Source of the DNA: a virus
Length of the DNA: 64,000 nt
Strand: one strand, 5' to 3'
IMG/VR virus record: IMGVR_UViG_3300032236_001159
Span: 21,711 to 85,710 of that record
The position numbers were made by a program, and so were the translations under genes. Positions 1 through 64,000 of the stretch are shown piece by piece (within the stretch, counting starts at the first letter, position 1; each line of letters begins with the position of its first letter). The notes under the pieces were generated by a model. It was not told the DNA's origin and did no database searches. It was given only the letters and a program-made list of their open reading frames with translations.

Positions 1-326
1 CTCTTAGATGATGTAAATAAATCTCTTGCTAGTTCTGGAGTATTATGTTCGGTTTTTAATTCCGCCAATATGTTTTTCATTTCTTCACCAAATATCTGGA
101 GTTGTTGCCAGAAATTTACAAGAGGTTCATATAAATCATTTACCCAAATATTCAAATTTGGATACCTCTTTGTAATGTGAATGGCAACACTTCCACCACC
201 AAGAAATGGTTCCCGAAACTCATCATAATCTCGTAAGTCTGGAAAGTATGGATCCATCTTAACGCAAGCGCGTGACTTACCGCCAGCGTAGCGCAGCGGC
301 GTTTTGAATTGTTTCAAACTAACCAT
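1..326 (-). CDS. dam: DNA adenine methylase (Dam-like), N-terminal part, cut by window edge
   Basis: The first 108 codons of a gene that continues past the left edge. An ATG at 326 gives residues beginning MVSLKQFKTPLRYAGGKSRA. This contains the adenine-binding motif near the N-terminus (PLRYAGGKS, about residues 10-18) and then EPFLGGGSVA (about residues 39-48), the FxGGGS-type SAM region of T4 Dam and the D12-class N6-adenine methyltransferases. The expected role is methylation of adenine in short palindromes of phage or host DNA. The catalytic DPPY motif would lie outside the window and was not seen. The gene starts 13 bases inside the end of the LAGLIDADG gene upstream. The codons around residues 5-18 are very GC-rich compared with the rest of the window. 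The family call is firm; target sequence and activity are unknown. Confidence 0.85.
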   Translation of the reverse strand, partial: MVSLKQFKTPLRYAGGKSRACVKMDPYFPDLRDYDEFREPFLGGGSVAIHITKRYPNLNIWVNDLYEPLVNFWQQLQIFGEEMKNILAELKTEHNTPELARDLFTSSK

Positions 327-727
327 ATCAGTTCAGTATTAATGTTTTCATAAATCGTTTCAATTTTTTCCATTCTCCTTTTACCGAGATATGGTTTCAT
401 AAGATTAGTCCACAATACAGCAGCCTTACCTCCGATAGTAAAAGTATAAAGTGGTTTCCACCCTTTTTCTTTTTTGCTGGGGACGTGGGTATAAGTTACA
501 TTTCTATTATCCATAATTTTTGCGACCCTATACACAATATCTTCATCTGCCATTTGAATAGACATTCGCAATTCTGGACTTTGAGTATATGTTTTTCCAT
601 TAGAATAATTTCTTACTCTTGGTTTTTTATATTCCCAACATCCCTCCCCCTCCCATATTCCAGATATCCAAGCAAGTTCCATTTCAGTTGGAGGAGTATG
701 TTGGTATTGAGATCTTTTTAATTTCAT
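314..727 (-). CDS. LAGLIDADG-type homing endonuclease, single motif
   Basis: A protein of about 137 residues with one LAGLIDADG-like helix (LAWISGIWEGEGCW) near its N-terminus. A basic, aromatic-rich region follows, ending in a segment with GGKAAVLWTNLMKPYLGKRR, as in single-motif homing endonucleases that act as dimers. ATG 727 is preferred to a GTG at 748: it lies just after the stop of the upstream gene (729), and a late-promoter octamer at 752-759 would start RNA near 746, downstream of the GTG. The gene overlaps the Dam start by 13 bases. It is free-standing and not inside an obvious intron or intein, so it may be a mobile element between the clamp-loader gene and dam. The family rests on the single motif and general composition; cleavage site and activity are unknown. 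Confidence 0.72.
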   Translation of the reverse strand: MKLKRSQYQHTPPTEMELAWISGIWEGEGCWEYKKPRVRNYSNGKTYTQSPELRMSIQMADEDIVYRVAKIMDNRNVTYTHVPSKKEKGWKPLYTFTIGGKAAVLWTNLMKPYLGKRRMEKIETIYENINTELIWLV

Positions 728-728
728 T

Positions 729-923
729 TTAAGTATTTCTATTACCACCTTTATTTATAGGAGGTAACTCTTTATTTTCATAAGTTTTAGGATGAAAATT
801 ACAATACTCGTTAAACACAATCTTACATTCTTTTTGTGTAAGATTGCAGTGCTCTGCTGCTTTTGGAAGATTCCATTTAGCAGAAAAAAGCATTTCCATT
901 GCTTCTCTTGTTTCAGGTCTCAT
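729..923 (-). CDS. Small helix-turn-helix-like protein downstream of gp44
   Basis: A 64-residue protein. Residues about 17-41 (WNLPKAAEHCNLTQKECKIV and following) look like a helix-turn-helix, and the C-terminal tail is basic and proline-rich. Its ATG overlaps the gp44 stop by four bases (ATGA), so it is translationally coupled to the clamp loader. In T4 the gene after 44 is 62, the small clamp-loader subunit. This protein is far shorter than gp62 and I see no similarity to it. It may be a small DNA-binding or regulatory protein of T4-like phages; function unknown. Confidence 0.7.
   Translation of the reverse strand: MRPETREAMEMLFSAKWNLPKAAEHCNLTQKECKIVFNEYCNFHPKTYENKELPPINKGGNRNT
752..759 (-). 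promoter_or_regulatory. T4-type late promoter box TATAAATA
   Basis: A perfect TATAAATA on the minus strand inside the end of the 64-residue gene, about 25 bases before ATG 727 of the LAGLIDADG gene. This is the gp55-dependent late promoter consensus of T4. Exact copies also arise by chance in such A+T-rich DNA, so position is the main support. Confidence 0.5.
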
Positions 924-1873
924 AAGAACTCACACTCCACCATAATTTCAGTCAAACAAGCAAGAAGATTTATCTCCTGATCTGCCACAAATCCCCCCTG
1001 ATACAAATACTTCGCAATAACAAGAACAGCAGCAGGAATACTGGCAGGAACCAAAGATTCATAAAGTGAATCATACACCCTGCGGAGAATAACAGAAGAG
1101 TCATTATCAAGATTGGATACAACCCATTTACGAACTTCCGTAAAGTTCTTTTCCTTGAGACATTTAATGAGATCATTTACTTTTACGTCAGAGAACGATG
1201 CAAGAATACCAGAATCAATTTCACCACTCACAGAATATCTTTGACATTCATTAAGGACTCTACGCCAATCTGGAAAGTGCTTATTGATCAGTTCTGCAAG
1301 GACTTTCGGATCATATCGGATCCTCTCTTCATCCAAGATGTTTTGAAGACGCTTGAAAAAGGATCCTGCCAACTGGGATTTTTCTTTCCCTTTGATCGAG
1401 AATTCGACAACTGCACATCGGGAGTGAAGTGGTTCGATGATTTTGTTTTTGTAATTACAGGTGAAGATGAATCGACAATTCTTACTAAATTCCTCAGTAA
1501 ACGCCCGTAAGAGGAGTTGAACATCTTTACTTGAATTGTCTGCTTCATCAATGATGATGACTTTGTGTTTAGCATCCGAAGAAAGTGAGACGGTCGAAGC
1601 GAAGTTCTTCGCATTGTTTCGGACAGTATCGAGGAATCTACCTTCGTCGGATCCGTTAATGACATAAAAATCTACTCCTAACTCATTACATAATGCTTTT
1701 GCTACAGTTGTCTTGCCGCAACCAGCAGGACCTGCAAGTAGCATATTTGGAATTTCGCCCCTAGTTACAAAGTCACTAAAAGTTTTCTTAATACCTTCTG
1801 GGAGAATACAGTCCTCAATTTTACGAGGTCTGTATCGTTCCACCCACAAGAAGTCAGTTCTGTCTATGTTCAT
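920..1873 (-). CDS. 44: Sliding clamp loader ATPase subunit gp44
   Basis: The large subunit of the phage clamp loader, an AAA+ ATPase that with gp62 opens gp45 and loads it on primer-template DNA for the replicase. At 317 residues it is almost the length of T4 gp44 (319). Visible motifs are the N-terminal WVERYRPRKIEDC box, Walker A GPAGCGKT (residues 48-55), Walker B with DEAD (109-112), a sensor-1-like IFTCN segment and the arginine-finger motif SRC (151-153) typical of clamp loaders. A 43-base gap separates it from the upstream 79-residue gene, and it overlaps the next gene by four bases. gp62 itself is not found in the window. Confidence 0.97.
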   Translation of the reverse strand: MNIDRTDFLWVERYRPRKIEDCILPEGIKKTFSDFVTRGEIPNMLLAGPAGCGKTTVAKALCNELGVDFYVINGSDEGRFLDTVRNNAKNFASTVSLSSDAKHKVIIIDEADNSSKDVQLLLRAFTEEFSKNCRFIFTCNYKNKIIEPLHSRCAVVEFSIKGKEKSQLAGSFFKRLQNILDEERIRYDPKVLAELINKHFPDWRRVLNECQRYSVSGEIDSGILASFSDVKVNDLIKCLKEKNFTEVRKWVVSNLDNDSSVILRRVYDSLYESLVPASIPAAVLVIAKYLYQGGFVADQEINLLACLTEIMVECEFL

Positions 1874-1916
1874 AATTTAAATAAAGTTCAAAGGTAATAA
1901 TAATTTGTGAATAATC

Positions 1917-2156
1917 TCAACCTCTGGTTGCTCTTACTTTTTCGATAGAAAATGACTCATTTGGTACAAGAATTTTCATATAAAAAACAATAAGTTCTTC
2001 TTTTCCTTCTTCATTTATTTTAATCCGACTTTCGTCTGGTGTTTGAAGTTGTTTGTTTATTCCTTCCCAACAATCATAGTCATACTTTCCAGGTCGTTGA
2101 TTATCAAATACTTCTTGAATAGTATCGATTTGTTCTTGTGTTAATTTAAAAGTCAT
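1917..2156 (-). CDS. Hypothetical protein, 79 residues
   Basis: A small acidic protein beginning MTFKLTQEQIDTIQEVF with predicted helical and beta character. No family is recognised. It lies between the 143-residue gene (16 bases upstream) and gp44, inside the replication gene cluster and on the same strand. The ATG follows an A+T-rich spacer without a strong ribosome binding site. It is counted as real because of its snug position and coding-like composition. Confidence 0.6.
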   Translation of the reverse strand: MTFKLTQEQIDTIQEVFDNQRPGKYDYDCWEGINKQLQTPDESRIKINEEGKEELIVFYMKILVPNESFSIEKVRATRG

Positions 2157-2172
2157 AGTTAGTTAAATAAGT

Positions 2173-2604
2173 TTAATGGTCAAATCTATCATAACCTTCA
2201 TCAGGAAAGGTTGCAAATCGTACTTTATACTGTTGTGTTTCATCAATAATCTGTAAAGAGTATAAAAATAATTTTTCATAATATTCTTTATAACGATTTA
2301 TTCCTAGGAATAAATCTTCAATAGTGTCAAAATTGCGACTTTTTGACACTATTGGATATTCTCGTTGTCTTTTTTCACAAAAATATAAATTATTTGGAGA
2401 ACAAATGAAATGGTCAAATAATGAACAAATTTTAATTATTTCATCTTTTGGTGGATCAATAGTTTTGACTCCAGATCCACCAAATCGATCAAATTCCCAT
2501 CCATTTATAATTTCCCTTTTACGATTTTCAAAAAATAACCGATACCAAGTTTCAAAAGAAGTTAAATGCTTATCGTTGCTGTTTATTTTCATGGTTAAAT
2601 CCAT
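2173..2604 (-). CDS. Hypothetical protein, 143 residues
   Basis: A soluble protein rich in aromatic and charged residues (SFETWYRLFFENRKREIING near the N-terminus; central SLFDHFICSPNNLYFC). No family is recognised. The first ATG (2604) overlaps the end of the upstream gene by ten bases; a second in-frame ATG at 2592 would remove the overlap and is an equally likely start. It belongs to the gp45-gp44 transcription unit. Confidence 0.65.
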   Translation of the reverse strand: MDLTMKINSNDKHLTSFETWYRLFFENRKREIINGWEFDRFGGSGVKTIDPPKDEIIKICSLFDHFICSPNNLYFCEKRQREYPIVSKSRNFDTIEDLFLGINRYKEYYEKLFLYSLQIIDETQQYKVRFATFPDEGYDRFDH

Positions 2605-3122
2605 TCGGGTTTTCTTTCGGGAATACGAAGATAATTATCCTTCACCCAAGGTTTGGAGGCAATATACATTTTGTAGGCAGTGAATGTATCAATGCTTTCA
2701 TCAAGTTTGTATTCGTCAGGCATTGCCCTTGTGAATTCTACCACATTATTGTAGATGTGAAGACTTTTGCCAGAGTTATCAAGAAAGATAACTTCTGCTG
2801 CTTGAAGACCATCGAAGCAAGCATGAATTTTGCCATAACGATGCCGATACTCATTACACAGGGCATACCCGTGCCGAATCAACCAGGCAAGGTTCTCATG
2901 GGATTTTGCTGCCCATTGAGTACAGGGATGATTACGGAAGGCACCTTTCTCCGTATTATAAGGGGTGCCATCCTTCTTGGGAATGGTTCCCCAATTATAA
3001 TACCACTTGGAGTAGATGATAGAAATTAGTTGACATGTCTCCAAGGGCATTTTCACTATATGTTTGTCAGGAAGTGCCACAGCAGAAAGAACTGGGCACT
3101 GATCATTCACAAAGATGTTCAT
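2595..3122 (-). CDS. Conserved T4-like phage protein with DKHIVKMPLE motif, function unknown
   Basis: A 175-residue protein starting MNIFVNDQCPVLSAVALPDK and continuing HIVKMPLETCQLISI. It carries conserved-looking histidine, cysteine and tryptophan positions (FRNHPCTQWAAKSHENLAWL, RHRYGKIHACF) and ends in a KPEWI tail. The MNIFVxDxxPxxxAxxxxDKHxVKM layout is one I recognise from many phage and bacterial proteins of unknown function; the conserved H, D and E residues suggest an enzyme. Some members have been loosely linked to DNA repair glycosylases, but I cannot support that here. It sits 16 bases after gp45, a place where T4-like phages often carry accessory replication genes. Confidence 0.75.
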   Translation of the reverse strand: MNIFVNDQCPVLSAVALPDKHIVKMPLETCQLISIIYSKWYYNWGTIPKKDGTPYNTEKGAFRNHPCTQWAAKSHENLAWLIRHGYALCNEYRHRYGKIHACFDGLQAAEVIFLDNSGKSLHIYNNVVEFTRAMPDEYKLDESIDTFTAYKMYIASKPWVKDNYLRIPERKPEWI

Positions 3123-3138
3123 AATATAAAAAATAAAA

Positions 3139-3804
3139 TTATTTGAATTGAGAATCAGGTTCCATTGGAATCCAATAATTCAAATTATACTTCTCATTTG
3201 TGAATTGGGAAATAAGTTTAGATGAAATCACAACATCATAATTTGTTGGAATAATTTTAAGATTTTCAACTTTAAAATTAAAAACAAATTCTTTATCAGT
3301 TTCTCCCACGGTAATTGAATACTCATTGGAAGTATCAGTTCTCTTATCTCTTACAACCAAACGAATTACACCAGCATCACCAATTACAGATAGATCATTT
3401 AATTGATATACCGCAGATGCTTTTTTCAATTTATCTAAATGGGAATGATCAAGTTGAAAACAAACATCTTTGGAAGGAAGTTCAATTTCTTTTTCTGGCG
3501 CAGATACAATTACTTCTGGGTCAGCAAAGAAATATTTTACCTTACGTTTTCCTTCCCGAATCACAAGATAATTATCATTTGAGAAATCAAGTTCTGGATC
3601 TTGGTGAAGACTAAGACCATTTAGAAATTGATTCAAATCATAAATTGCAAAGTCTTTTGGGAATTCTTCTTCGACTTCTGCCTGAGCTAAAATAGTTTTT
3701 ATTACAGACATAGTGCGAATTTTTGATCCACTTTTCACAAGAATAGATTGATTAATTGACGCAAAGTTTTTAAGAATTGAAATCGTATTTTCGGATAGTT
3801 TCAT
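3139..3804 (-). CDS. 45: Sliding clamp (DNA polymerase processivity factor) gp45
   Basis: The homotrimeric ring clamp that tethers the phage polymerase and, when bound by gp55, activates late promoters. At 221 residues it is close to T4 gp45 (228). It begins MKLSENTISILKNFASINQS with the paired beta-alpha-beta clamp layout, and ends near NYWIPMEPDSQFK; the FPKDFAIYDLNQFL segment matches the gp45 interdomain pattern. It overlaps the 102-residue gene upstream by four bases and should be co-transcribed with it from the promoter at 4134-4162. Confidence 0.95.
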   Translation of the reverse strand: MKLSENTISILKNFASINQSILVKSGSKIRTMSVIKTILAQAEVEEEFPKDFAIYDLNQFLNGLSLHQDPELDFSNDNYLVIREGKRKVKYFFADPEVIVSAPEKEIELPSKDVCFQLDHSHLDKLKKASAVYQLNDLSVIGDAGVIRLVVRDKRTDTSNEYSITVGETDKEFVFNFKVENLKIIPTNYDVVISSKLISQFTNEKYNLNYWIPMEPDSQFK

Positions 3805-4109
3805 TTAAATTCACCCAATCCATTATCAACACGGCTATAATGCTTATCGAAGTGAAGAAGTAGCATAGCATAGTGAATGACCTTAAGTAAATCACGCTTG
3901 TTACGCCCGTTTTTCTGTCCATACCTAGACCCATATTTCAAGATGTTCACTTGACAGAAGTCTTGTGCAAGTCCTTTGGAAGCAGCCAAATCGATGGTTT
4001 GAATATCTTCATATCCTTCTTCACTACCAACATAATGGCTGCCATATGTACTCAGAACATATTCGGTTATATCTTTTAGAATTTGTTCTTCATTGTACTT
4101 CCATTTCAT
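3801..4109 (-). CDS. Hypothetical helical protein upstream of gp45
   Basis: A 102-residue, mainly helical protein (QILKDITEYVLSTYG; NGRNKRDLLKVIHYAMLLLH) ending DNGLGEFK. The C-terminal helix with the basic RNKRDLLKVIHYA stretch loosely recalls the DUF3310 / nucleotide-kinase-like phage proteins, but this is only a resemblance. It is the first gene after a good sigma70-type promoter (4134-4162) and is translationally coupled to gp45, suggesting a role in replication or its timing. Confidence 0.7.
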   Translation of the reverse strand: MKWKYNEEQILKDITEYVLSTYGSHYVGSEEGYEDIQTIDLAASKGLAQDFCQVNILKYGSRYGQKNGRNKRDLLKVIHYAMLLLHFDKHYSRVDNGLGEFK

Positions 4110-4133
4110 AATCTATAATCAAACTACTTTAAA

Positions 4134-4162
4134 ATAGTAGCACAAAAAACAAGAAAAGTCAA
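4134..4162 (-). promoter_or_regulatory. Sigma70-type promoter for the gp45-gp44 unit
   Basis: On the minus strand, TTGACT (4157-4162), a 17-base spacer, then TACTAT (4134-4139) preceded by TGC, an extended -10. It ends about 25 bases before ATG 4109 and overlaps the stop codon of the gp46 C-fragment gene. This is a host-polymerase promoter of the early or middle class. Confidence 0.75.
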
Positions 4163-6126
4163 GTTAGTATCTTAGAGAATCCTTTCACTTTTTCAAATGT
4201 GATGATTTTATCGAACTTATCAATCAATTCATCTGTCTTATGTGAAATCACAAACACATTAGTATCTTTAATAACATACTTAATAATTTTTGTGAAATAA
4301 TCAGTTCCAGTATTATCCAAAGAACTATCAAAAACTTCATCTAAAATTAAAAGATTTGTAGAAACACTATTTTTCATTCTAGCAATTTCTCTCCAAGTAA
4401 AAAGAATTGCTAAGTTAATTCTCATCTTTTCACCTTCACTAAAACTTTCATAACTAAAATCTTCGTGAATAGGAGATTTAATATGCTCCTTGAATTCATC
4501 ATCAAGAGTAAAGTTGATATAAAAATCCATCAATTGAAGGTACTTATTGATTTGTTGATTCATCAATGGAATATACTTTTGAATAATCTTAGATTTAACT
4601 CCACCATCCTTCATTAAAAGTTGAGCAAAGTCGAAATAATTTACACTTTCTTTATATTTTGATTTCTTTTTAAAATTATCAATTTGTTCTTTTTTTAATT
4701 TTTCTAATTTTTCGTGTTCGGTACTTCGATTTTTAAGTTGTTCTGTAATGGTTCGAATTTCATTTTCCAAATCCTTGATCTGTCTTCTAGTAGCATTAAT
4801 TTTAATATTATTTTGGGAAATATTATTTGTAAGTTTTGAAATTTCTTTCGTGAGGATATTAAATTTACTTTCTCTTTCCTCTTCTTCTTTAATTGCTTTC
4901 TCTAATTCTTCATATCCAGTTTGCATCTCCTTCACTTTATCTTGAGAATCTTTGAGTTTTTTTATTCTAAATTCTTCATCAATGGACTGGGTACAAGTAG
5001 GACATATCGTATTTTCATTAAAGAATTTATGTTCTTCGGCAATTGATGATATTTTTTGACTAATTTTTCCTTTTAAATTTCCAAGTTTACGAAGTTTTTC
5101 TGCATATCCTGTTATTTCATCTTGCTCTTGAATATATTTACTAAGTGGGTCTTCAAGGGAAGAGTTATATTCCATAAGATCATTGATTTCGACATCTAAA
5201 TCGGAAATTTTCCGATTATTAATATCAATCTTTTCATTTCCACGATTTTCCAATTCTTCAATAAATTCAGTCTGCATTAAAATCTTTTCATCAATTGATT
5301 TTTCGAGCAAAGTGAATTCTTTTATTTTTTCATTTGAATTTCTTATTTTTTCTTTTAAAATGGAATTCATTGTTGAAAATATTTTAATGTCCAATAAGTC
5401 TTCCACAACTTCACGACGATGTGCTGCCGAAAGTTGCATAAAAGGTACAAAGGACGCACTTCCAAGAATTACAATTTGAGTAAATGATTTATAATTTAAT
5501 TTGAGTATTGTATCTTCTAAGTATTTTTGCTGGTCGTTTGATGCTGCTACCTGATTTTGCAAAACACCATCGATCCAAATTTCAAAAATGTTTGGCTTAA
5601 TTCCCCTTATGACTTTATATTCTTTATCGGAAATATTAAATTCAACTTCAACTAAACATTCTTTTTCATTGGTCGAATTGATCATTTGATTTTTTACAAT
5701 CTTTCTAAATGCTTTATTGAATAGAACAAAACATAAAGCATCTAACATTGTTGAGTTATGAGACAATATTCCATTAGTATAAAATCTATGATTATTTGAA
5801 TTTACTGTAAAATCATACATATTTTCATAGACATCATACAATTTCACACATTTGACCATTTCTGGCCCATCTTTGGTCATAATATAAGATTCATCAGGTA
5901 TGAGATTTTTTACAAAAATCTCATTATAATTCTCTGTGAATAATATATGATCATCAGCGCATTCCAACACCAAACCATTATAAGTTTCTATTCTCCATTT
6001 TTGATATGGAATTGTTTTATGGATGTGCGTAACTTCTTCCCATCCGGTATCTGTTTCAATTTCCCAGTCGGTTAGATTTATACTATTGATAAATTTTCTA
6101 TTTACTGTTTCAGAAAGTTCAAACAT
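4159..6126 (-). CDS. 46: Split-gene 3' part: C-terminal intein fragment fused to gp46 C-extein (recombination ATPase)
   Basis: A 655-residue polypeptide of two parts. Residues 1-124 are a C-terminal intein fragment: block B-like ECADDH (about 55-60), block F-like YDFTVNSNNHRFYTNG and block G ILSHN. Residue 125 is the +1 serine, which starts the rest of gp46 (STMLDALCFVLFNKAF onward, 531 residues). The gp46 part has the Rad50-type architecture: a coiled coil, a zinc-hook CPTC motif, a coiled coil back, an ABC signature SEGEKMRINLA, and Walker B LLILDEVFD. The protein lacks its own P-loop, which is on the separate 5' gene; trans-splicing would give a 571-residue gp46 (T4: 560). gp46 with gp47 resects DNA ends for recombination-dependent replication. 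An AAAGG lies about 11 bases before the ATG, and the gene overlaps the endonuclease gene by 25 bases. Confidence 0.93.
   Translation of the reverse strand: MFELSETVNRKFINSINLTDWEIETDTGWEEVTHIHKTIPYQKWRIETYNGLVLECADDHILFTENYNEIFVKNLIPDESYIMTKDGPEMVKCVKLYDVYENMYDFTVNSNNHRFYTNGILSHNSTMLDALCFVLFNKAFRKIVKNQMINSTNEKECLVEVEFNISDKEYKVIRGIKPNIFEIWIDGVLQNQVAASNDQQKYLEDTILKLNYKSFTQIVILGSASFVPFMQLSAAHRREVVEDLLDIKIFSTMNSILKEKIRNSNEKIKEFTLLEKSIDEKILMQTEFIEELENRGNEKIDINNRKISDLDVEINDLMEYNSSLEDPLSKYIQEQDEITGYAEKLRKLGNLKGKISQKISSIAEEHKFFNENTICPTCTQSIDEEFRIKKLKDSQDKVKEMQTGYEELEKAIKEEEERESKFNILTKEISKLTNNISQNNIKINATRRQIKDLENEIRTITEQLKNRSTEHEKLEKLKKEQIDNFKKKSKYKESVNYFDFAQLLMKDGGVKSKIIQKYIPLMNQQINKYLQLMDFYINFTLDDEFKEHIKSPIHEDFSYESFSEGEKMRINLAILFTWREIARMKNSVSTNLLILDEVFDSSLDNTGTDYFTKIIKYVIKDTNVFVISHKTDELIDKFDKIITFEKVKGFSKILT
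5755..6126 (-). other. C-terminal half of split intein (IntC, 124 residues)
   Basis: Starts MFELSETVNRKF and ends YTNGILSHN before serine +1. It has the conserved splicing residues: block B histidine in ADDH, and penultimate histidine and terminal asparagine (HN). The segments DWEIETDTGW and THIHKTIPYQKWRIET are typical of phage inteins of this class. It contains all blocks from B onward, so the intein is divided well before the usual endonuclease insertion point. Confidence 0.9.
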
Positions 6127-7166
6127 TCTTCAATTACCTTTTCTTTTTTAAATTTGTAATCATTTTCATTTACTCTATGAATTAAATATCCATACTTTTT
6201 ATAAATTTCATCTCTCTCTTCATCTCTATTTTTATTGCCCCTACCAACCAATCCGTGCCAATAAGTACCATCAAATTCAATTATTTTTTTGCTATTTGTA
6301 TCTATAAAATCTGGAAGTAACAATTTATCTAATTTTAATCTCAACTCATTATTTTTTCCAGATTTATCTGGTTTTTTATTTTCGTCAAGTTCTGCAAAAA
6401 ATATGCTATCCAAAGAGTTCAAATGTGAAGAAATTTCCCAAAATAACAATTGAGATATTTTTGAAAAATTTGATTTTCTATAAGATTTGTGCCACTTTTC
6501 TTGTCTATCTAGCCATTTCTTTTTTCCATCTTTTTCACCATATTTTTCAATACATTTTTTAAGAGTGAAAGTAGATTGTTCTTGTGATATTTTTTCTCTT
6601 GCTTCCACTTCATTAAATCCTCTAACAATCCAATATTCAATACATCTTTTTGATGATACTCTTTGGATTTTATTGTTATCTTTTGCTTTTTTAGATCCTT
6701 TGTTGTTGTTTTTTTCTTTCTGTTTTTTTGCCAATTCTATGGATTCTTCTTCATTATAACCTGCTTTTAACCAATATTCTTTTCTAATTGGTCTTCTTGA
6801 ATCTCTTTCATAATTTGCCTCACTTTCTGTATAATTTTTACCAGTATTTGGATTTATTTTAGAAGTCCAAAATTCTTTTGAATATGGACTTACATTTCCT
6901 TTCATAGAATTTTTCTTTGATTTAAAATGTGCCTCACCCTCTCCCCATCCACGAGAAATCCAATATTGTTTTGTGTGCTTTCCCATCTCTGGAAGTGAAA
7001 GAAGTTTAGACACATAAGATTTGCATTTTACGACATTTGATGCTTCTGGAACACTTTGAAGTTCTATAAAAAGTTTTTGTCTTAAATCAGGATGAAGATT
7101 TTGTATCTTTTCATCAAGACATTCTTCAATTTTTTCTTGAATGGTTCTACTTCTTTTGTGCGTCAT
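6102..7166 (-). CDS. Free-standing Vsr-like (EDxHD-type) homing endonuclease between the two intein halves
   Basis: A complete 354-residue protein. The N-terminal two thirds holds repeated DNA-binding-like units of the form YWxxRGxxxxEA (near residues 68, 130 and 177) and a KYGEKDGKKKWLDRQEKW segment common in phage homing nucleases. The C-terminal domain (about 255-354) has LPDF (285-288), IIEFDGTYWHG (295-305) and RDEERDEIYKKYGY, the acidic and histidine layout of Vsr/PD-(D/E)xK nucleases and of the EDxHD endonucleases known from fractured genes with split inteins. The start is ATG 7166 with AGGGG seven bases before it, embedded in the N-intein codons. The gene overlaps both neighbours (20 and 25 bases). 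It is expected to spread the split-intein locus by cutting intein-free gp46 alleles. Confidence 0.88.
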   Translation of the reverse strand: MTHKRSRTIQEKIEECLDEKIQNLHPDLRQKLFIELQSVPEASNVVKCKSYVSKLLSLPEMGKHTKQYWISRGWGEGEAHFKSKKNSMKGNVSPYSKEFWTSKINPNTGKNYTESEANYERDSRRPIRKEYWLKAGYNEEESIELAKKQKEKNNNKGSKKAKDNNKIQRVSSKRCIEYWIVRGFNEVEAREKISQEQSTFTLKKCIEKYGEKDGKKKWLDRQEKWHKSYRKSNFSKISQLLFWEISSHLNSLDSIFFAELDENKKPDKSGKNNELRLKLDKLLLPDFIDTNSKKIIEFDGTYWHGLVGRGNKNRDEERDEIYKKYGYLIHRVNENDYKFKKEKVIEECLNFLKQ

Positions 7167-7365
7167 AAAAGTCCCCTACTGTGGTTTCTAAAATTTCTCC
7201 GGTAATTTTATTTCTTACCTTTATTTTAGTATTTATACAAAAACACTTACCAGAACCATTAGTTCCAACAATCAATGTCGTAGGAACTTCGGTAAAATTA
7301 ATTTCTGTTGGTGTATTTCCAGAAGACAAAAAATTTTTAAATTTTATTCGCTTGAATAGTATCAT
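7147..7365 (-). CDS. 46: Split-gene 5' part: gp46 N-extein plus N-terminal intein fragment
   Basis: A 72-residue protein. Residues 1-40 are the N-terminus of gp46, ending in the P-loop GTNGSGK (34-40); residues 41-72 are an N-intein fragment (CFCINTKIKV... VGDFYDAQKK) followed by a stop. Cysteine 41 is the expected nucleophile at position 1. The break falls within Walker A, between the lysine and the hydroxyl residue (GK/S), a classic intein target. Alone this fragment cannot be an ATPase. The start ATG 7365 overlaps the DUF3110-like gene by 29 bases, as in a normal gp47-gp46 operon. Reading it as a chance frameshift is unlikely, because the downstream piece has its own start and all later intein blocks. 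Confidence 0.92.
   Translation of the reverse strand: MILFKRIKFKNFLSSGNTPTEINFTEVPTTLIVGTNGSGKCFCINTKIKVRNKITGEILETTVGDFYDAQKK
7150..7245 (-). other. N-terminal half of split intein (IntN, 32 residues)
   Basis: Block A begins CFCINTKIKVRNK, followed by GEILETTVGDFYD, the usual first beta strands of a Hint fold; the reading frame then ends after KK. At 32 residues it is much shorter than canonical split N-inteins (near 100 residues) and resembles the atypically split class with very short N fragments. Confidence 0.9.
7230..7237 (-). promoter_or_regulatory. Late promoter-like TATAAATA inside IntN, upstream of the endonuclease gene
   Basis: An exact minus-strand TATAAATA overlapping the codons for Cys-Ile-Asn-Thr of the N-intein, 64 bases before the endonuclease ATG. 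It could time endonuclease (and C-fragment) synthesis to the late phase. A chance match is possible in this base composition. Confidence 0.35.
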
Positions 7366-7621
7366 ATTCTCTTGGTGGTATTACAAAATCATTTGAATTA
7401 ATTATAACATAATTGTACCCATACATCTCACATGTTTTTATTACTAGATGATCATCAACTTCAACTACATCCATTTCTGGATAATCTTCCGCTTCTAATA
7501 GTCCAGAATAACGTTCAGCATCATCAATATCTTCGAAAAGATACAAAGCTCTTTCACCATCTTCGTCAATTACGGAATATGCTCCCTCATCTTCTTTTCC
7601 TTTAATCGTAAGTATATACAT
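7337..7621 (-). CDS. DUF3110-like protein between gp47 and gp46
   Basis: A 94-residue acidic protein (MYILTIKGKEDEGAYSVIDE) with the segment LYLFEDIDDAERYSGLLEAE followed by DYPEMDVVEVDD. This is close to the FEDEDDAxRYxxLLEAQDFP pattern of the DUF3110 family of cyanobacteria and their phages. It lies where T4 carries the small 46.x genes, overlapping gp47 at its start and gp46 at its end. Function is unknown; co-transcription suggests a link to the gp46/47 complex or simply a conserved operon passenger. It is one of the better hints at a cyanobacterial host. Confidence 0.75.
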   Translation of the reverse strand: MYILTIKGKEDEGAYSVIDEDGERALYLFEDIDDAERYSGLLEAEDYPEMDVVEVDDHLVIKTCEMYGYNYVIINSNDFVIPPREYDTIQANKI

Positions 7622-8664
7622 CAGGTTGCTTCCAATGCTTCTTTATATACATCTCGAAGTAGTTTTTTGATTATAGTTTTATCCAAACCAAATTCTGCCT
7701 CTTCTACATATTTATCTAAAATGGATAAAGTATCTTCGGCAGATATTTCTTCACAATCCACACTTTCATCATCAATATCAACAATTTCTACAACTTTCAA
7801 ATCCAAAGGTGAAGATTTTACAATTTCATCTAAAAATTTATCAAAATTTAATTGATTAGTTTTTTTTCTGACTATAATTTTTACAATTTTATCTTTTAAA
7901 ATTGAACAATCTATTTTTTTCGCATCACTATCTTCATAGTAGATTCTTTCAAATATATTGTATGGATTTTTAAAGTATTCTAATTCATAAGTATTGGTAT
8001 CAAAAATATGAAATCCTCTAGTATCATCCACATCACTCCAAAACATTTGATAAGGATTTCCGAGGTAAAATACTTTTCCATTATCAGATTTAGTATGATA
8101 ATGTCCGGTAAATACTCTATCAAATTTTTCAAATTTTTCAGTAGACAATCCATCAGTCATAATATGACCGGGATATGCAGAAAATCCATTCAACTCCAAA
8201 TGACCAAAAACAACTTTTGCTTTGGTTTCTTGAATTAAATTAAAAGTTTCTTCTTCATTATCAGAACAAATCCAAGGAAGAACCAAAGAATTCATTCCTC
8301 CAATACAAATTTCTGTTGGTCTTGAAATTGGTATTACATTATCATATTGTCTCAATAATCCATCAACTGCATTTACTTCATTAGAATTTTTATAATAAGA
8401 ATCGTGATTTCCTACTATATTATAAACCGTAATTCCTAATTTTTCAAATCGGTCATAAACATTCTTCTTTGCCCATTCTAATGCCCAATAATCAACACCT
8501 TTGCGATTATCAAAAGCATCTCCCAAATGAACTACTGTTTTGATTTTTCTTTTTTCTAATGTAGGAAAAAATACTTCATCATAAAATTTAGCAAAGTAGT
8601 CATGAAAAGATTTATTTGCTTTCTTGAATCCATAGTGAGTGTCTGTTACAAGTCCGAGTTTCAT
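7621..8664 (-). CDS. 47: Recombination nuclease subunit gp47 (Mre11-like)
   Basis: A 347-residue calcineurin-like phosphoesterase, close to T4 gp47 (339). Metal-binding motifs appear in order: DTH (residues 8-10), HLGDAFDNR (46-54), GNHD (85-88), a later FGHLELNGF and GHYH. It pairs with gp46 as the phage Mre11/Rad50 complex that resects double-strand ends for recombination and replication restart. The ATG overlaps the gp55 stop by four bases, and the gene ends at the start of the DUF3110-like gene. Confidence 0.96.
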   Translation of the reverse strand: MKLGLVTDTHYGFKKANKSFHDYFAKFYDEVFFPTLEKRKIKTVVHLGDAFDNRKGVDYWALEWAKKNVYDRFEKLGITVYNIVGNHDSYYKNSNEVNAVDGLLRQYDNVIPISRPTEICIGGMNSLVLPWICSDNEEETFNLIQETKAKVVFGHLELNGFSAYPGHIMTDGLSTEKFEKFDRVFTGHYHTKSDNGKVFYLGNPYQMFWSDVDDTRGFHIFDTNTYELEYFKNPYNIFERIYYEDSDAKKIDCSILKDKIVKIIVRKKTNQLNFDKFLDEIVKSSPLDLKVVEIVDIDDESVDCEEISAEDTLSILDKYVEEAEFGLDKTIIKKLLRDVYKEALEAT

Positions 8665-9167
8665 TGATTCATCTTAATATGCACATTATCTTTAATTGTA
8701 TTGTAGTCAGAATTAAATCCGGTTTCATCTGATGTGAACACTTCTTCAAATCCACTACGTTCAATTAATTTATCTTTAATTTCCATTTGCCTCTTTTCTC
8801 TTTGAATTCTGCGAAGAAAGGCATAATAAACAATTTGAGTAAAATAAGCAAATGGATTGGTTCTTTCTACATCAAAATTATGAATATATTGAACTGCATT
8901 TTCTACTCCATCACTTATCATATCTTCACGAAACATATAATTTACAAAATTTGGTCTATATGATAAGTGAGTAGCAATTTTTAAAAAACAATCTCCAATA
9001 TAATTTGGTATTTTTGGTTTTCCTTCCCAAGGTCCATTATTTGGAGGATACTTATCATATTTTTCAAAATATTTTTCCTTTGCGATATCAATTTTCATTT
9101 TATATGCAATTAAAGCATCGTGAAAATCTTTATTATTTACATAATGTGGATTTTTTCTTTCTTTCAT
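8661..9167 (-). CDS. 55: Late-transcription sigma factor gp55
   Basis: A 168-residue protein (T4 gp55: 185). The core NYMFREDMISDGVENAVQYI and NPFAYFTQIVYYAFLRRIQR is the sigma region 2 recognisable in all gp55 proteins; it binds host core polymerase and melts the TATAAATA late promoters. The C-terminal tail is acidic to polar and would carry the gp45-binding end. It heads the gp55-47-DUF3110-46 operon from the promoter at 9194-9222. Its presence supports the late-box calls elsewhere in the window. Confidence 0.95.
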   Translation of the reverse strand: MKERKNPHYVNNKDFHDALIAYKMKIDIAKEKYFEKYDKYPPNNGPWEGKPKIPNYIGDCFLKIATHLSYRPNFVNYMFREDMISDGVENAVQYIHNFDVERTNPFAYFTQIVYYAFLRRIQREKRQMEIKDKLIERSGFEEVFTSDETGFNSDYNTIKDNVHIKMNQ

Positions 9168-9193
9168 TATTTTATGAATTTTAATTTATCTCC

Positions 9194-9222
9194 ATTATAT
9201 CACAATAATTGTTTATCCGCAA
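9194..9222 (-). promoter_or_regulatory. Extended -10 promoter for the gp55-gp46 operon
   Basis: Minus strand: TTGCGG (9217-9222), a 17-base spacer, then TGA-TATAAT (perfect -10 at 9194-9199 with an extended TG). The -10 ends 27 bases before the gp55 ATG. It looks like an early or middle host-polymerase promoter. Confidence 0.7.
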
Positions 9223-9226
9223 AGAC

Positions 9227-9255
9227 TTGACATTGGTTTGGATAACAGTTAGAAT
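9227..9255 (+). promoter_or_regulatory. Sigma70-like promoter on the opposite strand, divergent from the gp55 promoter
   Basis: Plus strand: a perfect TTGACA (9227-9232), 17 bases, then TAGAAT (9250-9255). Transcription would run rightwards, antisense to the end of the 131-residue gene. No plus-strand coding region follows. This is a motif match only. Confidence 0.45.
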
Positions 9256-9288
9256 CACTCTGTTAGGGTTGATAGATAAGTTATATCT

Positions 9289-9684
9289 TTAAGTATTAGA
9301 AGATTTATAGATTTTTTCGAGGGATATTCTGGCTTCAGAAATTGAAGAAATATATCCCATATTCGGGCTTATTTTTGACTTATTGGTTTTTTTATTTAAA
9401 TCTTTGAGATATTTTTCATACATTTTAATAATAGATGATTCATTGATTTCTGTCATAGTAATAATTTTATCAATATCAACAATAAACATTGTATCATCTG
9501 TAAGTTTTATCCAAGGAACTATTTTAAGTGCTGTCATCCCAAGTTGTTTCATAGTAATGGTTTCCATTATAACTGGATTGTCCAAAATTAAAATAATTCT
9601 GTCTTCTTCTTCACAGGGACAAACTTTGGAGAAAACTTCTTCTCCGGATATCATTTTTATGGTTGCGTAAAATTCTTCGTACAT
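9289..9684 (-). CDS. Conserved T4-like phage protein downstream of uvsW, function unknown
   Basis: A 131-residue protein. Its first 70 residues look like a small beta barrel (FYATIKMISGEEVFSKVCPC, then short strands through VPWIKLTDDTMFIVD), reminiscent of Sm-like folds; a helical tail follows (ESSIIKMYEKYLKDLNKK). I recognise similar proteins at this place in other marine T4-like phages but know no function. The stop of uvsW directly precedes its ATG. A 121-base gap with two opposed promoter motifs follows it. Confidence 0.7.
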   Translation of the reverse strand: MYEEFYATIKMISGEEVFSKVCPCEEEDRIILILDNPVIMETITMKQLGMTALKIVPWIKLTDDTMFIVDIDKIITMTEINESSIIKMYEKYLKDLNKKTNKSKISPNMGYISSISEARISLEKIYKSSNT

Positions 9685-11148
9685 TTATTTTTTAAAATCT
9701 ATTTGTATAATTTCATAATTAAATTTTTCTTCATTATAAATTTGAATTCTTTCTACAAGATGATTCAATGTATAATTTTTCTTTGATTTATAAGTAGTAT
9801 CATCTGCTATATCGTATAATATTGCTTTTGTTTTACTTTCACTTGTTCTTAGAACTCTACCAATTGATTGTAGATTTCTAACTCTGGATTTTGAAGGAGA
9901 AGCAAAGATAACATTGTGTAGGTTTTTAATGTTAATTCCAGTAGAGAATGTACCATAAGATGCAACAATGATTGCATTATCTTCTTTTTCAGTAATTGCT
10001 CTTACTTGCTCTCTTTCCTCAGCATCCACTCCACCATGAACAAAAAATATTTTTCTTTCATCTGATGCTGAACTATTTATGAGTTCATAGAGAGGTTGTC
10101 CGTGAGTTTCCACACGATTAAAAAGAACTAAACTATTTCCTTTTAAATCTAAAGTCAGATTTTTGATAAATTTATTTCTTTTTTCGTGAGTAATTAAATA
10201 TTGAATTTCATCCTCATATTCATCAAATCTTTGTGGATTATGCTTCAATAAAAGAACTTTAATATCTAATTTTGATAGATGTCCCTTTTCTATGAGTTCT
10301 TTTGTTTGTGTGACTTTGTAAGAAGGACCAAACAATCCTTCAAGAACCCATTTATGCGTCTGAGACCCATCCAGAGTGCCCGTGAACCCGTATCTGTATT
10401 TGGTGCCATCCATCTTTGTCATAATGCCCGTAATGGACTTGCTACGGGCAAGATGGCACTCATCTATGATGACAGTATCAAAAGTATTAAAGAACTTTCT
10501 ATCCATCTTATACAGACTTTGCCAAGTTGAAATAGTTACATTTTTATCTGTTTGCTTTTCTTTTCCCGAATAAATCTGATGACAATGTTCATCTACATTC
10601 CATCCATAATCTTCAAAATCTTTATAGATTTGACTTACAAGAGAAGTAGTTGGAACAATAATCAAAGTGTTCAAATCTTTGTCAGTATAATAACGAACCA
10701 AAGAATAAATCATCAAACTTTTTCCACTTCCAGTTGGAGAGATTAAAAGTTTACGATTATATTTTAAAGCATCATAAACTCCATCAATTTGGTACTCTCT
10801 TGGTGAATATTTACAAATTGAATTAATGTAATCTTTTACACCCTCTCTGGATATATTTTCATTTTCTTCAAATGGATCACCGTAAAATTTATTATGTTTG
10901 AACTCTACTTTGTAATCTGATTTTTTTGCCCAAGATACAACTTTATCAAGCAATCCCGCATAAATTTCCCCAGTGTGATTGCTGTATAAATGAATTTTTC
11001 CATCCCAGTATTTGTTTCTATACTGTGGCATAAACTTTGCACCAGGAACTTCAAAAGTAAAATAATCAAATAACTCTTGATGTATATGTGGTTCTGCTTC
11101 TATTTTGATATAAATTTCATTCTTTTTTTGTATAATTAAATCAACCAT
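9685..11148 (-). CDS. uvsW: DNA/RNA-DNA helicase UvsW
   Basis: A 487-residue superfamily 2 helicase of the RecG-functional type, shorter than T4 UvsW (587) as in other marine relatives. The N-terminal domain (about 1-105) starts MVDLIIQKKNEIYIKIEAEP. Helicase motifs follow: Q-like YSPREYQIDG, Walker A PTGSGKS (about 138-144), DECH (228-231), GFTGTL, and late motifs around SYGTFSTGINIK and SIGRVLRT. It unwinds R-loops and branched DNA, ending origin-dependent replication and rescuing stalled forks. It overlaps uvsY by eight bases, so both are likely co-expressed. Confidence 0.96.
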   Translation of the reverse strand: MVDLIIQKKNEIYIKIEAEPHIHQELFDYFTFEVPGAKFMPQYRNKYWDGKIHLYSNHTGEIYAGLLDKVVSWAKKSDYKVEFKHNKFYGDPFEENENISREGVKDYINSICKYSPREYQIDGVYDALKYNRKLLISPTGSGKSLMIYSLVRYYTDKDLNTLIIVPTTSLVSQIYKDFEDYGWNVDEHCHQIYSGKEKQTDKNVTISTWQSLYKMDRKFFNTFDTVIIDECHLARSKSITGIMTKMDGTKYRYGFTGTLDGSQTHKWVLEGLFGPSYKVTQTKELIEKGHLSKLDIKVLLLKHNPQRFDEYEDEIQYLITHEKRNKFIKNLTLDLKGNSLVLFNRVETHGQPLYELINSSASDERKIFFVHGGVDAEEREQVRAITEKEDNAIIVASYGTFSTGINIKNLHNVIFASPSKSRVRNLQSIGRVLRTSESKTKAILYDIADDTTYKSKKNYTLNHLVERIQIYNEEKFNYEIIQIDFKK

Positions 11149-11569
11149 AACCTGCGGTAAACCTCATATATTCAATACTATTTTTTATTTGATAAGTTCT
11201 ATTCATTATTGCTTTCAGAATACTATCCAAATAATTCAACATTGTTTGGTAATATTCTATTTTTGATATGGATTTTAAAATGTCCTCATCGGCATCCATA
11301 TACTTATCTATATCCTGTCGTAATACCTTATAATCAAATGGATTTTTTACATAAACTTCAGGATTTGATTTTCCAGAAAAATACATCCATTTTTCTTTTT
11401 TTAATATTTTAAATTTGTTTTCTTCTAATTTTTTAAGAAGAAGAATATTATTATAAATTTTATAATATTTTGCGTGAAGTGAAGGTATTTTGATTGATTC
11501 TTCGTGTAAATTATCTGGATCTATTTTTGCGTCTTCTTCCCATAACGATTGAATTTCATCAAGATTCAT
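11141..11569 (-). CDS. uvsY: Recombination mediator UvsY
   Basis: A 142-residue, mostly helical, charged protein (T4 UvsY: 137) starting MNLDEIQSLWEEDAKIDPDN. The pattern SLHAKYYKIYNNILLLKKLE and the later WMYFSGKSNPEVY are the conserved UvsY core. It forms hexamers, binds single-stranded DNA with gp32, and loads the UvsX recombinase. It is four bases from the gp19-like gene upstream and overlaps uvsW downstream. Confidence 0.92.
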   Translation of the reverse strand: MNLDEIQSLWEEDAKIDPDNLHEESIKIPSLHAKYYKIYNNILLLKKLEENKFKILKKEKWMYFSGKSNPEVYVKNPFDYKVLRQDIDKYMDADEDILKSISKIEYYQTMLNYLDSILKAIMNRTYQIKNSIEYMRFTAGYG

Positions 11570-11572
11570 AAA

Positions 11573-12121
11573 TCATAAAACAACTATATCATATATAGAA
11601 TACTTAAATTGGACCCTTGCTGTCACGTAATTAATATCAGATTCCTTTGAATCAAATTGAACTGTGGATAAACTTATTGGAAATAAGTCTTTAAAATGAA
11701 CTTGCGATATAATATTAAAATTGCTGTTGTATATGAACAAAGTAGCATCTGAATATTCATTATATGAATTTTTTCCCGCATTATCCGGCAAATATTCATT
11801 ATTATTTTTTAAATCTATAAATTCTTGAATGCTATATGGATAACCAAGTCCCCTTAACCACTTATGAACTTCAAGATAATTTTCTAAGTTTTCATCTATA
11901 AAAAATTCTAAAGAAAAGTCATCATAAGTTATTTTATCACCTGGAACTGGAATATCTTTGAGATATGTTGGTTGCATTGCAACACCAAGATTAATTCCTG
12001 GAATTTCTGCTGAATTTGAAAAGAAATCTACTTTTGGTAATTTTGTAACAGAAAATTTGAATCCAACTGGAGACAAAAAGTTTCTATTTGATAATTGCTT
12101 AGACCAAGGAGTTTGAGACAT
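11573..12121 (-). CDS. gp19-like (tail tube fold) virion protein near uvsY
   Basis: A 182-residue protein with the T4 tail-tube family pattern: an N-terminal FKFSVTKLPKVDFFSNSAEI, then IPGINLGVA, IPVPGDKITYDDFSLEFFID and a W-containing HKWLRGLGYP, closely paralleling the true gp19 at 18033-18668. It is likely a paralogue used at one end of the tail tube or in the baseplate hub, as T4 gp54 is related to gp19. It follows the gp23 terminator and is eight or fewer bases from uvsY. The family is clear; the exact position in the virion is inferred. Confidence 0.75.
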   Translation of the reverse strand: MSQTPWSKQLSNRNFLSPVGFKFSVTKLPKVDFFSNSAEIPGINLGVAMQPTYLKDIPVPGDKITYDDFSLEFFIDENLENYLEVHKWLRGLGYPYSIQEFIDLKNNNEYLPDNAGKNSYNEYSDATLFIYNSNFNIISQVHFKDLFPISLSTVQFDSKESDINYVTARVQFKYSIYDIVVL

Positions 12122-12143
12122 TTTTATTTCTATTTATTTTCAT

Positions 12144-12169
12144 AAAAAAAGGACCCCATATTGGGGTCC
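12144..12169 (-). terminator. Intrinsic terminator after gp23
   Basis: On the minus strand, an 8-bp stem (GGACCCCA / TGGGGTCC, 12151-12169) with a three-base loop, followed directly by seven T (12144-12150). It ends the major capsid gene and separates the late head genes from the uvsY-uvsW cluster. Confidence 0.9.
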
Positions 12170-12193
12170 CTTGTAAAAGAAACGTGAGAAGAC

Positions 12194-13591
12194 TCACATT
12201 AAATTGTCAACACGTACACGACGGTAGTAACGGTTAGCATTAGCAAGAAGACGACCAGATCCTTGGTTGGTGCCTTCAGCAAATGGGTTAGCAACGATTC
12301 CGTAACGAGTCTTGAATCCAATTTTTGGTTGGAAGCTGTTCTCACCAACGGCACGAACCATTTGGAGAGGAACATAAGGACAATAGAATAGACCAGCGTC
12401 ATAAGGGGAAGAACCCTTATAACCTACAACGTAATACTGGTTAGCAGATACGTTTGCAGAATATGGATCAATATATACACGATACTTACCCTGAAGAATA
12501 CCAGCGAAGGTATTGCCAGTATCATCAACGTTAAGGTTAGCGTTAAGAGCAGGGGTGTAATCAAGAACACCTGCCATGGTGAGTGCAGAAGCAACGTCAG
12601 CAGAGCAGAGAATCATATTACCCTTTCCTCTACGAGTTCTTTGTGCGATTGCGTTAGCATCACGCTCGATTTGGAAAAGAAGACCTTTGAACTTCTCAAC
12701 AGACCAACGACCGTTAGAATCAACATCAAGGTCAAAGATACCAGCGGTTGCAGTATTAACAGCAGCGCCTTGCTCAGCAATCTTGTAGATTGTACGAATA
12801 ACTTCTCTGTTGATTTCTGCAAGGATTTCAGTTGAGAGAATGTTAGCAAGTTCTGCTTCTGCGTTTAGACCGTGGATAGCCTTGAGGTCTTGTGCGAGTT
12901 CTAGTGAATACTCAGCTTTCAGAGCGCGTGACTTTGCAGTAACAGTGACTTTCTCGATTGAGAATGCCATCTGGTTAAACGCAGCAGCACCACTACCATC
13001 AAGGTTTTCTGCGTCTCCAGTATTCATACCTTGACCAGTAGCATAGGTGTTGGTTGCCGCAACTCCTACTGGGTTAAGAAGACCTGGATTTGTACCTGCT
13101 GGGTTTGAAGTAGTACCAAAACCAGCAACACCATCAGTAAAGGAACCTGTAAGATTCTGACCTGCATTTTCACCAGAGAATGAAGTATCTACTTCGTTGA
13201 AGAAGGCTTCAGTTCCAGTTTGGTTGGTGTAACGTGAACGCATCGCAAAGATAAGTCCAGTAGGACCATTCATTGGCTGTACGCCAGCAAGGTCATAAGC
13301 GACCAAGTTGGGCATAGAACGACGAATCAAGCTGATTAGAACAGGGTCGAAACCTGCAACAGGACCAGTAGCAACAGCTCCAGTACCAGTATTTGAGAAA
13401 CCACCAGTACCAGCTGAGTTGGTTGGGGATTCATAAAGGAACTCACGCTCCTCTCTTTGGAATTTTTCTTGGTTTTCGAGCAGGACTGCGGTTACCATTC
13501 TACGATGTGAGTCCTTGATTTTATCAAGACCCTCATAATTAAGGAGTGGTGCCCACTTCTCCTGCAATTGTTCTGCATTGAACATTTGCAT
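12194..13591 (-). CDS. 23: Major capsid protein gp23
   Basis: The hexameric shell protein, 465 residues (T4: 521). It starts MQMFNAEQLQEKWAPLLNYE; recognisable gp23 segments are LIRRSMPNLVAYDLAGVQPM, the GLIFAMRSRY stretch, NREVIRTIYKIAEQGA and the C-terminal FKTRYGIVANPFAEG. A likely gp21 maturation cut is after LYE (residues 52-54), which fits the (L/I)xE rule. AGAGGT lies seven bases before ATG 13591. It is followed by an intrinsic terminator, consistent with heavy late expression. Confidence 0.98.
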   Translation of the reverse strand: MQMFNAEQLQEKWAPLLNYEGLDKIKDSHRRMVTAVLLENQEKFQREEREFLYESPTNSAGTGGFSNTGTGAVATGPVAGFDPVLISLIRRSMPNLVAYDLAGVQPMNGPTGLIFAMRSRYTNQTGTEAFFNEVDTSFSGENAGQNLTGSFTDGVAGFGTTSNPAGTNPGLLNPVGVAATNTYATGQGMNTGDAENLDGSGAAAFNQMAFSIEKVTVTAKSRALKAEYSLELAQDLKAIHGLNAEAELANILSTEILAEINREVIRTIYKIAEQGAAVNTATAGIFDLDVDSNGRWSVEKFKGLLFQIERDANAIAQRTRRGKGNMILCSADVASALTMAGVLDYTPALNANLNVDDTGNTFAGILQGKYRVYIDPYSANVSANQYYVVGYKGSSPYDAGLFYCPYVPLQMVRAVGENSFQPKIGFKTRYGIVANPFAEGTNQGSGRLLANANRYYRRVRVDNLM

Positions 13592-13621
13592 TTGTTTTAC
13601 CTCTTTTGGAAATTGTTAGTT

Positions 13622-13629
13622 TGATTTAT
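13622..13629 (-). promoter_or_regulatory. Degenerate late promoter-like box TATAAATC before gp23
   Basis: Minus-strand TATAAATC, one base off the late consensus, 31 bases before the gp23 ATG in the short gp22-gp23 gap. Position favours a role in late gp23 transcription; sequence support is modest. Confidence 0.4.
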
Positions 13630-13639
13630 AATCTAAAAA

Positions 13640-14863
13640 TCACTTTTTAGAAACTCTGGAAAGTGTCTGAAGATAAGATTCCATCGCACCAGAAACTGGT
13701 TGACTGTAATTTGCTTCTTCAGAAATTACTTCCGAATACCCTTTTTGAGTGCCAGCATTTCTTGGGAAATATGCTTCCCTCAATGTTACTAGCTTCTCAC
13801 GATAGTCTGCCTCACTTTCAAACTCAACACTTTCAGATAGGGAAGCGAGTTTATCTTTCTGAGAGGTCGCAAGACCTTCGGAAACGTCACTTAAAATTAC
13901 ATCGGCAACCGATTCTGCTAGTCTTTGGTTTAGAGCAATATTTCTTTCGATTTGCTCATTGAGTTTGGTCTCCATTTCATCAAGTTTATCTACCATACTC
14001 TCGATTACATCATATTTATCTTCAGGGATTGATACATAATGATCTTCAAAAAGACCCTTCATTCCTTGAAGGAATGATTCGGTCATTTCAGTCTTAAGTC
14101 CTTGCTCTACGACAAGAGCATTTTCCTGTAACCACTCATCGGCTACATACTCAAGATAAGAATCAACTCTTTCGGTCAATTCTGATTTAATTTCTTCAAC
14201 TTGCTCGACAAGTTGAGTTTCATAACGAGCTTCTAGAGATTCATAAATTTCAGAAATCTTTGAATTAATTGCTGCTTCAAAGATTAACTTTGCTTTATCT
14301 CTAAATTCTTCAGATAGTTCTTCACCGGCAAGAAGAGCATCGACATCCTCTTCAATACTAATGGATTCTTCCATTTTCTTCTTGCCATCTTCTTCCTCTT
14401 CGTCGTCATCTTCTTCATCATCATCGTCATCATCTTCTTTTGAAGATTTTGATTTTTTGGAAGATTTTTTCTTATTCATTTTTCCGTCTTCTTCTTCATC
14501 ATCTTCTTCTTCATCATCTTCTTCTTTGGCAGCTTCTAAGAGTTCTTCATCTTCATCATCATATTCAGAATCTTCTTTTACAGCACCAGTTTTCATTGCA
14601 TCTGCTGCTTTTGCTCCCTTATTTACGACATCCTTAACTTGCTTAAGGGTTGCGCCAGGAGTCTTAAGTTTAGCAGAATCGTCGTCTGGTCTATAATTTG
14701 AAGGATCTGGTCCTCCAAGATCTTCCCAACTACCAGTTTGACCATCAGGAATTCCTGTGCTCAACTTTTGCATTGGTTCTGCCGCCTTTGCATTAGCATT
14801 TACAGCAGTACGAGATTGTGTAGTGCCTATTTCCATTTCTTGTAAGTTTTTACCACGGGACAT
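13640..14863 (-). CDS. 22: Prohead core scaffold gp22 with a long acidic insert
   Basis: A 407-residue protein (T4 gp22: 269). The C-terminal two thirds is a long charged helix with segments such as RDKAKLIFEAAINSKISEIY and KLNEQIERNIALNQRLAESV, typical of gp22 of marine T4-like phages. Residues about 100-165 are an unusual alternation of runs of Asp/Glu with lysine-serine patches. The N-terminus (MSRGKNLQEMEIGTTQSR) is low-complexity. It forms the scaffold on which gp23 assembles and is degraded by gp21. A late box at 14900-14907 precedes it. Confidence 0.92.
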   Translation of the reverse strand: MSRGKNLQEMEIGTTQSRTAVNANAKAAEPMQKLSTGIPDGQTGSWEDLGGPDPSNYRPDDDSAKLKTPGATLKQVKDVVNKGAKAADAMKTGAVKEDSEYDDEDEELLEAAKEEDDEEEDDEEEDGKMNKKKSSKKSKSSKEDDDDDDEEDDDEEEEDGKKKMEESISIEEDVDALLAGEELSEEFRDKAKLIFEAAINSKISEIYESLEARYETQLVEQVEEIKSELTERVDSYLEYVADEWLQENALVVEQGLKTEMTESFLQGMKGLFEDHYVSIPEDKYDVIESMVDKLDEMETKLNEQIERNIALNQRLAESVADVILSDVSEGLATSQKDKLASLSESVEFESEADYREKLVTLREAYFPRNAGTQKGYSEVISEEANYSQPVSGAMESYLQTLSRVSKK

Positions 14864-14899
14864 TTGAACTCTCCGATTTACCTTTGTTAAATCTATATT

Positions 14900-14907
14900 T
14901 ATTTATA
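14900..14907 (-). promoter_or_regulatory. Late promoter box TATAAATA before gp22
   Basis: A perfect minus-strand TATAAATA, 37 bases before the gp22 ATG, in the only gap between gp21 and gp22. It fits a gp55-dependent late promoter. Confidence 0.65.
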
Positions 14908-14909
14908 AT

Positions 14910-15560
14910 TTAAAGATTTGAAAGAAAATTATTAAATAATTTTACTTTGTGCTCATTAAGTATTTTTTTATCAACTAATGTATTTATTGTTTTATATGTT
15001 TTTTCTACAAATTGTTCTCTTAAAATTCCACCATCCCACACCCATTCTTTGCCTTCCATAATTCCCTGAACAAAAGCATCAGGAGCAGATGGATCTGCAA
15101 CAATATCAGCAGCGGTTGCTAACATGAAATCTTCACCAACAACTTTATGTCCTTCATTCGTTTGAATTAATGAACCAACACCACGAGAAGAAACACCAAG
15201 AGTTACACCTTCACCAATAAGTGATTGTGCAATTTTGCCCATAGGAGTAGAAAGTAATTGAGATCTTCCCTTAAAATTGTTTCCTTCACGAACGAGTGAA
15301 GTAATTTTATGAGAAACACGATCCAAATTAATTGTTGGTCCATCTGGATGACCAAGTTCACCAAGAGCACGACCTTTTTGGATAAAAGATTCATTATATC
15401 TTTTTACTTCACGATCAAGAATATCAACTGGATATTCTCTCCCATTACGATTTTTCATATTTCCTTGAAGGTATATACCTTCAATAAACATTTTTTTGGA
15501 AGATCCTGTTCCCTCAACAATAAATTCTACTTTTTGGACTTCTTCTGTGATTAGTTTCAT
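14910..15560 (-). CDS. 21: Prohead core protease gp21
   Basis: A 216-residue serine protease (T4: 212) that cleaves gp22, gp23 and core proteins during head maturation. Signature segments are GIYLQGNMKNRNGREYP, LGELGHPDGPTINLDRVSH with the catalytic histidine at about residue 71, and LGVSSRGVGS with the catalytic serine near 124-125, then ADIVADPSAPDAFV. It lies directly after the 173-residue structural gene and before gp22, the standard head-gene order. Confidence 0.96.
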   Translation of the reverse strand: MKLITEEVQKVEFIVEGTGSSKKMFIEGIYLQGNMKNRNGREYPVDILDREVKRYNESFIQKGRALGELGHPDGPTINLDRVSHKITSLVREGNNFKGRSQLLSTPMGKIAQSLIGEGVTLGVSSRGVGSLIQTNEGHKVVGEDFMLATAADIVADPSAPDAFVQGIMEGKEWVWDGGILREQFVEKTYKTINTLVDKKILNEHKVKLFNNFLSNL

Positions 15561-15561
15561 T

Positions 15562-16083
15562 TTAGGTTACTGATGCGGTTTGAATTTCTGCAATACTTAC
15601 AGTTGTTGCTGCTGGGGCAAATACAGAAACTTTCACACTTCTAGAAACGGAAGCATTTGTTAATGCAACCCCAACAACTGAAGTACTATTATAATTCAAA
15701 GTAATATTTGATGTATTTGATGCAATCACTTGGCTATGGACTGTATTAATCCCTGCGGGATATGCATTTTGAATTGTTACATAATCACCAACAATAAATG
15801 GATTACCATTATTTTCCCCAAAATCAAGAATTGTTGTTGTTCCTGTAGTAATTCCAGAAATTCTTTGTTTAGCAACTCTTTGCTTTAAAACTTCTGAACT
15901 ATTTGGAACAATCATAAAATCATTTGCGGTTGCCACTGGATTTTCAGAAATCTGAATGTAGGCAGCAGTTGATCCACAAGAAATACGAATATATCCAGAT
16001 TGAAGAGCAATAGGATTAGATGTCGCAGTAGTTCCAGCGGCAGCATTTACTGCACTAACTGTTTGTACAATTCTAAAACTCAT
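15562..16083 (-). CDS. Probable virion protein between gp67 and gp21
   Basis: A 173-residue protein of almost pure beta character, rich in Thr, Ser, Ala and Val (MSFRIVQTVSAVNAAAGTTA; ends SIAEIQTASVT). No named family is recognised. Its place in the head gene block, late expression and composition suggest a head decoration or small structural protein. The ATG touches the stop of gp67 and the gene ends just before gp21. Confidence 0.7.
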   Translation of the reverse strand: MSFRIVQTVSAVNAAAGTTATSNPIALQSGYIRISCGSTAAYIQISENPVATANDFMIVPNSSEVLKQRVAKQRISGITTGTTTILDFGENNGNPFIVGDYVTIQNAYPAGINTVHSQVIASNTSNITLNYNSTSVVGVALTNASVSRSVKVSVFAPAATTVSIAEIQTASVT

Positions 16084-16295
16084 TAGTCTTCCTCATCTTC
16101 GTATTCATCTTCATCCTCATCAGACTCGTCATCTTCATATGTTTCTGAATCTTCTTCACCAAAAAGACTAGCAGCAGCATACGGTCTTACTGCATCTATT
16201 CTTTCTGCACTTTTGGCAAAAAGAATATCTTTAATCCGATCAGAAACTTGTGATTGTGAATCACCAGAAGCAATCATATCTATTAAATCGTCCAT
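16083..16295 (-). CDS. 67: Prohead core protein gp67-like
   Basis: A 70-residue protein: the N-terminal half MDDLIDMIASGDSQSQVSDR and IKDILFAKSAERID, then a tail almost entirely of Glu, Asp, Ser and Tyr. T4 gp67 is likewise small with a strongly acidic C-terminus and is encoded between gp20 and gp21. It would be an internal core component cut into peptides by gp21. A late box precedes it at 16325-16332. Confidence 0.8.
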   Translation of the reverse strand: MDDLIDMIASGDSQSQVSDRIKDILFAKSAERIDAVRPYAAASLFGEEDSETYEDDESDEDEDEYEDEED

Positions 16296-16324
16296 ACTGT
16301 TATAATATATTAATAACTAAAAAC

Positions 16325-16332
16325 TATTTATA
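16325..16332 (-). promoter_or_regulatory. Late promoter box TATAAATA before gp67
   Basis: A perfect minus-strand TATAAATA, 30 bases before the gp67 ATG, overlapping the end of the portal gene. It fits a late promoter driving the core, protease and scaffold genes. Confidence 0.65.
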
Positions 16333-18010
16333 TTTCTCCGCCTTTGGGCATCTTGATTTCCGTGGATTTTCCTTGCTTTTCTAAGTCTGGTTCCATCATT
16401 GGCTGCCCCAAATCCATTCCACCGGTATTATCTTGGAAAGGCATACCAGTGGATGGATCAATAGTTGCTGGATCTGGTATAATACCATCTTTAATTTCTT
16501 TTTTGATCTGCTCATCAATTTCTTTCATAATAGTGTCTGACTGTCTGAGAACTTTTTGTCTTACATATTGTGCTGAAAAATAAGTTCCGACATATGGTTG
16601 CATCGCAGCAACCACACCCAATTGATCATTTAGAAGCTCATTATTTTTTAAATCCGAAAAATGATTATCATAAACAAAATCATATTGAATATGTTCAGAT
16701 AGTGATTCCCAATCTTCTGGGGTAATAATATTTTTTAAAATCAGTTGTGTTTTTAAGAAATCATTAAACATCTGAGAAAATCTCTTTCTCAGTCTTCCTA
16801 CAAACTTTGTAAATTTGAGTTCGTCTCTTAAAATTTCAGAAGATCTTCCAAGATTGAATCCACCACCACCAACGTCAATTCTACTTGATGGGACATTTAG
16901 AGATTTATAAAGTTTCTTTTGAAAGTATTCAATATCAGCAAGTTCTCCAAGATTTTGCCCACCTGGAAGTGTAGTGATTTCTGTTCCACGACCACCTTCT
17001 CTACGTGGTAACCAAAAATCTTCAAGCATCGCCATATACTTACGGTCATCACGAATTTCTCCGGTATCGGCATTATAGACAAGTTTATTTCTATAACGAT
17101 TCATCACATCACGAAGATATTGCTCAGCTTTGATTTTTGGTAGATTGCCCACATCAATGTAGAAAATTCTACGTTCTGGGGCACGAGATAATCTATAAAT
17201 TACAAGACTATCCTCAATCATTCTTAATTGATTAAGTGCTTTAATTGCTTTATGAAGATAAGAAAGAACCGTTTGTTTATTGCGGTCTACAAGTCCAGAT
17301 GTGATAAATGTAATCGCATCCTTTGCAATTTTTACACTTTTTGATTCATTTCTAAATGAAATTGATCCGCCGCTACCCATAGCGGCATTTGGATCATATA
17401 GATAATACTCTTCTATTTTTGGTGCTTGATAGATATCAATGGGATCTTTACTTGCACTTAGAGGAGTGGGAAAGTTTGCATTTGGTCCAGATTGCTCTGC
17501 TCTACGAATGAATCTAATTTTAAGTGGATCGATATATCTTATTTCTTTGATTCCTTCTTCTGGTTTTTTTAGATCGATAACTTTATGATAAAAAATTCTC
17601 CCATCAATATACCAATTTCTAAAAATTTCGTGTGATTTCCTATCAAAATCTAAAATATCTTTAATTGTTTTAAATTCATCTCTAATGATTTGTTTTAGTT
17701 TATCTGAAGCTGGAAGATTTGAAAGTTCAATCTCTACTGGAGAATCATTCAAATCTGATACAATTGCTTCATTTACCACATCTTCAATGGCACTATCACA
17801 TTCTGGATGAAGTGCCATCTCACGATATCTTCTTACTAAATCTTGCTCACTTTTATAAACACCTTCAATGTCTACATATTGACCATAAAATCCACTTTGA
17901 AGATAAAAATCTGACTTATCTTCTTCATTGGGTGGTACTGGAGAGATAATACTTTTTGATTTATCTACTCCAGTATCTTGTATTTTAAATCCAAATAGTT
18001 TAGCCATCAA
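16328..18010 (-). CDS. 20: Portal vertex protein gp20
   Basis: The 12-subunit portal through which DNA is packaged, 560 residues (T4: 524). Typical gp20 segments are GQYVDIEGVYKSEQDLVRRY, the MALHPECDSAIEDVVNEAIV core, FRNWYIDGRIFYHKVIDL, RAPERRIFYIDVGNLPKIKA and the MLEDFWLPRREGGRGTEITT stretch classically used as a cyanophage PCR marker. Two adjacent ATG codons start the frame (18010 and 18007). It is preceded by a CATAAATA late box and followed by gp67. Confidence 0.98.
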   Translation of the reverse strand: MMAKLFGFKIQDTGVDKSKSIISPVPPNEEDKSDFYLQSGFYGQYVDIEGVYKSEQDLVRRYREMALHPECDSAIEDVVNEAIVSDLNDSPVEIELSNLPASDKLKQIIRDEFKTIKDILDFDRKSHEIFRNWYIDGRIFYHKVIDLKKPEEGIKEIRYIDPLKIRFIRRAEQSGPNANFPTPLSASKDPIDIYQAPKIEEYYLYDPNAAMGSGGSISFRNESKSVKIAKDAITFITSGLVDRNKQTVLSYLHKAIKALNQLRMIEDSLVIYRLSRAPERRIFYIDVGNLPKIKAEQYLRDVMNRYRNKLVYNADTGEIRDDRKYMAMLEDFWLPRREGGRGTEITTLPGGQNLGELADIEYFQKKLYKSLNVPSSRIDVGGGGFNLGRSSEILRDELKFTKFVGRLRKRFSQMFNDFLKTQLILKNIITPEDWESLSEHIQYDFVYDNHFSDLKNNELLNDQLGVVAAMQPYVGTYFSAQYVRQKVLRQSDTIMKEIDEQIKKEIKDGIIPDPATIDPSTGMPFQDNTGGMDLGQPMMEPDLEKQGKSTEIKMPKGGEI

Positions 18011-18029
18011 TAATTAAATCAGTTTTTAT

Positions 18030-18037
18030 TATTTATG
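18030..18037 (-). promoter_or_regulatory. Late promoter box CATAAATA before gp20
   Basis: Minus-strand CATAAATA, matching the NATAAATA form used in marine T4-like phages, 20 bases before the gp20 ATG and overlapping the end of gp19. Confidence 0.55.
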
Positions 18038-18668
18038 CTCCAGTTCCAAGCTGAGTTGCGCCAACAGGATCAAGAGCATCCCACCATTGAACTTGGAGAT
18101 CAACAGTAAATTCTTCAATTGTATCTGAAGAATCATATGAAAGTGCAATATCACTTACTGAAGTTGGGAAAACTCCATAAAATTTATATTGCTTCAATAC
18201 TGGAATTTGAGTTGCACTTGTTGGAGTTGATCCATTAGTTAAAGCTCTTCCAAATTGCTTTACAAAAACCTCTTTCTGATAATCCACTGGATTATTTTTT
18301 CCAGCATTATCTTCGTGTTTGTTGATAAGGTTCATCCATCTTTCGAAGGCAGTTCTGATTGTAAAATCAGAATCATTAATTACAGTAATAGTCCAAGGAT
18401 CAAATGTTCTATCTCCAGCAATTTTGAGATTTCTTCCTCTAAATGGAACATCAATAACTCCAAGAGTGGAAGCAGGAAGACTTGCGGCTTTGACAAGAAA
18501 TCTAGTCTTATCTGAAAGTGCGTCTTCGGTGGTTCCTACTGGAATTGAATCGGAAGGAAAAAACAATTCACATTCAAATAAATTAGGTCTCGCTCCACCC
18601 CCAATCATTCTTCCCTTGAATTGATCAAGGGTTCTATCTTTTGTATTTGGAATGTTTAAATTAGCCAT
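18033..18668 (-). CDS. 19: Tail tube protein gp19
   Basis: A 211-residue protein (T4 gp19: 163) forming the inner tail tube. It begins MANLNIPNTKDRTLDQFKGR. The KAASLPASTLGVIDVPFRGR and LKIAGDRTFDPWTITVINDS segments are the conserved gp19 core, and WMNLINKHEDN matches the WMN-containing helix. It is encoded directly after the sheath gene with a 20-base gap, the standard tail order. Confidence 0.95.
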   Translation of the reverse strand: MANLNIPNTKDRTLDQFKGRMIGGGARPNLFECELFFPSDSIPVGTTEDALSDKTRFLVKAASLPASTLGVIDVPFRGRNLKIAGDRTFDPWTITVINDSDFTIRTAFERWMNLINKHEDNAGKNNPVDYQKEVFVKQFGRALTNGSTPTSATQIPVLKQYKFYGVFPTSVSDIALSYDSSDTIEEFTVDLQVQWWDALDPVGATQLGTGA

Positions 18669-18688
18669 TGTGGGTTTCCTCTATTGAA

Positions 18689-21091
18689 TTAAACGTTTCC
18701 AACAACTTCTTCAAAACTTACACCTGTGCGTGTAGCAACAAAGGTAAGTCCGATGAAGTTAATTGATCTTGCAGGCTTAACAAAGATATCAGCTCTAAAC
18801 TGATTTCCATCAATTACGTCGGGAGTGTTATTTGTTTCGTCACAAACAACCAAGAAGTCAATAATACCTCTCTTTGATTTTACATCACGAAGATATGGTT
18901 CAACAATATTTACAAAGTTTGATCTTGTGATTATATCATTAAATTCAAACAACTGCGCTCTTGCTGCTCTTTCGATTGTGGATTCAATTGTAAGGAATAA
19001 ACGACGAACGTTAATTCTATCAAAAGCGGACGTGTATGAAAGTGCAGTTTTATCGCCATAAAGAATAATACCAGCACCAGGAGAGAAAATAATGGGATTA
19101 ATTCTCTTTGGATACAATAGATCCCTTTGTGCCTTTGAAGGATTGTAAGCAAGCTTTACAGCACCATTAATTGCACCCCTAGAGGCGCCGGCAGGAGAGA
19201 ACCAAGAATATTGGTTGATTGATGTTCTAGCCATTAGACCGGCAACATCGGCATTGCAGGGAATGTATCTGAAAGTATTGTTGAATCTATCAAACATATA
19301 CTTATAACCACTATCAAATACAGCATAAGAACTGGATGTGATGGGATCAAAGAAATTAATAATATTAGTAGTTTGAGTATCGGAATTTGTAATATTTACA
19401 ATTCCAGATTTGTGGGGAGAAATTACAGCAACGCAATCCTTTCTTGCTTCGGCAATTGCAATTAAAGCATTTGCTTTTGCTTGAGATTCATAGATTGTTG
19501 CACCACCAGAAGGACCATTAATTAGGAAATTAACTTGGTATTCTGCTGGATTCAATAAAACATTATAAGAAGAAATGATATTAGCAAGAGTGGCACTCAT
19601 CCCACCAGAAGAAGAATAATCAACACCACCAGTTAAATTATAAGAAACATTTCCTACTCCAGAAAAAGTCGTACCTTGAGCATTTTGTGCCCAGTTACCA
19701 ACATTAGTATTTGTATATCCGGTAGTACTTGTAAAACCAGTAGCAGAACCAGTAGGAGCAGCACCTGCGAAAATATAATTAGAATTTGCAGAAATAAAAT
19801 CCTTATAATATACAGATTGAGTTGGTGAAATTTTACCATCAAATGCCTTTGATAGATATGTAAATTTCTCTACAATGTTGCCAGCAATTCCAGTAACAGA
19901 ACCACTATCATCTACAACTACTATGTGAATCTCATCATTTTTTCCACTTCTATCATTTACATATTGCGAAGTTGCAGGCTTTTCTGCAATTGTCTTCCAA
20001 TAAACTGTTGAATTTGTAAGACCAAGAGTTTGGAGATTATACCAATCAGATACAACAGTTGGAGTTGATGGGTCGGTTGTAAAATTGATTCCAGATGCTG
20101 ATGGAGTTTTTATTACAAATTGGACATTTGTGCCAACACCTACAGCAGTATTGGAAGTTACAATAGTTGTCTGTAAAGAACCATTCACAAGAGTTGTACT
20201 TAGACCTACAATAGTAGATTCATTTAAAATTCCATTACTTACTGTTTGAACTAAATTGCCAATAGAAACGGTAGGGAGCGATACTGAAATTGATGGTGGT
20301 AAAATGATTGAAGAACCAGTACTTACAGACCCATAAAATCTATTTACTTCAACTGAGGTTGAAACTCCAGAAGATGTTTTGATATAGGCTACACCAACAC
20401 CAGATTGGAAAGAATTAATACTATTTTGCGAATATGAAACTAAACTTGATGTTCCAGTAGCATTATCGTATCTATCAGTTATTTTTACATCAACATATTG
20501 ATTTCCGATATTGGTAATAATCCCCCTCAAATAACCAATAGATGAACCAACAGTACCATCTGTATTGGCATATGAAGTATTCAATCCAACGGTCATTCCA
20601 TATCCAACCGATAATCCAAAAGTTCCAATTGCAACTCTTTGGTCAGAGGCAGCATCAATTACACAAACTTTTAAATTATTTGCCCAACTTCCTGGATTTC
20701 TTGATGCATAAGACCAAGAAGATGCTGTTGAATAATTATTAATATAATCTTCATATGAAGAAATTTTCAAAGTGGTTGATCCATTACCAACCGCTGAAGC
20801 ATTTGAATTATTTAATGTATTTCCATCTGTTCTGAGAACTCTGAGAATACCACCATATGATAAGTATGAAGAAGCACTCAACCAATACTCATATTGAGAA
20901 TCAGTAGAAAGTGGTCTTCCGAATGTATTAAGAAGATCCTGCTCGTTCTGAATTAAAATAGGTACATTGACTGGTCCTTTTGAAAATGGACCTGCTATTG
21001 CGCCAACCTGCTCACTTGATGCAGTAATTCCCCCAATAGTTAAGTCAACTTCTCTTATATTGACCCCTGGAGATACTAAGTTTAGCGACAT
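18689..21091 (-). CDS. 18: Contractile tail sheath protein gp18
   Basis: An 800-residue sheath subunit, longer than T4 gp18 (659). The N-terminus (MSLNLVSPGVNIREVDLTIG, then IAGPFSKGPVNVPILIQNEQ) and the C-terminal part (FEFNDIITRSNFVNIVEPYL, VVCDETNN) are conserved sheath domains that build the contractile core. The long central region (about 110-480), rich in Ser, Thr, Gly and Val, is a variable surface insert. A TATAAATA late box lies 38 bases before its ATG. Confidence 0.97.
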   Translation of the reverse strand: MSLNLVSPGVNIREVDLTIGGITASSEQVGAIAGPFSKGPVNVPILIQNEQDLLNTFGRPLSTDSQYEYWLSASSYLSYGGILRVLRTDGNTLNNSNASAVGNGSTTLKISSYEDYINNYSTASSWSYASRNPGSWANNLKVCVIDAASDQRVAIGTFGLSVGYGMTVGLNTSYANTDGTVGSSIGYLRGIITNIGNQYVDVKITDRYDNATGTSSLVSYSQNSINSFQSGVGVAYIKTSSGVSTSVEVNRFYGSVSTGSSIILPPSISVSLPTVSIGNLVQTVSNGILNESTIVGLSTTLVNGSLQTTIVTSNTAVGVGTNVQFVIKTPSASGINFTTDPSTPTVVSDWYNLQTLGLTNSTVYWKTIAEKPATSQYVNDRSGKNDEIHIVVVDDSGSVTGIAGNIVEKFTYLSKAFDGKISPTQSVYYKDFISANSNYIFAGAAPTGSATGFTSTTGYTNTNVGNWAQNAQGTTFSGVGNVSYNLTGGVDYSSSGGMSATLANIISSYNVLLNPAEYQVNFLINGPSGGATIYESQAKANALIAIAEARKDCVAVISPHKSGIVNITNSDTQTTNIINFFDPITSSSYAVFDSGYKYMFDRFNNTFRYIPCNADVAGLMARTSINQYSWFSPAGASRGAINGAVKLAYNPSKAQRDLLYPKRINPIIFSPGAGIILYGDKTALSYTSAFDRINVRRLFLTIESTIERAARAQLFEFNDIITRSNFVNIVEPYLRDVKSKRGIIDFLVVCDETNNTPDVIDGNQFRADIFVKPARSINFIGLTFVATRTGVSFEEVVGNV

Positions 21092-21128
21092 GTCTTTCCC
21101 TCTAAAGAAGTTTCATTTTGTCTAGAAG

Positions 21129-21136
21129 TATTTATA
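21129..21136 (-). promoter_or_regulatory. Late promoter box TATAAATA before gp18
   Basis: A perfect minus-strand TATAAATA in the 56-base gap between gp17 and gp18, 38 bases from the sheath ATG. It is well placed for late tail-protein expression. Confidence 0.7.
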
Positions 21137-21147
21137 AATTGCTAAAC

Positions 21148-22845
21148 TTACCTATACTCCCACATATATGATCTATCCCCATATTCATCAAGATGCCATC
21201 CATTTTCATCACCTTGAAGTTGATTTCCACCAATAACTTTCCAAGTATCTCCTTCGGTGTCAACAAAGGTGTTTTCATTATTTAGACCGTCAGTAATAAA
21301 CCCAAAAGGAGACATATCCTGCTCTATTTGTTCCTTTTGATCCTCATATATTCTTTTGCGGACATCATTTTCTGTCATCTCCTTGAAGTAGTCTTGAACT
21401 ACCAACCAAGCAAAGATAACTAAACACATTACCAAGTCATCATTTGATCCTTCTTCTGCTTCAAATGATTGATTTTTTTGAATGAAAGTTGTTAATTCGC
21501 TAATAATATCATAATCATTGAATATTAATTTGTCATCTTCTATAATTGTCTTCAAGTTGGAGCAACCCACTCTCTTTACTGTCTTGGACATTTTCACACC
21601 CAATTGAGTTTTCTTTCCAGAAAATCCTTGTCCAACTAATTGCCCTGCTCTACCTCTCATCGCACACATTAGAATATTATCGTATTCCAAATCAAAATGC
21701 AAAATACTTGTTACTTGTTCGCCAATATCATTAACTTCAGCTAAAACAAAAGCTTTATTGTATGCTCTTGCTACATCCAAAATAATATTTGGAAAAAGCA
21801 TAGGTTTGATTTCATTGTTTTTGTATTTTGCAACTATTCTATACGGAAATGTAGTTATATCAAAAACTACAAATGCTGAATAATCATTATCTACTCCTCT
21901 AGAAACATCCACCGTCATTATATAAGTGTGGTCTTCTTTTGGCTCTTCATATACATCCAATCCTCCACTTTTTTCTATTGGATCGTCATATACTAAATTT
22001 CTTAGTTTTGTTGCATTAATTAAAGTTCCAACAGAACCAAGAAATTCACACTCAAATTCAACTGCAAATTGTTGATCGCTTGTGTTGGCTATTGTTTGGC
22101 GTTTCCATTCTTCATCCCTACCCGGAACATCACTCCAATGAACTTCTGTTGAGATATATTCATTCTTTTTCCTTTCGGCATCATGCCAAATTTTATAAAA
22201 ATGATTCATCCCGTGAGGTGTAGAAACAATAATCATCTTGGTAGATTTACCAGATGATATTACGGGATAAACCGAACTAAAAAATTCATCTGCAACATTA
22301 TTTGGAACAAACGCAAATTCGTCCAAAAATACAATATTATAAGATCCACCACGAACCGCAGATGCGCTAGTAGAGGCGGCAACAATCTTAGAACCATTCT
22401 CAAGCTCTAAGGATCCTTTGTTCCATATCAGGACGCCTTGCTGCATCCATTTGGGGAGATTTTCGTATGCTAGTTGAAGTCTTCCGAGAAGGTCTCTAGC
22501 AGTAGACGCTTTATTAGCAAGAATCGCAATATTGACGTTATCATTAAATATTGCGTAATGAAGTAAATAAGAAACGACAGTGGTAGATTTTCCAGACTGC
22601 CTTGGCATTTTGCAGATATTGAATCTATGATCATGGAAATTCTTAATAAGTTTTTCTTGAAACTTGTACATATTAAAAGGCACAAGACCATGATCAAGAG
22701 AAACAATTTTTATATAATTTTTTGCAAAATATACTGGATCCTTTTTGCATTTTATATACTGTTCAATATCATTCTTAGTGAATTCTATTGGTGTATTTGC
22801 TTTTTTTAGTAAAGGATTGCCTAGATACTGATCACCACTACTCAT
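21148..22845 (-). CDS. 17: Terminase large subunit gp17
   Basis: The DNA-packaging motor and head-filling nuclease, 565 residues (T4: 610). The ATPase domain has Walker A PRQSGKST (81-88), Walker B IVFLDEFAFV (171-180) and a coupling-like VSTPHG. The RNase H-like nuclease domain starts at TVDVSRGVDNDYSAFVVFD with its catalytic aspartate, and further acidic residues lie in the EEGSNDDLVMC stretch. It would dock on gp20 and work with gp16, encoded two genes upstream. No intein was seen in this gene. Confidence 0.98.
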   Translation of the reverse strand: MSSGDQYLGNPLLKKANTPIEFTKNDIEQYIKCKKDPVYFAKNYIKIVSLDHGLVPFNMYKFQEKLIKNFHDHRFNICKMPRQSGKSTTVVSYLLHYAIFNDNVNIAILANKASTARDLLGRLQLAYENLPKWMQQGVLIWNKGSLELENGSKIVAASTSASAVRGGSYNIVFLDEFAFVPNNVADEFFSSVYPVISSGKSTKMIIVSTPHGMNHFYKIWHDAERKKNEYISTEVHWSDVPGRDEEWKRQTIANTSDQQFAVEFECEFLGSVGTLINATKLRNLVYDDPIEKSGGLDVYEEPKEDHTYIMTVDVSRGVDNDYSAFVVFDITTFPYRIVAKYKNNEIKPMLFPNIILDVARAYNKAFVLAEVNDIGEQVTSILHFDLEYDNILMCAMRGRAGQLVGQGFSGKKTQLGVKMSKTVKRVGCSNLKTIIEDDKLIFNDYDIISELTTFIQKNQSFEAEEGSNDDLVMCLVIFAWLVVQDYFKEMTENDVRKRIYEDQKEQIEQDMSPFGFITDGLNNENTFVDTEGDTWKVIGGNQLQGDENGWHLDEYGDRSYMWEYR

Positions 22846-22847
22846 AT

Positions 22848-23036
22848 TTATTTTACCTCAAATTCTTTTATGTCTAGTAATGTTAGTGTTTCCTGTTGCT
22901 TGAAATAAAGCTTCACATAACATCTACAAATATTTTTCAATAAATCAATGTTAGTGCAAGATTCCAGTTCTCTTGATATTTTTTCATATTCAAAAATTTT
23001 ACTCAAATTATCAAGTTCAATATTATCTGGGTTCAT
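22848..23036 (-). CDS. Small hypothetical protein between the DUF5661-type gene and gp17
   Basis: A 62-residue helical protein (MNPDNIELDNLSKIFEYEKI) with two cysteines and a KLYFKQQETLTLL segment. Similar short proteins occur at this position in related phages as far as I recall. It overlaps the gene upstream by 14 bases and is two bases from gp17. A role in packaging is possible but unsupported. Confidence 0.6.
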   Translation of the reverse strand: MNPDNIELDNLSKIFEYEKISRELESCTNIDLLKNICRCYVKLYFKQQETLTLLDIKEFEVK

Positions 23037-24210
23037 TAGTTTGACCTGTAAATAGTAATGGTTTTGTTGGATCCTTTAATGATGGATTGAATGCTAAAAC
23101 AATAGCATTTGGGTAAACTTTATTGACTTCTCTTGTTACTTCTGCTTTTGTTGGTCTAGTAAATTGTTGGAAGAACATTTGAGTTGTAATATACTTACCT
23201 CTCCAATTAAGAATTATACTATAAGTTGTTCCGCGAGTCTGTATCCTTAGATAGTTTTCGGATACATTGCTTTTTTCTTTTTTATTTCCCCAATTTGCTG
23301 CACCAACTTTACGGCACTTTACTAACGCACCAGATGCATAAGCAGAAGGCCATATTTTATATCTAGATTTCACTTTTTCTTTACAAGCATCTTCATTTAC
23401 AAATTCTTCGGTTGCAACATTTTTTGCCTTTCCACTTCTTTCTGGATTTGGGTCTTCTTTTCTTTTTCTTCTTGCTGCTGCTTCTTCTTCCTTATCGGAC
23501 ATATTTGCAGCCATTTTTGATGAACCACATTTTGGTTTTGTGGTTTGTCCTGGTTGTTTAGCACAAGGTTTGCCTGCGTATCTTCCTCCTAACTGAACCC
23601 ATCCTGGTTTTCCATCACTTGATTTGCTTTTTGAAAACCAATCGTGGAGAGATGAATCACCGGATTTTGTTTCTTCACTAACACCCTTCATTTTTTCTGG
23701 TTTAATCAAATCAATAATTTCCAAAAAGGTATTGCCATTCGCATCTTCAATAGTCACTGATTCATTTTTATATTGCTTTTCTTCTGGAAAATTTCCAGGA
23801 TGAGTAGTTGCTATTGAATAATTTTTTTGCACTTTCACATCTTTAAATTTATTATGATCTTTTTTTGCGGAAGATTCCATTTTTTTCAAACGTGTATAAT
23901 AATCTGGTATTTCATTCAAATGTTGCAAAGCAATATCAATTGCTAAATCTTTATCTTTTGTGTGTTCGTGCTCAATTTTAATTCCCATTTCAAGTTGATT
24001 TTTTATAAAAGAAACATCAAGCCTATGTTTTTTTGCAATTTCTTTTACTGTACTGTGTGATTTTATTTTTAAATTTTCTTCTACGTGGTTTTCATTATTA
24101 TTAGAATGACCTGAACAATCGTTCATTCCATGAACTGGGCATTTTATTTTTGCTTTCGTTTTATTGCAAATAGGATTTGCTTCTTTTATAAATTCCTTAA
24201 AACTTTTCAT
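23023..24210 (-). CDS. Multidomain DUF5661/DUF5872-like protein inserted between gp16 and gp17
   Basis: A 395-residue protein made of pieces. The N-terminus MKSFKEFIKEA is followed by a Cys/His cluster (CPVHGMNDCSGH). A DUF5661-like helical unit follows (about 53-115: TVKEIAKKHRLDVSFIK, AIDIALQHLNEIPDYYTRL). Next is a basic region GWVQLGGRYAGKPCAKQPGQ with KPKCGSSKMAANM and RRKRKEDPN that matches the DUF5872-type pattern. Then come a DACKEKVKSRYKIWPSAYAS unit and a C-terminal globular segment. Such patchwork proteins are typical of marine T4-like phages and may be packaged head proteins; function unknown. T4 has no gene here. Confidence 0.8.
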   Translation of the reverse strand: MKSFKEFIKEANPICNKTKAKIKCPVHGMNDCSGHSNNNENHVEENLKIKSHSTVKEIAKKHRLDVSFIKNQLEMGIKIEHEHTKDKDLAIDIALQHLNEIPDYYTRLKKMESSAKKDHNKFKDVKVQKNYSIATTHPGNFPEEKQYKNESVTIEDANGNTFLEIIDLIKPEKMKGVSEETKSGDSSLHDWFSKSKSSDGKPGWVQLGGRYAGKPCAKQPGQTTKPKCGSSKMAANMSDKEEEAAARRKRKEDPNPERSGKAKNVATEEFVNEDACKEKVKSRYKIWPSAYASGALVKCRKVGAANWGNKKEKSNVSENYLRIQTRGTTYSIILNWRGKYITTQMFFQQFTRPTKAEVTREVNKVYPNAIVLAFNPSLKDPTKPLLFTGQTNEPR

Positions 24211-24225
24211 GTGAAAATTTTTTAA

Positions 24226-24648
24226 CTATTTAGAATCTATAACACCCTGTTTAAGTAATTTTTGTAATTCTGCGGTAGATCCAACAAAAAGAGCATTTGT
24301 AACATTTTTTGGATTGGATTTATCTTCCTTTTTAAGATCCTTCATTTTTTGGTGAATGTCCATAAGTTTATCCGTAGAATCAGCAACATTTTTAATTAAT
24401 TGCCCAAAAACTTCATATGCTCTTGGTTGTTGTCCATCTTGTGCTATTTCCAAAAGACTAGTCGCCGCTTCTTGTCCTTTTTCAATTAAACTATAAAGTG
24501 TTCCTCTAATGTATTCAAAATCTAATTCCGATTCATCTTTATTCTGTATATTTTTTAAATCTTTTTTTGATTGTTTTATAATTTCCTTTGCAGTAACTGT
24601 TGCTTCAATATCCAAAGACTCGTTGATTTTATCAAAATTATTTTTCAT
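24226..24648 (-). CDS. 16: Terminase small subunit gp16
   Basis: A 140-residue helical protein (T4 gp16: 164). The central part FEYIRGTLYSLIEKGQEAAT and the PRAYEVFGQLIKNVADSTDK stretch correspond to the conserved coiled-coil oligomerisation core of gp16. It recognises concatemeric DNA and regulates gp17. It overlaps gp15 by four bases; only 15 bases separate its stop from the next gene. Confidence 0.92.
   Translation of the reverse strand: MKNNFDKINESLDIEATVTAKEIIKQSKKDLKNIQNKDESELDFEYIRGTLYSLIEKGQEAATSLLEIAQDGQQPRAYEVFGQLIKNVADSTDKLMDIHQKMKDLKKEDKSNPKNVTNALFVGSTAELQKLLKQGVIDSK
24227..24233 (-). promoter_or_regulatory. CTAAATA box before the DUF5661-type gene
   Basis: Minus-strand CTAAATA 17 bases before ATG 24210, overlapping the end of gp16. 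The same heptamer precedes gp15 and the 114-residue gene at similar spacing. It may be a late-box variant; weak evidence. Confidence 0.3.
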
Positions 24649-25697
24649 ATATCAATACCTTTAGATGGACTATAAATTTTACCATCACCATAGTCAAAAC
24701 GATATTCATCGAATCCAAAATCATCTGTTTGTTCAATCAAATTATTATCCTCAATATTAATAAGATTTATATATGATCCATTTAAATGTGAAACTACGGA
24801 AGAGTTATCTTCACCTCTCAAAACAGTAATAGTATTTCCAGATATTGATTTAATATACATCTCTTCATCATCAATTTCTATGTAGGTATTTTCTGAAAGA
24901 GAAGTTGCATCATTTACTATAAATTTGGTAATTTTATCATCTATATCTTGTGCAAGAGAAGTTGTATTATCTGTATTATAATCTTTAATTGCTCTTGGTT
25001 CTGCAACATAACGAAGCTGTCTAGATGAATTTTTAGTGTCCGTATCGGAATAATAATCCACCTGAACTTTTTTGATAAATCCTTCCGTATTGTCTGGAAT
25101 AGGTCCAAACAAATAAGTTTTAGCAGTAAAATTCAAATCATAAATTATAATTCTTTTTTCTTCATAACCACTATCATAATTATCTTTAAAATTTATATTT
25201 TCGAGTATCATCGGAACATCTCTTTTTTCTCCTATAGAAGAAACCAAATCTAAAGTTAAATTAAAAGATGGCTGAAAATACGGAAGGATTTGCTCAACAA
25301 TTTGCAAAGCATCGTCATTATATTGCGTCATAATAGAAAGTTGAATTCCAATATTATATGGGGCAGGCATAAAAACTTTCTTAACTGTCTGATTATCTGT
25401 GGAACTCAATGCTTTGAAAGTTTGCATAGTAGAAACTTTTCTAGTATTATCATATTGAATACTAGTCATTTCAAATGCCAATCTTGGCAAAACAATAGAA
25501 ACTCTCTTTCTTAAATCTGGTTTCTGTTCTAATCTTGCTATAAATTTCTCTACTGGACCATATGCAATAGGAACTTTTATTATACTATGATCACTACCAT
25601 CTTGGTTTTTATGTTTAATGTTGATGTTATTAAACAAAGTTCCAAATGCAATTATGGTTTTTTTAATTATTTCGTGATAATAATATTCTCCTAGCAT
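24645..25697 (-). CDS. 15: Tail sheath stabiliser / tail terminator gp15
   Basis: A 350-residue protein (T4 gp15: 272) that caps the finished tail and joins it to the neck. The conserved N-terminal two thirds runs from MLGEYYYHEIIKKTIIAFGT through KVPIAYGPVEKFIARLEQ, RVSIVLPRLAFEMTSIQYD and VFMPAPYNIGIQLSIMTQYN. The last 120 residues are an extension absent from T4. It is encoded directly after gp14 in the usual 13-14-15-16 order. Confidence 0.95.
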   Translation of the reverse strand: MLGEYYYHEIIKKTIIAFGTLFNNINIKHKNQDGSDHSIIKVPIAYGPVEKFIARLEQKPDLRKRVSIVLPRLAFEMTSIQYDNTRKVSTMQTFKALSSTDNQTVKKVFMPAPYNIGIQLSIMTQYNDDALQIVEQILPYFQPSFNLTLDLVSSIGEKRDVPMILENINFKDNYDSGYEEKRIIIYDLNFTAKTYLFGPIPDNTEGFIKKVQVDYYSDTDTKNSSRQLRYVAEPRAIKDYNTDNTTSLAQDIDDKITKFIVNDATSLSENTYIEIDDEEMYIKSISGNTITVLRGEDNSSVVSHLNGSYINLINIEDNNLIEQTDDFGFDEYRFDYGDGKIYSPSKGIDI

Positions 25698-25717
25698 AAT
25701 AATAACCTTTTATTAAT

Positions 25718-25724
25718 TATTTAG
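25718..25724 (-). promoter_or_regulatory. CTAAATA box before gp15
   Basis: Minus-strand CTAAATA in the 29-base gap between gp14 and gp15, 21 bases before the ATG. Possible late-box variant shared with two other gene starts. Confidence 0.35.
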
Positions 25725-25726
25725 AT

Positions 25727-27142
25727 TTAAAAATCCCCAAAAGGATTATGCTCACTAAAATCCAAAAATACATCTGCTTCGGATTCGATAGGAATATTTT
25801 CCGCATATGGATCATATTCATCTTGAACGTCAATCGAAAAAAGTCTATAATTGGCCTCAGATCCACCATAATTTGTGCCCATACCAATTATAGATTCGCC
25901 CAAAGAAAAAGATCCATTTGATATTTTGACTTTAAGTATTCTTGTATCATAATCCCAATCCGAAACGTGTGCAGTTGTTCCTGTAGAAACTCCCTTAACC
26001 ACCTCATTAAATACATAATTTCCCGTAGATATTCCAATAGGAGATGAGAAAGAAACTGAAGGTGCTATTGTATAACCAGATCCGGCATTGCTATATCTAA
26101 TAGCAGTTACTATCCCGAGAGAATTGATTACGCATTCTGCTTTTGCATCTATTCCCCCATAAGGTGCTGCCGATATTGTTACTGTAGGACTAGTGGAATA
26201 TCCTACACCACGATTAATAATTTCAAATGTACCCAAAGAACCAGAAGATAAAATCGCCGTTGCTATTGCGCCAGATCCACTTGAACTTAAAATCGTAACC
26301 GATGGCGTAACCGTATATCCAATTCCTGGATTTGTAATTAATATTCTATCAATTGAACTTCCGGTTTGGTTGGAACGATGAGTCATAATTGCAACTGCAG
26401 TTGCATTTACTCCTCCTGAAATCGCACGAGAAATAGAAATAGTTGGAGTTGTTAAATAACCAGTTCCATCATTAATTAAATCAATTTTAGAAACTGAACC
26501 ACCAACTACTGACGCAAGATTGGAAGCAAGATTGACAATTGCAGATGTTGGAGTTGCTTCAGATTTAACCATATTTAAAGTTGTAATATATCCAAAATCT
26601 TTTACAGATTCATCAACTTCACTGATGCTTGTATTAATATTTTCATCTGCTTCATAATCAAACACTTCACATCTCAATTCGTAGACATAAAGATTATTTA
26701 ATTGATAAAATGGAGATTTAGCCTCTACGTATTTAATTTCAAATATTGTATTGTCTAAAGGCAAATAAATTATATCACCTTCTTCTGGTCTTGTAGATAC
26801 TTCTATTTCTGCACTATTTGCAAGAAAATTAGAAACAAAATCTTCATATCTTTCTCTTGATATAATTAAAGTTAATTCATCAGTAGTCTGAACTCCAAAT
26901 TTTGATAATATATCTCCTCTTCCCCCAAATCCTTGGTAATTCATTATATAAGCTTCTAATCTATATGCATCATCAAATTTTGATACAAGTATTTCTTTTA
27001 ATATATTACTTTTATTGACTATTTTTCTTGGCATATAAACAACATCTTGCCCAAACATCTTTAATTGTTCATTGATTAGATCCTGTACCAATCTTTGCTC
27101 ACTAACAGAACCATTTAAAAAATAAGGATTAAGTGGAGACAT
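25727..27142 (-). CDS. 14: Neck protein gp14 with an inserted beta-repeat domain
   Basis: A 471-residue neck protein, nearly twice T4 gp14 (256). Residues 1-180 (PLNPYFLNGSVSEQRLVQDL, MFGQDVVYMPRKI, IMNYQGFGGRGDILSKFG) and the C-terminal 60 residues (IDVQDEYDPYAENIPIESEA, FLDFSEHNPFGDF) are gp14. The middle (about 215-400) is a run of repeats of the form GxGYxxxPxVxI (GYLTTPTISIS, GYTVTPSVTI, GYSTSPTVTIS, GYTIAPSVSFS). The same repeat type occurs in gp7, gp8 and the DUF4815 protein. With gp13 it closes the filled head. Confidence 0.94.
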   Translation of the reverse strand: MSPLNPYFLNGSVSEQRLVQDLINEQLKMFGQDVVYMPRKIVNKSNILKEILVSKFDDAYRLEAYIMNYQGFGGRGDILSKFGVQTTDELTLIISRERYEDFVSNFLANSAEIEVSTRPEEGDIIYLPLDNTIFEIKYVEAKSPFYQLNNLYVYELRCEVFDYEADENINTSISEVDESVKDFGYITTLNMVKSEATPTSAIVNLASNLASVVGGSVSKIDLINDGTGYLTTPTISISRAISGGVNATAVAIMTHRSNQTGSSIDRILITNPGIGYTVTPSVTILSSSGSGAIATAILSSGSLGTFEIINRGVGYSTSPTVTISAAPYGGIDAKAECVINSLGIVTAIRYSNAGSGYTIAPSVSFSSPIGISTGNYVFNEVVKGVSTGTTAHVSDWDYDTRILKVKISNGSFSLGESIIGMGTNYGGSEANYRLFSIDVQDEYDPYAENIPIESEADVFLDFSEHNPFGDF

Positions 27143-27146
27143 ATTA

Positions 27147-27962
27147 TTATCCTATCATATCCATTGGGGGAGTTTCATATTCATCTTTAAGTTGTTTTTC
27201 GGCTTCTTCAACTTCTCTTATTCCGTCATTTAAAATTCTTTCTCCATTAAATTGAATACCACCAGGAAGAGATACATTATTGAATTTAGTTAAATTAATT
27301 CCCCATTGTCTCTTCATTAAAGCGGTTAAGTATTTTTTTAACCACCAATCATTATAAATGTTTGGTGCATCTGAAGGATCTACCAGTCTATAGCAATCAA
27401 AAATTAAATAATTATTTGGGCTCATTTGGCTCCAATCAATATCTAAGTACAATCTATGATTTTTTTTATTAAATCTAATTTGAATATCTGGAGTAATAAT
27501 TCTACTTAAATCTTCAAGATATGTTTTTACCATTGCATAATTTAATAGATCAAGTGCTCCATAATAATACAAATCATTTAAAAATAGTTGATATTTAATA
27601 TTGAAAAGACCACTTGATATTGTACTAGAATCCACTTTAAATACATTATTAACACCAATTACGTGATCTGGTAACTGTAAAAAGTTGTTTGTTTCTGTGT
27701 AATTTACAGTCGTTATTCCAACAGAAGATGATGCAGTTGAAGTTGTAACTCCTGTCTTTATCGCATCTAATTGGGATTGGCTTAATTGATGTTTTAAAAA
27801 TACTTTTTCAATACCATCATAATGTCTTTCATTAAAATATTGAATGGCATCATCTACCAAATCATCAATTTGGTCATCTTCAATATTAATTTCCAAAACG
27901 GGATAACCGAGTCTTCTCAGACAATAATCAATTAGTCCTTGGCGAGATGATGGTTGTGCCAT
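27147..27962 (-). CDS. 13: Neck protein gp13
   Basis: A 271-residue protein (T4: 309) starting MAQPSSRQGLIDYCLRRLGY. Conserved gp13 segments are EINIEDDQIDDLVDDAIQYF, FLQLPDHVIGVNNVFKVD, YLDIDWSQMSPNNYLIFDCY and LTALMKRQWGINLTKFNNV. It forms the head-to-tail connector with gp14. It is adjacent to gp14 with a four-base gap and preceded by a 63-residue coiled-coil gene. Confidence 0.95.
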   Translation of the reverse strand: MAQPSSRQGLIDYCLRRLGYPVLEINIEDDQIDDLVDDAIQYFNERHYDGIEKVFLKHQLSQSQLDAIKTGVTTSTASSSVGITTVNYTETNNFLQLPDHVIGVNNVFKVDSSTISSGLFNIKYQLFLNDLYYYGALDLLNYAMVKTYLEDLSRIITPDIQIRFNKKNHRLYLDIDWSQMSPNNYLIFDCYRLVDPSDAPNIYNDWWLKKYLTALMKRQWGINLTKFNNVSLPGGIQFNGERILNDGIREVEEAEKQLKDEYETPPMDMIG

Positions 27963-27980
27963 TACTTAAATACCTCTCTT

Positions 27981-28172
27981 TTAATATTTATTAATAGAAT
28001 CTGTTTGTAATTCTTTTATTTGTTCCAATAAATCATATTTTTCTTTTTCGAAATCTTTAATTAAAGATTGAATTTTTGATTCTAATACAATATTTTCAAT
28101 TGAAAGTGAAGATATTTTTTGAGAATATGTATTAATTAAAATCGTTACGTCGATATCATTTTCATTATTCAT
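27981..28172 (-). CDS. Small coiled-coil protein
   Basis: A 63-residue protein (MNNENDIDVTILINTYSQKI) with a continuous predicted coiled coil (SIENIVLESKIQSLIKDFEK). The ATG at 28172 is chosen over one at 28190 because a strong GGAGGT lies ten bases before 28172, and inside the first codons of the longer version, and because the upstream stop (28174) then just precedes the start. Similar short coiled-coil genes sit among tail and neck genes of related phages; function unknown. Confidence 0.65.
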   Translation of the reverse strand: MNNENDIDVTILINTYSQKISSLSIENIVLESKIQSLIKDFEKEKYDLLEQIKELQTDSINKY

Positions 28173-28173
28173 T

Positions 28174-29292
28174 TTAATATTGACCTCCATCTATGGCATT
28201 TGTCCACACAGGAACATTTGAATTGTCCGTCGTTAAAATATAATTTGAAGTGGATGCATATCCAACTTCTGGGGAATTAGTACTAATCAATTTACCAGAA
28301 GAATCAAAATATGCAGATCCTCTGGTACTAATTCCGGAAGTAGTGAAATTAAGTAAAATTGAACCTATATCAAGAGTTCCTTTTGTTCCAGATACTACAT
28401 TTCCTGTAATTGTGGCATCTGGTATATATGTGAGATAACGAGTACTGTCTTTATAACCAAAAAATCCTTTTCTATAATTTTGAACACCAGAACCTACATT
28501 ATATTCAAATGAAATACCTTTATCTGTATTAGTGTCATAATAATGTCTAATTGTTAATTGTGATGTGGTTGAAATTGATCCACTAGTATTCCCTTGAATG
28601 AAAACAACATTAGTGTATGGATTATATGAATTTATTGTTGTGATTCCACTTGATGGGAGATTTGCATTTCCGCTAATTAAATCACCAGTATTAATTCCAA
28701 CAACAGAATCTAAAGTAATAGTTGAACTTCCAGTCAATACCGGAGACATCACTGTTCTAATACTTGTTATATCACCAAGATTTAATATATCTGCATCTGC
28801 ATTTACACTTGTTGAATTAATTGAAGTAGTAGTACCATCAACTTGTAGATTACCTTTAACAACAACTGTGCCTTGATTGCTTAATCCATCGGGATATGGA
28901 TCAATATATAAAGTATCTCCAGTTCCAGGTAAAGATGAAATTATATTTGAATTAATTCTAACGTTATCAAATGTTGCACCGCCAGTATTTGTAATATTTC
29001 CACTTATATTTACCTTTCCCGAAAATGACGAGATACCAATAAAAGTATTTAAATTTGTACTTACTTGCCCAAGTGTAGTATTTCCATTTACAGTTAATGA
29101 TCCAACTAAAACTGGATTGCTAGTTGCTTCCCATTTTAATGTGGTGGAATTAAATACCAAAATCATTCCACCAACTTGGCCATTACTTACATCAACATCG
29201 GAAAGTTGATATAATTTCCCCCCTGCCACAATAGATGTGGCAGGAACTCTAATTGCATTTTCTGTTCCTAGTCTTACTCTTATATCTGCCAT
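28174..29292 (-). CDS. Fibre-like virion structural protein
   Basis: A 372-residue protein starting MADIRVRLGTENAIRVPATS. It is built of short beta segments rich in Asn, Thr, Ser, Gly (GSLTVNGNTTLGQVSTNLNT, GTVVVKGNLQVDGTTTSINS). The alternating VxGNLxVxGTT pattern is typical of trimeric tail or neck fibre proteins, and similar proteins follow the DUF4815 gene in marine T4-like phages. It likely belongs to a tail fibre or whisker; its place in the virion is inferred. Confidence 0.75.
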   Translation of the reverse strand: MADIRVRLGTENAIRVPATSIVAGGKLYQLSDVDVSNGQVGGMILVFNSTTLKWEATSNPVLVGSLTVNGNTTLGQVSTNLNTFIGISSFSGKVNISGNITNTGGATFDNVRINSNIISSLPGTGDTLYIDPYPDGLSNQGTVVVKGNLQVDGTTTSINSTSVNADADILNLGDITSIRTVMSPVLTGSSTITLDSVVGINTGDLISGNANLPSSGITTINSYNPYTNVVFIQGNTSGSISTTSQLTIRHYYDTNTDKGISFEYNVGSGVQNYRKGFFGYKDSTRYLTYIPDATITGNVVSGTKGTLDIGSILLNFTTSGISTRGSAYFDSSGKLISTNSPEVGYASTSNYILTTDNSNVPVWTNAIDGGQY

Positions 29293-29297
29293 TTTTT

Positions 29298-29642
29298 TTA
29301 TGCAGTGGTAACGCCGGCAGTTACAATCGCACTTCCTTCCACAACTCTGGTTTTAATGGAAGCCGCATCTATTAATAAAATATCATAAGAATATCTTCCT
29401 GGTTTTATTCCAGAAGTAATTGAAGATCCTAAAGAGATTGTCAATTTACCAAAAGATCTATTATTAAATGAAACATCAAAGCTTGCAGTGATTTTTGATG
29501 ATGCTGGACTTTTTTTAATAGAAGAATATGCAGTATATCCAGTCAAATCCAATGGAGTATTTGCAGTAGTTTCAAAATCAAATGTTTGGGTGAAATCAGT
29601 TCCCGAATTGATTATGATGTTACTAACATAGGAAGCTGCCAT
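29298..29642 (-). CDS. Small structural protein, beta-sandwich-like
   Basis: A 114-residue protein (MAASYVSNIIINSGTDFTQT) with DLTGYTAYSSIKKSPASSKI, then a second half IKPGRYSYDILLIDAASIKT and RVVEGSAIVTAGVTT. This is a pattern I recognise from small virion proteins of T4-like cyanophages, probably a beta-sandwich adaptor in the baseplate or fibre. It is six bases from the fibre-like gene downstream. No enzyme motif is seen. Confidence 0.7.
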   Translation of the reverse strand: MAASYVSNIIINSGTDFTQTFDFETTANTPLDLTGYTAYSSIKKSPASSKITASFDVSFNNRSFGKLTISLGSSITSGIKPGRYSYDILLIDAASIKTRVVEGSAIVTAGVTTA

Positions 29643-29668
29643 TATTTAAAATTTAATACATTCTAATA

Positions 29669-29675
29669 TATTTAG
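29669..29675 (-). promoter_or_regulatory. CTAAATA box before the 114-residue structural gene
   Basis: Minus-strand CTAAATA 27 bases before ATG 29642, at the end of the 73-residue gene. Third member of a small set of such boxes; possible late-box variant. Confidence 0.3.
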
Positions 29676-29893
29676 GATTTACTAGAAACCAATTGAATTA
29701 ATAAATCTTTTATCACATCAATATCTTTTTTAATATTTTCAACATCAATTTCCAATTGCTTTGATTTTTCTATCTCCTTTAATTTATTTTCCTTTGCTTT
29801 TATATAATTTTGATAGTCACTGTCGGAGCAATTTATAATTGCTCCGCTTTTTTCGTCACGAAATAGCGATTTATTATTTTCAACAGGAATCAT
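29672..29893 (-). CDS. Small hypothetical coiled-coil protein after the DUF4815 gene
   Basis: A 73-residue protein starting MIPVENNKSLFRDEKSGAII. The N-terminal half resembles a short beta region with SDSDYQNYIKAKENKLKEIE; the rest is a charged coiled coil (DVENIKKDIDVIKDLLIQLV). It overlaps the DUF4815 stop by four bases, so the two are coupled. Probably a structural accessory or chaperone; unproven. Confidence 0.65.
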   Translation of the reverse strand: MIPVENNKSLFRDEKSGAIINCSDSDYQNYIKAKENKLKEIEKSKQLEIDVENIKKDIDVIKDLLIQLVSSKS

Positions 29894-32800
29894 GATTTTG
29901 TTGCGATTGCTCTCAGGTCTTTAATTTTTGGATAAAGTGCCTGATTTGTTCCAGACATTAAGATTTTGATTTGGAATCCATTAAATGGTGCCAAATTATG
30001 AGCAGTAAATTCATAACTACCTAAATCATTAAAATTAACAGAAGGTATAACTAATTTATCTGGAAGTCCATTATTGTCTTTTGGATCAATTACATCTCCA
30101 TTATTGTTTAGATTTGAATACCCAGGGAATAGTTCGAAACCTTGTTGTTGAGACGATGTATCATCTCTCAATAATCTATACATTACTCTAATATCACTAG
30201 AAGCATCTCTATATGCATCAAATAATACCATCAAACTATCTGCAGACTGTTTCAATTTGATGATTTTTGAAACATAAATTGCCGCATGTGGATCATCAGT
30301 CAAACTGTTTACGCTGGAATTCGTAGCATAGTTTGATACTGGAGAATTTAATCTGGACATAATGGTGATAATATTCACTCTATCCAGATCAATCATTGGA
30401 GATACTTTGGGGTCTCCTGTAGAAAGTACCATCTCTAATGTAAATGATTTTGCTCCTGGATAATTTCCGAGATTATTAGATTCATTTATTTTAGAAGCAA
30501 TAATTCTAGTGGAATTTAAAATATTATTTGAATTTAATGAAATATCTTCAAATCCTTGATCTACAAATGAGGTTTCCGTTCCATCAGCACTTGTTCCGGA
30601 GAAAGTTCTAATTCTTGCACTAATATTGGTAGTCTGTGGCAATAATGTTTGGATATTTGGTCTTATAATACTAAATGGAATATTTTGTGTTGCTTTTGGA
30701 CCTTTTTCGAATCCAACTATCGGATTTGTCGATTCATACGTTCCTCCGGATTTTCTTTGTGAGAAGAATAATTCTGGATATCCATTTACATTCGAAGTAG
30801 TTCTGTCTGCACCATCAATAGATGTATCTAATATTAAATTATATTCATCCAAATCTATAGGATAAGAATCTGTGATTGTATGAGTTTTATTAATTCTCTT
30901 CAAAGATACACCATTAAGTTCATATTTAAATACTAAATCATTTGCAGAATATGATCCTGCAATTGGACCTCTCGCAATTCCAGTTAAACTATTAGTGGAA
31001 GTATTTACTCCAGTATAACCTATGATTTCATTTTTAATAATAACATAACCAGTATTTGCTGAACCAACTGGAATATTTTCAAAACTTGTGAATATTCCAA
31101 CAGAGGATGATAATGGGATATCCGAGGTTGAAGAGGAACTATACGATGCAGATAATTTTAATGGAGATAAATCTGGCTCAATTCCACTTAAAGTAACTTT
31201 GTTCTGTGAAGAATACATTCCATGATTATTATGATTTACTTTAATTCTCAGACCAGTAGTAATGTCAATAAGTGAGGTTACGCTCGCATTCGCCATTGTG
31301 ACAATACCAGTTTGTCCATTATAGGTGATATATTTTGTCGAATCTGTGGAATCAATTTTTCCTTGAATATTATCAACAATTAAAGAATTTATTGAAGTAA
31401 TAATACCAGCAGTATTTGGAATTGTAATGAGAAGATTTTTTCCAAGATTTCCAGTATCCGTAGAAGCAATACTTAAAACATCGCCAATTGCATATCCAGT
31501 GCCACCAACAGAAACTGTTGCAGCTACTGCGACACCACCAATTACAGTGAGATTTGCCTTAGCACCTTGACCGTATCCACTGACGGCAACTAAATTTTTA
31601 TTTTGGAATGTGACGGATCCACTAGTATATCCACTTCCGGGATTTGTTATAGTTAGTGTTCCTGTTGCCCCAGTACTAATACCACCTAAGACTGATCTCA
31701 ATTTTCCAGAAAAATTAGAATTATTTTTCTGGAAAATTTGAACTCCATTAATTAGATTTGCTTGATCAGCAGCAGAAATGCTAGTTCCAATTCCAACCAA
31801 ACTCGATTTTGAATACATTTGAATTGGATTTGGTCTCAGTGCTGCAATTTGATTATTTCCAATATCTAAATTTGGATTATAAAATCTTACGGACGCAGAA
31901 CTTGTTACAAAATTTGCACGATAAAGTGTCATCTTCAAATCTTCAAGTTGACTTGCATCCCAAGTAGAACCATTTTGTGATTTGAATAAAGAACCTAGAA
32001 GTGGTTGTTGTGCCACAACAATTCTTTCTGCTTCTGGTCTGGTCAAAGTTGAAACATCAGTTTCGGTCATTCTTGAAATCCAAACATTATACTCATCTGA
32101 AGCCGACAAAAGAACAACAGCATATGAATTTGCGGTTTCTAGATAAACAGGAGATGGGAATGTAAAAGTAGTTGGAACGGAAGCATCATCTGAAATGCGA
32201 ACTTTATCTGGATCTAAAATAACTTCCGCAAATGGTAGAATGGTTTGTGTTGGCAAACCAGTACTCATTGTTCTTATTTGTAAAGTAATTGGAAGATTAT
32301 TTGTAGATTTTGATTTGAAGAAAATATCACATTTTGTTACATATACCCCATTTGGATCCGATACTTCAAATGATTCTGCAAGTGGATCTACCCATCTAGT
32401 TTGGGTTACAGTTCTGTTTATAAATGATGTACTTGCCACAAGTCTTGTATCTGTTTCCGATGTTTTTCTATCATCGGTTTTTACATCTCTAGATATGTTT
32501 GCATTACGAATACGAAGAGTAGTTGATTCTACATTATCCAATGTTCCACTTGATGAGAAATTAGTTTCTGCAGAACTTTGAGCAAATCCAGAAATTGTGG
32601 AATTTGTTGAACTTGTAGTAAGTGTGAATGTTTTATTTCCTGTGGTAAATACTGGAGTTGATGGTGAAGTTGGGTCCGGAATAAATAGTGATCCAATAAA
32701 AGTTCCAGAATTATCACTAATCAATCTAAGATTTTTTATATCTGCAATTGCTCCACTAGTTTGTCCAATTAAACGCATTCCATTAGAAACACATCCATAA

Positions 32801-35800
32801 AAACTAGAATTTGATTGCAATTCTAAACTTGCAGTATCAACATTCAATAAACCAGTAGTTGAAGAATAACTTGATGAAATTGTGCTCGATGAATCATATG
32901 GATTAATTGAATAGTATTCAGATGGTGAATTGTATGGTCCATATTTGTGATTTTGAGATGCTAATCTGAATTTGATTGATTTTGATCCCAAAATACCTAT
33001 GACAGTTTCTCCAGTAGAAAATGTACCACTTATCATTGAAACTTCTAAAAGTTTAGGGATAATATAATTTGACATATCAATATTATCAAAGAATGCATAA
33101 AATTGACTATTTGGTTTAAGTCTTTTTGCGATAACTTCAATATTTCTTGATCTCATATGAGTTATAATGTCTCTAGAAATTACTCTATCACCAAGATTTG
33201 TTGTATCAAATCTTGATGTGACACCATATTGAATTCCTTGTCTAGTTTGATTTCTTGATGTGATTGTAGTTTGATTTGAAAAATTAATAAAACTATCTTT
33301 GTAAGTATTAGTTCTATCCTGACTTTGCATCATCGCACCATTTGCAGGATTGCGAGATTGATGTAAACCTGAGGTAGCAATCCAATCAGTTGAAGATGTT
33401 AAAGTTGATCCAGTTTGTTGTGTGAATAGTGCTGGCCCATTTGTTGTTTGTGAACCAGTCCAAGTTGTTTCCCAAGATCCCCAATCTATGGGCGAAAGAC
33501 CAGTGTTGGTATCAACTCCCAACTGTTGAATAGCAGAATTATAAGATCCTTCAATATCAGATATTTTTTCAGTTTTTCTCGTTTCTATCCAAGTATCTGA
33601 AGAAGGACTTAGATGTATTGTCCCTATCCAATTTACAACATTGAATGGATTTACATTTTCTGTTCTTGTCGCATATGGATTTTTTACATATTCAACATCG
33701 GAATATTTTAAACACACTACATCACCAACTCTTGTCAGATTTGGTGATCCCAAATCATTCACGAATCTTAAATCTGCGTTAACATTTGATGTTGTTCCTA
33801 TTCCAAGTACTGATTCTGAACCAATAAGAAGATCAATACTTGTCGAATATGGTTGTGGATTTAATGTTCCGGCATTTTTATCGACACTAGATTTATATAA
33901 GCGATTTGAAATATCTCCACCATCGGAAGATTTGAAATTATCCACAAAGAAACCACATTTAAATCTATCAAGTTGAGTAGTGGAATCTCTTATTGTTAGA
34001 TTTTGAGTGTCAGTTTCAAGTAAAGATAGCGAAGTGTAATACTCTATATTACTAATTCTTTTATCTAAACTAGAAATATCCTGCATTCTATATCTTTTAT
34101 GTGTTGTTAAAGATATTTTGACACTAGACGTATCAAACAAATATGCAGGCAAATAGACAGTTCCGATTTCTAAGGATGAATCCAAACTATTAGGAACTTT
34201 TGGGGAAAGGGAAGGAACTCCTTTATTGATGATAAATGCGCCATCTTTATCCAAGAAGATTCTATCTATTCTTGGTAAATAATAATCATAAGAAAGATTA
34301 ATATTTTTATTTTTAGCAAAAATATCAGTTGCAGAACCATTTGTATTTTGAAAAATTCTCGATTTAAATTCAAATGGTGATGTTGTTGTGCTATTAAATT
34401 GGGAAACTCTTGGTCTGCAATCTAAAAGATCTGTAACTCTCAATCCATCAACTGATGGGATATAATCATCATAACGATCTTTATCATATGAATTTACTCC
34501 AACGAAATCTCCATTATCGGAAGAACTAATTGTGTAATTATTAAAAATTATTCTAATTTTTCTAGTAGGAGAAGAATTATTTGGTTTTCTTATGATTCTT
34601 GAATAATCTAGATATTCCGATCTTTGTCCATCATCAAAGATAAAATTATTCTTAATATTTTTATCTCCAGGAAATACTGTTGCTATTGTTGCTTGTATTT
34701 TTGATTCTTGGAATGTGACGAGTTCTCCAATTGTAAATACGTTCTCATTCAAATAAACAATATCAATTTGATTTGTTCCAGTGGATGAAACTAATGTTGC
34801 TACAGCTTTACTATTTTCCCCAACTACCAATTCTCCTTTTGTGGAGTTTAAAATATTAGAAGATAAATTAATAAGTTGCAAATAAGAAAGAGATGGATCT
34901 CCAGATGTGGAAGATTCGATAATTGCAACAATGTTTGATACATCGGGAATATTTAAAGAAATTTCTTTATCTTGTACTCTAGTCCCATATATTTGACTAT
35001 ATGTCAATCCATCATTGAAAGTAGTAGACCCAATACCGGATCCTTGTGATGATGATTTATCTATAATTAATGATGTGCATCTATTAAAAATTTTCTTTTT
35101 GGTGGATGTATTAATTTTATTGAAACTCACAGTTAAAACTGCGGATCCATTTTGACTAATATTTTGTAAACTGACGGTTCTTCCAGAAACAATTAGTTTT
35201 TGATCACTTAATGATTCTATAACTCCATTCACAAATGATAGATTATAATCTTGTTCATTGAATGGCAACAGCGTTAAACTGGTATCAGTTTCAAGCACTT
35301 GAGTTGCAGCACCATTAGAAATAGTTACATTATAACTTCTCTTAATTGTAATATTAGAATCAGTTAGAGATAAATTTGAAATATTTGATTTATTTAATTT
35401 GGAATACAATGAAACATCTGCTGTATTTAAAACATCAAGGGTTGCTTTTTTAATATCGGTATTTGTGGATGCGGATGTTGGTAATGTTCCAACACAAACA
35501 CCAGAAATAGAAGGCAATGGAATAATTTGAATACTTTTTGATGATGTACTAACTTGATATACTTGATTGTATGTTGGAAGTGTGTCCCCTTGCTTAGTAT
35601 ATGAAATAATATCTCCAGTGTTTATGCCAACATAAAAATTCTGATCGGTGGTGGTGATTGTACTGATTCCAGCAGAAGCAGTTGAAATTGTAAATACTGT
35701 TCCTGGTTGTGAAATATATAATTGATTTGAAAGTACTGGATCAGCAGTAAAGCTTACGCCATTTCCAACTATTTGGTGAATATCGGAGAAATTATAATCT

Positions 35801-37407
35801 CTAACTCCAATTATTGCCCTTACATTAGTGTTTCCGTTTATATTAATAGTTTCATTATTTACAAATGAACCAGAAACTTGATATAAAGTTAAAGCATTAG
35901 ATGACGAAATGCTATTTACAAGATATCCACTTGCTCCACTACTATTACCCTGAATAAATGCAGGAATAGATTGCGTCAATGATGTATTCAAAGTAAGATT
36001 TGTGTAAGTCTGGATATCATATAAAGATACTTCAAATTGTGTCGTATTATCAACATAAACACTATTTTTTAATTTTAAATCATATACCCTAGCAATACCA
36101 ATTTGTGTCCCAGAAGAAATCCCAGCAATTCCAGTTCTTCCATTATATAAGTTAACGTATGAAGAAGATCCAAAACCAACTGGAATTATTCCAGATACAT
36201 TATTTAAATTAACTTGTCTTCCAAGATTGAATGGAATTGCTTGATTGTAATCATTATCAGTAGTTCTTGGCTTATTTAAATCAATAATAGTATTATTGAT
36301 AGTTTCAACTTCATATCCTCTAACATATGCTTTTCCTGGACTTACTGATAAACAAAGCAAATCTTTTGATGTCGGATTTCCTTGCTTTGTTACTTGATTT
36401 TCAAAATATATACCATTATTTCCTATTCTATCATTTAAACATTCTTTTGCTGTAATATCGAATGGGGTTACATAATAATCCCCTGCCTCATCATAAGTTC
36501 TTCTTGCAAGTTCATCACGAATTAAATTATAATTTGTTTCTTTTACGAATTTTTGTAACGAACCATCTTCTAATCTTAATAATTCAATAAAATTTTCATC
36601 ATTGAAATCGTTAATACTTTTTTTAATCAAGGATGTGGATATTTTTAATCTATCTGCTCCCGGAGCAGCATAATTAGAAAAACCTTGAGCGTTATCAAAT
36701 AAATCGGTATATTCATTTGATGCAACAACAATTTCTTCATTGACTAATAAACCAACTCTATAACTTGGTGAATTAGTATATTGATCCAATATAACTGTTT
36801 CTGAATTTACAGTTATAAAAAAACCACGAATAAAATATACTCCAGATACAATTTTAGCGGCAGATCCAATAGAAGTTGAATTCGAAAGAATAGATGTTGC
36901 AAATGTAGATCCTGATCTTATTGTAGATAAAGAGTATGAAATATCTTCTAACGCAATTAAATTCTCACCATCAACAAATGTTTTTGTTGAAAAATCACTA
37001 TTACCAGAACTCTGATATTTAATATAAAGAGTATAAGTATTTCTTTCTGATTCTGAACTAGTAATATAATTTTCTACTTTTGCCTTAACGCCACTTGTTT
37101 CACCTTGAATTAATTTACCCAAAAGACTCTCAATATAAAGAGAAATTGGAATACCTAAATGGACCTCATCAATTTGAACACAGGTATATTCTGGATCATA
37201 TGCAATTTGGCCAGGAATAACCATTGAACCTTCTTTAAAAAGGTTTTTTCCAAATTTTTCAATTTGATTTTGTAAAATAGATTGCAGAGTTGTTAATTCT
37301 CTGGCCTGTATTGGAGTTCCAGGTTTAAATAAAACTCTTTGATAATTTTTCGAATCAGAAAAATCATCAAAATATGGAGATACATTTAAATTAGTGTTTT
37401 GTGGCAT
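29890..37407 (-). CDS. Giant DUF4815 virion structural protein, 2505 residues
   Basis: The N-terminal region (NLNVSPYFDDFSDSKNYQRV, LFKPGTPIQARELTTLQSIL) is the DUF4815 signature found in large baseplate-associated proteins of marine T4-like phages. A long body of beta-rich, Ser/Thr/Asn-rich segments follows. A conserved-looking centre (VDPLAESFEVSDPNGVYVTK, then a carbohydrate-binding-like VYLETANSYAVVLLSASDEY) lies near residues 1680-1780. Two GxGYxxG-type repeats sit near 1930-1980 (GYTSGSVTF, GYAIGDVLSI). The C-terminal 120 residues (SADSLMVLFDAYRDASSDIR onward) look like a lectin-type sandwich. It lies next to gp8, where T4 has gp9-gp12, so a baseplate periphery or fibre-attachment role is likely. 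It overlaps the 73-residue gene. Confidence 0.88.
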   Translation of the reverse strand: MPQNTNLNVSPYFDDFSDSKNYQRVLFKPGTPIQARELTTLQSILQNQIEKFGKNLFKEGSMVIPGQIAYDPEYTCVQIDEVHLGIPISLYIESLLGKLIQGETSGVKAKVENYITSSESERNTYTLYIKYQSSGNSDFSTKTFVDGENLIALEDISYSLSTIRSGSTFATSILSNSTSIGSAAKIVSGVYFIRGFFITVNSETVILDQYTNSPSYRVGLLVNEEIVVASNEYTDLFDNAQGFSNYAAPGADRLKISTSLIKKSINDFNDENFIELLRLEDGSLQKFVKETNYNLIRDELARRTYDEAGDYYVTPFDITAKECLNDRIGNNGIYFENQVTKQGNPTSKDLLCLSVSPGKAYVRGYEVETINNTIIDLNKPRTTDNDYNQAIPFNLGRQVNLNNVSGIIPVGFGSSSYVNLYNGRTGIAGISSGTQIGIARVYDLKLKNSVYVDNTTQFEVSLYDIQTYTNLTLNTSLTQSIPAFIQGNSSGASGYLVNSISSSNALTLYQVSGSFVNNETININGNTNVRAIIGVRDYNFSDIHQIVGNGVSFTADPVLSNQLYISQPGTVFTISTASAGISTITTTDQNFYVGINTGDIISYTKQGDTLPTYNQVYQVSTSSKSIQIIPLPSISGVCVGTLPTSASTNTDIKKATLDVLNTADVSLYSKLNKSNISNLSLTDSNITIKRSYNVTISNGAATQVLETDTSLTLLPFNEQDYNLSFVNGVIESLSDQKLIVSGRTVSLQNISQNGSAVLTVSFNKINTSTKKKIFNRCTSLIIDKSSSQGSGIGSTTFNDGLTYSQIYGTRVQDKEISLNIPDVSNIVAIIESSTSGDPSLSYLQLINLSSNILNSTKGELVVGENSKAVATLVSSTGTNQIDIVYLNENVFTIGELVTFQESKIQATIATVFPGDKNIKNNFIFDDGQRSEYLDYSRIIRKPNNSSPTRKIRIIFNNYTISSSDNGDFVGVNSYDKDRYDDYIPSVDGLRVTDLLDCRPRVSQFNSTTTSPFEFKSRIFQNTNGSATDIFAKNKNINLSYDYYLPRIDRIFLDKDGAFIINKGVPSLSPKVPNSLDSSLEIGTVYLPAYLFDTSSVKISLTTHKRYRMQDISSLDKRISNIEYYTSLSLLETDTQNLTIRDSTTQLDRFKCGFFVDNFKSSDGGDISNRLYKSSVDKNAGTLNPQPYSTSIDLLIGSESVLGIGTTSNVNADLRFVNDLGSPNLTRVGDVVCLKYSDVEYVKNPYATRTENVNPFNVVNWIGTIHLSPSSDTWIETRKTEKISDIEGSYNSAIQQLGVDTNTGLSPIDWGSWETTWTGSQTTNGPALFTQQTGSTLTSSTDWIATSGLHQSRNPANGAMMQSQDRTNTYKDSFINFSNQTTITSRNQTRQGIQYGVTSRFDTTNLGDRVISRDIITHMRSRNIEVIAKRLKPNSQFYAFFDNIDMSNYIIPKLLEVSMISGTFSTGETVIGILGSKSIKFRLASQNHKYGPYNSPSEYYSINPYDSSSTISSSYSSTTGLLNVDTASLELQSNSSFYGCVSNGMRLIGQTSGAIADIKNLRLISDNSGTFIGSLFIPDPTSPSTPVFTTGNKTFTLTTSSTNSTISGFAQSSAETNFSSSGTLDNVESTTLRIRNANISRDVKTDDRKTSETDTRLVASTSFINRTVTQTRWVDPLAESFEVSDPNGVYVTKCDIFFKSKSTNNLPITLQIRTMSTGLPTQTILPFAEVILDPDKVRISDDASVPTTFTFPSPVYLETANSYAVVLLSASDEYNVWISRMTETDVSTLTRPEAERIVVAQQPLLGSLFKSQNGSTWDASQLEDLKMTLYRANFVTSSASVRFYNPNLDIGNNQIAALRPNPIQMYSKSSLVGIGTSISAADQANLINGVQIFQKNNSNFSGKLRSVLGGISTGATGTLTITNPGSGYTSGSVTFQNKNLVAVSGYGQGAKANLTVIGGVAVAATVSVGGTGYAIGDVLSIASTDTGNLGKNLLITIPNTAGIITSINSLIVDNIQGKIDSTDSTKYITYNGQTGIVTMANASVTSLIDITTGLRIKVNHNNHGMYSSQNKVTLSGIEPDLSPLKLSASYSSSSTSDIPLSSSVGIFTSFENIPVGSANTGYVIIKNEIIGYTGVNTSTNSLTGIARGPIAGSYSANDLVFKYELNGVSLKRINKTHTITDSYPIDLDEYNLILDTSIDGADRTTSNVNGYPELFFSQRKSGGTYESTNPIVGFEKGPKATQNIPFSIIRPNIQTLLPQTTNISARIRTFSGTSADGTETSFVDQGFEDISLNSNNILNSTRIIASKINESNNLGNYPGAKSFTLEMVLSTGDPKVSPMIDLDRVNIITIMSRLNSPVSNYATNSSVNSLTDDPHAAIYVSKIIKLKQSADSLMVLFDAYRDASSDIRVMYRLLRDDTSSQQQGFELFPGYSNLNNNGDVIDPKDNNGLPDKLVIPSVNFNDLGSYEFTAHNLAPFNGFQIKILMSGTNQALYPKIKDLRAIATKS

Positions 37408-37413
37408 TTTCTT

Positions 37414-38997
37414 TTAGAATTCCAATACAATTTTAATATCTTCTTTTTGGCTAGAAGATCTGGGGATTGCTGATCTATTATCTATGTATATGATCTCACC
37501 AGACCTTTTATTGTATTCTGCAGATGCAATACCTGCATTAAAGGTCATTCCTAATTGGTATGTTCTATTGTATATTGTTGTAGATACACCACTAAATCCA
37601 CTATCAATTGATAGTGGTGTTGTACCGTTCATTGAAGAACCATTTATTAGCAAACTTCCGCCAGAAGAAGGAGATGAAGTGAATTGATTTATTTTATATC
37701 CAACACCAATTGTAGATAATCCTACTGGTTGGTAATATTTTAAAACTCCAGTAACATTATCCCAAGATGCAACAAAACCAATTGCCGTAGAACCAACACC
37801 AACAGTTTGAGTAATGACTGAATCTACAGCATAAGTAGTAGCAGTAGTTGCAGAACCAGTAAATTTGATTGCACTAAGACCACTTATTAAAGATGTATTT
37901 AAAAGTTGTGTATTGCTCCCAAGTGTCAAAGGATTTTTTATAATTCCAACTCTTGAAAAATCATTTCCCGTAATTATATCTGGATTTGATTCTAAAGTTT
38001 CATATCTAGAATACACAAGAACACGATATGCACCAAGTTCTCTGTAAATATCATATCCATGACCACCTTTTGGCGGAATGATCACATCAAATGTGGCAAA
38101 TGAAGTCACTCCAACCCCAACATTAGTCAATGATGATGTTATTCCTGGTGCTCCTGGGTAAAATTGGATAGTTCCATATGTATATCCTTGACCGCCATTA
38201 GTAACATAAACTTCAGAAACTTTTCCGAAAGAATCTGTTGTTACTGTAACTTTACCGCCACTACCGTCACCTAAAATGGGAATATCCGTAAATGTAGATG
38301 CAGTTGGATTATATCCAACTCCTCTTTGTGTAATTATTACTGAATTGATTTTTCCATCTATAGCATTTGATTGAGTTGATATACTTTCTCCAGAAGTTCC
38401 CCAATTCTCAGGAACTGGAATAAATTCAATAGAATCAAATTTTACAATTTCCGATGGTTTAATTGTATAAAGATATTTCCAAATATAACCATCACCACTA
38501 GTTCCTGCAGCTCTTGGTTCTAAATCAATAAATGTCGGTTGGTCATATGATGGTCTTCCTGCTGGATTTTCTGGATTTGATCCATTTTGAATACAAATAT
38601 AAACTCTCAGATCTTCATTTATTACATAATAATTTGATTCATATAAACTTGATTGTTTAGTTACCGGAGTTAAATTGTAAATACTATAATTATTCTTATA
38701 CATTTCATAAGTAGTCCCTGCAGTCCAAGTGACTTTCCTAATCATTCTACGAACATCGTCCGTAGTAATTTGCTTCATTGCAATTATAGTATCTTTAATA
38801 TCATTTTCTTCTTTAAATCCATCTAATGGAGATGGTCCTGTCCCCCAAGAAGAAGAACCACCAGCTAATGGATTTGTTGAATTTGGTTGACCTATAAAAG
38901 TATAATATCTATTTAAAGTTTGACCTATACCAATAAAACTTTTAACAAAAGTTTCAGCATTTAATATTCTAAATTGGTCAGATATAATAGCAGGCAT
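37414..38997 (-). CDS. 8: Baseplate wedge protein gp8
   Basis: A 527-residue wedge protein (T4 gp8: 334). Conserved parts are the N-terminus PAIISDQFRILNAETFVKSF, then IGQTLNRYYTFIGQPN, DDVRRMIRKVTWTAGTTYEM, YVINEDLRVYICIQNG and TSGDGYIWKYLYTIKPSEIV. The C-terminal half carries glycine-rich beta repeats (GVGYNPTASTF, GGQGYTYGTIQFYPG) and GHGYDIYRELGAYRVLV not found in T4. It is encoded between the gp7-like and DUF4815 genes. Confidence 0.94.
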   Translation of the reverse strand: MPAIISDQFRILNAETFVKSFIGIGQTLNRYYTFIGQPNSTNPLAGGSSSWGTGPSPLDGFKEENDIKDTIIAMKQITTDDVRRMIRKVTWTAGTTYEMYKNNYSIYNLTPVTKQSSLYESNYYVINEDLRVYICIQNGSNPENPAGRPSYDQPTFIDLEPRAAGTSGDGYIWKYLYTIKPSEIVKFDSIEFIPVPENWGTSGESISTQSNAIDGKINSVIITQRGVGYNPTASTFTDIPILGDGSGGKVTVTTDSFGKVSEVYVTNGGQGYTYGTIQFYPGAPGITSSLTNVGVGVTSFATFDVIIPPKGGHGYDIYRELGAYRVLVYSRYETLESNPDIITGNDFSRVGIIKNPLTLGSNTQLLNTSLISGLSAIKFTGSATTATTYAVDSVITQTVGVGSTAIGFVASWDNVTGVLKYYQPVGLSTIGVGYKINQFTSSPSSGGSLLINGSSMNGTTPLSIDSGFSGVSTTIYNRTYQLGMTFNAGIASAEYNKRSGEIIYIDNRSAIPRSSSQKEDIKIVLEF

Positions 38998-39020
38998 TTT
39001 TACTGAATGTTTATGTTTAT

Positions 39021-42000
39021 TTATTTACTTTTAAATAATCCTCTAGTTCTTGTGACTTCAGGTGCAGTAGAAAGACCAATTAAACCATTATTTACATTCA
39101 ATGTAAATTGTTTTGGTGAACCGATTGCTCTATTTTGGTAATCGTATATTTTACCCCAACTATAATTTCCATAGAATCCATTTGTTATTGATTGTGTATT
39201 TGTCACAAAATTAATTGAATTAGTCAGTCCGGGTCCAGGACTAAAACTGCAAGTTACTGTAACAATCCCAACACCAGATGATTCTACATTTTCTGCACGA
39301 TAAACACCATCAATAAATGTATTAGCAGTTCCTACAACTACCCAAGGGGTAGAACTTGTAGTAATTCCAGTCAAAGCATGTCCACATTGAACATTACTAT
39401 TATAAATTACAAAATAATCTCCAACTGAAATTCCACTGGATATTACCCCATATGTATTAAGAGAAGAATACCCAATACCTAGAGTGCTATTATCGTAATT
39501 TTCAGATTTTAATTTAAATTTAATTTTGGGAATAGTAGATCCTGTTCCAACACTGGTATCAATTCCTACAATAATTCCAAAATCACCCTTTGCTTTGATT
39601 GAAATTATTTCTTCAATTTTTGTTTTTTCTGGTTCAATTAATACTTTTGGTGCATTATTTAAATCGTAACCAAAACCGGGATTTGTTATTGTAATTGAAG
39701 TTATTATTCCAGATGTTGTATTTGAAGTTGCTGTGGCAAAATTATAAACCGAATCACAATAAATCATTGTAGCGCCAATTCCGACAGAAATGTACCTATC
39801 TAAATCCGAAGAATAATTAATAAATTTCAATATATTTAATTGATTTGATGATCTTTGAGTCCAATTTTGAAGATCTTTGGAATAATATAAAATTCCACTG
39901 GAATCTAATAATGCATATAAATTATATAAACTATTATAATGAATATCTACGAAAGTTCTTAGAATATTTGGTGTTATAGTAGTCCAAATATTGCCATCAT
40001 AAGAAACAAATATTGTGCCATTGTTTCCAACCACTACAAATTTTGTTCCAGTCCAAATTATTTTATTTAAATTTTGCGATGTAACATTATTGGAACTCCA
40101 GAAAGTTCCAATTCCAGAAGTAACAATTGTTCCATTATTTCCAACAGCAACAATAATATTACCAAATGCAATTGAATTTAAATTTTCTGAAGTATTTGAA
40201 GAAATTTTGACAAATGAAGTACTACCTACACCAATGGCAGAGAAAATTGCGCCAGAATAACCAACAGAAAACCATTTATCCAAAGTTTGAGAATATTTAA
40301 TATCAGATAAAGATGATATATATGTACTCGCAGATCTAGTTATAATTCCAAATACAGAAGTTTCTTCGTACTTATCAATTTCACTCCAAGAAGATATTGT
40401 AGTCCCAAATCCAACTGCAGATACAATTTTTCCATATTGTCCAACAGCGATATACTTATTTGTGGAACCAATACCAATAGAATTAAATGTTATTGTTTTT
40501 GCATATCCAATATTAGTTAATGATTGTAATGATTTAGCATCAGTCGTAATAGCAACAACTCCAAAACTTCCAACTGCCACAATTGGATTTGAAACAACTA
40601 CTGATAACAATGATGCAGTAGTAGATAATCCACTAGATATAGTCCAATTTAAAATTGGATCTTTATTTTGAACTGAAACCGTAGATATTGAAACTTTAGG
40701 TGAAACAGTATAAGCATATCCTATACCACCATCTGATATAATAATAGAAGAAATTGTACTGGATACTGAAACAACTGCTTTTGATATTGATGTTGTTGTG
40801 TCTTTATTTTCAATTATCAATATATTTCTATCTGATTCCGAAAGATTATCCACATCAGTAAATAAAGGATAAGCATTATTTACATATATTGAAGTATCAG
40901 TGGAATTTACTTGATTAATAATTCTAGTTGTTGGTCTAATTGTTGATATTAAACTTGGTCTTGCCTTTGATACTAAAGAACCTTTGATAATTCTATCTTG
41001 AGTTTGCTTTGACCACTTTAAAGGTCTAAACTTACTGGGATCTGTATTGATACCGATACTATCATAATTGTAAGTATCAAGTTGATCAGAAGATACTATT
41101 TGCTTAACTACTCTTTCAAATTGCTCTCTATCCAAATTATCGTAAATATTCTCTCCAATTGTAATCGTATCTCCCTCTTTGATAGTTTTTGGTGGAGTAA
41201 TTGTTTGTACATCAAGTGAAGAACCCCTATAGAATATGACAGAACATTTTGAATTTGCTTTTGGTGCTTCATTAAATACAATTCTAGTTCCTGTAAATGT
41301 ATATGAATAATTTGGAGATTGAAGTATATCGTTCAAATAAACAAATAAATTATTTTTAAGATCCAAATCGGAACCGGGCAGTTTCTTTAAATCCACTATC
41401 TCTATAGTTCCGTCAAGTTTGGTTTGAGTTAAAGTAAATTTCTTACGAGAATTATTAAAATATTGAGAAAAATCATCAAAGAAAATAAATTGACCTGGAT
41501 AAAATCCACTAAATTTATCATTTAAAACTTCTGTTACTGTAATTTTAAACTCATTAAATGATGATCCAGCATTTGGATTTGTTGTTAAACCTACTACTTT
41601 AAGTATGTCTCCAACTTTATATCCAGTTCCAGGACTATCTAAATTGAATTGGATGACACTAGAACCAGATCCAACTTGAACAGAAACCTTTGCATTAATT
41701 CCAGATCCAGTTGAACCATTAGTATAAGCAATTCCAAGATTACTATAACCAAGAGGAAGATCAATATTTACATAAATTGGGGATGATGACGTGTATCCAA
41801 TGCCACCATTAACAATAGTAAAATTGGATATAGTTCCACCAACACCAATAGTTGGAATTATAGAAGCACCAAAACCTACAGTAGATGCAATACTGACACT
41901 TGGGGGGGTTCTATAACCGCTTCCAGCACCTTTTATGGCAATTGCGTTTATAGTTCCCCCAACAGAAACAGATGCTGTTGCAGATGCACCTAGAAGTGGC

Positions 42001-45000
42001 TGATACCCATATCCAGTAGTGATTGCAACATTAACGATTTTTCCAGCATTTGGAACTCCAGATAAAAATTTAATTGTATTAGTTCCGGGAGTGTCGATTG
42101 AATAGTCTACTCCTGGGACTTGAAATACATTGTTTATAAGAATAATTGGATTGTTATTAATATCAGTACTGTCATTCGTATTTGTGTAAAGACCAACAAC
42201 AGAATTTCCATTAGATTTTAATGCAAATTGAGTTGCAGCAATTCCAGTGAAATCTGTTGAGATATCATCTAAAATTAAATTAACATCATTTGGTTGCGAT
42301 GAATCATATGCCCTTGAGAATACTCTGCCATTAAATGACGAAGAAGTTGCAAATTGTGGATCAGTTGATGTTATTGCTGGTCCATATGGTGGAGTAGAGA
42401 AATAGATTGTATCTTTTATGATATTAAAATCGCCAGTATATACTGTAACTGCTGCGCCTATAGTGTGTGCGGATGCAACTGAACCCATAAACGAACGACT
42501 GACATTGATAATATTAGTAGATCCAATCCCAATAGAATTAATTTTTAAATATTCATTATCAATTTTTAATATATCATTTGCTGTTATTGAATTAATTCCA
42601 GAAGAAACATATATTGAAGTTGAAGTAATTCCAATAGATGAAGAAAGTCCTATTATAATATTTTTTCTATGGATTGCACTTTGAATAATATTATCTATAG
42701 AAATAATAACATTTTGATTTGATTCTTGTAGACTGAATGATTGTATTTCAGAACCAAGAGATGATAAATTGAATGGAGATGAAATTGTTGTAGATAGTCC
42801 AGAAATCTGAAAACTATTTTCATCTATTTTGCGAACAAAAATATTTGATGGTAATTTCTTTGTCCCTAATATTGTTGGAGACAAGTAAAGATTATCTGCA
42901 GGAGCAGATCCACCAATATCTCCTCCGGAAATGATAATTTGATCAGTAGAAGCATAACCAGATCCACCATTAACTACATTCACCAAACTAATATCTTTAT
43001 TTGAATCTCTATAGATATTAAAAATTGCTCCAGTTCCAATTCCAGAAGAAGATGATGCTACACTCACATAAGAAGCATTAGCAGTTCCAGTTCTAGTTGA
43101 AGAAACTTTAGAAATTGTAAAATATAAGTTATTAGTGGGAGTAGATCCGCCAATATATGTACCTGCAATGGAAATTTGCTGCCCTACAGAATATCCACTT
43201 CCGCCATCAATTAATTGAATTGATGTTCCAATTGGAATTCCAGTTCCCGCATTATAATTGATTAATACTTGGAATAATGCACCAGTTCCAATTCCAGTAT
43301 TTACTGTTGATGGAATAGGAGTACCAAAACCAAAATACTGAATGGATGGACCAGCAGGAACTAATGTAGTGCTAATTCCAGTAACAATTCCACTATATGG
43401 AACATATTTGTTATACCCATTTTCAAATATTGCACTTCCAATTCCTGCACCAACTGCCATTATCACATCTAATGGACCTTGGGCATATGATGTTGTAGCA
43501 ATTCCAATTGCTGTACCAACTCCAGAATTATAAACAATTTGCTGTCCAGATTGGAATCCGTGATTTGGAATAATGATTTTATCATTTAGTAAATCTATTA
43601 CTGTGGATGCGGAACCAACAAATTCTTTATAGAATAGTGGATAACCAGAAGATGTAAGTTTGAATGAAGAAAGACCTACAACCGAACCTCCAATTGTACT
43701 TGTAATTCCAGTGAACTGTGAACTAATATCATCAATTTGCAATACTTTATTCGTTTTGTTTAAAATATATGTTTTTAGCGCAGTTCCTTCTGGAAAATAT
43801 ACTCTCTCTACTGATCCATCATCTAACATATCATCTTCATATACCATAGAAAAATTATTTTTGGTATAAAGAGAACTTATATTATCAATTTCTACAAGTA
43901 ATGATGGTTCCGATGATGAAATATTTACTTTCATATTGGTAGATTTTGCAATACCAAGATTCACAGATTCAGTAGTAGCTACCCCAATTATATTCAAATC
44001 CGAAAATTCTTTAAATCCAGAAGGATGAATAATGGATTTAACAGATTCTTTCCAAGTTGAATATGGAACTTCTCCCTTAATTGAATATGAAAATTTCTGA
44101 TAATAATTATTATCGGATAATCTTTGTTGATAATCATTCAAGTATCCAATATTATCATTAAGATTGTGAATCTTTTCTCTTGTGACCCCAAGTGAAGCAG
44201 GAAGATTAAATTGACTTACGAATTTTACTACTCCATTTAATTTCGAAATTTCGCCATAAAGTTTATCGCCAGGATTTAATGAACCTTTTGCATCTATCAT
44301 TCTCAATTGATTAATGTCATTATCCCAACCATTTTCCATCACTTTAGCAGAAAAATTAGTAGATGTAACTTTTTCTCCAGAAAAATATTTGGCATCATCA
44401 ATTAGATTCATTTCAAATTCTGGCATATCTTTTCTGTTTACAACATAACCAAGTGTTAAATCTTGATTGTAAGTTCCAAATTTTCCAGTTTGTAAACCAA
44501 CCATACTATAATCTAAAGTTTTATTTGTAGTATTGATTCCAGTTACTGTGAAGAAATTATATCCATAATTTCTTGAGTTGTAATTTGCAGAACTTGCAGT
44601 TCCAACGGATAACCTACATTTTTCTATGAATATTTGATCACCAACTTCAAATGGGAAAATAGAAATAGATGATCCATAACCAGTTGAAATATATGGAAAT
44701 TGTGTTGGGTCATTAACCAATTCAATTGTACCAAAACCAGTTAATTCATTTGCGTATATATTATCAATTTCATATCCATTTGAATTATTATAAGGAACAA
44801 TTCTGAGAGGATCTTTTAAATTGAATGAATTTGTATCTATAGATACACTATTCACAGATCCGCCTTGGATTCCTGCGATTAATTTTATTTGATCATTTCC
44901 GATTACTTTTAATCTTGGTGGAGTATTGTATTTTTTCCCGCCAGTTAAAATACCAACATAATCTACTCTGGATATCTCTTTAATAATACAAACAGCAGGA

Positions 45001-48000
45001 ACGCTTAATTGCGGTAACATTGTTGGATCTGTTGGATAATCAAATCCATCTTTCACTCTATCAAATGATAAAACTTTTCCTATTTCTTTTGAGATAGGGT
45101 ATAAAATGGCATTACTTCCAGAAGTGCTTCCAATAGAACTTATTGATGGTAGAACACTATATGATTTTCCGTATGAATTTAATCTTATTTGTGATATTGG
45201 CCCAGATGTATTTTTAGAATTAGTATCATAAAATACAGAAGAAATCCCCAACACTTGGGTGTATGCTGTATATTCTGGTTTTTGATCTAAATTAAATTTA
45301 AATGAAGACACACCAATCGCAATAATAGATTGCTCAGAAGAAAAAATACTAGAACGAATATCAATTTTATTATGTCCAATAACCTCATCATCCGAAGATA
45401 ATTGAAGTTTGTCAATATCATTAATTGATGTTGCGGTAAAATTATAATATAAAACTGGAGGAATATTTCTATTATTAGTTTCTAAAATTACAGAATCATC
45501 TGATCTTGTAATTGCAAGTTTATTAATTTCTTTTTTGTCAATTTCAAATTTCTTTTTAAATGTAGGATCTGTATAGAATTCTAATTTAGTATTTACTAAT
45601 GATGGATCTGAAACATCAAATACTACTTGATTTCCTTTTGAGAATGATAAAGGTGGATTTATGAGTGCAATATTATGAGTGCCAATTCCAGAATTTGTAA
45701 ATGGCAATGCAGCACCAACTTTTACATCATATGCATATTGACAAAGTTGAATTTTATCTGGATTTTGTTTTAGGACATAATATATCGAATTATCTATCAA
45801 CCCACCAATAGGCGAAGTTCCAGAATAATAAATGACTTTATCACCACTTTTGAGATTATTTGTTCCCAAATTAATTGTAGAGGTACTACCAAAAGATACC
45901 GAGTTTGGGGAAAAACCTATTAAATTTGTTGTAATTTTTCTATTCTTTATATCAAATCTAAATGATATATTTTCTGTTCTTGAAGGTACAATTGTGAATT
46001 TAATTTTATCTCCATCAAGAAGATTATGATTTTGCGAAGTTGTTACAATTCCTGAATAATTTTCAACTCTTGCAGTTACAGTTTGATATGTAGATCTTAT
46101 TGAATGCGAATAACCAACATTTGAATTATACGCAAATAACAATGAATTTAAAGTTGTTCCAATCCCAACCGAAGATGTGAATCCTATAGTTGAAATTCCA
46201 AGATAATCATTTCCATAATTTACAGCATAAATTGTTTGATTTTGCGACAAACTGAATACATTAGATGGAGAATCATAAACACTTAATCCTATACCTGCAG
46301 AATAATTATAAATCAACTGCTGTCCGGTATAAAACTTGTGATTTGGAATATAAATTGATTTTGTTGGGACAAATCTATTGACTATTGTACTAGTCCCAAT
46401 TCCAACAACGGAATAGTTGGTTCCAGATAATCCAAATCCAATCGTATTAGTTGGATCAAAATAGATCATTTTATTTTCAGGCAGTGCTACTGGAATTGAA
46501 TCCGTTTCTGTAAACTGAAATTTATTTGGCAATAATACAACATTTTCAATTCCTGCAGTATGAATTCCCCCGAAAGCAGATCTATTAACTAATAATTGTG
46601 AAGTTTCTGGAATAATTCCAGTAATAGTCATTGTTTCAGTTCCAATCGCAATAGAATCATTAATTTCAAATCCAAATGTGTCAGTTACTTTTATACTAGT
46701 AGATAAACCAGTAACAGAAGAATTTTGAATACTAGTTGTCAATCCAGTTGTCTTTTGGTTTACGAATATGGTTTTTGTGCCTTCTAGTTTCGATAAAGAA
46801 ACTGTTGATACGCCAGAAATAATAATTTTATCGCCATTTAGTAATGTATGAGGATAAGAAGTAATGCCAACAATGATATTACCTCTAGATGCAAAAATAA
46901 CATCAGAAAATGTAGTTACGCCGACTACCATATTTGATATTGTTTTTCCTTTTAATCTACTAATTTCGGCACTAATACCTGTTCCTTCTTGTGCCTTATT
47001 AAAATTAACAAGATCCCCAACATTATACCCATCTCCGAAAGAATCTATAAAAATTGAAGAAATTCCAGATTTTTTAATTTGATTTACATAGAATTCTTGC
47101 TTTAGAGATGGAGAAATTTTTTCTAAAATTTGATATCCAGAATTTATTGAATCTAGAAAATAATTACTAATATTTCTAGTTAAATTGTATTTTGAAATAT
47201 CAGTATCTTGAGTGAAACTTGGGTCAAAATTTTCGAAAATTGGAGTATCTTTAAAATAATCAGAAACAATATATGGATATTTTGGATATAATTTTCCACT
47301 AATCAAATCATATGTTGCAAAATAAGCATATGTTCCATATGGATAATCTGGAGTTATACAAAATCTCCCATTATATTCATCCAAATCTTCAGAAGCATTA
47401 TATTGATAGTCCTGTACAAAAAAACCATTCACAAAAGATGATGGTCTAAGTAAAGGTGATGATATTGACTTTTTGTTGTAACTTGAAGAAATAATCTTTA
47501 TAGTTTTATCGGAAAAACTTGTATAACCGTAAGGTCCGTATATTGGATTTCCATCATATGCCCATCCAATAATTGGTGAGTGTACAAAATCAGATAATAA
47601 TTCTTGATTATTATCTTGAATATTATCATTAATATTTTTTCTCAATTGTCTTGGCAGATAAAAATTAATTACTCCCAATTCAAGATTTTGATCTATATTT
47701 GGATAAGTTATTGTTTCGTCATCCCCTCCATAATATGAAATCAGGTTTTTATTTTTTTCAATTTGATTTATTTTCCATTCAAATACATTTGCAATAAATT
47801 GTAAACCTGTTCCTCTTCTTATCGCATTTAGAGATGTATTTGAAGGCGAATAACCAACACCACCATCAACGACATTAAAAGAAGTTATACTTCCATTTGT
47901 GATAATTGGCTGTAAATCCGCGTATTTGCCATCTCCATATATTTGTACCTTAGTGCCATTATCATACCCAGAACCACCATAGATGATTTGGACATCAGTA

Positions 48001-51000
48001 ATAGTACCATTTATTATTACTGGTTTTAATAATGCAGAAGAAATTGAAGATAATCCAACATAAGGTCTTCTATGATAATTGATAATATCGGAACATCCAT
48101 AAGAAACTCCGCCATCTTCAATATAAACACTTTCGGCTACCCCAAGAACTACTGGTGTTAAAATTGGTACTACAATAGAGCTAGATCCTATAGCAGATGT
48201 TGTTTCAATTTGAATTTGAATAGGAGGGTACGCAAAAGTATGAGTTCCAACTCCCAATGATTCTATATTAACATATTTTTTATTGACATAATTTAAATTT
48301 GATGAGGTTGTTCCAATACCAACATCAGACAATTTAAATTTATTTTCGTCAATAGTTGTAATACGATATTGAATACCAGTTGAAAGACCAGAAATTGAAG
48401 TATTTGTGTTTGAATATAAAACTATATCACCATCTTTAAAACCGTGTTGTTTTGCGTAAATATAATTATCAAAAGTACTAATTCCTGAAGTTTGATATTC
48501 TAATGATGGATATAAAGTTGATGATACATTTACAAATCTATTAGAATAATTAGATCCTTCATTTTTGACATATATTTTTGTAATCGTATTTTTACTATTC
48601 AATGTTCTAAATTCATGAAAACCAGAACTGATTCCAGTAATATTAACGGTATTAATACCAGATAAAACATCAACTCTATTTTTATAAAGTTTAATTGTTT
48701 TTGAATTTATTACATTTATAAAATAATTTGCATTATCAATCAAACCAGGAACATTTGAATTTCCATTTGAATAATAAGTTACTTCTTCATAATTATCAAA
48801 ATTATGATTATCAATAAAAGTTATAGTTTCAAGAGAAGTATTGATGGCTGTCAGATCTGCTCTAAATTTTGCAATAATTCTTGATTTAACTAAATTTGAT
48901 TCCAGTATTGCGCCATTTCCATTACCACCAACTAAAGTAATTTTTGGTTTTCTGTCATACCCAATACCAGCAGAATTTATTTTTACTTCTTTTAATGATC
49001 CAGAAAGAATTAATCTTGCTTTAGCACCATTTCCGTTTGTATCTTTAATGACAATTTCTGGGGAATTTATTACGTCATAATTTGAACCACTATTTGTAAT
49101 CAAAATAGAGTCCAATCGTCCATAATAGATATTTTCATCAAATAACGTTGGTGAATATAAATCTACTCCATTAATTAATAATCCAATTCTTCTATTAAAT
49201 GTAGTTCTATCTTCCTTTTTATCGAAATAATTAATATTCTCTTGAAGATTGAATTTTCTTAAGAATTTTTGATCCTTAATAGTTTTATTTTCATATCCAA
49301 ATTTGTAGATATAATCAGAAGTTATTCCAGAATTCAAAGTAATAGATTTATTTGCAAATAAATCGGTATTGCTGTACGATAACGATATAGAATTTTCATC
49401 TATTTTTCTTACAAAATAGTATCCAGTTGCAATTCCAGAAAAAGAAGATGAGTTGTAATAAATTTTATCACCGGTCAATAAATTGTGATTTGGAGCATAT
49501 GCAATAGATGTTTGTCCAGTTCCTACTGTAGAAACTATAATTTTTGTATCTGTAGAAGTAAATTTATAATTTGGAAATCCTGATGATGCAACGTAAGAAT
49601 ATTTTTTGTCTTTATCAATATATGTATTTTGAATGGAGCCATTTATTGATGATGCAAAATCGAAATAATCAGAACTTGTTTTTGAAACTTGTTTTTTGAT
49701 TCTAATTACATTTGAAGTATTTACAGAAAATTCTGAATTTACAATAATTTGATTTTCTGATTCAACTGTAGTTACAGTAGATGGTATATCAATACTATCT
49801 GTAATATAAATTTTATCATTTTTATAAAATTGAACATTGTCCTTCAGCACTATACGATAAGTATTTGGACTTACAGTCGAAATGCCAACTATGTCGTGAT
49901 ACGTTGGAATATTATAAATCCATTTGTTAAAATTTATATTCTCAGATAAATTCGCACCAAAAGAACTGAGAGAAATTTTATCTCCTTTTTTCAATCCCGA
50001 TGAATTTCCAAAATCAATATTATCAATAACATTAATAACTCTAAATTGAACTAAAGATGACGATTCAGTGCTAATATATGAATAAGCTAATTTATCTTCA
50101 TATATTAAATTCCCAAAATCTAATTCTGCTGATAGACCACTAATATTTAATAATTGATTATTTGTTTTATCTGTATATCTTAGATTTAATTTTGTTGAAT
50201 CTGTTGTTTTTGCAATTAAAGTACCAGAATATGCAAATCCAACAGTAGAATCAACTGTAATTGAAGACGCAGACGATTTAATTGGTTCTATTACTTTAGT
50301 TGTTCCTGTAGTTTCAAAATTGCCAGTAAATGATGTAGAATCTAATGATATTTCATATAAATCTTTATTTTCTACTGGTCTATATTCTACGTTATAAATT
50401 GAGGCAGAAACAGTACCAATTCCACTTATGTATTGATTTAACGTAGATCCTTTAAGAAGAATTGGATCGCCACCAGAAACTTTTTCAACTAAAATATTTT
50501 TAGTTGTAAGATAATTATTATCAGATGGCCTCAACATATAATTTTGAGGCTTTAATACTTCTACTTCTTTTCCATATAAAACAGAAAAAAGAAGTTTAAA
50601 TGACTGATCTGTTCCTTTTGCTTTATAAAAGTCTTTTGCCCTTGATAAAATATTAGTTAAAGAGATTCCGGAAGTAAAATTTCTCTCTTCAAATCCAGGC
50701 AAAAATTGATATTTAAATTTTTTAAAGAATTCAAAAAAGAAAATATAACTTAAATTATTTAAAGTAGATCCTTGAGTGTGATCAGATGCTTCAGTTATTG
50801 AAAAATTTAAAAATTCTGGATTATTATCTTTTTCTAAACTATCAATACCACTAAAACCACGAATGCACCCTAAAAATGAATTTGAAGTTTTTGAAGTATA
50901 TGTAATGATTTCATTATCAATTTTTATAAGTCCATAAGCATCTGGATATCCAATTGTATGTGATACGGAAATTACATCATCAAATGATAAAACGTCGGAA

Positions 51001-51227
51001 AGTAAAATTGATGGAAGTTGAATATCAATAAGTGTTTCTTGATTAAAATTTTCTATACTCTTATATTTTTGTAAATTCGTTGATAAATCTACAACACCAG
51101 TTTGGTGTTCTTGTGAAATATAATACTGAGTTAAAAATTCTTGAAAAAGAGGAGATTCTTCATTCAAAAATTCAGGAATTTGTGAATCAAGAATGTGATT
51201 AATTTTTATTCTTTTAATTTCTGACAT
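39021..51227 (-). CDS. 7: Giant gp7-like baseplate wedge protein with YHYH domain and beta-propeller, 4068 residues
   Basis: One uninterrupted frame of 12.2 kb, a fifth of the window; T4 gp7 is 1032 residues. The N-terminal 250 residues (IKINHILDSQIPEFLNEESP, FFFEFFKKFKYQFLPGFEER, YKAKGTDQSFKLLFSVLYGK) look like the wedge-initiating gp7 of marine T4-like phages. Repeats of the GxGYxxxPxVxI kind recur from about 700 to 3100. Residues about 1217-1325 form a YHYH-type domain (HSPIIGWAYDGNPIYGPYGY through GTYAYFATYDL). Residues about 3540-3825 hold about five repeats with VGxxGxIxxS and WT signatures, a BNR/Ycf48-like propeller. It sits between gp6 and gp8, as gene 7 does in T4. The last 200 residues are Thr/Gly-rich. 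The extra domains suggest host-surface contact. Confidence 0.88.
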   Translation of the reverse strand: MSEIKRIKINHILDSQIPEFLNEESPLFQEFLTQYYISQEHQTGVVDLSTNLQKYKSIENFNQETLIDIQLPSILLSDVLSFDDVISVSHTIGYPDAYGLIKIDNEIITYTSKTSNSFLGCIRGFSGIDSLEKDNNPEFLNFSITEASDHTQGSTLNNLSYIFFFEFFKKFKYQFLPGFEERNFTSGISLTNILSRAKDFYKAKGTDQSFKLLFSVLYGKEVEVLKPQNYMLRPSDNNYLTTKNILVEKVSGGDPILLKGSTLNQYISGIGTVSASIYNVEYRPVENKDLYEISLDSTSFTGNFETTGTTKVIEPIKSSASSITVDSTVGFAYSGTLIAKTTDSTKLNLRYTDKTNNQLLNISGLSAELDFGNLIYEDKLAYSYISTESSSLVQFRVINVIDNIDFGNSSGLKKGDKISLSSFGANLSENINFNKWIYNIPTYHDIVGISTVSPNTYRIVLKDNVQFYKNDKIYITDSIDIPSTVTTVESENQIIVNSEFSVNTSNVIRIKKQVSKTSSDYFDFASSINGSIQNTYIDKDKKYSYVASSGFPNYKFTSTDTKIIVSTVGTGQTSIAYAPNHNLLTGDKIYYNSSSFSGIATGYYFVRKIDENSISLSYSNTDLFANKSITLNSGITSDYIYKFGYENKTIKDQKFLRKFNLQENINYFDKKEDRTTFNRRIGLLINGVDLYSPTLFDENIYYGRLDSILITNSGSNYDVINSPEIVIKDTNGNGAKARLILSGSLKEVKINSAGIGYDRKPKITLVGGNGNGAILESNLVKSRIIAKFRADLTAINTSLETITFIDNHNFDNYEEVTYYSNGNSNVPGLIDNANYFINVINSKTIKLYKNRVDVLSGINTVNITGISSGFHEFRTLNSKNTITKIYVKNEGSNYSNRFVNVSSTLYPSLEYQTSGISTFDNYIYAKQHGFKDGDIVLYSNTNTSISGLSTGIQYRITTIDENKFKLSDVGIGTTSSNLNYVNKKYVNIESLGVGTHTFAYPPIQIQIETTSAIGSSSIVVPILTPVVLGVAESVYIEDGGVSYGCSDIINYHRRPYVGLSSISSALLKPVIINGTITDVQIIYGGSGYDNGTKVQIYGDGKYADLQPIITNGSITSFNVVDGGVGYSPSNTSLNAIRRGTGLQFIANVFEWKINQIEKNKNLISYYGGDDETITYPNIDQNLELGVINFYLPRQLRKNINDNIQDNNQELLSDFVHSPIIGWAYDGNPIYGPYGYTSFSDKTIKIISSSYNKKSISSPLLRPSSFVNGFFVQDYQYNASEDLDEYNGRFCITPDYPYGTYAYFATYDLISGKLYPKYPYIVSDYFKDTPIFENFDPSFTQDTDISKYNLTRNISNYFLDSINSGYQILEKISPSLKQEFYVNQIKKSGISSIFIDSFGDGYNVGDLVNFNKAQEGTGISAEISRLKGKTISNMVVGVTTFSDVIFASRGNIIVGITSYPHTLLNGDKIIISGVSTVSLSKLEGTKTIFVNQKTTGLTTSIQNSSVTGLSTSIKVTDTFGFEINDSIAIGTETMTITGIIPETSQLLVNRSAFGGIHTAGIENVVLLPNKFQFTETDSIPVALPENKMIYFDPTNTIGFGLSGTNYSVVGIGTSTIVNRFVPTKSIYIPNHKFYTGQQLIYNYSAGIGLSVYDSPSNVFSLSQNQTIYAVNYGNDYLGISTIGFTSSVGIGTTLNSLLFAYNSNVGYSHSIRSTYQTVTARVENYSGIVTTSQNHNLLDGDKIKFTIVPSRTENISFRFDIKNRKITTNLIGFSPNSVSFGSTSTINLGTNNLKSGDKVIYYSGTSPIGGLIDNSIYYVLKQNPDKIQLCQYAYDVKVGAALPFTNSGIGTHNIALINPPLSFSKGNQVVFDVSDPSLVNTKLEFYTDPTFKKKFEIDKKEINKLAITRSDDSVILETNNRNIPPVLYYNFTATSINDIDKLQLSSDDEVIGHNKIDIRSSIFSSEQSIIAIGVSSFKFNLDQKPEYTAYTQVLGISSVFYDTNSKNTSGPISQIRLNSYGKSYSVLPSISSIGSTSGSNAILYPISKEIGKVLSFDRVKDGFDYPTDPTMLPQLSVPAVCIIKEISRVDYVGILTGGKKYNTPPRLKVIGNDQIKLIAGIQGGSVNSVSIDTNSFNLKDPLRIVPYNNSNGYEIDNIYANELTGFGTIELVNDPTQFPYISTGYGSSISIFPFEVGDQIFIEKCRLSVGTASSANYNSRNYGYNFFTVTGINTTNKTLDYSMVGLQTGKFGTYNQDLTLGYVVNRKDMPEFEMNLIDDAKYFSGEKVTSTNFSAKVMENGWDNDINQLRMIDAKGSLNPGDKLYGEISKLNGVVKFVSQFNLPASLGVTREKIHNLNDNIGYLNDYQQRLSDNNYYQKFSYSIKGEVPYSTWKESVKSIIHPSGFKEFSDLNIIGVATTESVNLGIAKSTNMKVNISSSEPSLLVEIDNISSLYTKNNFSMVYEDDMLDDGSVERVYFPEGTALKTYILNKTNKVLQIDDISSQFTGITSTIGGSVVGLSSFKLTSSGYPLFYKEFVGSASTVIDLLNDKIIIPNHGFQSGQQIVYNSGVGTAIGIATTSYAQGPLDVIMAVGAGIGSAIFENGYNKYVPYSGIVTGISTTLVPAGPSIQYFGFGTPIPSTVNTGIGTGALFQVLINYNAGTGIPIGTSIQLIDGGSGYSVGQQISIAGTYIGGSTPTNNLYFTISKVSSTRTGTANASYVSVASSSSGIGTGAIFNIYRDSNKDISLVNVVNGGSGYASTDQIIISGGDIGGSAPADNLYLSPTILGTKKLPSNIFVRKIDENSFQISGLSTTISSPFNLSSLGSEIQSFSLQESNQNVIISIDNIIQSAIHRKNIIIGLSSSIGITSTSIYVSSGINSITANDILKIDNEYLKINSIGIGSTNIINVSRSFMGSVASAHTIGAAVTVYTGDFNIIKDTIYFSTPPYGPAITSTDPQFATSSSFNGRVFSRAYDSSQPNDVNLILDDISTDFTGIAATQFALKSNGNSVVGLYTNTNDSTDINNNPIILINNVFQVPGVDYSIDTPGTNTIKFLSGVPNAGKIVNVAITTGYGYQPLLGASATASVSVGGTINAIAIKGAGSGYRTPPSVSIASTVGFGASIIPTIGVGGTISNFTIVNGGIGYTSSSPIYVNIDLPLGYSNLGIAYTNGSTGSGINAKVSVQVGSGSSVIQFNLDSPGTGYKVGDILKVVGLTTNPNAGSSFNEFKITVTEVLNDKFSGFYPGQFIFFDDFSQYFNNSRKKFTLTQTKLDGTIEIVDLKKLPGSDLDLKNNLFVYLNDILQSPNYSYTFTGTRIVFNEAPKANSKCSVIFYRGSSLDVQTITPPKTIKEGDTITIGENIYDNLDREQFERVVKQIVSSDQLDTYNYDSIGINTDPSKFRPLKWSKQTQDRIIKGSLVSKARPSLISTIRPTTRIINQVNSTDTSIYVNNAYPLFTDVDNLSESDRNILIIENKDTTTSISKAVVSVSSTISSIIISDGGIGYAYTVSPKVSISTVSVQNKDPILNWTISSGLSTTASLLSVVVSNPIVAVGSFGVVAITTDAKSLQSLTNIGYAKTITFNSIGIGSTNKYIAVGQYGKIVSAVGFGTTISSWSEIDKYEETSVFGIITRSASTYISSLSDIKYSQTLDKWFSVGYSGAIFSAIGVGSTSFVKISSNTSENLNSIAFGNIIVAVGNNGTIVTSGIGTFWSSNNVTSQNLNKIIWTGTKFVVVGNNGTIFVSYDGNIWTTITPNILRTFVDIHYNSLYNLYALLDSSGILYYSKDLQNWTQRSSNQLNILKFINYSSDLDRYISVGIGATMIYCDSVYNFATATSNTTSGIITSITITNPGFGYDLNNAPKVLIEPEKTKIEEIISIKAKGDFGIIVGIDTSVGTGSTIPKIKFKLKSENYDNSTLGIGYSSLNTYGVISSGISVGDYFVIYNSNVQCGHALTGITTSSTPWVVVGTANTFIDGVYRAENVESSGVGIVTVTCSFSPGPGLTNSINFVTNTQSITNGFYGNYSWGKIYDYQNRAIGSPKQFTLNVNNGLIGLSTAPEVTRTRGLFKSK

Positions 51228-51228
51228 T

Positions 51229-53097
51229 TTATCTTGTATAATTTCCGTTGATGTAACTTGAGGTTGTTATGTACGAAGTAGCAGAAGTATTTTCACCAGA
51301 AGTAATAATATCTTCTATAGTATTTACTATAGTATTTGAAGTGTCTATTTGCAAATATGATTCTTTCAGAGCAATTACATCATTTGATTCCGGCATTGCT
51401 TGAATTTGTATGGTATTATTTGGCAAAGAAGTTGAGGTAATATTTACTATATTTAATAAAATTTCCCCATCGGTATAATTAACCGTACCTGCGTTGCTGC
51501 TGACAACAACAGGAACATTATTTACAAGTTTGAAGAATAAAATCTTTCCTTTTGAACTGTCTATGGGAGAATCAGTCAAGTATAATACATCAGATATTCC
51601 TTTAATATTGAATCCGGAAGATTTTATGTTATAATTTCCTGCTTTTTGGTGAAATTTATTTCCAAAACATAACTCATAAGTAGCAAATTTGTTTATTTGT
51701 GCTTGCAAATCTCTTCTCATTTTTACTTTTGTTATATTCGAAGTAATTGCCTTATTTGTATTATCAATTAATGCATTTATTTTACTATATTTGAATCTTC
51801 CACCAAAACTATTCACATCAGAGGAGGCGGAATATGATTTTATTGTATTAATAACTTGATTTTTCAATAAAATTACATCAGAAGTGAATGAAGTATTATA
51901 ATAAATTGTTGTATCAAGCTCAACGTATAAGTATTTTAAATCTATAATTTCTGGTTTAATTCCAGCAATTGAATATTGTCTTAATTTCTTTAAAATATCA
52001 TCTTTTGTGATTTGAGATAGATAATTTCCATTTCTTGGCTTAATCGATATGAATACTTTTCCATATTCTGGGGGATTTAATTCATCTCCACCATATGCAC
52101 TTACAGAATCTACATTTGAGTAAATATAAGGAATCAATCCTTTATAATCATTTGCAGTAACTGCTCTATATTGTGAAGCATATACTCTTGGTGCAAGATA
52201 CTTAACTGAATCTATCGTTTCAATATCATCACCATTTTGCGATGAAGAAATAGTTGTTAGTAATGAAATTCCACTCGTAATACTTACTGAATTATTATCT
52301 TTTAAATTTCCGGAAAAGGTAAAGTTTGCAGATCCATCTGCCGATTTGCCATTTGTTACGATATATGAAATAGTAATCACACTTCCGTGGGTTGGTTTTT
52401 TCCCTAAAATATCATCTCCAAATAATATTTCATATTTTTCATCTTCAATTTCTTGAAGTAAAAATAATCTTGATGTATTATCGACATTTAAAATATTTTC
52501 ATACAATGTATATGTTTCCGTAGTAGAATTTGTAACACTTACGCGAATTGTTGTGGTGTCTACTCCAGAATTAGGAATAATAAATCTTTGATTTGCTTGA
52601 CTATAATCGACTGTGAATGTTTTTGTTAAATATGTTCCTTCGTAAATATCAATATTATCAAAATATGCAATATTTGAATCATCTACTGCAACTGTAATAT
52701 TTGATGGTATTGAAAATATATAATTTCCACCTTGAACCGCACCTAATGCAATTACTCCTGCATTCAAAGTAATCGTTTTGGAGTTAAATCCTGTACTATC
52801 TACGGAAAAACTAATTTTTGCCTTAGATGCTCTCTTTGAACGGGGAACATATCCAATATTTCGTGCATGTGAGATTACATTTTCTCTGAGCGTTGCACTA
52901 TCAAGGAATGCTTCATTTGCCTGCATATTGGTGTTATATGCAGTAATATAACTATTATACGCAAGAATATCAATCAGGACCGAAAAATTAGATCCTTCAA
53001 AATCGAAATCAGTAAAATTAGAATTTGTTCTCAGATAATCTTTAATCTGAGTTCGTAGATCGCCAAAATCTAAATTGGTAAACTGATTAAATGCCAT
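51229..53097 (-). CDS. 6: Baseplate wedge protein gp6
   Basis: A 622-residue protein (T4: 660). The start FNQFTNLDFGDLRTQIKDYL, FTDFDFEGSNFSVLIDILAY and NTNMQANEAFLDSATLRENV followed by GYVPRSKRASKAKI is the highly conserved gp6 N-terminus. The J-like central part contains LAPRVYASQYRAVTANDYKG and VSAYGGDELNPPEYGKVFIS. gp6 dimers form the continuous ring holding the wedges together. It overlaps gp25 by one base and is one base from the gp7-like gene. Confidence 0.97.
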   Translation of the reverse strand: MAFNQFTNLDFGDLRTQIKDYLRTNSNFTDFDFEGSNFSVLIDILAYNSYITAYNTNMQANEAFLDSATLRENVISHARNIGYVPRSKRASKAKISFSVDSTGFNSKTITLNAGVIALGAVQGGNYIFSIPSNITVAVDDSNIAYFDNIDIYEGTYLTKTFTVDYSQANQRFIIPNSGVDTTTIRVSVTNSTTETYTLYENILNVDNTSRLFLLQEIEDEKYEILFGDDILGKKPTHGSVITISYIVTNGKSADGSANFTFSGNLKDNNSVSITSGISLLTTISSSQNGDDIETIDSVKYLAPRVYASQYRAVTANDYKGLIPYIYSNVDSVSAYGGDELNPPEYGKVFISIKPRNGNYLSQITKDDILKKLRQYSIAGIKPEIIDLKYLYVELDTTIYYNTSFTSDVILLKNQVINTIKSYSASSDVNSFGGRFKYSKINALIDNTNKAITSNITKVKMRRDLQAQINKFATYELCFGNKFHQKAGNYNIKSSGFNIKGISDVLYLTDSPIDSSKGKILFFKLVNNVPVVVSSNAGTVNYTDGEILLNIVNITSTSLPNNTIQIQAMPESNDVIALKESYLQIDTSNTIVNTIEDIITSGENTSATSYITTSSYINGNYTR

Positions 53098-53498
53098 TAT
53101 ACTCTAGTTGGTTGTAAAATGAATTCTATATTTTGAGTTGGAAATGGTAAACCAACAATATCATAAGAAATACGAATATCTAAATCGTTAGAATCTTCTG
53201 GAATATCAATCACAACACTTCTTAATCTAATTCTAGGTTCAAAATTTTTGAGAAGTGTTGTGATCTCTTCTTGTAAAAATGAAGATATTCCAGAAGATTG
53301 GAGTTCAAATAATGAATTATCTACAGAAGAACCCAATAAAGAATTAAAAAATCTTTCATTGATACGAGTTCTAACCAAATTTATGACAGATCTTTTGATT
53401 GCATCCTCATTTTTAAGAATACTTATATCATTTGTAACTGGATGCCTCGCAAAAGACAAACTAATATCTTTAAAACTGCGAGAAATTGTTACTGCCAT
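53097..53498 (-). CDS. 25: Baseplate wedge protein gp25 (lysozyme-like fold)
   Basis: A 133-residue protein (T4: 132). Signature parts are FARHPVTNDISILKNEDAIK, the RSVINLVRTRINERFFNSLL segment with GS after it, and a C-terminal beta region DIRISYDIVGLPFPTQNIEF. It is the first core gene of the baseplate block here and binds gp6 in the wedge; it nucleates sheath polymerisation. It overlaps gp6 by one base. Confidence 0.95.
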   Translation of the reverse strand: MAVTISRSFKDISLSFARHPVTNDISILKNEDAIKRSVINLVRTRINERFFNSLLGSSVDNSLFELQSSGISSFLQEEITTLLKNFEPRIRLRSVVIDIPEDSNDLDIRISYDIVGLPFPTQNIEFILQPTRV

Positions 53499-53534
53499 TC
53501 AAATTTTTGCACTTTTATATATCTATAATAGTTT

Positions 53535-53774
53535 TTACCAACTTTTTCCGTAAGTAGGCTCAGTTCCATAACACCAATCATCATAATCTTCATCATTGCG
53601 AATTTTTTCGTGAAGATCAGTCTGTTTTTTTAAATCATGTTTTGGTGCAATATCATACATAAACTCTTGAATGACTCTTTTTGCTGGATCTATTTGATAA
53701 TCTGTAATTAATTTAGTGGTTCCCCACATTTTTCTCATGTATTCTTGGTCTCTATCGACTTTTTGATTTGTCAT
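53535..53774 (-). CDS. Conserved small phage protein, 79 residues
   Basis: A charged, tyrosine-rich protein (MTNQKVDRDQEYMRKMWGTT, EFMYDIAPKHDLKKQTDLHE) ending in DDWCYGTEPTYGKSW. AGGAGA lies five bases before the ATG. Similar short proteins are found next to gp25 in marine T4-like phages as far as I recall; function unknown. Confidence 0.65.
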   Translation of the reverse strand: MTNQKVDRDQEYMRKMWGTTKLITDYQIDPAKRVIQEFMYDIAPKHDLKKQTDLHEKIRNDEDYDDWCYGTEPTYGKSW

Positions 53775-53840
53775 TTTGTCTCCTGATTGAAAATCAGAAC
53801 TTTTTTTGGGGTTTCTATCCCATATTTTATCTATATTATT

Positions 53841-54062
53841 TTATTTTTTGATTTTTTCGTTAAAATTTAAAATAGAATCTCGATTAAATGTTAAATTTTT
53901 CTGAATTCGAATGTCTGAATTTCGAAAAGTCCAACAAAATCCACCATCATCCAAGAAAACTACCCATTCGAGGTCGTGTTCCTGAGAACGATCAATCAAA
54001 AAGAAAGCCCAGCCATTACCTTTTGGAGTAATAACTGGGATTTGTGGATTCAATTGAATCAA
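53841..54062 (-). CDS. Hypothetical protein, 73 residues, TTG start
   Basis: A compact beta-rich protein (PVITPKGNGWAFFLIDRSQE, WVVFLDDGGFCWTFRNSDIR). The frame has no internal methionine; the likely start is TTG at 54062, overlapping the stop of the 44-residue gene, with purine-rich GAGGTCAAGG before it. Similar short proteins with an HDLEWVVFLDDGGFCW-like core are phage-specific. Function unknown. Confidence 0.6.
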   Translation of the reverse strand: MIQLNPQIPVITPKGNGWAFFLIDRSQEHDLEWVVFLDDGGFCWTFRNSDIRIQKNLTFNRDSILNFNEKIKK

Positions 54063-54193
54063 CGACCTTGACCTCTATACTTTTTACGAGCACCATTACG
54101 ACTTGATTTCGCGTATTTGGTATTTTTTCCTTCACCTTGACGAGTATTCTTTGGAGTACTCTCAATTTTCATCTCTTTTCTTGAAGCAGCCAT
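54059..54193 (-). CDS. Very small basic protein, 44 residues
   Basis: ATG 54193 to TGA 54059 encodes MAASRKEMKIESTPKNTRQG followed by a basic, glycine-rich tail ending KKYRGQGR. The composition suggests nucleic-acid binding. I recognise near-identical tiny proteins (TPKNxRQGxGKxTKY...KKYRGQG) at this place in T4-like cyanophages, which supports a real gene. It is translationally coupled to the 73-residue gene. Function unknown. Confidence 0.7.
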   Translation of the reverse strand: MAASRKEMKIESTPKNTRQGEGKNTKYAKSSRNGARKKYRGQGR

Positions 54194-54241
54194 TTAATTT
54201 TCTCCCAGTTTGATTATAAAACGGTTTTTGTACGGTTTTTA

Positions 54242-54320
54242 AGAAGACTTATAATCATTAAGGTCTTCTGAGAACATTGAAAATGCCTCTGTGAAACGTT
54301 TTAAATCTCACAAAGGCATT
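54242..54320 (-). terminator. Tandem hairpins after the glycosyltransferase-like gene
   Basis: A 13-bp stem with one mismatch (arms 54282-54294 and 54308-54320, AATGCCTnTGTGA type), then a second 7-bp hairpin (AGAAGAC / GTCTTCT, 54242-54269). Only four T follow the first stem on the minus strand, so termination may be weak. They separate the 251-residue gene from the gp25-side genes. Confidence 0.6.
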
Positions 54321-54368
54321 CTATCATTATTCAGTTGAAAAAGTCAAGAAGCGCCTGAGAGAAGTACC

Positions 54369-55124
54369 TCAGATGATTCTAGTCTTTTCATGCCCAACAC
54401 GAATTTTTGGATCACACCAAATCTCAAATCCTGCTTCTTTTGCATCTAGACAGAACGAGACATCCTCGCCGCACATATCCTGAACCTCACCAGATTCAAA
54501 TACTTGCATTTTTGGTGCAAACCAAGGATATTCTAGATTCTCAAACACTCCATTCTTAATGAGTACCCAACCAAAACCTGTGTAATCAACTGTAAATGGC
54601 TTGCGACGCTTGCTCATCGTTTCTAAGGTTTCGTGATTCATCACTCCACCATTACCTCTGAAATCATCTTCATCCAACCAATGAGCAACTGAGGTGGTCA
54701 TTCCGTCCTCAGTACAATACCATCCAGCAGCAATATCCTTATTCATTGAAACAAGACGATAAAACTTTTCAGTATCAAATACAATATCACTATCAATCCA
54801 TAGTTGATAATCATACTTCAAACGCCCATCCCAAGGAACTTGTTTTGGTCCTCTGAGAACATTTGCCCCAAGAACTTTGCAACGGGCAAAATTTACCATT
54901 GAACTATAATCTTGTGAAATCTGAATACTTGCCCCAGACTGAACCAAATCAAAACACAATTGAACAAAGTTCTTTAAGAAAGTATATGATACTCCTCTAC
55001 CAGGAAGACAAAATACAATTGATTTTCCTTGTATTGTTTGTTTTGCTAATGCTAAATCAAAATCGTCTTCATTATTAATTGAAGATTTAGGCGCTGCTGC
55101 TTTTACCGTAAAACCTTTTGCCAT
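54369..55124 (-). CDS. Glycosyltransferase-like (GT-A fold) protein
   Basis: A 251-residue protein. After a low-complexity start, GKSIVFCLPGRGVSYTFLKN resembles the nucleotide-sugar binding start of GT-A enzymes; YDYQLWIDSDIVFD contains the DxD metal motif (DSD); a conserved-looking AAGWYC, an RGNGGVM turn and GEDVSFCLDAKEAGFEIWCD with VGH follow, as in family 2-like transferases. It may modify phage DNA, virion proteins or host glycans. I recognise homologues in T4-like cyanophages upstream of the baseplate genes. Substrate unknown. Confidence 0.7.
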   Translation of the reverse strand: MAKGFTVKAAAPKSSINNEDDFDLALAKQTIQGKSIVFCLPGRGVSYTFLKNFVQLCFDLVQSGASIQISQDYSSMVNFARCKVLGANVLRGPKQVPWDGRLKYDYQLWIDSDIVFDTEKFYRLVSMNKDIAAGWYCTEDGMTTSVAHWLDEDDFRGNGGVMNHETLETMSKRRKPFTVDYTGFGWVLIKNGVFENLEYPWFAPKMQVFESGEVQDMCGEDVSFCLDAKEAGFEIWCDPKIRVGHEKTRII

Positions 55125-55172
55125 AAGTATAAAATTTTAAAAATAGTACCTTTATTATTCTACCACCACAAT

Positions 55173-55343
55173 TCATTTATTGCAAGGTGGTTCTGCTTTA
55201 TTTAGAGTGATCTCGATATCATCATCATTGCCCCCAGAAGTCCATACAAGTCCTCTGATGAGTTTCAGATTTTCCTGTAAATCACTCTGAGATAATTGAC
55301 TTACAATATTCGTTCCTTTGACCAAAATATTATAAGTATTCAT
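55173..55343 (-). CDS. Small hypothetical protein, 56 residues
   Basis: ATG 55343 to TGA 55173: MNTYNILVKGTNIVSQLSQS, then LQENLKLIRGLVWTSGGNDD and a short tail. It overlaps the 50-residue gene upstream by 14 bases. No family is recognised; the regular hydrophobic pattern and the tight coupling suggest a real gene. Confidence 0.5.
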   Translation of the reverse strand: MNTYNILVKGTNIVSQLSQSDLQENLKLIRGLVWTSGGNDDDIEITLNKAEPPCNK

Positions 55344-55482
55344 CTTCTTCTACTTTTCTGAGAAGATCTTCAATTTCTTCTCTAAGAGTATTATTAATCA
55401 CTAATATTTTATCTGTGTATAATCTATGTTGAATTGTTTCCAGTAGCAAATCTTTCTCATAGTCATCAAATTCTAGTTTCAT
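55330..55482 (-). CDS. Small acidic helical protein, 50 residues
   Basis: ATG 55482 to TAA 55330: MKLEFDDYEKDLLLETIQHR followed by a charged helix ending RKVEEDEYL. It is the first gene downstream of the non-coding repeat region. Short acidic helical proteins with an EFDDYEKDLL-like start are common early phage genes. Function unknown. Confidence 0.55.
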   Translation of the reverse strand: MKLEFDDYEKDLLLETIQHRLYTDKILVINNTLREEIEDLLRKVEEDEYL

Positions 55483-55718
55483 ATTTGAAATGTGTGTGCG
55501 TTTCTTTTTATATAGTGTTTTTTGTCCTTTTGTGAGTGTTTTTTCCTGGGGAAATTTTTTGTTGCTTTTGTAAACCTGTGCGGGAATTTTAAATCCTGGA
55601 AATTTTTTTTAATTGACGTGTATATATTCGAGCGTTTTCAAAGTTTTGTAGGTTACAGGGACCCTTTAAATTAGCTTTTAGGGTTAGGACGCTTTATAAA
55701 CCTTATGAGGCGAGCAAC

Positions 55719-55738
55719 GGGGGGTATAAATAACCCCC
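55719..55738 (+). repeat. G/C hairpin with a late-promoter octamer in its loop
   Basis: Arms GGGGGT and ACCCCC (stem 55720-55738, six pairs) enclose a seven-base loop; together the last stem T and loop read TATAAATA (55725-55732) on the plus strand. No plus-strand gene follows directly. It could be a structured late promoter, a terminator-like stem or chance. Confidence 0.55.
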
Positions 55739-55745
55739 ACGACCC

Positions 55746-56109
55746 CGATATAACTGTCCATTTAGCACATTTTTATTCTAATACACGAAACATACCCCCA
55801 GGTACGCTATAACGAAGGCGACGATATAACTGTCCATTTAGTGCAATTTGATTCTAATACACGAAACATATCCCCAGGTATAATATAATTTAAGAACATT
55901 ATCCTCCCTGTATAAACGAATGAGTAAGCTATAATATAACACGAAACACTGTCTAATACTTTATAGTATTGACGAAGTTGCAAAGTATAATAGAATAGAC
56001 GAAATGCAATCTAGTATATTTTGTCAGTGTGTTAAGTATCAAACAGTGGTGCTTATTAAGAACCATTTAGTACTGCTTGATTCTAATACACGAAACATAT
56101 CCCCAGGTA
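55746..56109 (+). repeat. Three dispersed copies of a direct repeat with core TTCTAATACACGAAACATA
   Basis: Copies at 55746-55804, 55822-55880 and 56063-56109. The first two share CGATATAACTGTCCATTTAG at their start, 76 bases apart; the third lacks that part. All share ATTCTAATACACGAAACATA followed by CCCCAGGTA with few differences. The intervening sequence is not conserved, so this is neither a tandem array nor a CRISPR. Read on the minus strand the core gives GTTTCGTGTATTAGAAT, with TAGAAT as a possible -10. Confidence 0.9.
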
Positions 56110-56177
56110 TGTAAAAGACGAAGATCTATAAGAATAACTGATAGTATAGGATTACACGAAGTATCTGATAGCACGAA
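55785..56177 (+). repeat. Cluster of eleven ACGAA pentamers
   Basis: Found at 55785, 55812, 55861, 55916, 55941, 55972, 55999, 56090, 56118, 56156 and 56173. Fewer than one would be expected by chance in 393 bases of this composition. On the minus strand each reads TTCGT and is often followed within a few bases by an A/T-rich hexamer of the TATAAT kind. Confidence 0.85.
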
Positions 56178-56195
56178 TTAGATGTTCTTATGATG

Positions 56196-56501
56196 TCAAT
56201 TTGAAGTGGGAACTTTCTCATACTTAGTACAAAATCTTGGTTTGATTTGTTCCTGTAACTGTGCCTCACAATCATTATTAGCAACTATTGAGAATTCAAA
56301 GTTTTCCAATCCAAACTCTGCCATATGATAATGTATATTCTGAACTACAAATCTTTCATTTGATTTTCCTATACACTTTACACAGGATTTGTGAACCCTC
56401 CATCTATTTTTTGGGTTCATACTTTTACCGACATAAACTATTTCATTAGTAATAGTGTTTGTTATGATATAAGTATAAACAGTTTTTAGTGCTTTCTCCA
56501 C
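56196..56501 (-). CDS. Short GIY-YIG endonuclease-domain protein
   Basis: About 101 residues consisting of little more than a GIY-YIG catalytic module. TVYTYIITNTITNEIVYVGK carries the paired motif (VYTYI ... YVG), followed by the basic NPKNRWRVHKS with the expected arginine and histidine, and a later glutamate. No DNA-binding tail is present, so it may be a degraded or minimal homing nuclease of the SegA-type family. The open frame extends to a TTG at 56570, but the extra residues would be encoded by the CTGTGGAGAAA repeat. GTG 56501 has GGAG five bases before it and is preferred. It lies between repeat-rich non-coding blocks. Confidence 0.7.
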   Translation of the reverse strand: MEKALKTVYTYIITNTITNEIVYVGKSMNPKNRWRVHKSCVKCIGKSNERFVVQNIHYHMAEFGLENFEFSIVANNDCEAQLQEQIKPRFCTKYEKVPTSN

Positions 56502-56546
56502 AGTTTCTCCACAGTTTCTCCACAGTTTTATAATAGTTCTCCACAG
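56496..56546 (+). repeat. Array of CTCCACAG octamers at helical spacing
   Basis: Copies at 56496-56503, 56507-56514, 56518-56525 and 56539-56546 (steps of 11, 11 and 21 bases), with a fifth, inverted, at 56592-56599. TTCTCCACA differs by one base from the bacterial DnaA-box consensus TTATCCACA. The array also covers the start region of the GIY-YIG gene. Confidence 0.85.
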
Positions 56547-56605
56547 GATGATTTTTATAAACCATTGCAAATACTAGGTATTGCTTATAACCTGTGGAGA
56601 ACTAT
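56533..56605. repeat. 15-bp perfect inverted repeat
   Basis: Arms ATAGTTCTCCACAGG (56533-56547) and its exact complement (56591-56605), separated by 43 A+T-rich bases that include a smaller imperfect palindrome around 56565-56590. No T-tract follows, so it is not a standard terminator. Possible origin, protein-binding or recombination site. Confidence 0.85.
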
Positions 56606-56689
56606 CAATTCATCCCCCCCTTATAGCATAACATAACTCAAAATATTATGTTGATGCCTTGTGCCAGTTGTGTAAGTGTCTGGAAATAC

Positions 56690-56718
56690 TTGACTTTTGG
56701 GGCGGTGTGTGTTATAAT
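56690..56718 (+). promoter_or_regulatory. Strong sigma70-type promoter on the plus strand
   Basis: TTGACT (56690-56695), exactly 17 bases, then a perfect TATAAT (56713-56718). It is preceded by TGTGCCAGTTG (56661-56672 area), as in the minus-strand cassettes of the early region. Transcription would run to the right through the 52-bp duplication and converge on the minus-strand gene ending at 56904. No plus-strand reading frame of note follows. Confidence 0.7.
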
Positions 56719-56738
56719 TAGCGGGCTTAGACCCATAA

Positions 56739-56842
56739 AAAGTAGAAGGTTTAATCAAGCATTAACACATAAAAGAATTCATTCACACATAAAGTAGAAG
56801 GTTTAATCAAGCATTAACACATAAAAGAATTCATTCACACAT
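56739..56842 (+). repeat. Perfect 52-bp tandem duplication
   Basis: Two identical adjacent units (56739-56790 and 56791-56842), each beginning AAAGTAGAAGGTTTAATCAA and ending TTCATTCACACAT. Within each unit ACACATAA-like words recur. It lies just downstream of the plus-strand promoter and in no gene. Complete identity indicates a recent duplication. Confidence 0.95.
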
Positions 56843-56903
56843 AACAATCAACAATATAACATTATCATCATATCAACACATAATGTTTTTTAATACATTT
56901 ATT

Positions 56904-57092
56904 TCATTCTTTTAATACACCATATTCATTCAAAATACCACCAAACCATTGATGATTATATACTCCAACATACAATTTACCAATAGAAAAACCAAATTGT
57001 TCTTCATGTTCTGACTGACCATGACTCCAACCAAGATAGAATAACTTGGTATGAATGAATCCATAATCAGAAGTGACACGCATATCAATCAT
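56904..57092 (-). CDS. Small hypothetical protein, 62 residues
   Basis: MIDMRVTSDYGFIHTKLFYL followed by GWSHGQSEHEEQFGFSIGKL and a WFGGILNEYGVLKE tail. No family is recognised. It overlaps the 71-residue gene upstream by eight bases and is the last gene of the right-hand cluster before the non-coding block. Confidence 0.6.
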   Translation of the reverse strand: MIDMRVTSDYGFIHTKLFYLGWSHGQSEHEEQFGFSIGKLYVGVYNHQWFGGILNEYGVLKE

Positions 57093-57300
57093 TTTGTTGC
57101 GTAAGAGATACAGAGGACATAGAAATCAGTTCATTTTGAATATCCAGCAGTTCATATTCATCATCACATTGATCAATATCTACAACATCAAACTCATTCA
57201 GATTGATTGAACCATCAGTGTAGATAGGAGCAACTAATAACTCATTGAACTCATCAAGAGTGTAAATAGCACCTTGATCTTCTTTGTAGAATAAAATCAT
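57085..57300 (-). CDS. Small acidic hypothetical protein, 71 residues
   Basis: MILFYKEDQGAIYTLDEFNE, an acidic middle (NEFDVVDIDQCDDEYELLDI) and a polar tail. No family recognised. The 64-base gap upstream holds nothing identified. It overlaps the next gene by eight bases. Confidence 0.6.
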   Translation of the reverse strand: MILFYKEDQGAIYTLDEFNELLVAPIYTDGSINLNEFDVVDIDQCDDEYELLDIQNELISMSSVSLTQQND

Positions 57301-57364
57301 TTTAGTTTAGTAAGTGAGTTATGTTTATGTGTTGTATTTTGAAGTAAAATACTCTTTGAGACTA

Positions 57365-57673
57365 TCAGTCATTTCCAAACTCCTCTTTTAGTTTCAGATA
57401 CTGTTTGAATCGTTCCTCTTTATCTTTATCAATCACCCTTGCTTTTAGTTGTCTATCTAAATCGTCCATCAATTCATCAAAATCAGCATACTCATAATTA
57501 AAAGAATATCTATTAGAATCTTTATTAATACGAAGTTTTACATTCTCTCCCCATTTGCCATAGTTAATTACAATTTCATAACCACCATATACATCTTCAT
57601 TCGTACTCCATGTATAACCAAGTTTTTCAACTTTGAAGATGAGTTGAAGAAATTCGTTTGCGGTAACAGTCAT
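57365..57673 (-). CDS. Hypothetical protein, about 102 residues
   Basis: MTVTANEFLQLIFKVEKLGY, then YGGYEIVINYGKWGENVKLR and an acidic-helical C-terminus (FDELMDDLDRQLKARVIDKD). The ATG at 57673 is chosen over 57706 because it follows the stop of the 42-residue gene by one base. No family recognised. Confidence 0.65.
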   Translation of the reverse strand: MTVTANEFLQLIFKVEKLGYTWSTNEDVYGGYEIVINYGKWGENVKLRINKDSNRYSFNYEYADFDELMDDLDRQLKARVIDKDKEERFKQYLKLKEEFGND

Positions 57674-57674
57674 T

Positions 57675-57803
57675 TCAGTTTTGTTGGGTGAGTTTAATAG
57701 CATCAAGAATGGAAGTAGTCAGATACTTACAAACACCATCTTTATCAACAAGAGCATAAACAAGTTGTTGAGTTTTGATGTCGTAGGTGAAACGAGTAGT
57801 CAT
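57675..57803 (-). CDS. Very small hypothetical protein, 42 residues
   Basis: ATG 57803 to TGA 57675 encodes MTTRFTYDIKTQQLVYALVD with a short beta-alpha continuation (KDGVCKYLTTSILDAIKLTQ). It fills the gap between two other small genes and is coupled to the one downstream. No family recognised. Confidence 0.5.
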   Translation of the reverse strand: MTTRFTYDIKTQQLVYALVDKDGVCKYLTTSILDAIKLTQQN

Positions 57804-57847
57804 TTGGTGTTTTGAGTGAGTAAGAGTGAGTTAGTTACTGATGATTT

Positions 57848-57997
57848 CTAGTAGTTCTCATCAACATGGTTTTTTGCCTCATCTTCTACACCTTCATCGT
57901 AGATTGCTTGGGCAAACTTCAAGAGTTGTTCTTCTTTACCTGCGAAGTCACCAAATCCACAGATTTTAGCAAGTTCAAGTATCTGTTCGTTAGTCAT
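57848..57997 (-). CDS. Small hypothetical protein, 49 residues
   Basis: ATG 57997 to TAG 57848: MTNEQILELAKICGFGDFAG, then an acidic helical tail ending AKNHVDENY. It is one of a series of compact early-type genes; no family recognised. Confidence 0.5.
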   Translation of the reverse strand: MTNEQILELAKICGFGDFAGKEEQLLKFAQAIYDEGVEDEAKNHVDENY

Positions 57998-58029
57998 TTG
58001 GTTTTTTGAATGAATGAGTGAGAGTGAGA

Positions 58030-58203
58030 TTAATTATCTTTATCAGGAAATATAGCTTCTACCACACCATCTACAAATCCAATCAAACAAGATTCAATCA
58101 TCAATGAACAGAACTCTTTATCTTTCAAAAGTTCTTGAATAAATTGGTTCTTTGATTTTGATTGAGAGTTTGCTTCTTGAATGATTTTTTGAAACTCACT
58201 CAT
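58030..58203 (-). CDS. Small hypothetical protein, 57 residues, first gene after a strong promoter
   Basis: ATG 58203 to TAA 58030: MSEFQKIIQEANSQSKSKNQ followed by a hydrophobic helix (FCSLMIESCLIGFVDGVVEA) and an acidic end. AAAGGAAA immediately precedes the ATG. It directly follows the TTGACA/TATGAT promoter at 58228-58256. Confidence 0.55.
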   Translation of the reverse strand: MSEFQKIIQEANSQSKSKNQFIQELLKDKEFCSLMIESCLIGFVDGVVEAIFPDKDN

Positions 58204-58227
58204 TTTCCTTTGTTTGACTGTCCCCTT

Positions 58228-58256
58228 ATCATAGCACGGATTGAGGGGTTTGTCAA
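58228..58256 (-). promoter_or_regulatory. Consensus sigma70 promoter in the early gene region
   Basis: Minus strand: a perfect TTGACA (58251-58256), 17 bases, TATGAT (58228-58233) with an extended TGC just before it, then AAGGGGACAGTCAAACAAAGG leading into ATG 58203. This is the same 3' half as the repeated cassettes, but here with a true -35. Small stems (CCCTGA/TCAGGG) lie upstream, near 58290-58315. Confidence 0.85.
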
Positions 58257-58309
58257 GGGGTCTACGGTTCTTCTACCTATCAGCATCCCTGATGGGTATA
58301 GAAACTGTT

Positions 58310-58735
58310 TCAGGGTGATTGAATGATCCACTTCTGAATGAGAATCACATCACCAAGAAAAAGATTGGTTCTACCTTCGTAAATATCTCTCCAATACTTA
58401 TCTCCTTGTGGAGTGTCGGCAAAATTAAATGAACTTTCAAGAGCAGAAACATCTCCTTTTAGAACTTTCTTGGCATATGTAGGATTAAATCCCATTGGAA
58501 CTGGAATCTCCGCAGGAAAGACTTTCACTACATCATAAGCATCACCACCACTAATAACATAAAAACCTGCCCCATCTTTAAATTCGTAATACTCAAAATC
58601 ACCATTGCGAAGTTGAACTAATTGTCCAATAACACAAGTGCTGAGATCAACTTGTTCTGCCTCTTCTTGTTTCAGTCTTTCAACTTCTTTTTGAAGTTCT
58701 TCAATTTGAGATTCGAGTTGTTCGTACTTTTTCAT
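58310..58735 (-). CDS. Coiled-coil early protein, paralogue 1 (141 residues)
   Basis: The N-terminal coiled coil KKYEQLESQIEELQKEVERL and KQEEAEQ is nearly identical to those of the genes at 58732-59058 and 59609-59914. The C-terminal unit (FNFADTPQGDKYWRDIYEGR, then an IQKWI end) is also shared. Between them is an extra domain of about 60 residues (VIGQLVQLRNGDFEYYEFKD, ISGGDAYDVVKVFPAEIP). It overlaps the next paralogue upstream by four bases. It may be an oligomerising regulator or host-targeting protein; function unknown. Confidence 0.75.
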   Translation of the reverse strand: MKKYEQLESQIEELQKEVERLKQEEAEQVDLSTCVIGQLVQLRNGDFEYYEFKDGAGFYVISGGDAYDVVKVFPAEIPVPMGFNPTYAKKVLKGDVSALESSFNFADTPQGDKYWRDIYEGRTNLFLGDVILIQKWIIQSP

Positions 58736-59058
58736 TTTGTTGGTTGTTGAGTGTAGTAGGTTGTACTTTTAATTAGTTCCAGATATGTGATCACCCATTT
58801 TTGAAGTTGAATCATGGCCTTATCAGTTAGTGGTTCATTCGCACAATAGATGTTATACCAATATCTATAACCTTGTGGAGTATATTCCCAATCAAAGGCA
58901 CATCCAAGGATATTAATATGACCAGTATCAATTATTTTTTTGACAATATCAATCTTAAATCCACGAGGAAGTTTATTGCTTGCTTCTTCTTGTTTCAGTC
59001 TTTCAACTTCCTTTTGAAGTTCTTGAATTTTTGATTCAAGTTGTTCGTACTTTGCCAT
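58732..59058 (-). CDS. Coiled-coil early protein, paralogue 2 (108 residues)
   Basis: MAKYEQLESKIQELQKEVER coiled coil, then SNKLPRGFKIDIVKKIIDTG, an AFDWEYTPQGYRYWYNIY unit and an IQLQKWVITYLE end. The C-terminal 13 residues extend past the homology and overlap the downstream paralogue's start. Close to the 59609-59914 protein over most of its length, so a recent tandem duplication. Confidence 0.75.
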   Translation of the reverse strand: MAKYEQLESKIQELQKEVERLKQEEASNKLPRGFKIDIVKKIIDTGHINILGCAFDWEYTPQGYRYWYNIYCANEPLTDKAMIQLQKWVITYLELIKSTTYYTQQPTK

Positions 59059-59085
59059 TTTGTTGTTTGTTGATTGAGAAATGAA

Positions 59086-59265
59086 CTAAACTAATTCCCA
59101 GTGATAACCAATGCCCCAACCCTCAGGACCATAAATCACTGTGCGTTTGATAATGTTGGAATCAAGCATAGGTTGAATTGCTCGCATCCGTTGTGAATGA
59201 TTTAGAACACAATTTGTATTTCCGATTTCTTCAAGAATCACAGATTGTGCCTTAGTGAACTTCAC
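59086..59265 (-). CDS. Small hypothetical protein, 59 residues, GTG start
   Basis: GTG 59265 to TAG 59086: MKFTKAQSVILEEIGNTNCV, then NHSQRMRAIQPMLDSNIIKR and a GWGIGYHWELV end. GCAAAGGAAACCAA just before the GTG supplies a ribosome binding site, and an extended -10 promoter cassette lies right upstream. It resembles a small winged-helix-like protein (helix, helix, hairpin), so it may be a DNA-binding regulator; tentative. Confidence 0.6.
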   Translation of the reverse strand: MKFTKAQSVILEEIGNTNCVLNHSQRMRAIQPMLDSNIIKRTVIYGPEGWGIGYHWELV

Positions 59266-59291
59266 TTGGTTTCCTTTGCTTGTGTCCCCTT

Positions 59292-59350
59292 ATTATAGCA
59301 GGTCTCAGGGTCGTTTGGGAGTATAATGTGCCAGAAGAATTACTGGCACA
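59292..59350 (-). promoter_or_regulatory. Hairpin-promoter cassette, copy E
   Basis: In transcription order: TGTGCCAG...CTGGCACA hairpin (59327-59350, 8-bp stem, 8-base loop), a spacer with CCCAAACGACCC, then TGC-TATAAT (-10 at 59292-59297) and AAGGGGACACAAGCAAAGG. No good -35 is present at 17 bases, so an extended -10 promoter is inferred. Confidence 0.8.
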
Positions 59351-59364
59351 TCGCATCATTGGAC

Positions 59365-59565
59365 TCAGTAAGACCCTGCTAGATTCTTCATCCAAATGAC
59401 TGTAACTGAATCATCACCATCCTCGTGTGTCATCAATTCTTCCCATTCCATCAAAATTGCTTTCGCATTTTCTGCTTGATTATTGTTGATAAGATGAAGA
59501 ACTTGATCGTTCATATAATCAACCGAAACTTCAATTTGAGAATTGCGTTGCTTGTCAGAGTTCAT
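59365..59565 (-). CDS. Small acidic hypothetical protein, 66 residues
   Basis: MNSDKQRNSQIEVSVDYMND, a helical centre (QVLHLINNNQAENAKAILME) and an acidic patch before VTVIWMKNLAGSY. No family is recognised. It ends 15 bases before the cassette hairpin, so the hairpin may end its transcript. Confidence 0.6.
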   Translation of the reverse strand: MNSDKQRNSQIEVSVDYMNDQVLHLINNNQAENAKAILMEWEELMTHEDGDDSVTVIWMKNLAGSY

Positions 59566-59608
59566 AAAGTTGTTTGTAATGTGTGTTTGAATGAGTAAGA
59601 ATTATGAT

Positions 59609-59914
59609 TTACTTTTGATTTTGTTCGAGATACATAATCACCCATTTTTGAAGTTGAATAATATCTTTCTTGCGAAGTATTCCAAGGTCACTATAGATGT
59701 CATTCCAATAAGTAAATCCTTGTTTCGTATCGGCCCATTCAAAGGCATCATCAAGGTAATTGGTATCACCATCATCAAGGATTTTTTTGACAACATCAAT
59801 CTTAAATCCACGAGGAAGTTTATTACTTGCTTCTTCTTGTTTCAGACGTTCAACTTCCTTTTGAAGTTCTTCAATTTGGGATTCGAGTTGCTGGTACTTT
59901 TCAGAATAAGTCAT
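59609..59914 (-). CDS. Coiled-coil early protein, paralogue 3 (101 residues)
   Basis: Starts MTYSEKYQQLESQIEELQKE with the shared coiled coil, then SNKLPRGFKIDVVKKILDDG, an AFEWADTKQGFTYWNDIY unit and IIQLQKWVIMYLEQNQK. The frame extends to 59992, but ATG 59914 aligns with the starts of the other two paralogues. It stands apart from the other two, behind cassette D. Confidence 0.75.
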   Translation of the reverse strand: MTYSEKYQQLESQIEELQKEVERLKQEEASNKLPRGFKIDVVKKILDDGDTNYLDDAFEWADTKQGFTYWNDIYSDLGILRKKDIIQLQKWVIMYLEQNQK

Positions 59915-59939
59915 TTGTTTGTAATGTGAGATTGTAGGA

Positions 59940-60149
59940 CTAGGAAAGAATGATGCGATAATCAATAGATTTAATACACCAACCAGTAGCACTGGTTATT
60001 TCTTCTACTAAATCATCAGCATCATCAGCATCCCAGATTTGACCGATAGTTTCATCAGTTATTTCCAATTCTTCTTGGACTGATAGTTCCAGATCCTCAC
60101 CAGAATCATCAGTGAAATCAAATTCAATTTCAGTAACTTGAAACTTCAT
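59940..60149 (-). CDS. Acidic hypothetical protein, about 69 residues
   Basis: MKFQVTEIEFDFTDDSGEDL, very acidic through residue 50 (ETIGQIWDADDADDLVEEIT), ending WCIKSIDYRIILS. The ATG at 60149 is chosen because the longer frame (60173) begins inside the -10 of cassette D. The acidic, beta-alpha layout recalls DNA-mimic-like phage proteins, but this is only a composition argument. Confidence 0.65.
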   Translation of the reverse strand: MKFQVTEIEFDFTDDSGEDLELSVQEELEITDETIGQIWDADDADDLVEEITSATGWCIKSIDYRIILS

Positions 60150-60172
60150 CGTTTTGTCTTGATTACTCCGCA

Positions 60173-60231
60173 ATCATAGCACGGATTGGAGGGGTTTGGG
60201 GATATAGTGTGCCAGAAGAATTACTGGCACA
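60173..60231 (-). promoter_or_regulatory. Hairpin-promoter cassette, copy D
   Basis: A 9-bp hairpin GTGTGCCAG/CTGGCACAC (60207-60232), spacer CCCCAAACCCCTCCAATCCG, then TGC-TATGAT (60173-60178), 24 bases before ATG 60149. The 150 bases upstream of the cassette (60232-60327) hold no gene that I can support. Confidence 0.8.
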
Positions 60232-60327
60232 CCGTATCATTGGACTCGTGTAAGACAGGTTAAACTATACACCACACAGAGCACGTTGAGTAGAACCTGA
60301 TGCTTGACGATTCAAACTGGCTCAAAT

Positions 60328-60525
60328 TTATAGTGAAGATATGAAACTTAGGAAATTTGGAGTTTTATTATTATCATAAAAGCAATCTGCTTCATCAGGA
60401 ACAACAATATCTGGATGATTTTCAGTGAGATAATTCATCAGAAACTGACCATAACGTAGATTCTCCGAATGAAGTAGATATGCACTATTTGCACGGTGCA
60501 TAAAATAATCATAGTCAAAAGTCAT
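60328..60525 (-). CDS. Small hypothetical protein, 65 residues
   Basis: MTFDYDYFMHRANSAYLLHS, then RYGQFLMNYLTENHPDIVVP and a short tail. No family recognised. It overlaps the upstream gene by four bases. Confidence 0.6.
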   Translation of the reverse strand: MTFDYDYFMHRANSAYLLHSENLRYGQFLMNYLTENHPDIVVPDEADCFYDNNKTPNFLSFISSL

Positions 60526-60710
60526 TTTACACCTTCGATTGCCGATTCCATATTAACTTCTCTGATGTCCATTCTAAAATAATCACATCCATCTTCTTCT
60601 ACCAATTTATGGGCATATGCTTCCGAAGTTGATTTACAATCAAAGAGTTCCAGTGTTTCAAAATCTTCCCCACCAAAATAATAACCACCAATCACAGCAT
60701 AGACTTCCAT
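60522..60710 (-). CDS. Small hypothetical protein, 62 residues
   Basis: MEVYAVIGGYYFGGEDFETL, then FDCKSTSEAYAHKLVEEDGC and DYFRMDIREVNME. The beta-hairpin then helix pattern (YAVIGGYY...STSEAYAHK) resembles small phage proteins that answer to no named family here. Six bases from the gene upstream and overlapping the one downstream by four. Confidence 0.65.
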   Translation of the reverse strand: MEVYAVIGGYYFGGEDFETLELFDCKSTSEAYAHKLVEEDGCDYFRMDIREVNMESAIEGVK

Positions 60711-60716
60711 AATGAT

Positions 60717-60980
60717 TCAGGCAGAAAATGGTTCAGCAAAATGATCTTCCACAAATTGAGGAATTGTATTGAAATCTACAACTTCAAAGGGGATTGAATC
60801 ATTATTCAAATAAACTTGAACTTCAAGATACATTTCAATTCGGTTGAGCATCACCTTGGATAATGTCTTTCCTTGAAATGTGATAATTTTAAGAAACCAC
60901 TCTTTGGATACATTACCAGTGAAAGATTTGATGGGATAAAAATCAACCACCGAAGTATTGTCTTGCGATTGAAGTTTCAT
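60717..60980 (-). CDS. Hypothetical protein, about 87 residues
   Basis: MKLQSQDNTSVVDFYPIKSF, then SKEWFLKIITFQGKTLSKVM and a C-terminal helix PQFVEDHFAEPFSA. ATG 60980 is chosen over 61040 since it follows the upstream stop (60985). No family recognised. Confidence 0.65.
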   Translation of the reverse strand: MKLQSQDNTSVVDFYPIKSFTGNVSKEWFLKIITFQGKTLSKVMLNRIEMYLEVQVYLNNDSIPFEVVDFNTIPQFVEDHFAEPFSA

Positions 60981-60984
60981 AGTC

Positions 60985-61272
60985 TCAGGAATTACAAAGA
61001 GAATTATACTTAATGAGTTTGCTGATAATATCAGCATCACTCTTTACCTTACACTTTCGGAACTTTGGCATATTGAAATGCTTGGATATAAGTTCGATCT
61101 TTTCATCACGAATACAAAATATAGCATATCGAGAATTGTGATATATTCCGTTGCTCCAATCTTTTCTAGAATCCAATGAGATTTTGATGAACTTAGAGGT
61201 ACTTCCACCCAAAGAACTTTCATCAATATAAACATAAGGAAAAGCAATCAATAGCAAATCACTCATACTCAT
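60985..61272 (-). CDS. Hypothetical protein, 95 residues
   Basis: MSMSDLLLIAFPYVYIDESS, a STSKFIKISLDSRKDWSNGI strand and RYAIFCIRDEKIELISKHFN, ending in a basic helix. GGAG lies eight bases before ATG 61272, and cassette C is directly upstream. No family recognised. Confidence 0.65.
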   Translation of the reverse strand: MSMSDLLLIAFPYVYIDESSLGGSTSKFIKISLDSRKDWSNGIYHNSRYAIFCIRDEKIELISKHFNMPKFRKCKVKSDADIISKLIKYNSLCNS

Positions 61273-61310
61273 AATCAGAACTCCTTAGTTTCCTTTGCTT
61301 GTGTCCTCTT

Positions 61311-61368
61311 ATTATAGCAGGTCCTAGGACCTGTGCCCGTTTAGTGTGCCACTCCTACAACTGGCACA
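61311..61368 (-). promoter_or_regulatory. Hairpin-promoter cassette, copy C
   Basis: A 7-bp hairpin (61345-61368), then a 14-bp perfect palindrome AGGTCCTAGGACCT (61319-61332) abutting TGC-TATAAT (-10 at 61311-61316) and AAGAGGACACAAGCAAAGG. The palindrome lies where a -10-proximal operator would. Confidence 0.8.
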
Positions 61369-61372
61369 TTGA

Positions 61373-61531
61373 CTATGTGGGACGCATAAGACTAACACTA
61401 GATTCTACACCTTGCCAATCTTCTTCATTAGTTTCATAAATTGATTCCCAATGAATAGCATACTCCAAATCTTCAAAGATTTGATTGATTGTGTTTTCTT
61501 CAATTTGAATTTCATCGAGAAAAGGATTCAT
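61373..61531 (-). CDS. Small acidic hypothetical protein, 52 residues
   Basis: ATG 61531 to TAG 61373: MNPFLDEIQIEENTINQIFE, then DLEYAIHWESIYETNEEDWQ and a short tail. It starts right after the stop of the 88-residue gene (TGA then ATG) and ends five bases before the cassette C hairpin. Confidence 0.55.
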   Translation of the reverse strand: MNPFLDEIQIEENTINQIFEDLEYAIHWESIYETNEEDWQGVESSVSLMRPT

Positions 61532-61798
61532 TCAGAGATTCTCAATTTCGTATAATAGAACTTCAACTTCTTCTTCGGTTTGATAACCTAGAACATCATC
61601 AGCAATTACAGTATCATAGCAGATGTGCCAATCTTCTTCGGTTCCTTTGAGAATGGCACTCTCATAGAGACCTTCTTCATAACCATAAGAATACTTAAAC
61701 CTTACAACACTGATGCCATAACCATTATCAAAGAAGTGTTTTGCCTGAACACCATTACCAATAGGATGGGGTTGAAATTGTAAATCAGAGAAGTTCAT
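61532..61798 (-). CDS. Hypothetical protein, 88 residues
   Basis: MNFSDLQFQPHPIGNGVQAK, then FFDNGYGISVVRFKYSYGYE and an acidic C-terminus (ADDVLGYQTEEEVEVLLYEI). The FxNGYGxSVVR motif with aromatic strands is one I have seen in small phage proteins of unknown function. Overlaps the membrane protein gene by four bases. Confidence 0.65.
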   Translation of the reverse strand: MNFSDLQFQPHPIGNGVQAKHFFDNGYGISVVRFKYSYGYEEGLYESAILKGTEEDWHICYDTVIADDVLGYQTEEEVEVLLYEIENL

Positions 61799-61995
61799 TT
61801 GAAGAGACCAGCAATAATAGCAGCAATGAGAAGAATGGTAAGGATAACAATCACAATCAGAGCACTAATCCAGATGGGAGACAATACCCATATCCAAGGC
61901 CAAGTAATTTGACCAGTGAGTTTTAGACCGATAAACAATACAGTCAGAGCACCAGTGAAACTAATGCCGGAAGAAGAAGAGGAAGAAGAAGACAT
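61795..61995 (-). CDS. Small membrane protein with two transmembrane helices
   Basis: A 66-residue protein: a serine run (MSSSSSSSSG), a first hydrophobic segment (FTGALTVLFIGLKL, about 13-26), a tryptophan-rich turn (TWPWIWVLSPIW) and a second long hydrophobic helix (ISALIVIVILTILLIAAIIA) ending LFK. It probably sits in the host inner membrane. Similar two-helix proteins are common in T4-like phages; a holin role is possible but unproven. Confidence 0.7.
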   Translation of the reverse strand: MSSSSSSSSGISFTGALTVLFIGLKLTGQITWPWIWVLSPIWISALIVIVILTILLIAAIIAGLFK

Positions 61996-62023
61996 AATAG
62001 AAGAAGAAATGAGTTAGTTAAGT

Positions 62024-62197
62024 TCAAACACGAGAAAGAGCATCTTTCTTTTGCTTGGGATTGTGATTTTGCTTCACCCAAACAGAACGTTGCTTAGAAT
62101 GAATCTGCGAAGGAAGTTTGTGCTTACCTTGAACTTCATTCACCAAAGCAAAAACATTCAAAAGAAATGCTTTTTCCAACTTTTGTGCGGTCGTCAT
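62024..62197 (-). CDS. Small basic protein, 57 residues
   Basis: ATG 62197 to TGA 62024: MTTAQKLEKAFLLNVFALVN, then a strongly basic second half (KLPSQIHSKQRSVWVKQNHN). AAAGGAAC precedes the ATG, and cassette B is just upstream. The basic helical tail suggests nucleic-acid binding; no family recognised. Confidence 0.55.
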   Translation of the reverse strand: MTTAQKLEKAFLLNVFALVNEVQGKHKLPSQIHSKQRSVWVKQNHNPKQKKDALSRV

Positions 62198-62226
62198 CAA
62201 GTCCGTTCCTTTGCTTGTGTTCTCTT

Positions 62227-62284
62227 ATTATAGCAGGTCCTAGGACCTGTGCCCGTTTACTGTGCCAGTGCTACAACTGGCACA
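62227..62284 (-). promoter_or_regulatory. Hairpin-promoter cassette, copy B
   Basis: An 8-bp hairpin TGTGCCAG/CTGGCACA (62261-62284), AAACGGGCAC spacer, the palindrome AGGTCCTAGGACCT (62235-62248) and TGC-TATAAT (-10 at 62227-62232), AAGAGAACACAAGCAAAGG. Nearly identical to copy C. Confidence 0.8.
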
Positions 62285-62289
62285 TAGGG

Positions 62290-62493
62290 TCAAGCAGCAA
62301 GCACCAAGTTTGCTACTCTATCTTCCCCAGGACGTTCTTTCAACTTATCACAAATAAGTTCAAATTGTTGAATGATATTGAGATAATAAGCAGAGGTTTG
62401 ATAGTTTCCATCCTTATGTAATTCTTCTTCGTGAATACTAAGAACTTCAATAATATCAAACAACTCCCCAGATGTCAAAGAGATTTGAGTCAT
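62290..62493 (-). CDS. Small hypothetical protein, 67 residues
   Basis: MTQISLTSGELFDIIEVLSI, then HEEELHKDGNYQTSAYYLNI and a helical end (QQFELICDKLKERPGEDRVA). All-helical, no family recognised. It overlaps the 82-residue gene by four bases and ends close to the cassette B hairpin. Confidence 0.6.
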   Translation of the reverse strand: MTQISLTSGELFDIIEVLSIHEEELHKDGNYQTSAYYLNIIQQFELICDKLKERPGEDRVANLVLAA

Positions 62494-62738
62494 TTTGTGT
62501 GCTCCTGGATGTAATCGTTAATACAGTCAAATGCTCTATTCAAAATGTAATCACTTTCATCCAAATCGTTGAGAACTTCGTTAGTGATTTCCTCACTAAA
62601 ATAGAGATTATTACCATCATCATCCATATCATATACATCTTCCTTGGTGAAGATGAAAGCAGCACAAGGTGCGTCTGCTCCTTGTTGCTCAATTAGACGT
62701 TCTACTGATTCTTTCAGTTGTTGAAGTGTGCGGTTCAT
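62490..62738 (-). CDS. Acidic hypothetical protein, 82 residues
   Basis: MNRTLQQLKESVERLIEQQG, AAFIFTKEDVYDMDDDGNNL, then a helical acidic tail (NEVLNDLDESDYILNRAFDC). The start and stop overlap with both neighbours by four bases. No family recognised. Confidence 0.65.
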   Translation of the reverse strand: MNRTLQQLKESVERLIEQQGADAPCAAFIFTKEDVYDMDDDGNNLYFSEEITNEVLNDLDESDYILNRAFDCINDYIQEHTK

Positions 62739-62917
62739 AGTGCCTCCCGTTCTTGTTTGATTTGTTTGAGTTCTTTGAGTGTGTTCACATTCCAGTTTTC
62801 ATTATCACCATAGGGAGGATATAATTTGCTATACCATTCCCCATACAATTCTGGATTAATGAGTTGCACCTGTTCTAAAGTTTCTGAAATCTCAACAAGG
62901 ATGTTAGTTTGTGTCAT
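62735..62917 (-). CDS. Small hypothetical protein, 60 residues
   Basis: MTQTNILVEISETLEQVQLI, NPELYGEWYSKLYPPYGDNE and a short charged helix ending QIKQEREAL. Overlaps neighbours by four bases each, so part of a tightly coupled early unit. No family recognised. Confidence 0.6.
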   Translation of the reverse strand: MTQTNILVEISETLEQVQLINPELYGEWYSKLYPPYGDNENWNVNTLKELKQIKQEREAL

Positions 62918-63096
62918 ACAATGTCAAAAATGGTGAAGAGTTCTCGTTGTGTTTCCGTGAACAAAGTATCAGGATCAGGATACCGATAATGTTCTTCCCA
63001 AAACTCTTTGTATTGGGACAACATATCCCGCAAGGAAGACATTTGCTTTTCAGTCAAGATTTCTTCCAGCAATAGAACTTTTTCCAAATCAGTCAT
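62914..63096 (-). CDS. Small acidic helical protein, 60 residues
   Basis: MTDLEKVLLLEEILTEKQMS, then SLRDMLSQYKEFWEEHYRYP and PDTLFTETQRELFTIFDIV. Helical and acidic with aromatic residues; no family recognised. Confidence 0.6.
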   Translation of the reverse strand: MTDLEKVLLLEEILTEKQMSSLRDMLSQYKEFWEEHYRYPDPDTLFTETQRELFTIFDIV

Positions 63097-63098
63097 TT

Positions 63099-63284
63099 TT
63101 AATCTCCAAGATAACTAACATAATTCTCATAACCTTCTTGATATCTTCCTTCTTCAAGACCATCACTAAATCCTTCACTATAAGATCTCTCCATAAGTTT
63201 GAGAATCATACTCTCAACATCAGAAGTAAGATTAGAAGATTGAGTAAGGTCTTGAAGTTGATTTTGAAGTCCGTTAGAAATCAT
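63099..63284 (-). CDS. Small hypothetical protein, 61 residues
   Basis: MISNGLQNQLQDLTQSSNLT, then SMILKLMERSYSEGFSDGLE and GRYQEGYENYVSYLGD. The tail has a SYSEGFSDGLEEGRYQEGYE run of glycine/aromatic repeats, like short EGY-type repeats. Function unknown. Shares its ATG region with the stop of the gene upstream. Confidence 0.6.
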   Translation of the reverse strand: MISNGLQNQLQDLTQSSNLTSDVESMILKLMERSYSEGFSDGLEEGRYQEGYENYVSYLGD

Positions 63285-63487
63285 CAGTTTGCCTCCATAT
63301 TTTGACGCATTTCCCTATTCAATTTATTCGCAACTCGTTCAAACTGTTCTGCTCGCATCATCCAATGATCTTTGTTATCGGTAGATTGTTCGGCATAGAG
63401 TTTCATATAACCAACGGCAGTGTATGCCATCGCAAGCAAATCAGTTTCTTCATCAAAAGTAAGAGTTTTGGTGATGGTGGAAGTCAT
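63284..63487 (-). CDS. Small hypothetical protein, 67 residues
   Basis: MTSTITKTLTFDEETDLLAM, AYTAVGYMKLYAEQSTDNKD, then HWMMRAEQFERVANKLNREM. Helical, TPR-like in feel but too short to call. First gene after cassette A. Confidence 0.6.
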   Translation of the reverse strand: MTSTITKTLTFDEETDLLAMAYTAVGYMKLYAEQSTDNKDHWMMRAEQFERVANKLNREMRQNMEAN

Positions 63488-63511
63488 TTGTCTTTGTTTG
63501 TTTGCCTTCTT

Positions 63512-63570
63512 ATTATAGCAGGTCCTAGGGTCGTTTGGGAGTGTAGTATGCCACCCCTACAACTGGCACA
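63512..63570 (-). promoter_or_regulatory. Hairpin-promoter cassette, copy A
   Basis: A 7-bp hairpin with one G-T pair (63547-63570), CCCAAACGACCC spacer, CCTAGGACC, then TGC-TATAAT (-10 at 63512-63517), 25 bases before ATG 63487. The hairpin begins three bases after the upstream gene's stop. Confidence 0.8.
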
Positions 63571-63573
63571 TCA

Positions 63574-63786
63574 CTATACTGTCTCATTCACTTCTACGTT
63601 ATGGTCTTCAAACCATTCTTCACCATAACTTTCAACAATCTCTGTTGCCAGTTCTTCGTTAGTATAGTCGGTGAGATTTCCCACAAGAGTATCATAAGCA
63701 ATGTTCAATACTGCGTCCATATCTAGACTATCCAGAATGTATTGAGCATAAGAATCAATGACGGAATCACGGTCTTTGAAGTTCAT
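63574..63786 (-). CDS. Acidic hypothetical protein, about 70 residues
   Basis: MNFKDRDSVIDSYAQYILDS, then an acidic helix-rich body (LVGNLTDYTNEELATEIVES) and EEWFEDHNVEVNETV. The ATG at 63786 is preferred to a TTG at 63831 that lies inside the upstream gene. No family recognised. Confidence 0.6.
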   Translation of the reverse strand: MNFKDRDSVIDSYAQYILDSLDMDAVLNIAYDTLVGNLTDYTNEELATEIVESYGEEWFEDHNVEVNETV

Positions 63787-63820
63787 TTGAGTTTCAGTTA
63801 GTTGGGTTGGTAGAAATTGT

Positions 63821-63985
63821 TCAGGATTCAACAGAAAACAACTTGTAAATCTTATTGGTTATATTATCATAATCAGAAAGAGGGTCAAACTCTGTATCTT
63901 CACAGAACTCTCGGTTATTATGAACCAAAGATTGAATCAAGTCCCATTCTTCCAAAGTGAAAAACTCTTTGATTGTTTCAGACAT
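63821..63985 (-). CDS. Small hypothetical protein, 54 residues
   Basis: ATG 63985 to TGA 63821: MSETIKEFFTLEEWDLIQSL, then VHNNREFCEDTEFDPLSDYD and a short helical tail. GGAAAGG lies four bases before the ATG, and GCAAAGGAAAGG at the window edge matches the 3' end of the repeated cassette, so another copy probably begins just beyond 64000. Confidence 0.6.
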   Translation of the reverse strand: MSETIKEFFTLEEWDLIQSLVHNNREFCEDTEFDPLSDYDNITNKIYKLFSVES

Positions 63986-64000
63986 TCACCTTTCCTTTGC

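Follow-up and report, generated by a model that had tools for sequence, protein, structure and literature searches.

Location and organization of the module

The DNA analysed here, referred to below as the window, is a 64-kb stretch corresponding to positions 21711-85710 of an 85.7-kb viral contig. The closest cultured relatives of this phage are Kyanoviridae, T4-like Synechococcus phages. An array of ACGAA repeats in the window is flanked on the left by minus-strand structural genes (gp25, gp6 and an ORF of 4068 aa, 39021-51227) and on the right by small genes, which are likewise on the minus strand. The 4068-aa ORF and another one of 2505 aa (29890-37407) are very large structural-type ORFs. 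The array forms the left part of a module of ~1.2 kb (55.6-56.9 kb), located upstream of the phrog_1574-gp25-gp6 operon, in which ACGAA iterons are followed by a DnaA-box cluster, one strong sigma-70 promoter with a conserved leader, and a low-stability segment (Table 1). Position 56195, where the gap described in an earlier note ended, is the point at which a GIY-YIG gene interrupts this larger module; the feature runs on to ~56900. The position upstream of phrog_1574-gp25-gp6 is common to dozens of T4-like cyanophages. Judged from its sequence, the repeat-rich gap belongs to a control region that is conserved among phages of cyanobacteria (freshwater cyanophages) and carries no annotation. 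No credible Rfam family was found in the 54-58 kb region, and no tRNA in the 64-kb window.

Table 1. Features of the module, with positions in the window
Feature	Position	Strand	Remarks
Left border GTTTTCAAAGTTTTGTAGGTTACAGGGACCC	55635..55667	none	Conserved block between array and minus-strand structural operon
Inverted repeat GGGGGTATAAATAACCCCC around TATAAATA	55720..55738	none	Just left of array
Composite 67-nt repeat AACTGTCCATTTAG...TTCTAATACACGAAACATACCCCCAGGTA	55746-55812, 55822-55888, 56051-56117	+	Found by repeat search
Array of 11 ACGAA iterons (WWnVACGAA)	55785..56177	+	One orientation throughout
GIY-YIG endonuclease gene, ~101 aa	56196..56501	-	PF01541, E=9e-8; inserted in box cluster
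Four DnaA-like boxes TTCTCCACA	56494, 56505, 56516, 56537 (56494..56545)	+	Spacings 11, 11, 21
Fixed-length element of 47 nt between inverted boxes	56546..56592	none	Conserved TTATAAACnnnTGCAAA.AC (core alignment)
Inverted DnaA-like box TGTGGAGAA	56593..56601	-	Exactly 56 nt from last + box
Sigma-70 promoter TTGACT-N17-TATAAT	56690..56718	+	TG before second hexamer; 11/12 consensus matches
Leader without gene, presumed transcribed	56719..56900	+	Starts AGCGGGCTTAGACCCATAA, ends TTTTTTAATACATTT (56886-56900)
Candidate DNA unwinding element	56850..56910	none	Nearest-neighbour stability, 97th-99th percentile of window
DnaA-type box forms named			TTTTCCACA, TTCTCCACA, TTATCCACA, TTTTCCCCA

When near or distant DNA matches to the array were sought in cultured phages, only the left border was matched: 36 nt of it occur at the same syntenic place in Synechococcus phage S-BM3. 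Variants of the border are present in most relatives. The inverted repeat GGGGGTATAAATAACCCCC is kept in three related loci (L001, L003 and L004), and the enclosed TATAAATA resembles a T4 late promoter and may act as one.

The ACGAA array

The observation in the earlier note that the pentamer occurs far above chance was borne out: all 11 copies between 55785 and 56177 are on the plus strand and none is on the opposite strand, with ~0.25 copies expected per 393 nt on one strand (Poisson P = 5e-15, uncorrected for scanning), although part of the count is due to the longer 67-nt unit being present in three copies. The runner-up cluster in the window has 4 copies per 400 nt; the array is unique in the contig, and in the three contigs checked each genome has a single one. 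The region is indeed non-coding, as no credible ORF of at least 60 aa is present in 55483-56195. Four close relatives (L001-L004, 90-93% identical) also retain it as non-coding DNA, so that a lack of conservation, which had been named as grounds for dismissing the element, was not found.

Comparison of 259 non-identical units gave the motif WWnVACGAA, with W at positions -3 and -4 and a base other than T at -1. The A/T hexamers described previously held less well: the flanks are A/T-rich, but a fixed TATAAT hexamer is absent from them. Helical phasing of the units was unconvincing (Rayleigh p = 0.11 at 10.5 bp and 0.02 at 10 bp). Of the two functions that had been proposed, promoter or protein-binding element, the second is the likely one, the array probably being a repeated protein-binding platform. 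L053 contains a dense ACGAA array (13 in 600 nt) without DnaA boxes and in another sequence setting. In P-SSM2 (L207), ~960 nt upstream of the phrog_1574-gp25-gp6 operon (846-1803) are unannotated and contain the left border and a few ACGAA copies; a perfect DnaA box is absent.

DnaA-type boxes and their geometry

In most cyanobacteria the DnaA box reads TTTTCCACA, which assays have confirmed in some of them; the consensus used here was taken from these published data (PMC4674748). All five boxes in the window read TTCTCCACA, a variant rather than the cyanobacterial consensus, and they are regarded as putative DnaA sites; yet the spacings of 11, 11, 21 and 56 nt are retained and both boxes of the inverted pair are changed alike. 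In L001-L003, which do not have the GIY-YIG gene, 6-7 TTTTCCACA boxes are found in its place. Most distances between adjacent boxes are 11-13 or 19-24 nt, that is, one and two helical turns. Host-consensus boxes at helical spacing, as in an oriC, are therefore present in relatives, and the window has five variant boxes at the same spacings. The last forward and the first inverted box are separated by 56 nt at many type-1 sites; at type-2 sites the distance is 78-79 nt (types defined below). The 56-nt inverted pair was also found in L001, L003, L011, L015, L017, L025, L097, L138, L173, L372, L383 and others, and alignment of the cores showed that the interior of the element is conserved (TTATAAACnnnTGCAAACACT).

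When genomes were scanned for a host oriC using the variant box, TTCTCCACA triplets were, among the matches listed, scattered over many phyla and singled out no host. A second DnaA-box cluster, away from the ACGAA array, was observed in IMGVR_UViG_3300027541_000009 (G001, 239065-239128). It has its own sigma-70 promoter and leader-like start and lies directly upstream of a large GIY-YIG gene (373-aa stretch); the same arrangement was seen in L152, L128, L123, L129 and L119.

Promoter, leader and low-stability segment

A search of positions 55450-57000 gave 13 promoter-like matches, compared with 8.9 in shuffled sequence (sd 3.3), and only one of them is strong. It lies outside the array and points away from it, and a like promoter is present at the same place in relatives; two 10/12 matches overlap the array. 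The leader is A-rich and G-poor, its end adjoins the stop of a convergent gene (56904-57092), and across relatives the form GCnnGCYTAGACnnCAA is found to the right of the array. No consensus RNA structure of the leader was found. Two copies of a ~51-nt tandem repeat (AAGTAGAAGGTTTAATCAAGCATTAACACATAAAAGAATTCATTCACACAT) are present in the window leader (56739-56842); L001 has one copy and L002 two, and the leader repeats differ in other phages, for instance L009.

Past the promoter, helical stability is lowest in the stretch 56850..56910. At 22 of 27 sites, the 60-bp segment of lowest stability downstream of the promoter was at or above the 95th percentile, versus 23% of 81 control promoters; as this segment is intergenic, the comparison is confounded in part. 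At 69 of 85 sites the longest ORF beyond the leader is convergent, being encoded on the opposite strand.

Recovery of the module in other phages

IMG/VR loci were picked by promoter and leader alone, boxes and ACGAA not being used. This yielded 42 distinct full-length type-1 sites, which have the window's kind of leader, and 40 type-2 sites with leader GGGCCAAGATCAC. At least three perfect boxes were present at 28 of the 42 type-1 and 31 of the 40 type-2 sites, versus 0/235 and 0/243 windows drawn at random from these contigs (0/478 in all); the remaining sites, roughly a quarter to a third, fall short of three. On the expected strand, 35/42 type-1 sites have six or more ACGAA per 500 nt, and TTCGT, the opposite strand, reaches this density at 0/42; ACGAA arrays are present at 7/40 type-2 sites. 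Among 80 loci with phrog_1574, over a dozen have ACGAA arrays in the same place and direction, most of which adjoin a box cluster. The box cluster of a type-2 contig is also located upstream of phrog_1574, ferredoxin and gp25, and the address is therefore common to both types. Likewise, the address upstream of phrog_1574 and gp25 is the same in phages with and without ACGAA.

Cultured relatives were found via the leader and by direct reading. Promoter, leader and one to three boxes, all unannotated, are present in S-BM3 (L005, from 6666), DSL-LC02 (L205), S-PRM1 (L364) and S-8S55 (L365). Promoter and leader were matched by BLAST in S-CAM9 and S-8S53, and are also present in Sf-FS3 (L206). The leaders of S-PRM1 and S-8S55 run into a gene of the same orientation; the promoter can thus be an early promoter of the ordinary kind, and for these two phages the view that its transcript serves as a primer only is weakened.

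A GIY-YIG nuclease gene in the box cluster

The gene that interrupts the module encodes a GIY-YIG catalytic domain (PF01541) and is present or absent at one site among relatives, two features of homing endonucleases. It is absent from L001-L003 and present in L426 (78%), L492 (75%) and L432/L466/L485 (53%), whereas L451 has a truncated remnant. Where both could be read, the homologues are always located between array or left border and promoter. The probable GTG start of the window gene lies inside a DnaA-like box, and the tandem TTCTCCACA copies, which could be duplications, overlap the gene's own 5' end.

A perfect box was found at 0/4 nuclease-bearing sites with a readable module (one of them the remnant) versus 71/92 others (Fisher p = 0.004, a descriptive value because inspection of the data had brought the association to light), and few lineages are behind this association. 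Base 3 of the box is changed in the carriers, to TTCTCCACA in the window, L426 and L492 and to TTATCCACA in L451, and the boxes of L432 are degenerate. This suggests that the nuclease may recognise the DnaA box. The 21 sites without the nuclease gene that likewise have no perfect box include some with other inserted ORFs and a few spurious pattern hits. In L378, an HNH-like ORF (PF01844, below cut-off) lies upstream of the promoter at ~6366 where boxes normally sit, and the module is box-free. A more speculative scenario, which we consider rather doubtful, is that a widespread host-DnaA-driven origin of T4-like cyanophages is parasitised by a free-standing GIY-YIG nuclease that would recognise TTTTCCACA and attack the origins of rival phages, possibly also the host oriC; the third-base variant of the carriers (TTCTCCACA/TTATCCACA) would then be a working, uncut origin.

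Function of the module

Since the array belongs with DnaA boxes and a strong promoter, a replication origin is indicated. We consider it probable that the module is a replication origin of T4-like cyanophages (Kyanoviridae) that recruits host DnaA, the promoter transcript opening or priming the DNA. As in T4-type origins, the promoter (11/12) has an A+T-rich, low-stability stretch downstream, and as in oriE a direct-repeat cluster is conserved at a syntenic position in relatives. A search of six phage contigs gave no DnaA DNA-binding domain, compared with hits in 10 of 14 control genomes, and host DnaA would therefore be needed; some of the neighbouring ORFs were scanned for Rep initiators and gave no match. 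GC skew lends the origin no support: an inflection was absent at the array, the skew being monotonic through the locus in the window and in a 155-kb and a 284-kb contig. GC skew tracks the coding strand, and the genes on both sides of the locus are on the same strand, without the shift in strand composition or transcription polarity that is reported for oriE, oriF and oriG but is not required of all origins.

While anatomy, spacings, conservation and address of the module are directly seen, we infer protein binding, transcription and all replication steps. Host DnaA would bind the boxes, which are clustered at distances (11, 21-22, 56 or 78, and 23 nt) that would accommodate an ordered oligomer, and a phage or host protein would bind the ACGAA iterons on the other side. 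Early in infection, host RNA polymerase would transcribe from the strong promoter into the A+T-rich stretch, where no gene runs that way, opening the duplex and possibly leaving an R-loop primer as at T4 oriF. Phage helicase and primase would then load at the opened stretch.

An origin would be the best explanation of the combined features, ahead of a transcription hub or a DnaA sink. A control hub at the border between small genes and structural operon, with boxes and ACGAA serving as operators for the plus and/or late minus promoters and without a role in replication, is possible but considerably less likely. It would fit the strong, conserved promoter and leader, the late-promoter-like TATAAATA at the left border, the leaders that run into a gene in S-PRM1 and S-8S55, and the fact that DnaA also controls transcription in bacteria (PMC7198777); however, the promoter faces a convergent gene in most phages and the conserved structure spans >1 kb on both sides. 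We regard as unlikely a DnaA sink comparable to E. coli datA, in which the boxes would titrate host DnaA and so halt chromosome initiation, with promoter and iterons forming an early regulatory region next to it. Such a sink, which phage copies would multiply, would fit the many high-consensus boxes grouped at one or two places in each genome, but titration needs no fixed inverted spacing, nearby promoter or adjacent low-stability segment.

Two further readings appear very improbable. The earlier note had envisaged closely packed start sites on the minus strand (TTCGT plus TATAAT). The A/T-rich flanks and the two 10/12 matches overlapping the array are in line with this, but a -10 or -35 element at a fixed distance from the pentamer is absent over the 259 units and promoter-like matches are near shuffle level, so that the proposal finds no support. 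Copy number and unit order vary, and the 51-nt repeat and the nuclease gene show active rearrangement, as expected of functionless debris of a decaying mobile element or tandem repeat. Such debris is already disfavoured, however, by the one-strand orientation and synteny retained across dozens of divergent phages and by the retention of the 56-nt pair despite changed boxes.

The start of replication in T4-like cyanophages appears not yet to have been described, and a search of open-licence papers gave no cyanophage origin with DnaA boxes. If the module is an origin, T4-like cyanophages would depend on host DnaA. DnaA has been lost or made dispensable in some cyanobacteria (PMC7198777), and the type of origin could therefore bear on host range. 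The module offers a single test locus in cultured S-BM3, DSL-LC02, S-PRM1 and S-8S55, and raises a clear question on nucleases sited in origins.

Comparison with known origins

Among the T4 origins, oriE combines iterons with dependence on an early promoter, and oriF and oriG have a promoter and an A+T-rich unwinding element (PMC3016281). The module resembles oriE in its cluster of short direct repeats with an early promoter for host polymerase, and in that the iterons are syntenic in relatives (PMC3016281). The T4 repeats, however, are 12 nt and evenly spaced, whereas the cyanophage units are 5-9 nt and irregular, and the T4 review mentions no DnaA (PMC3016281), whereas the module contains boxes. 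As in oriF, or ori(uvsY), the promoter is immediately followed by an A+T-rich unwinding element. In T4, oriF is located near gene 25, and the cyanophage module lies upstream of gp25. T4 oriF has a MotA middle promoter and no DnaA, whereas the promoter of the module is of the sigma-70 type and is accompanied by DnaA-type boxes.

Clusters of TTTTCCACA DnaA boxes are shared with the chromosomal oriC of cyanobacteria (PMC4674748). Unlike the latter, the module is not beside dnaN or dnaA, has phage iterons and a promoter, and belongs to a T4-like phage, in which it separates structural from small genes. Iteron plasmid origins such as those of P1 and RK2 bring together iterons, DnaA boxes and an A+T-rich segment, as does the cyanophage module; in contrast to them, no Rep initiator gene was identified beside the array, and the module belongs to a phage with T4-type structural genes. 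On this comparison, the plan of the origin would probably be that of T4 oriE/oriF with oriC-type boxes added.
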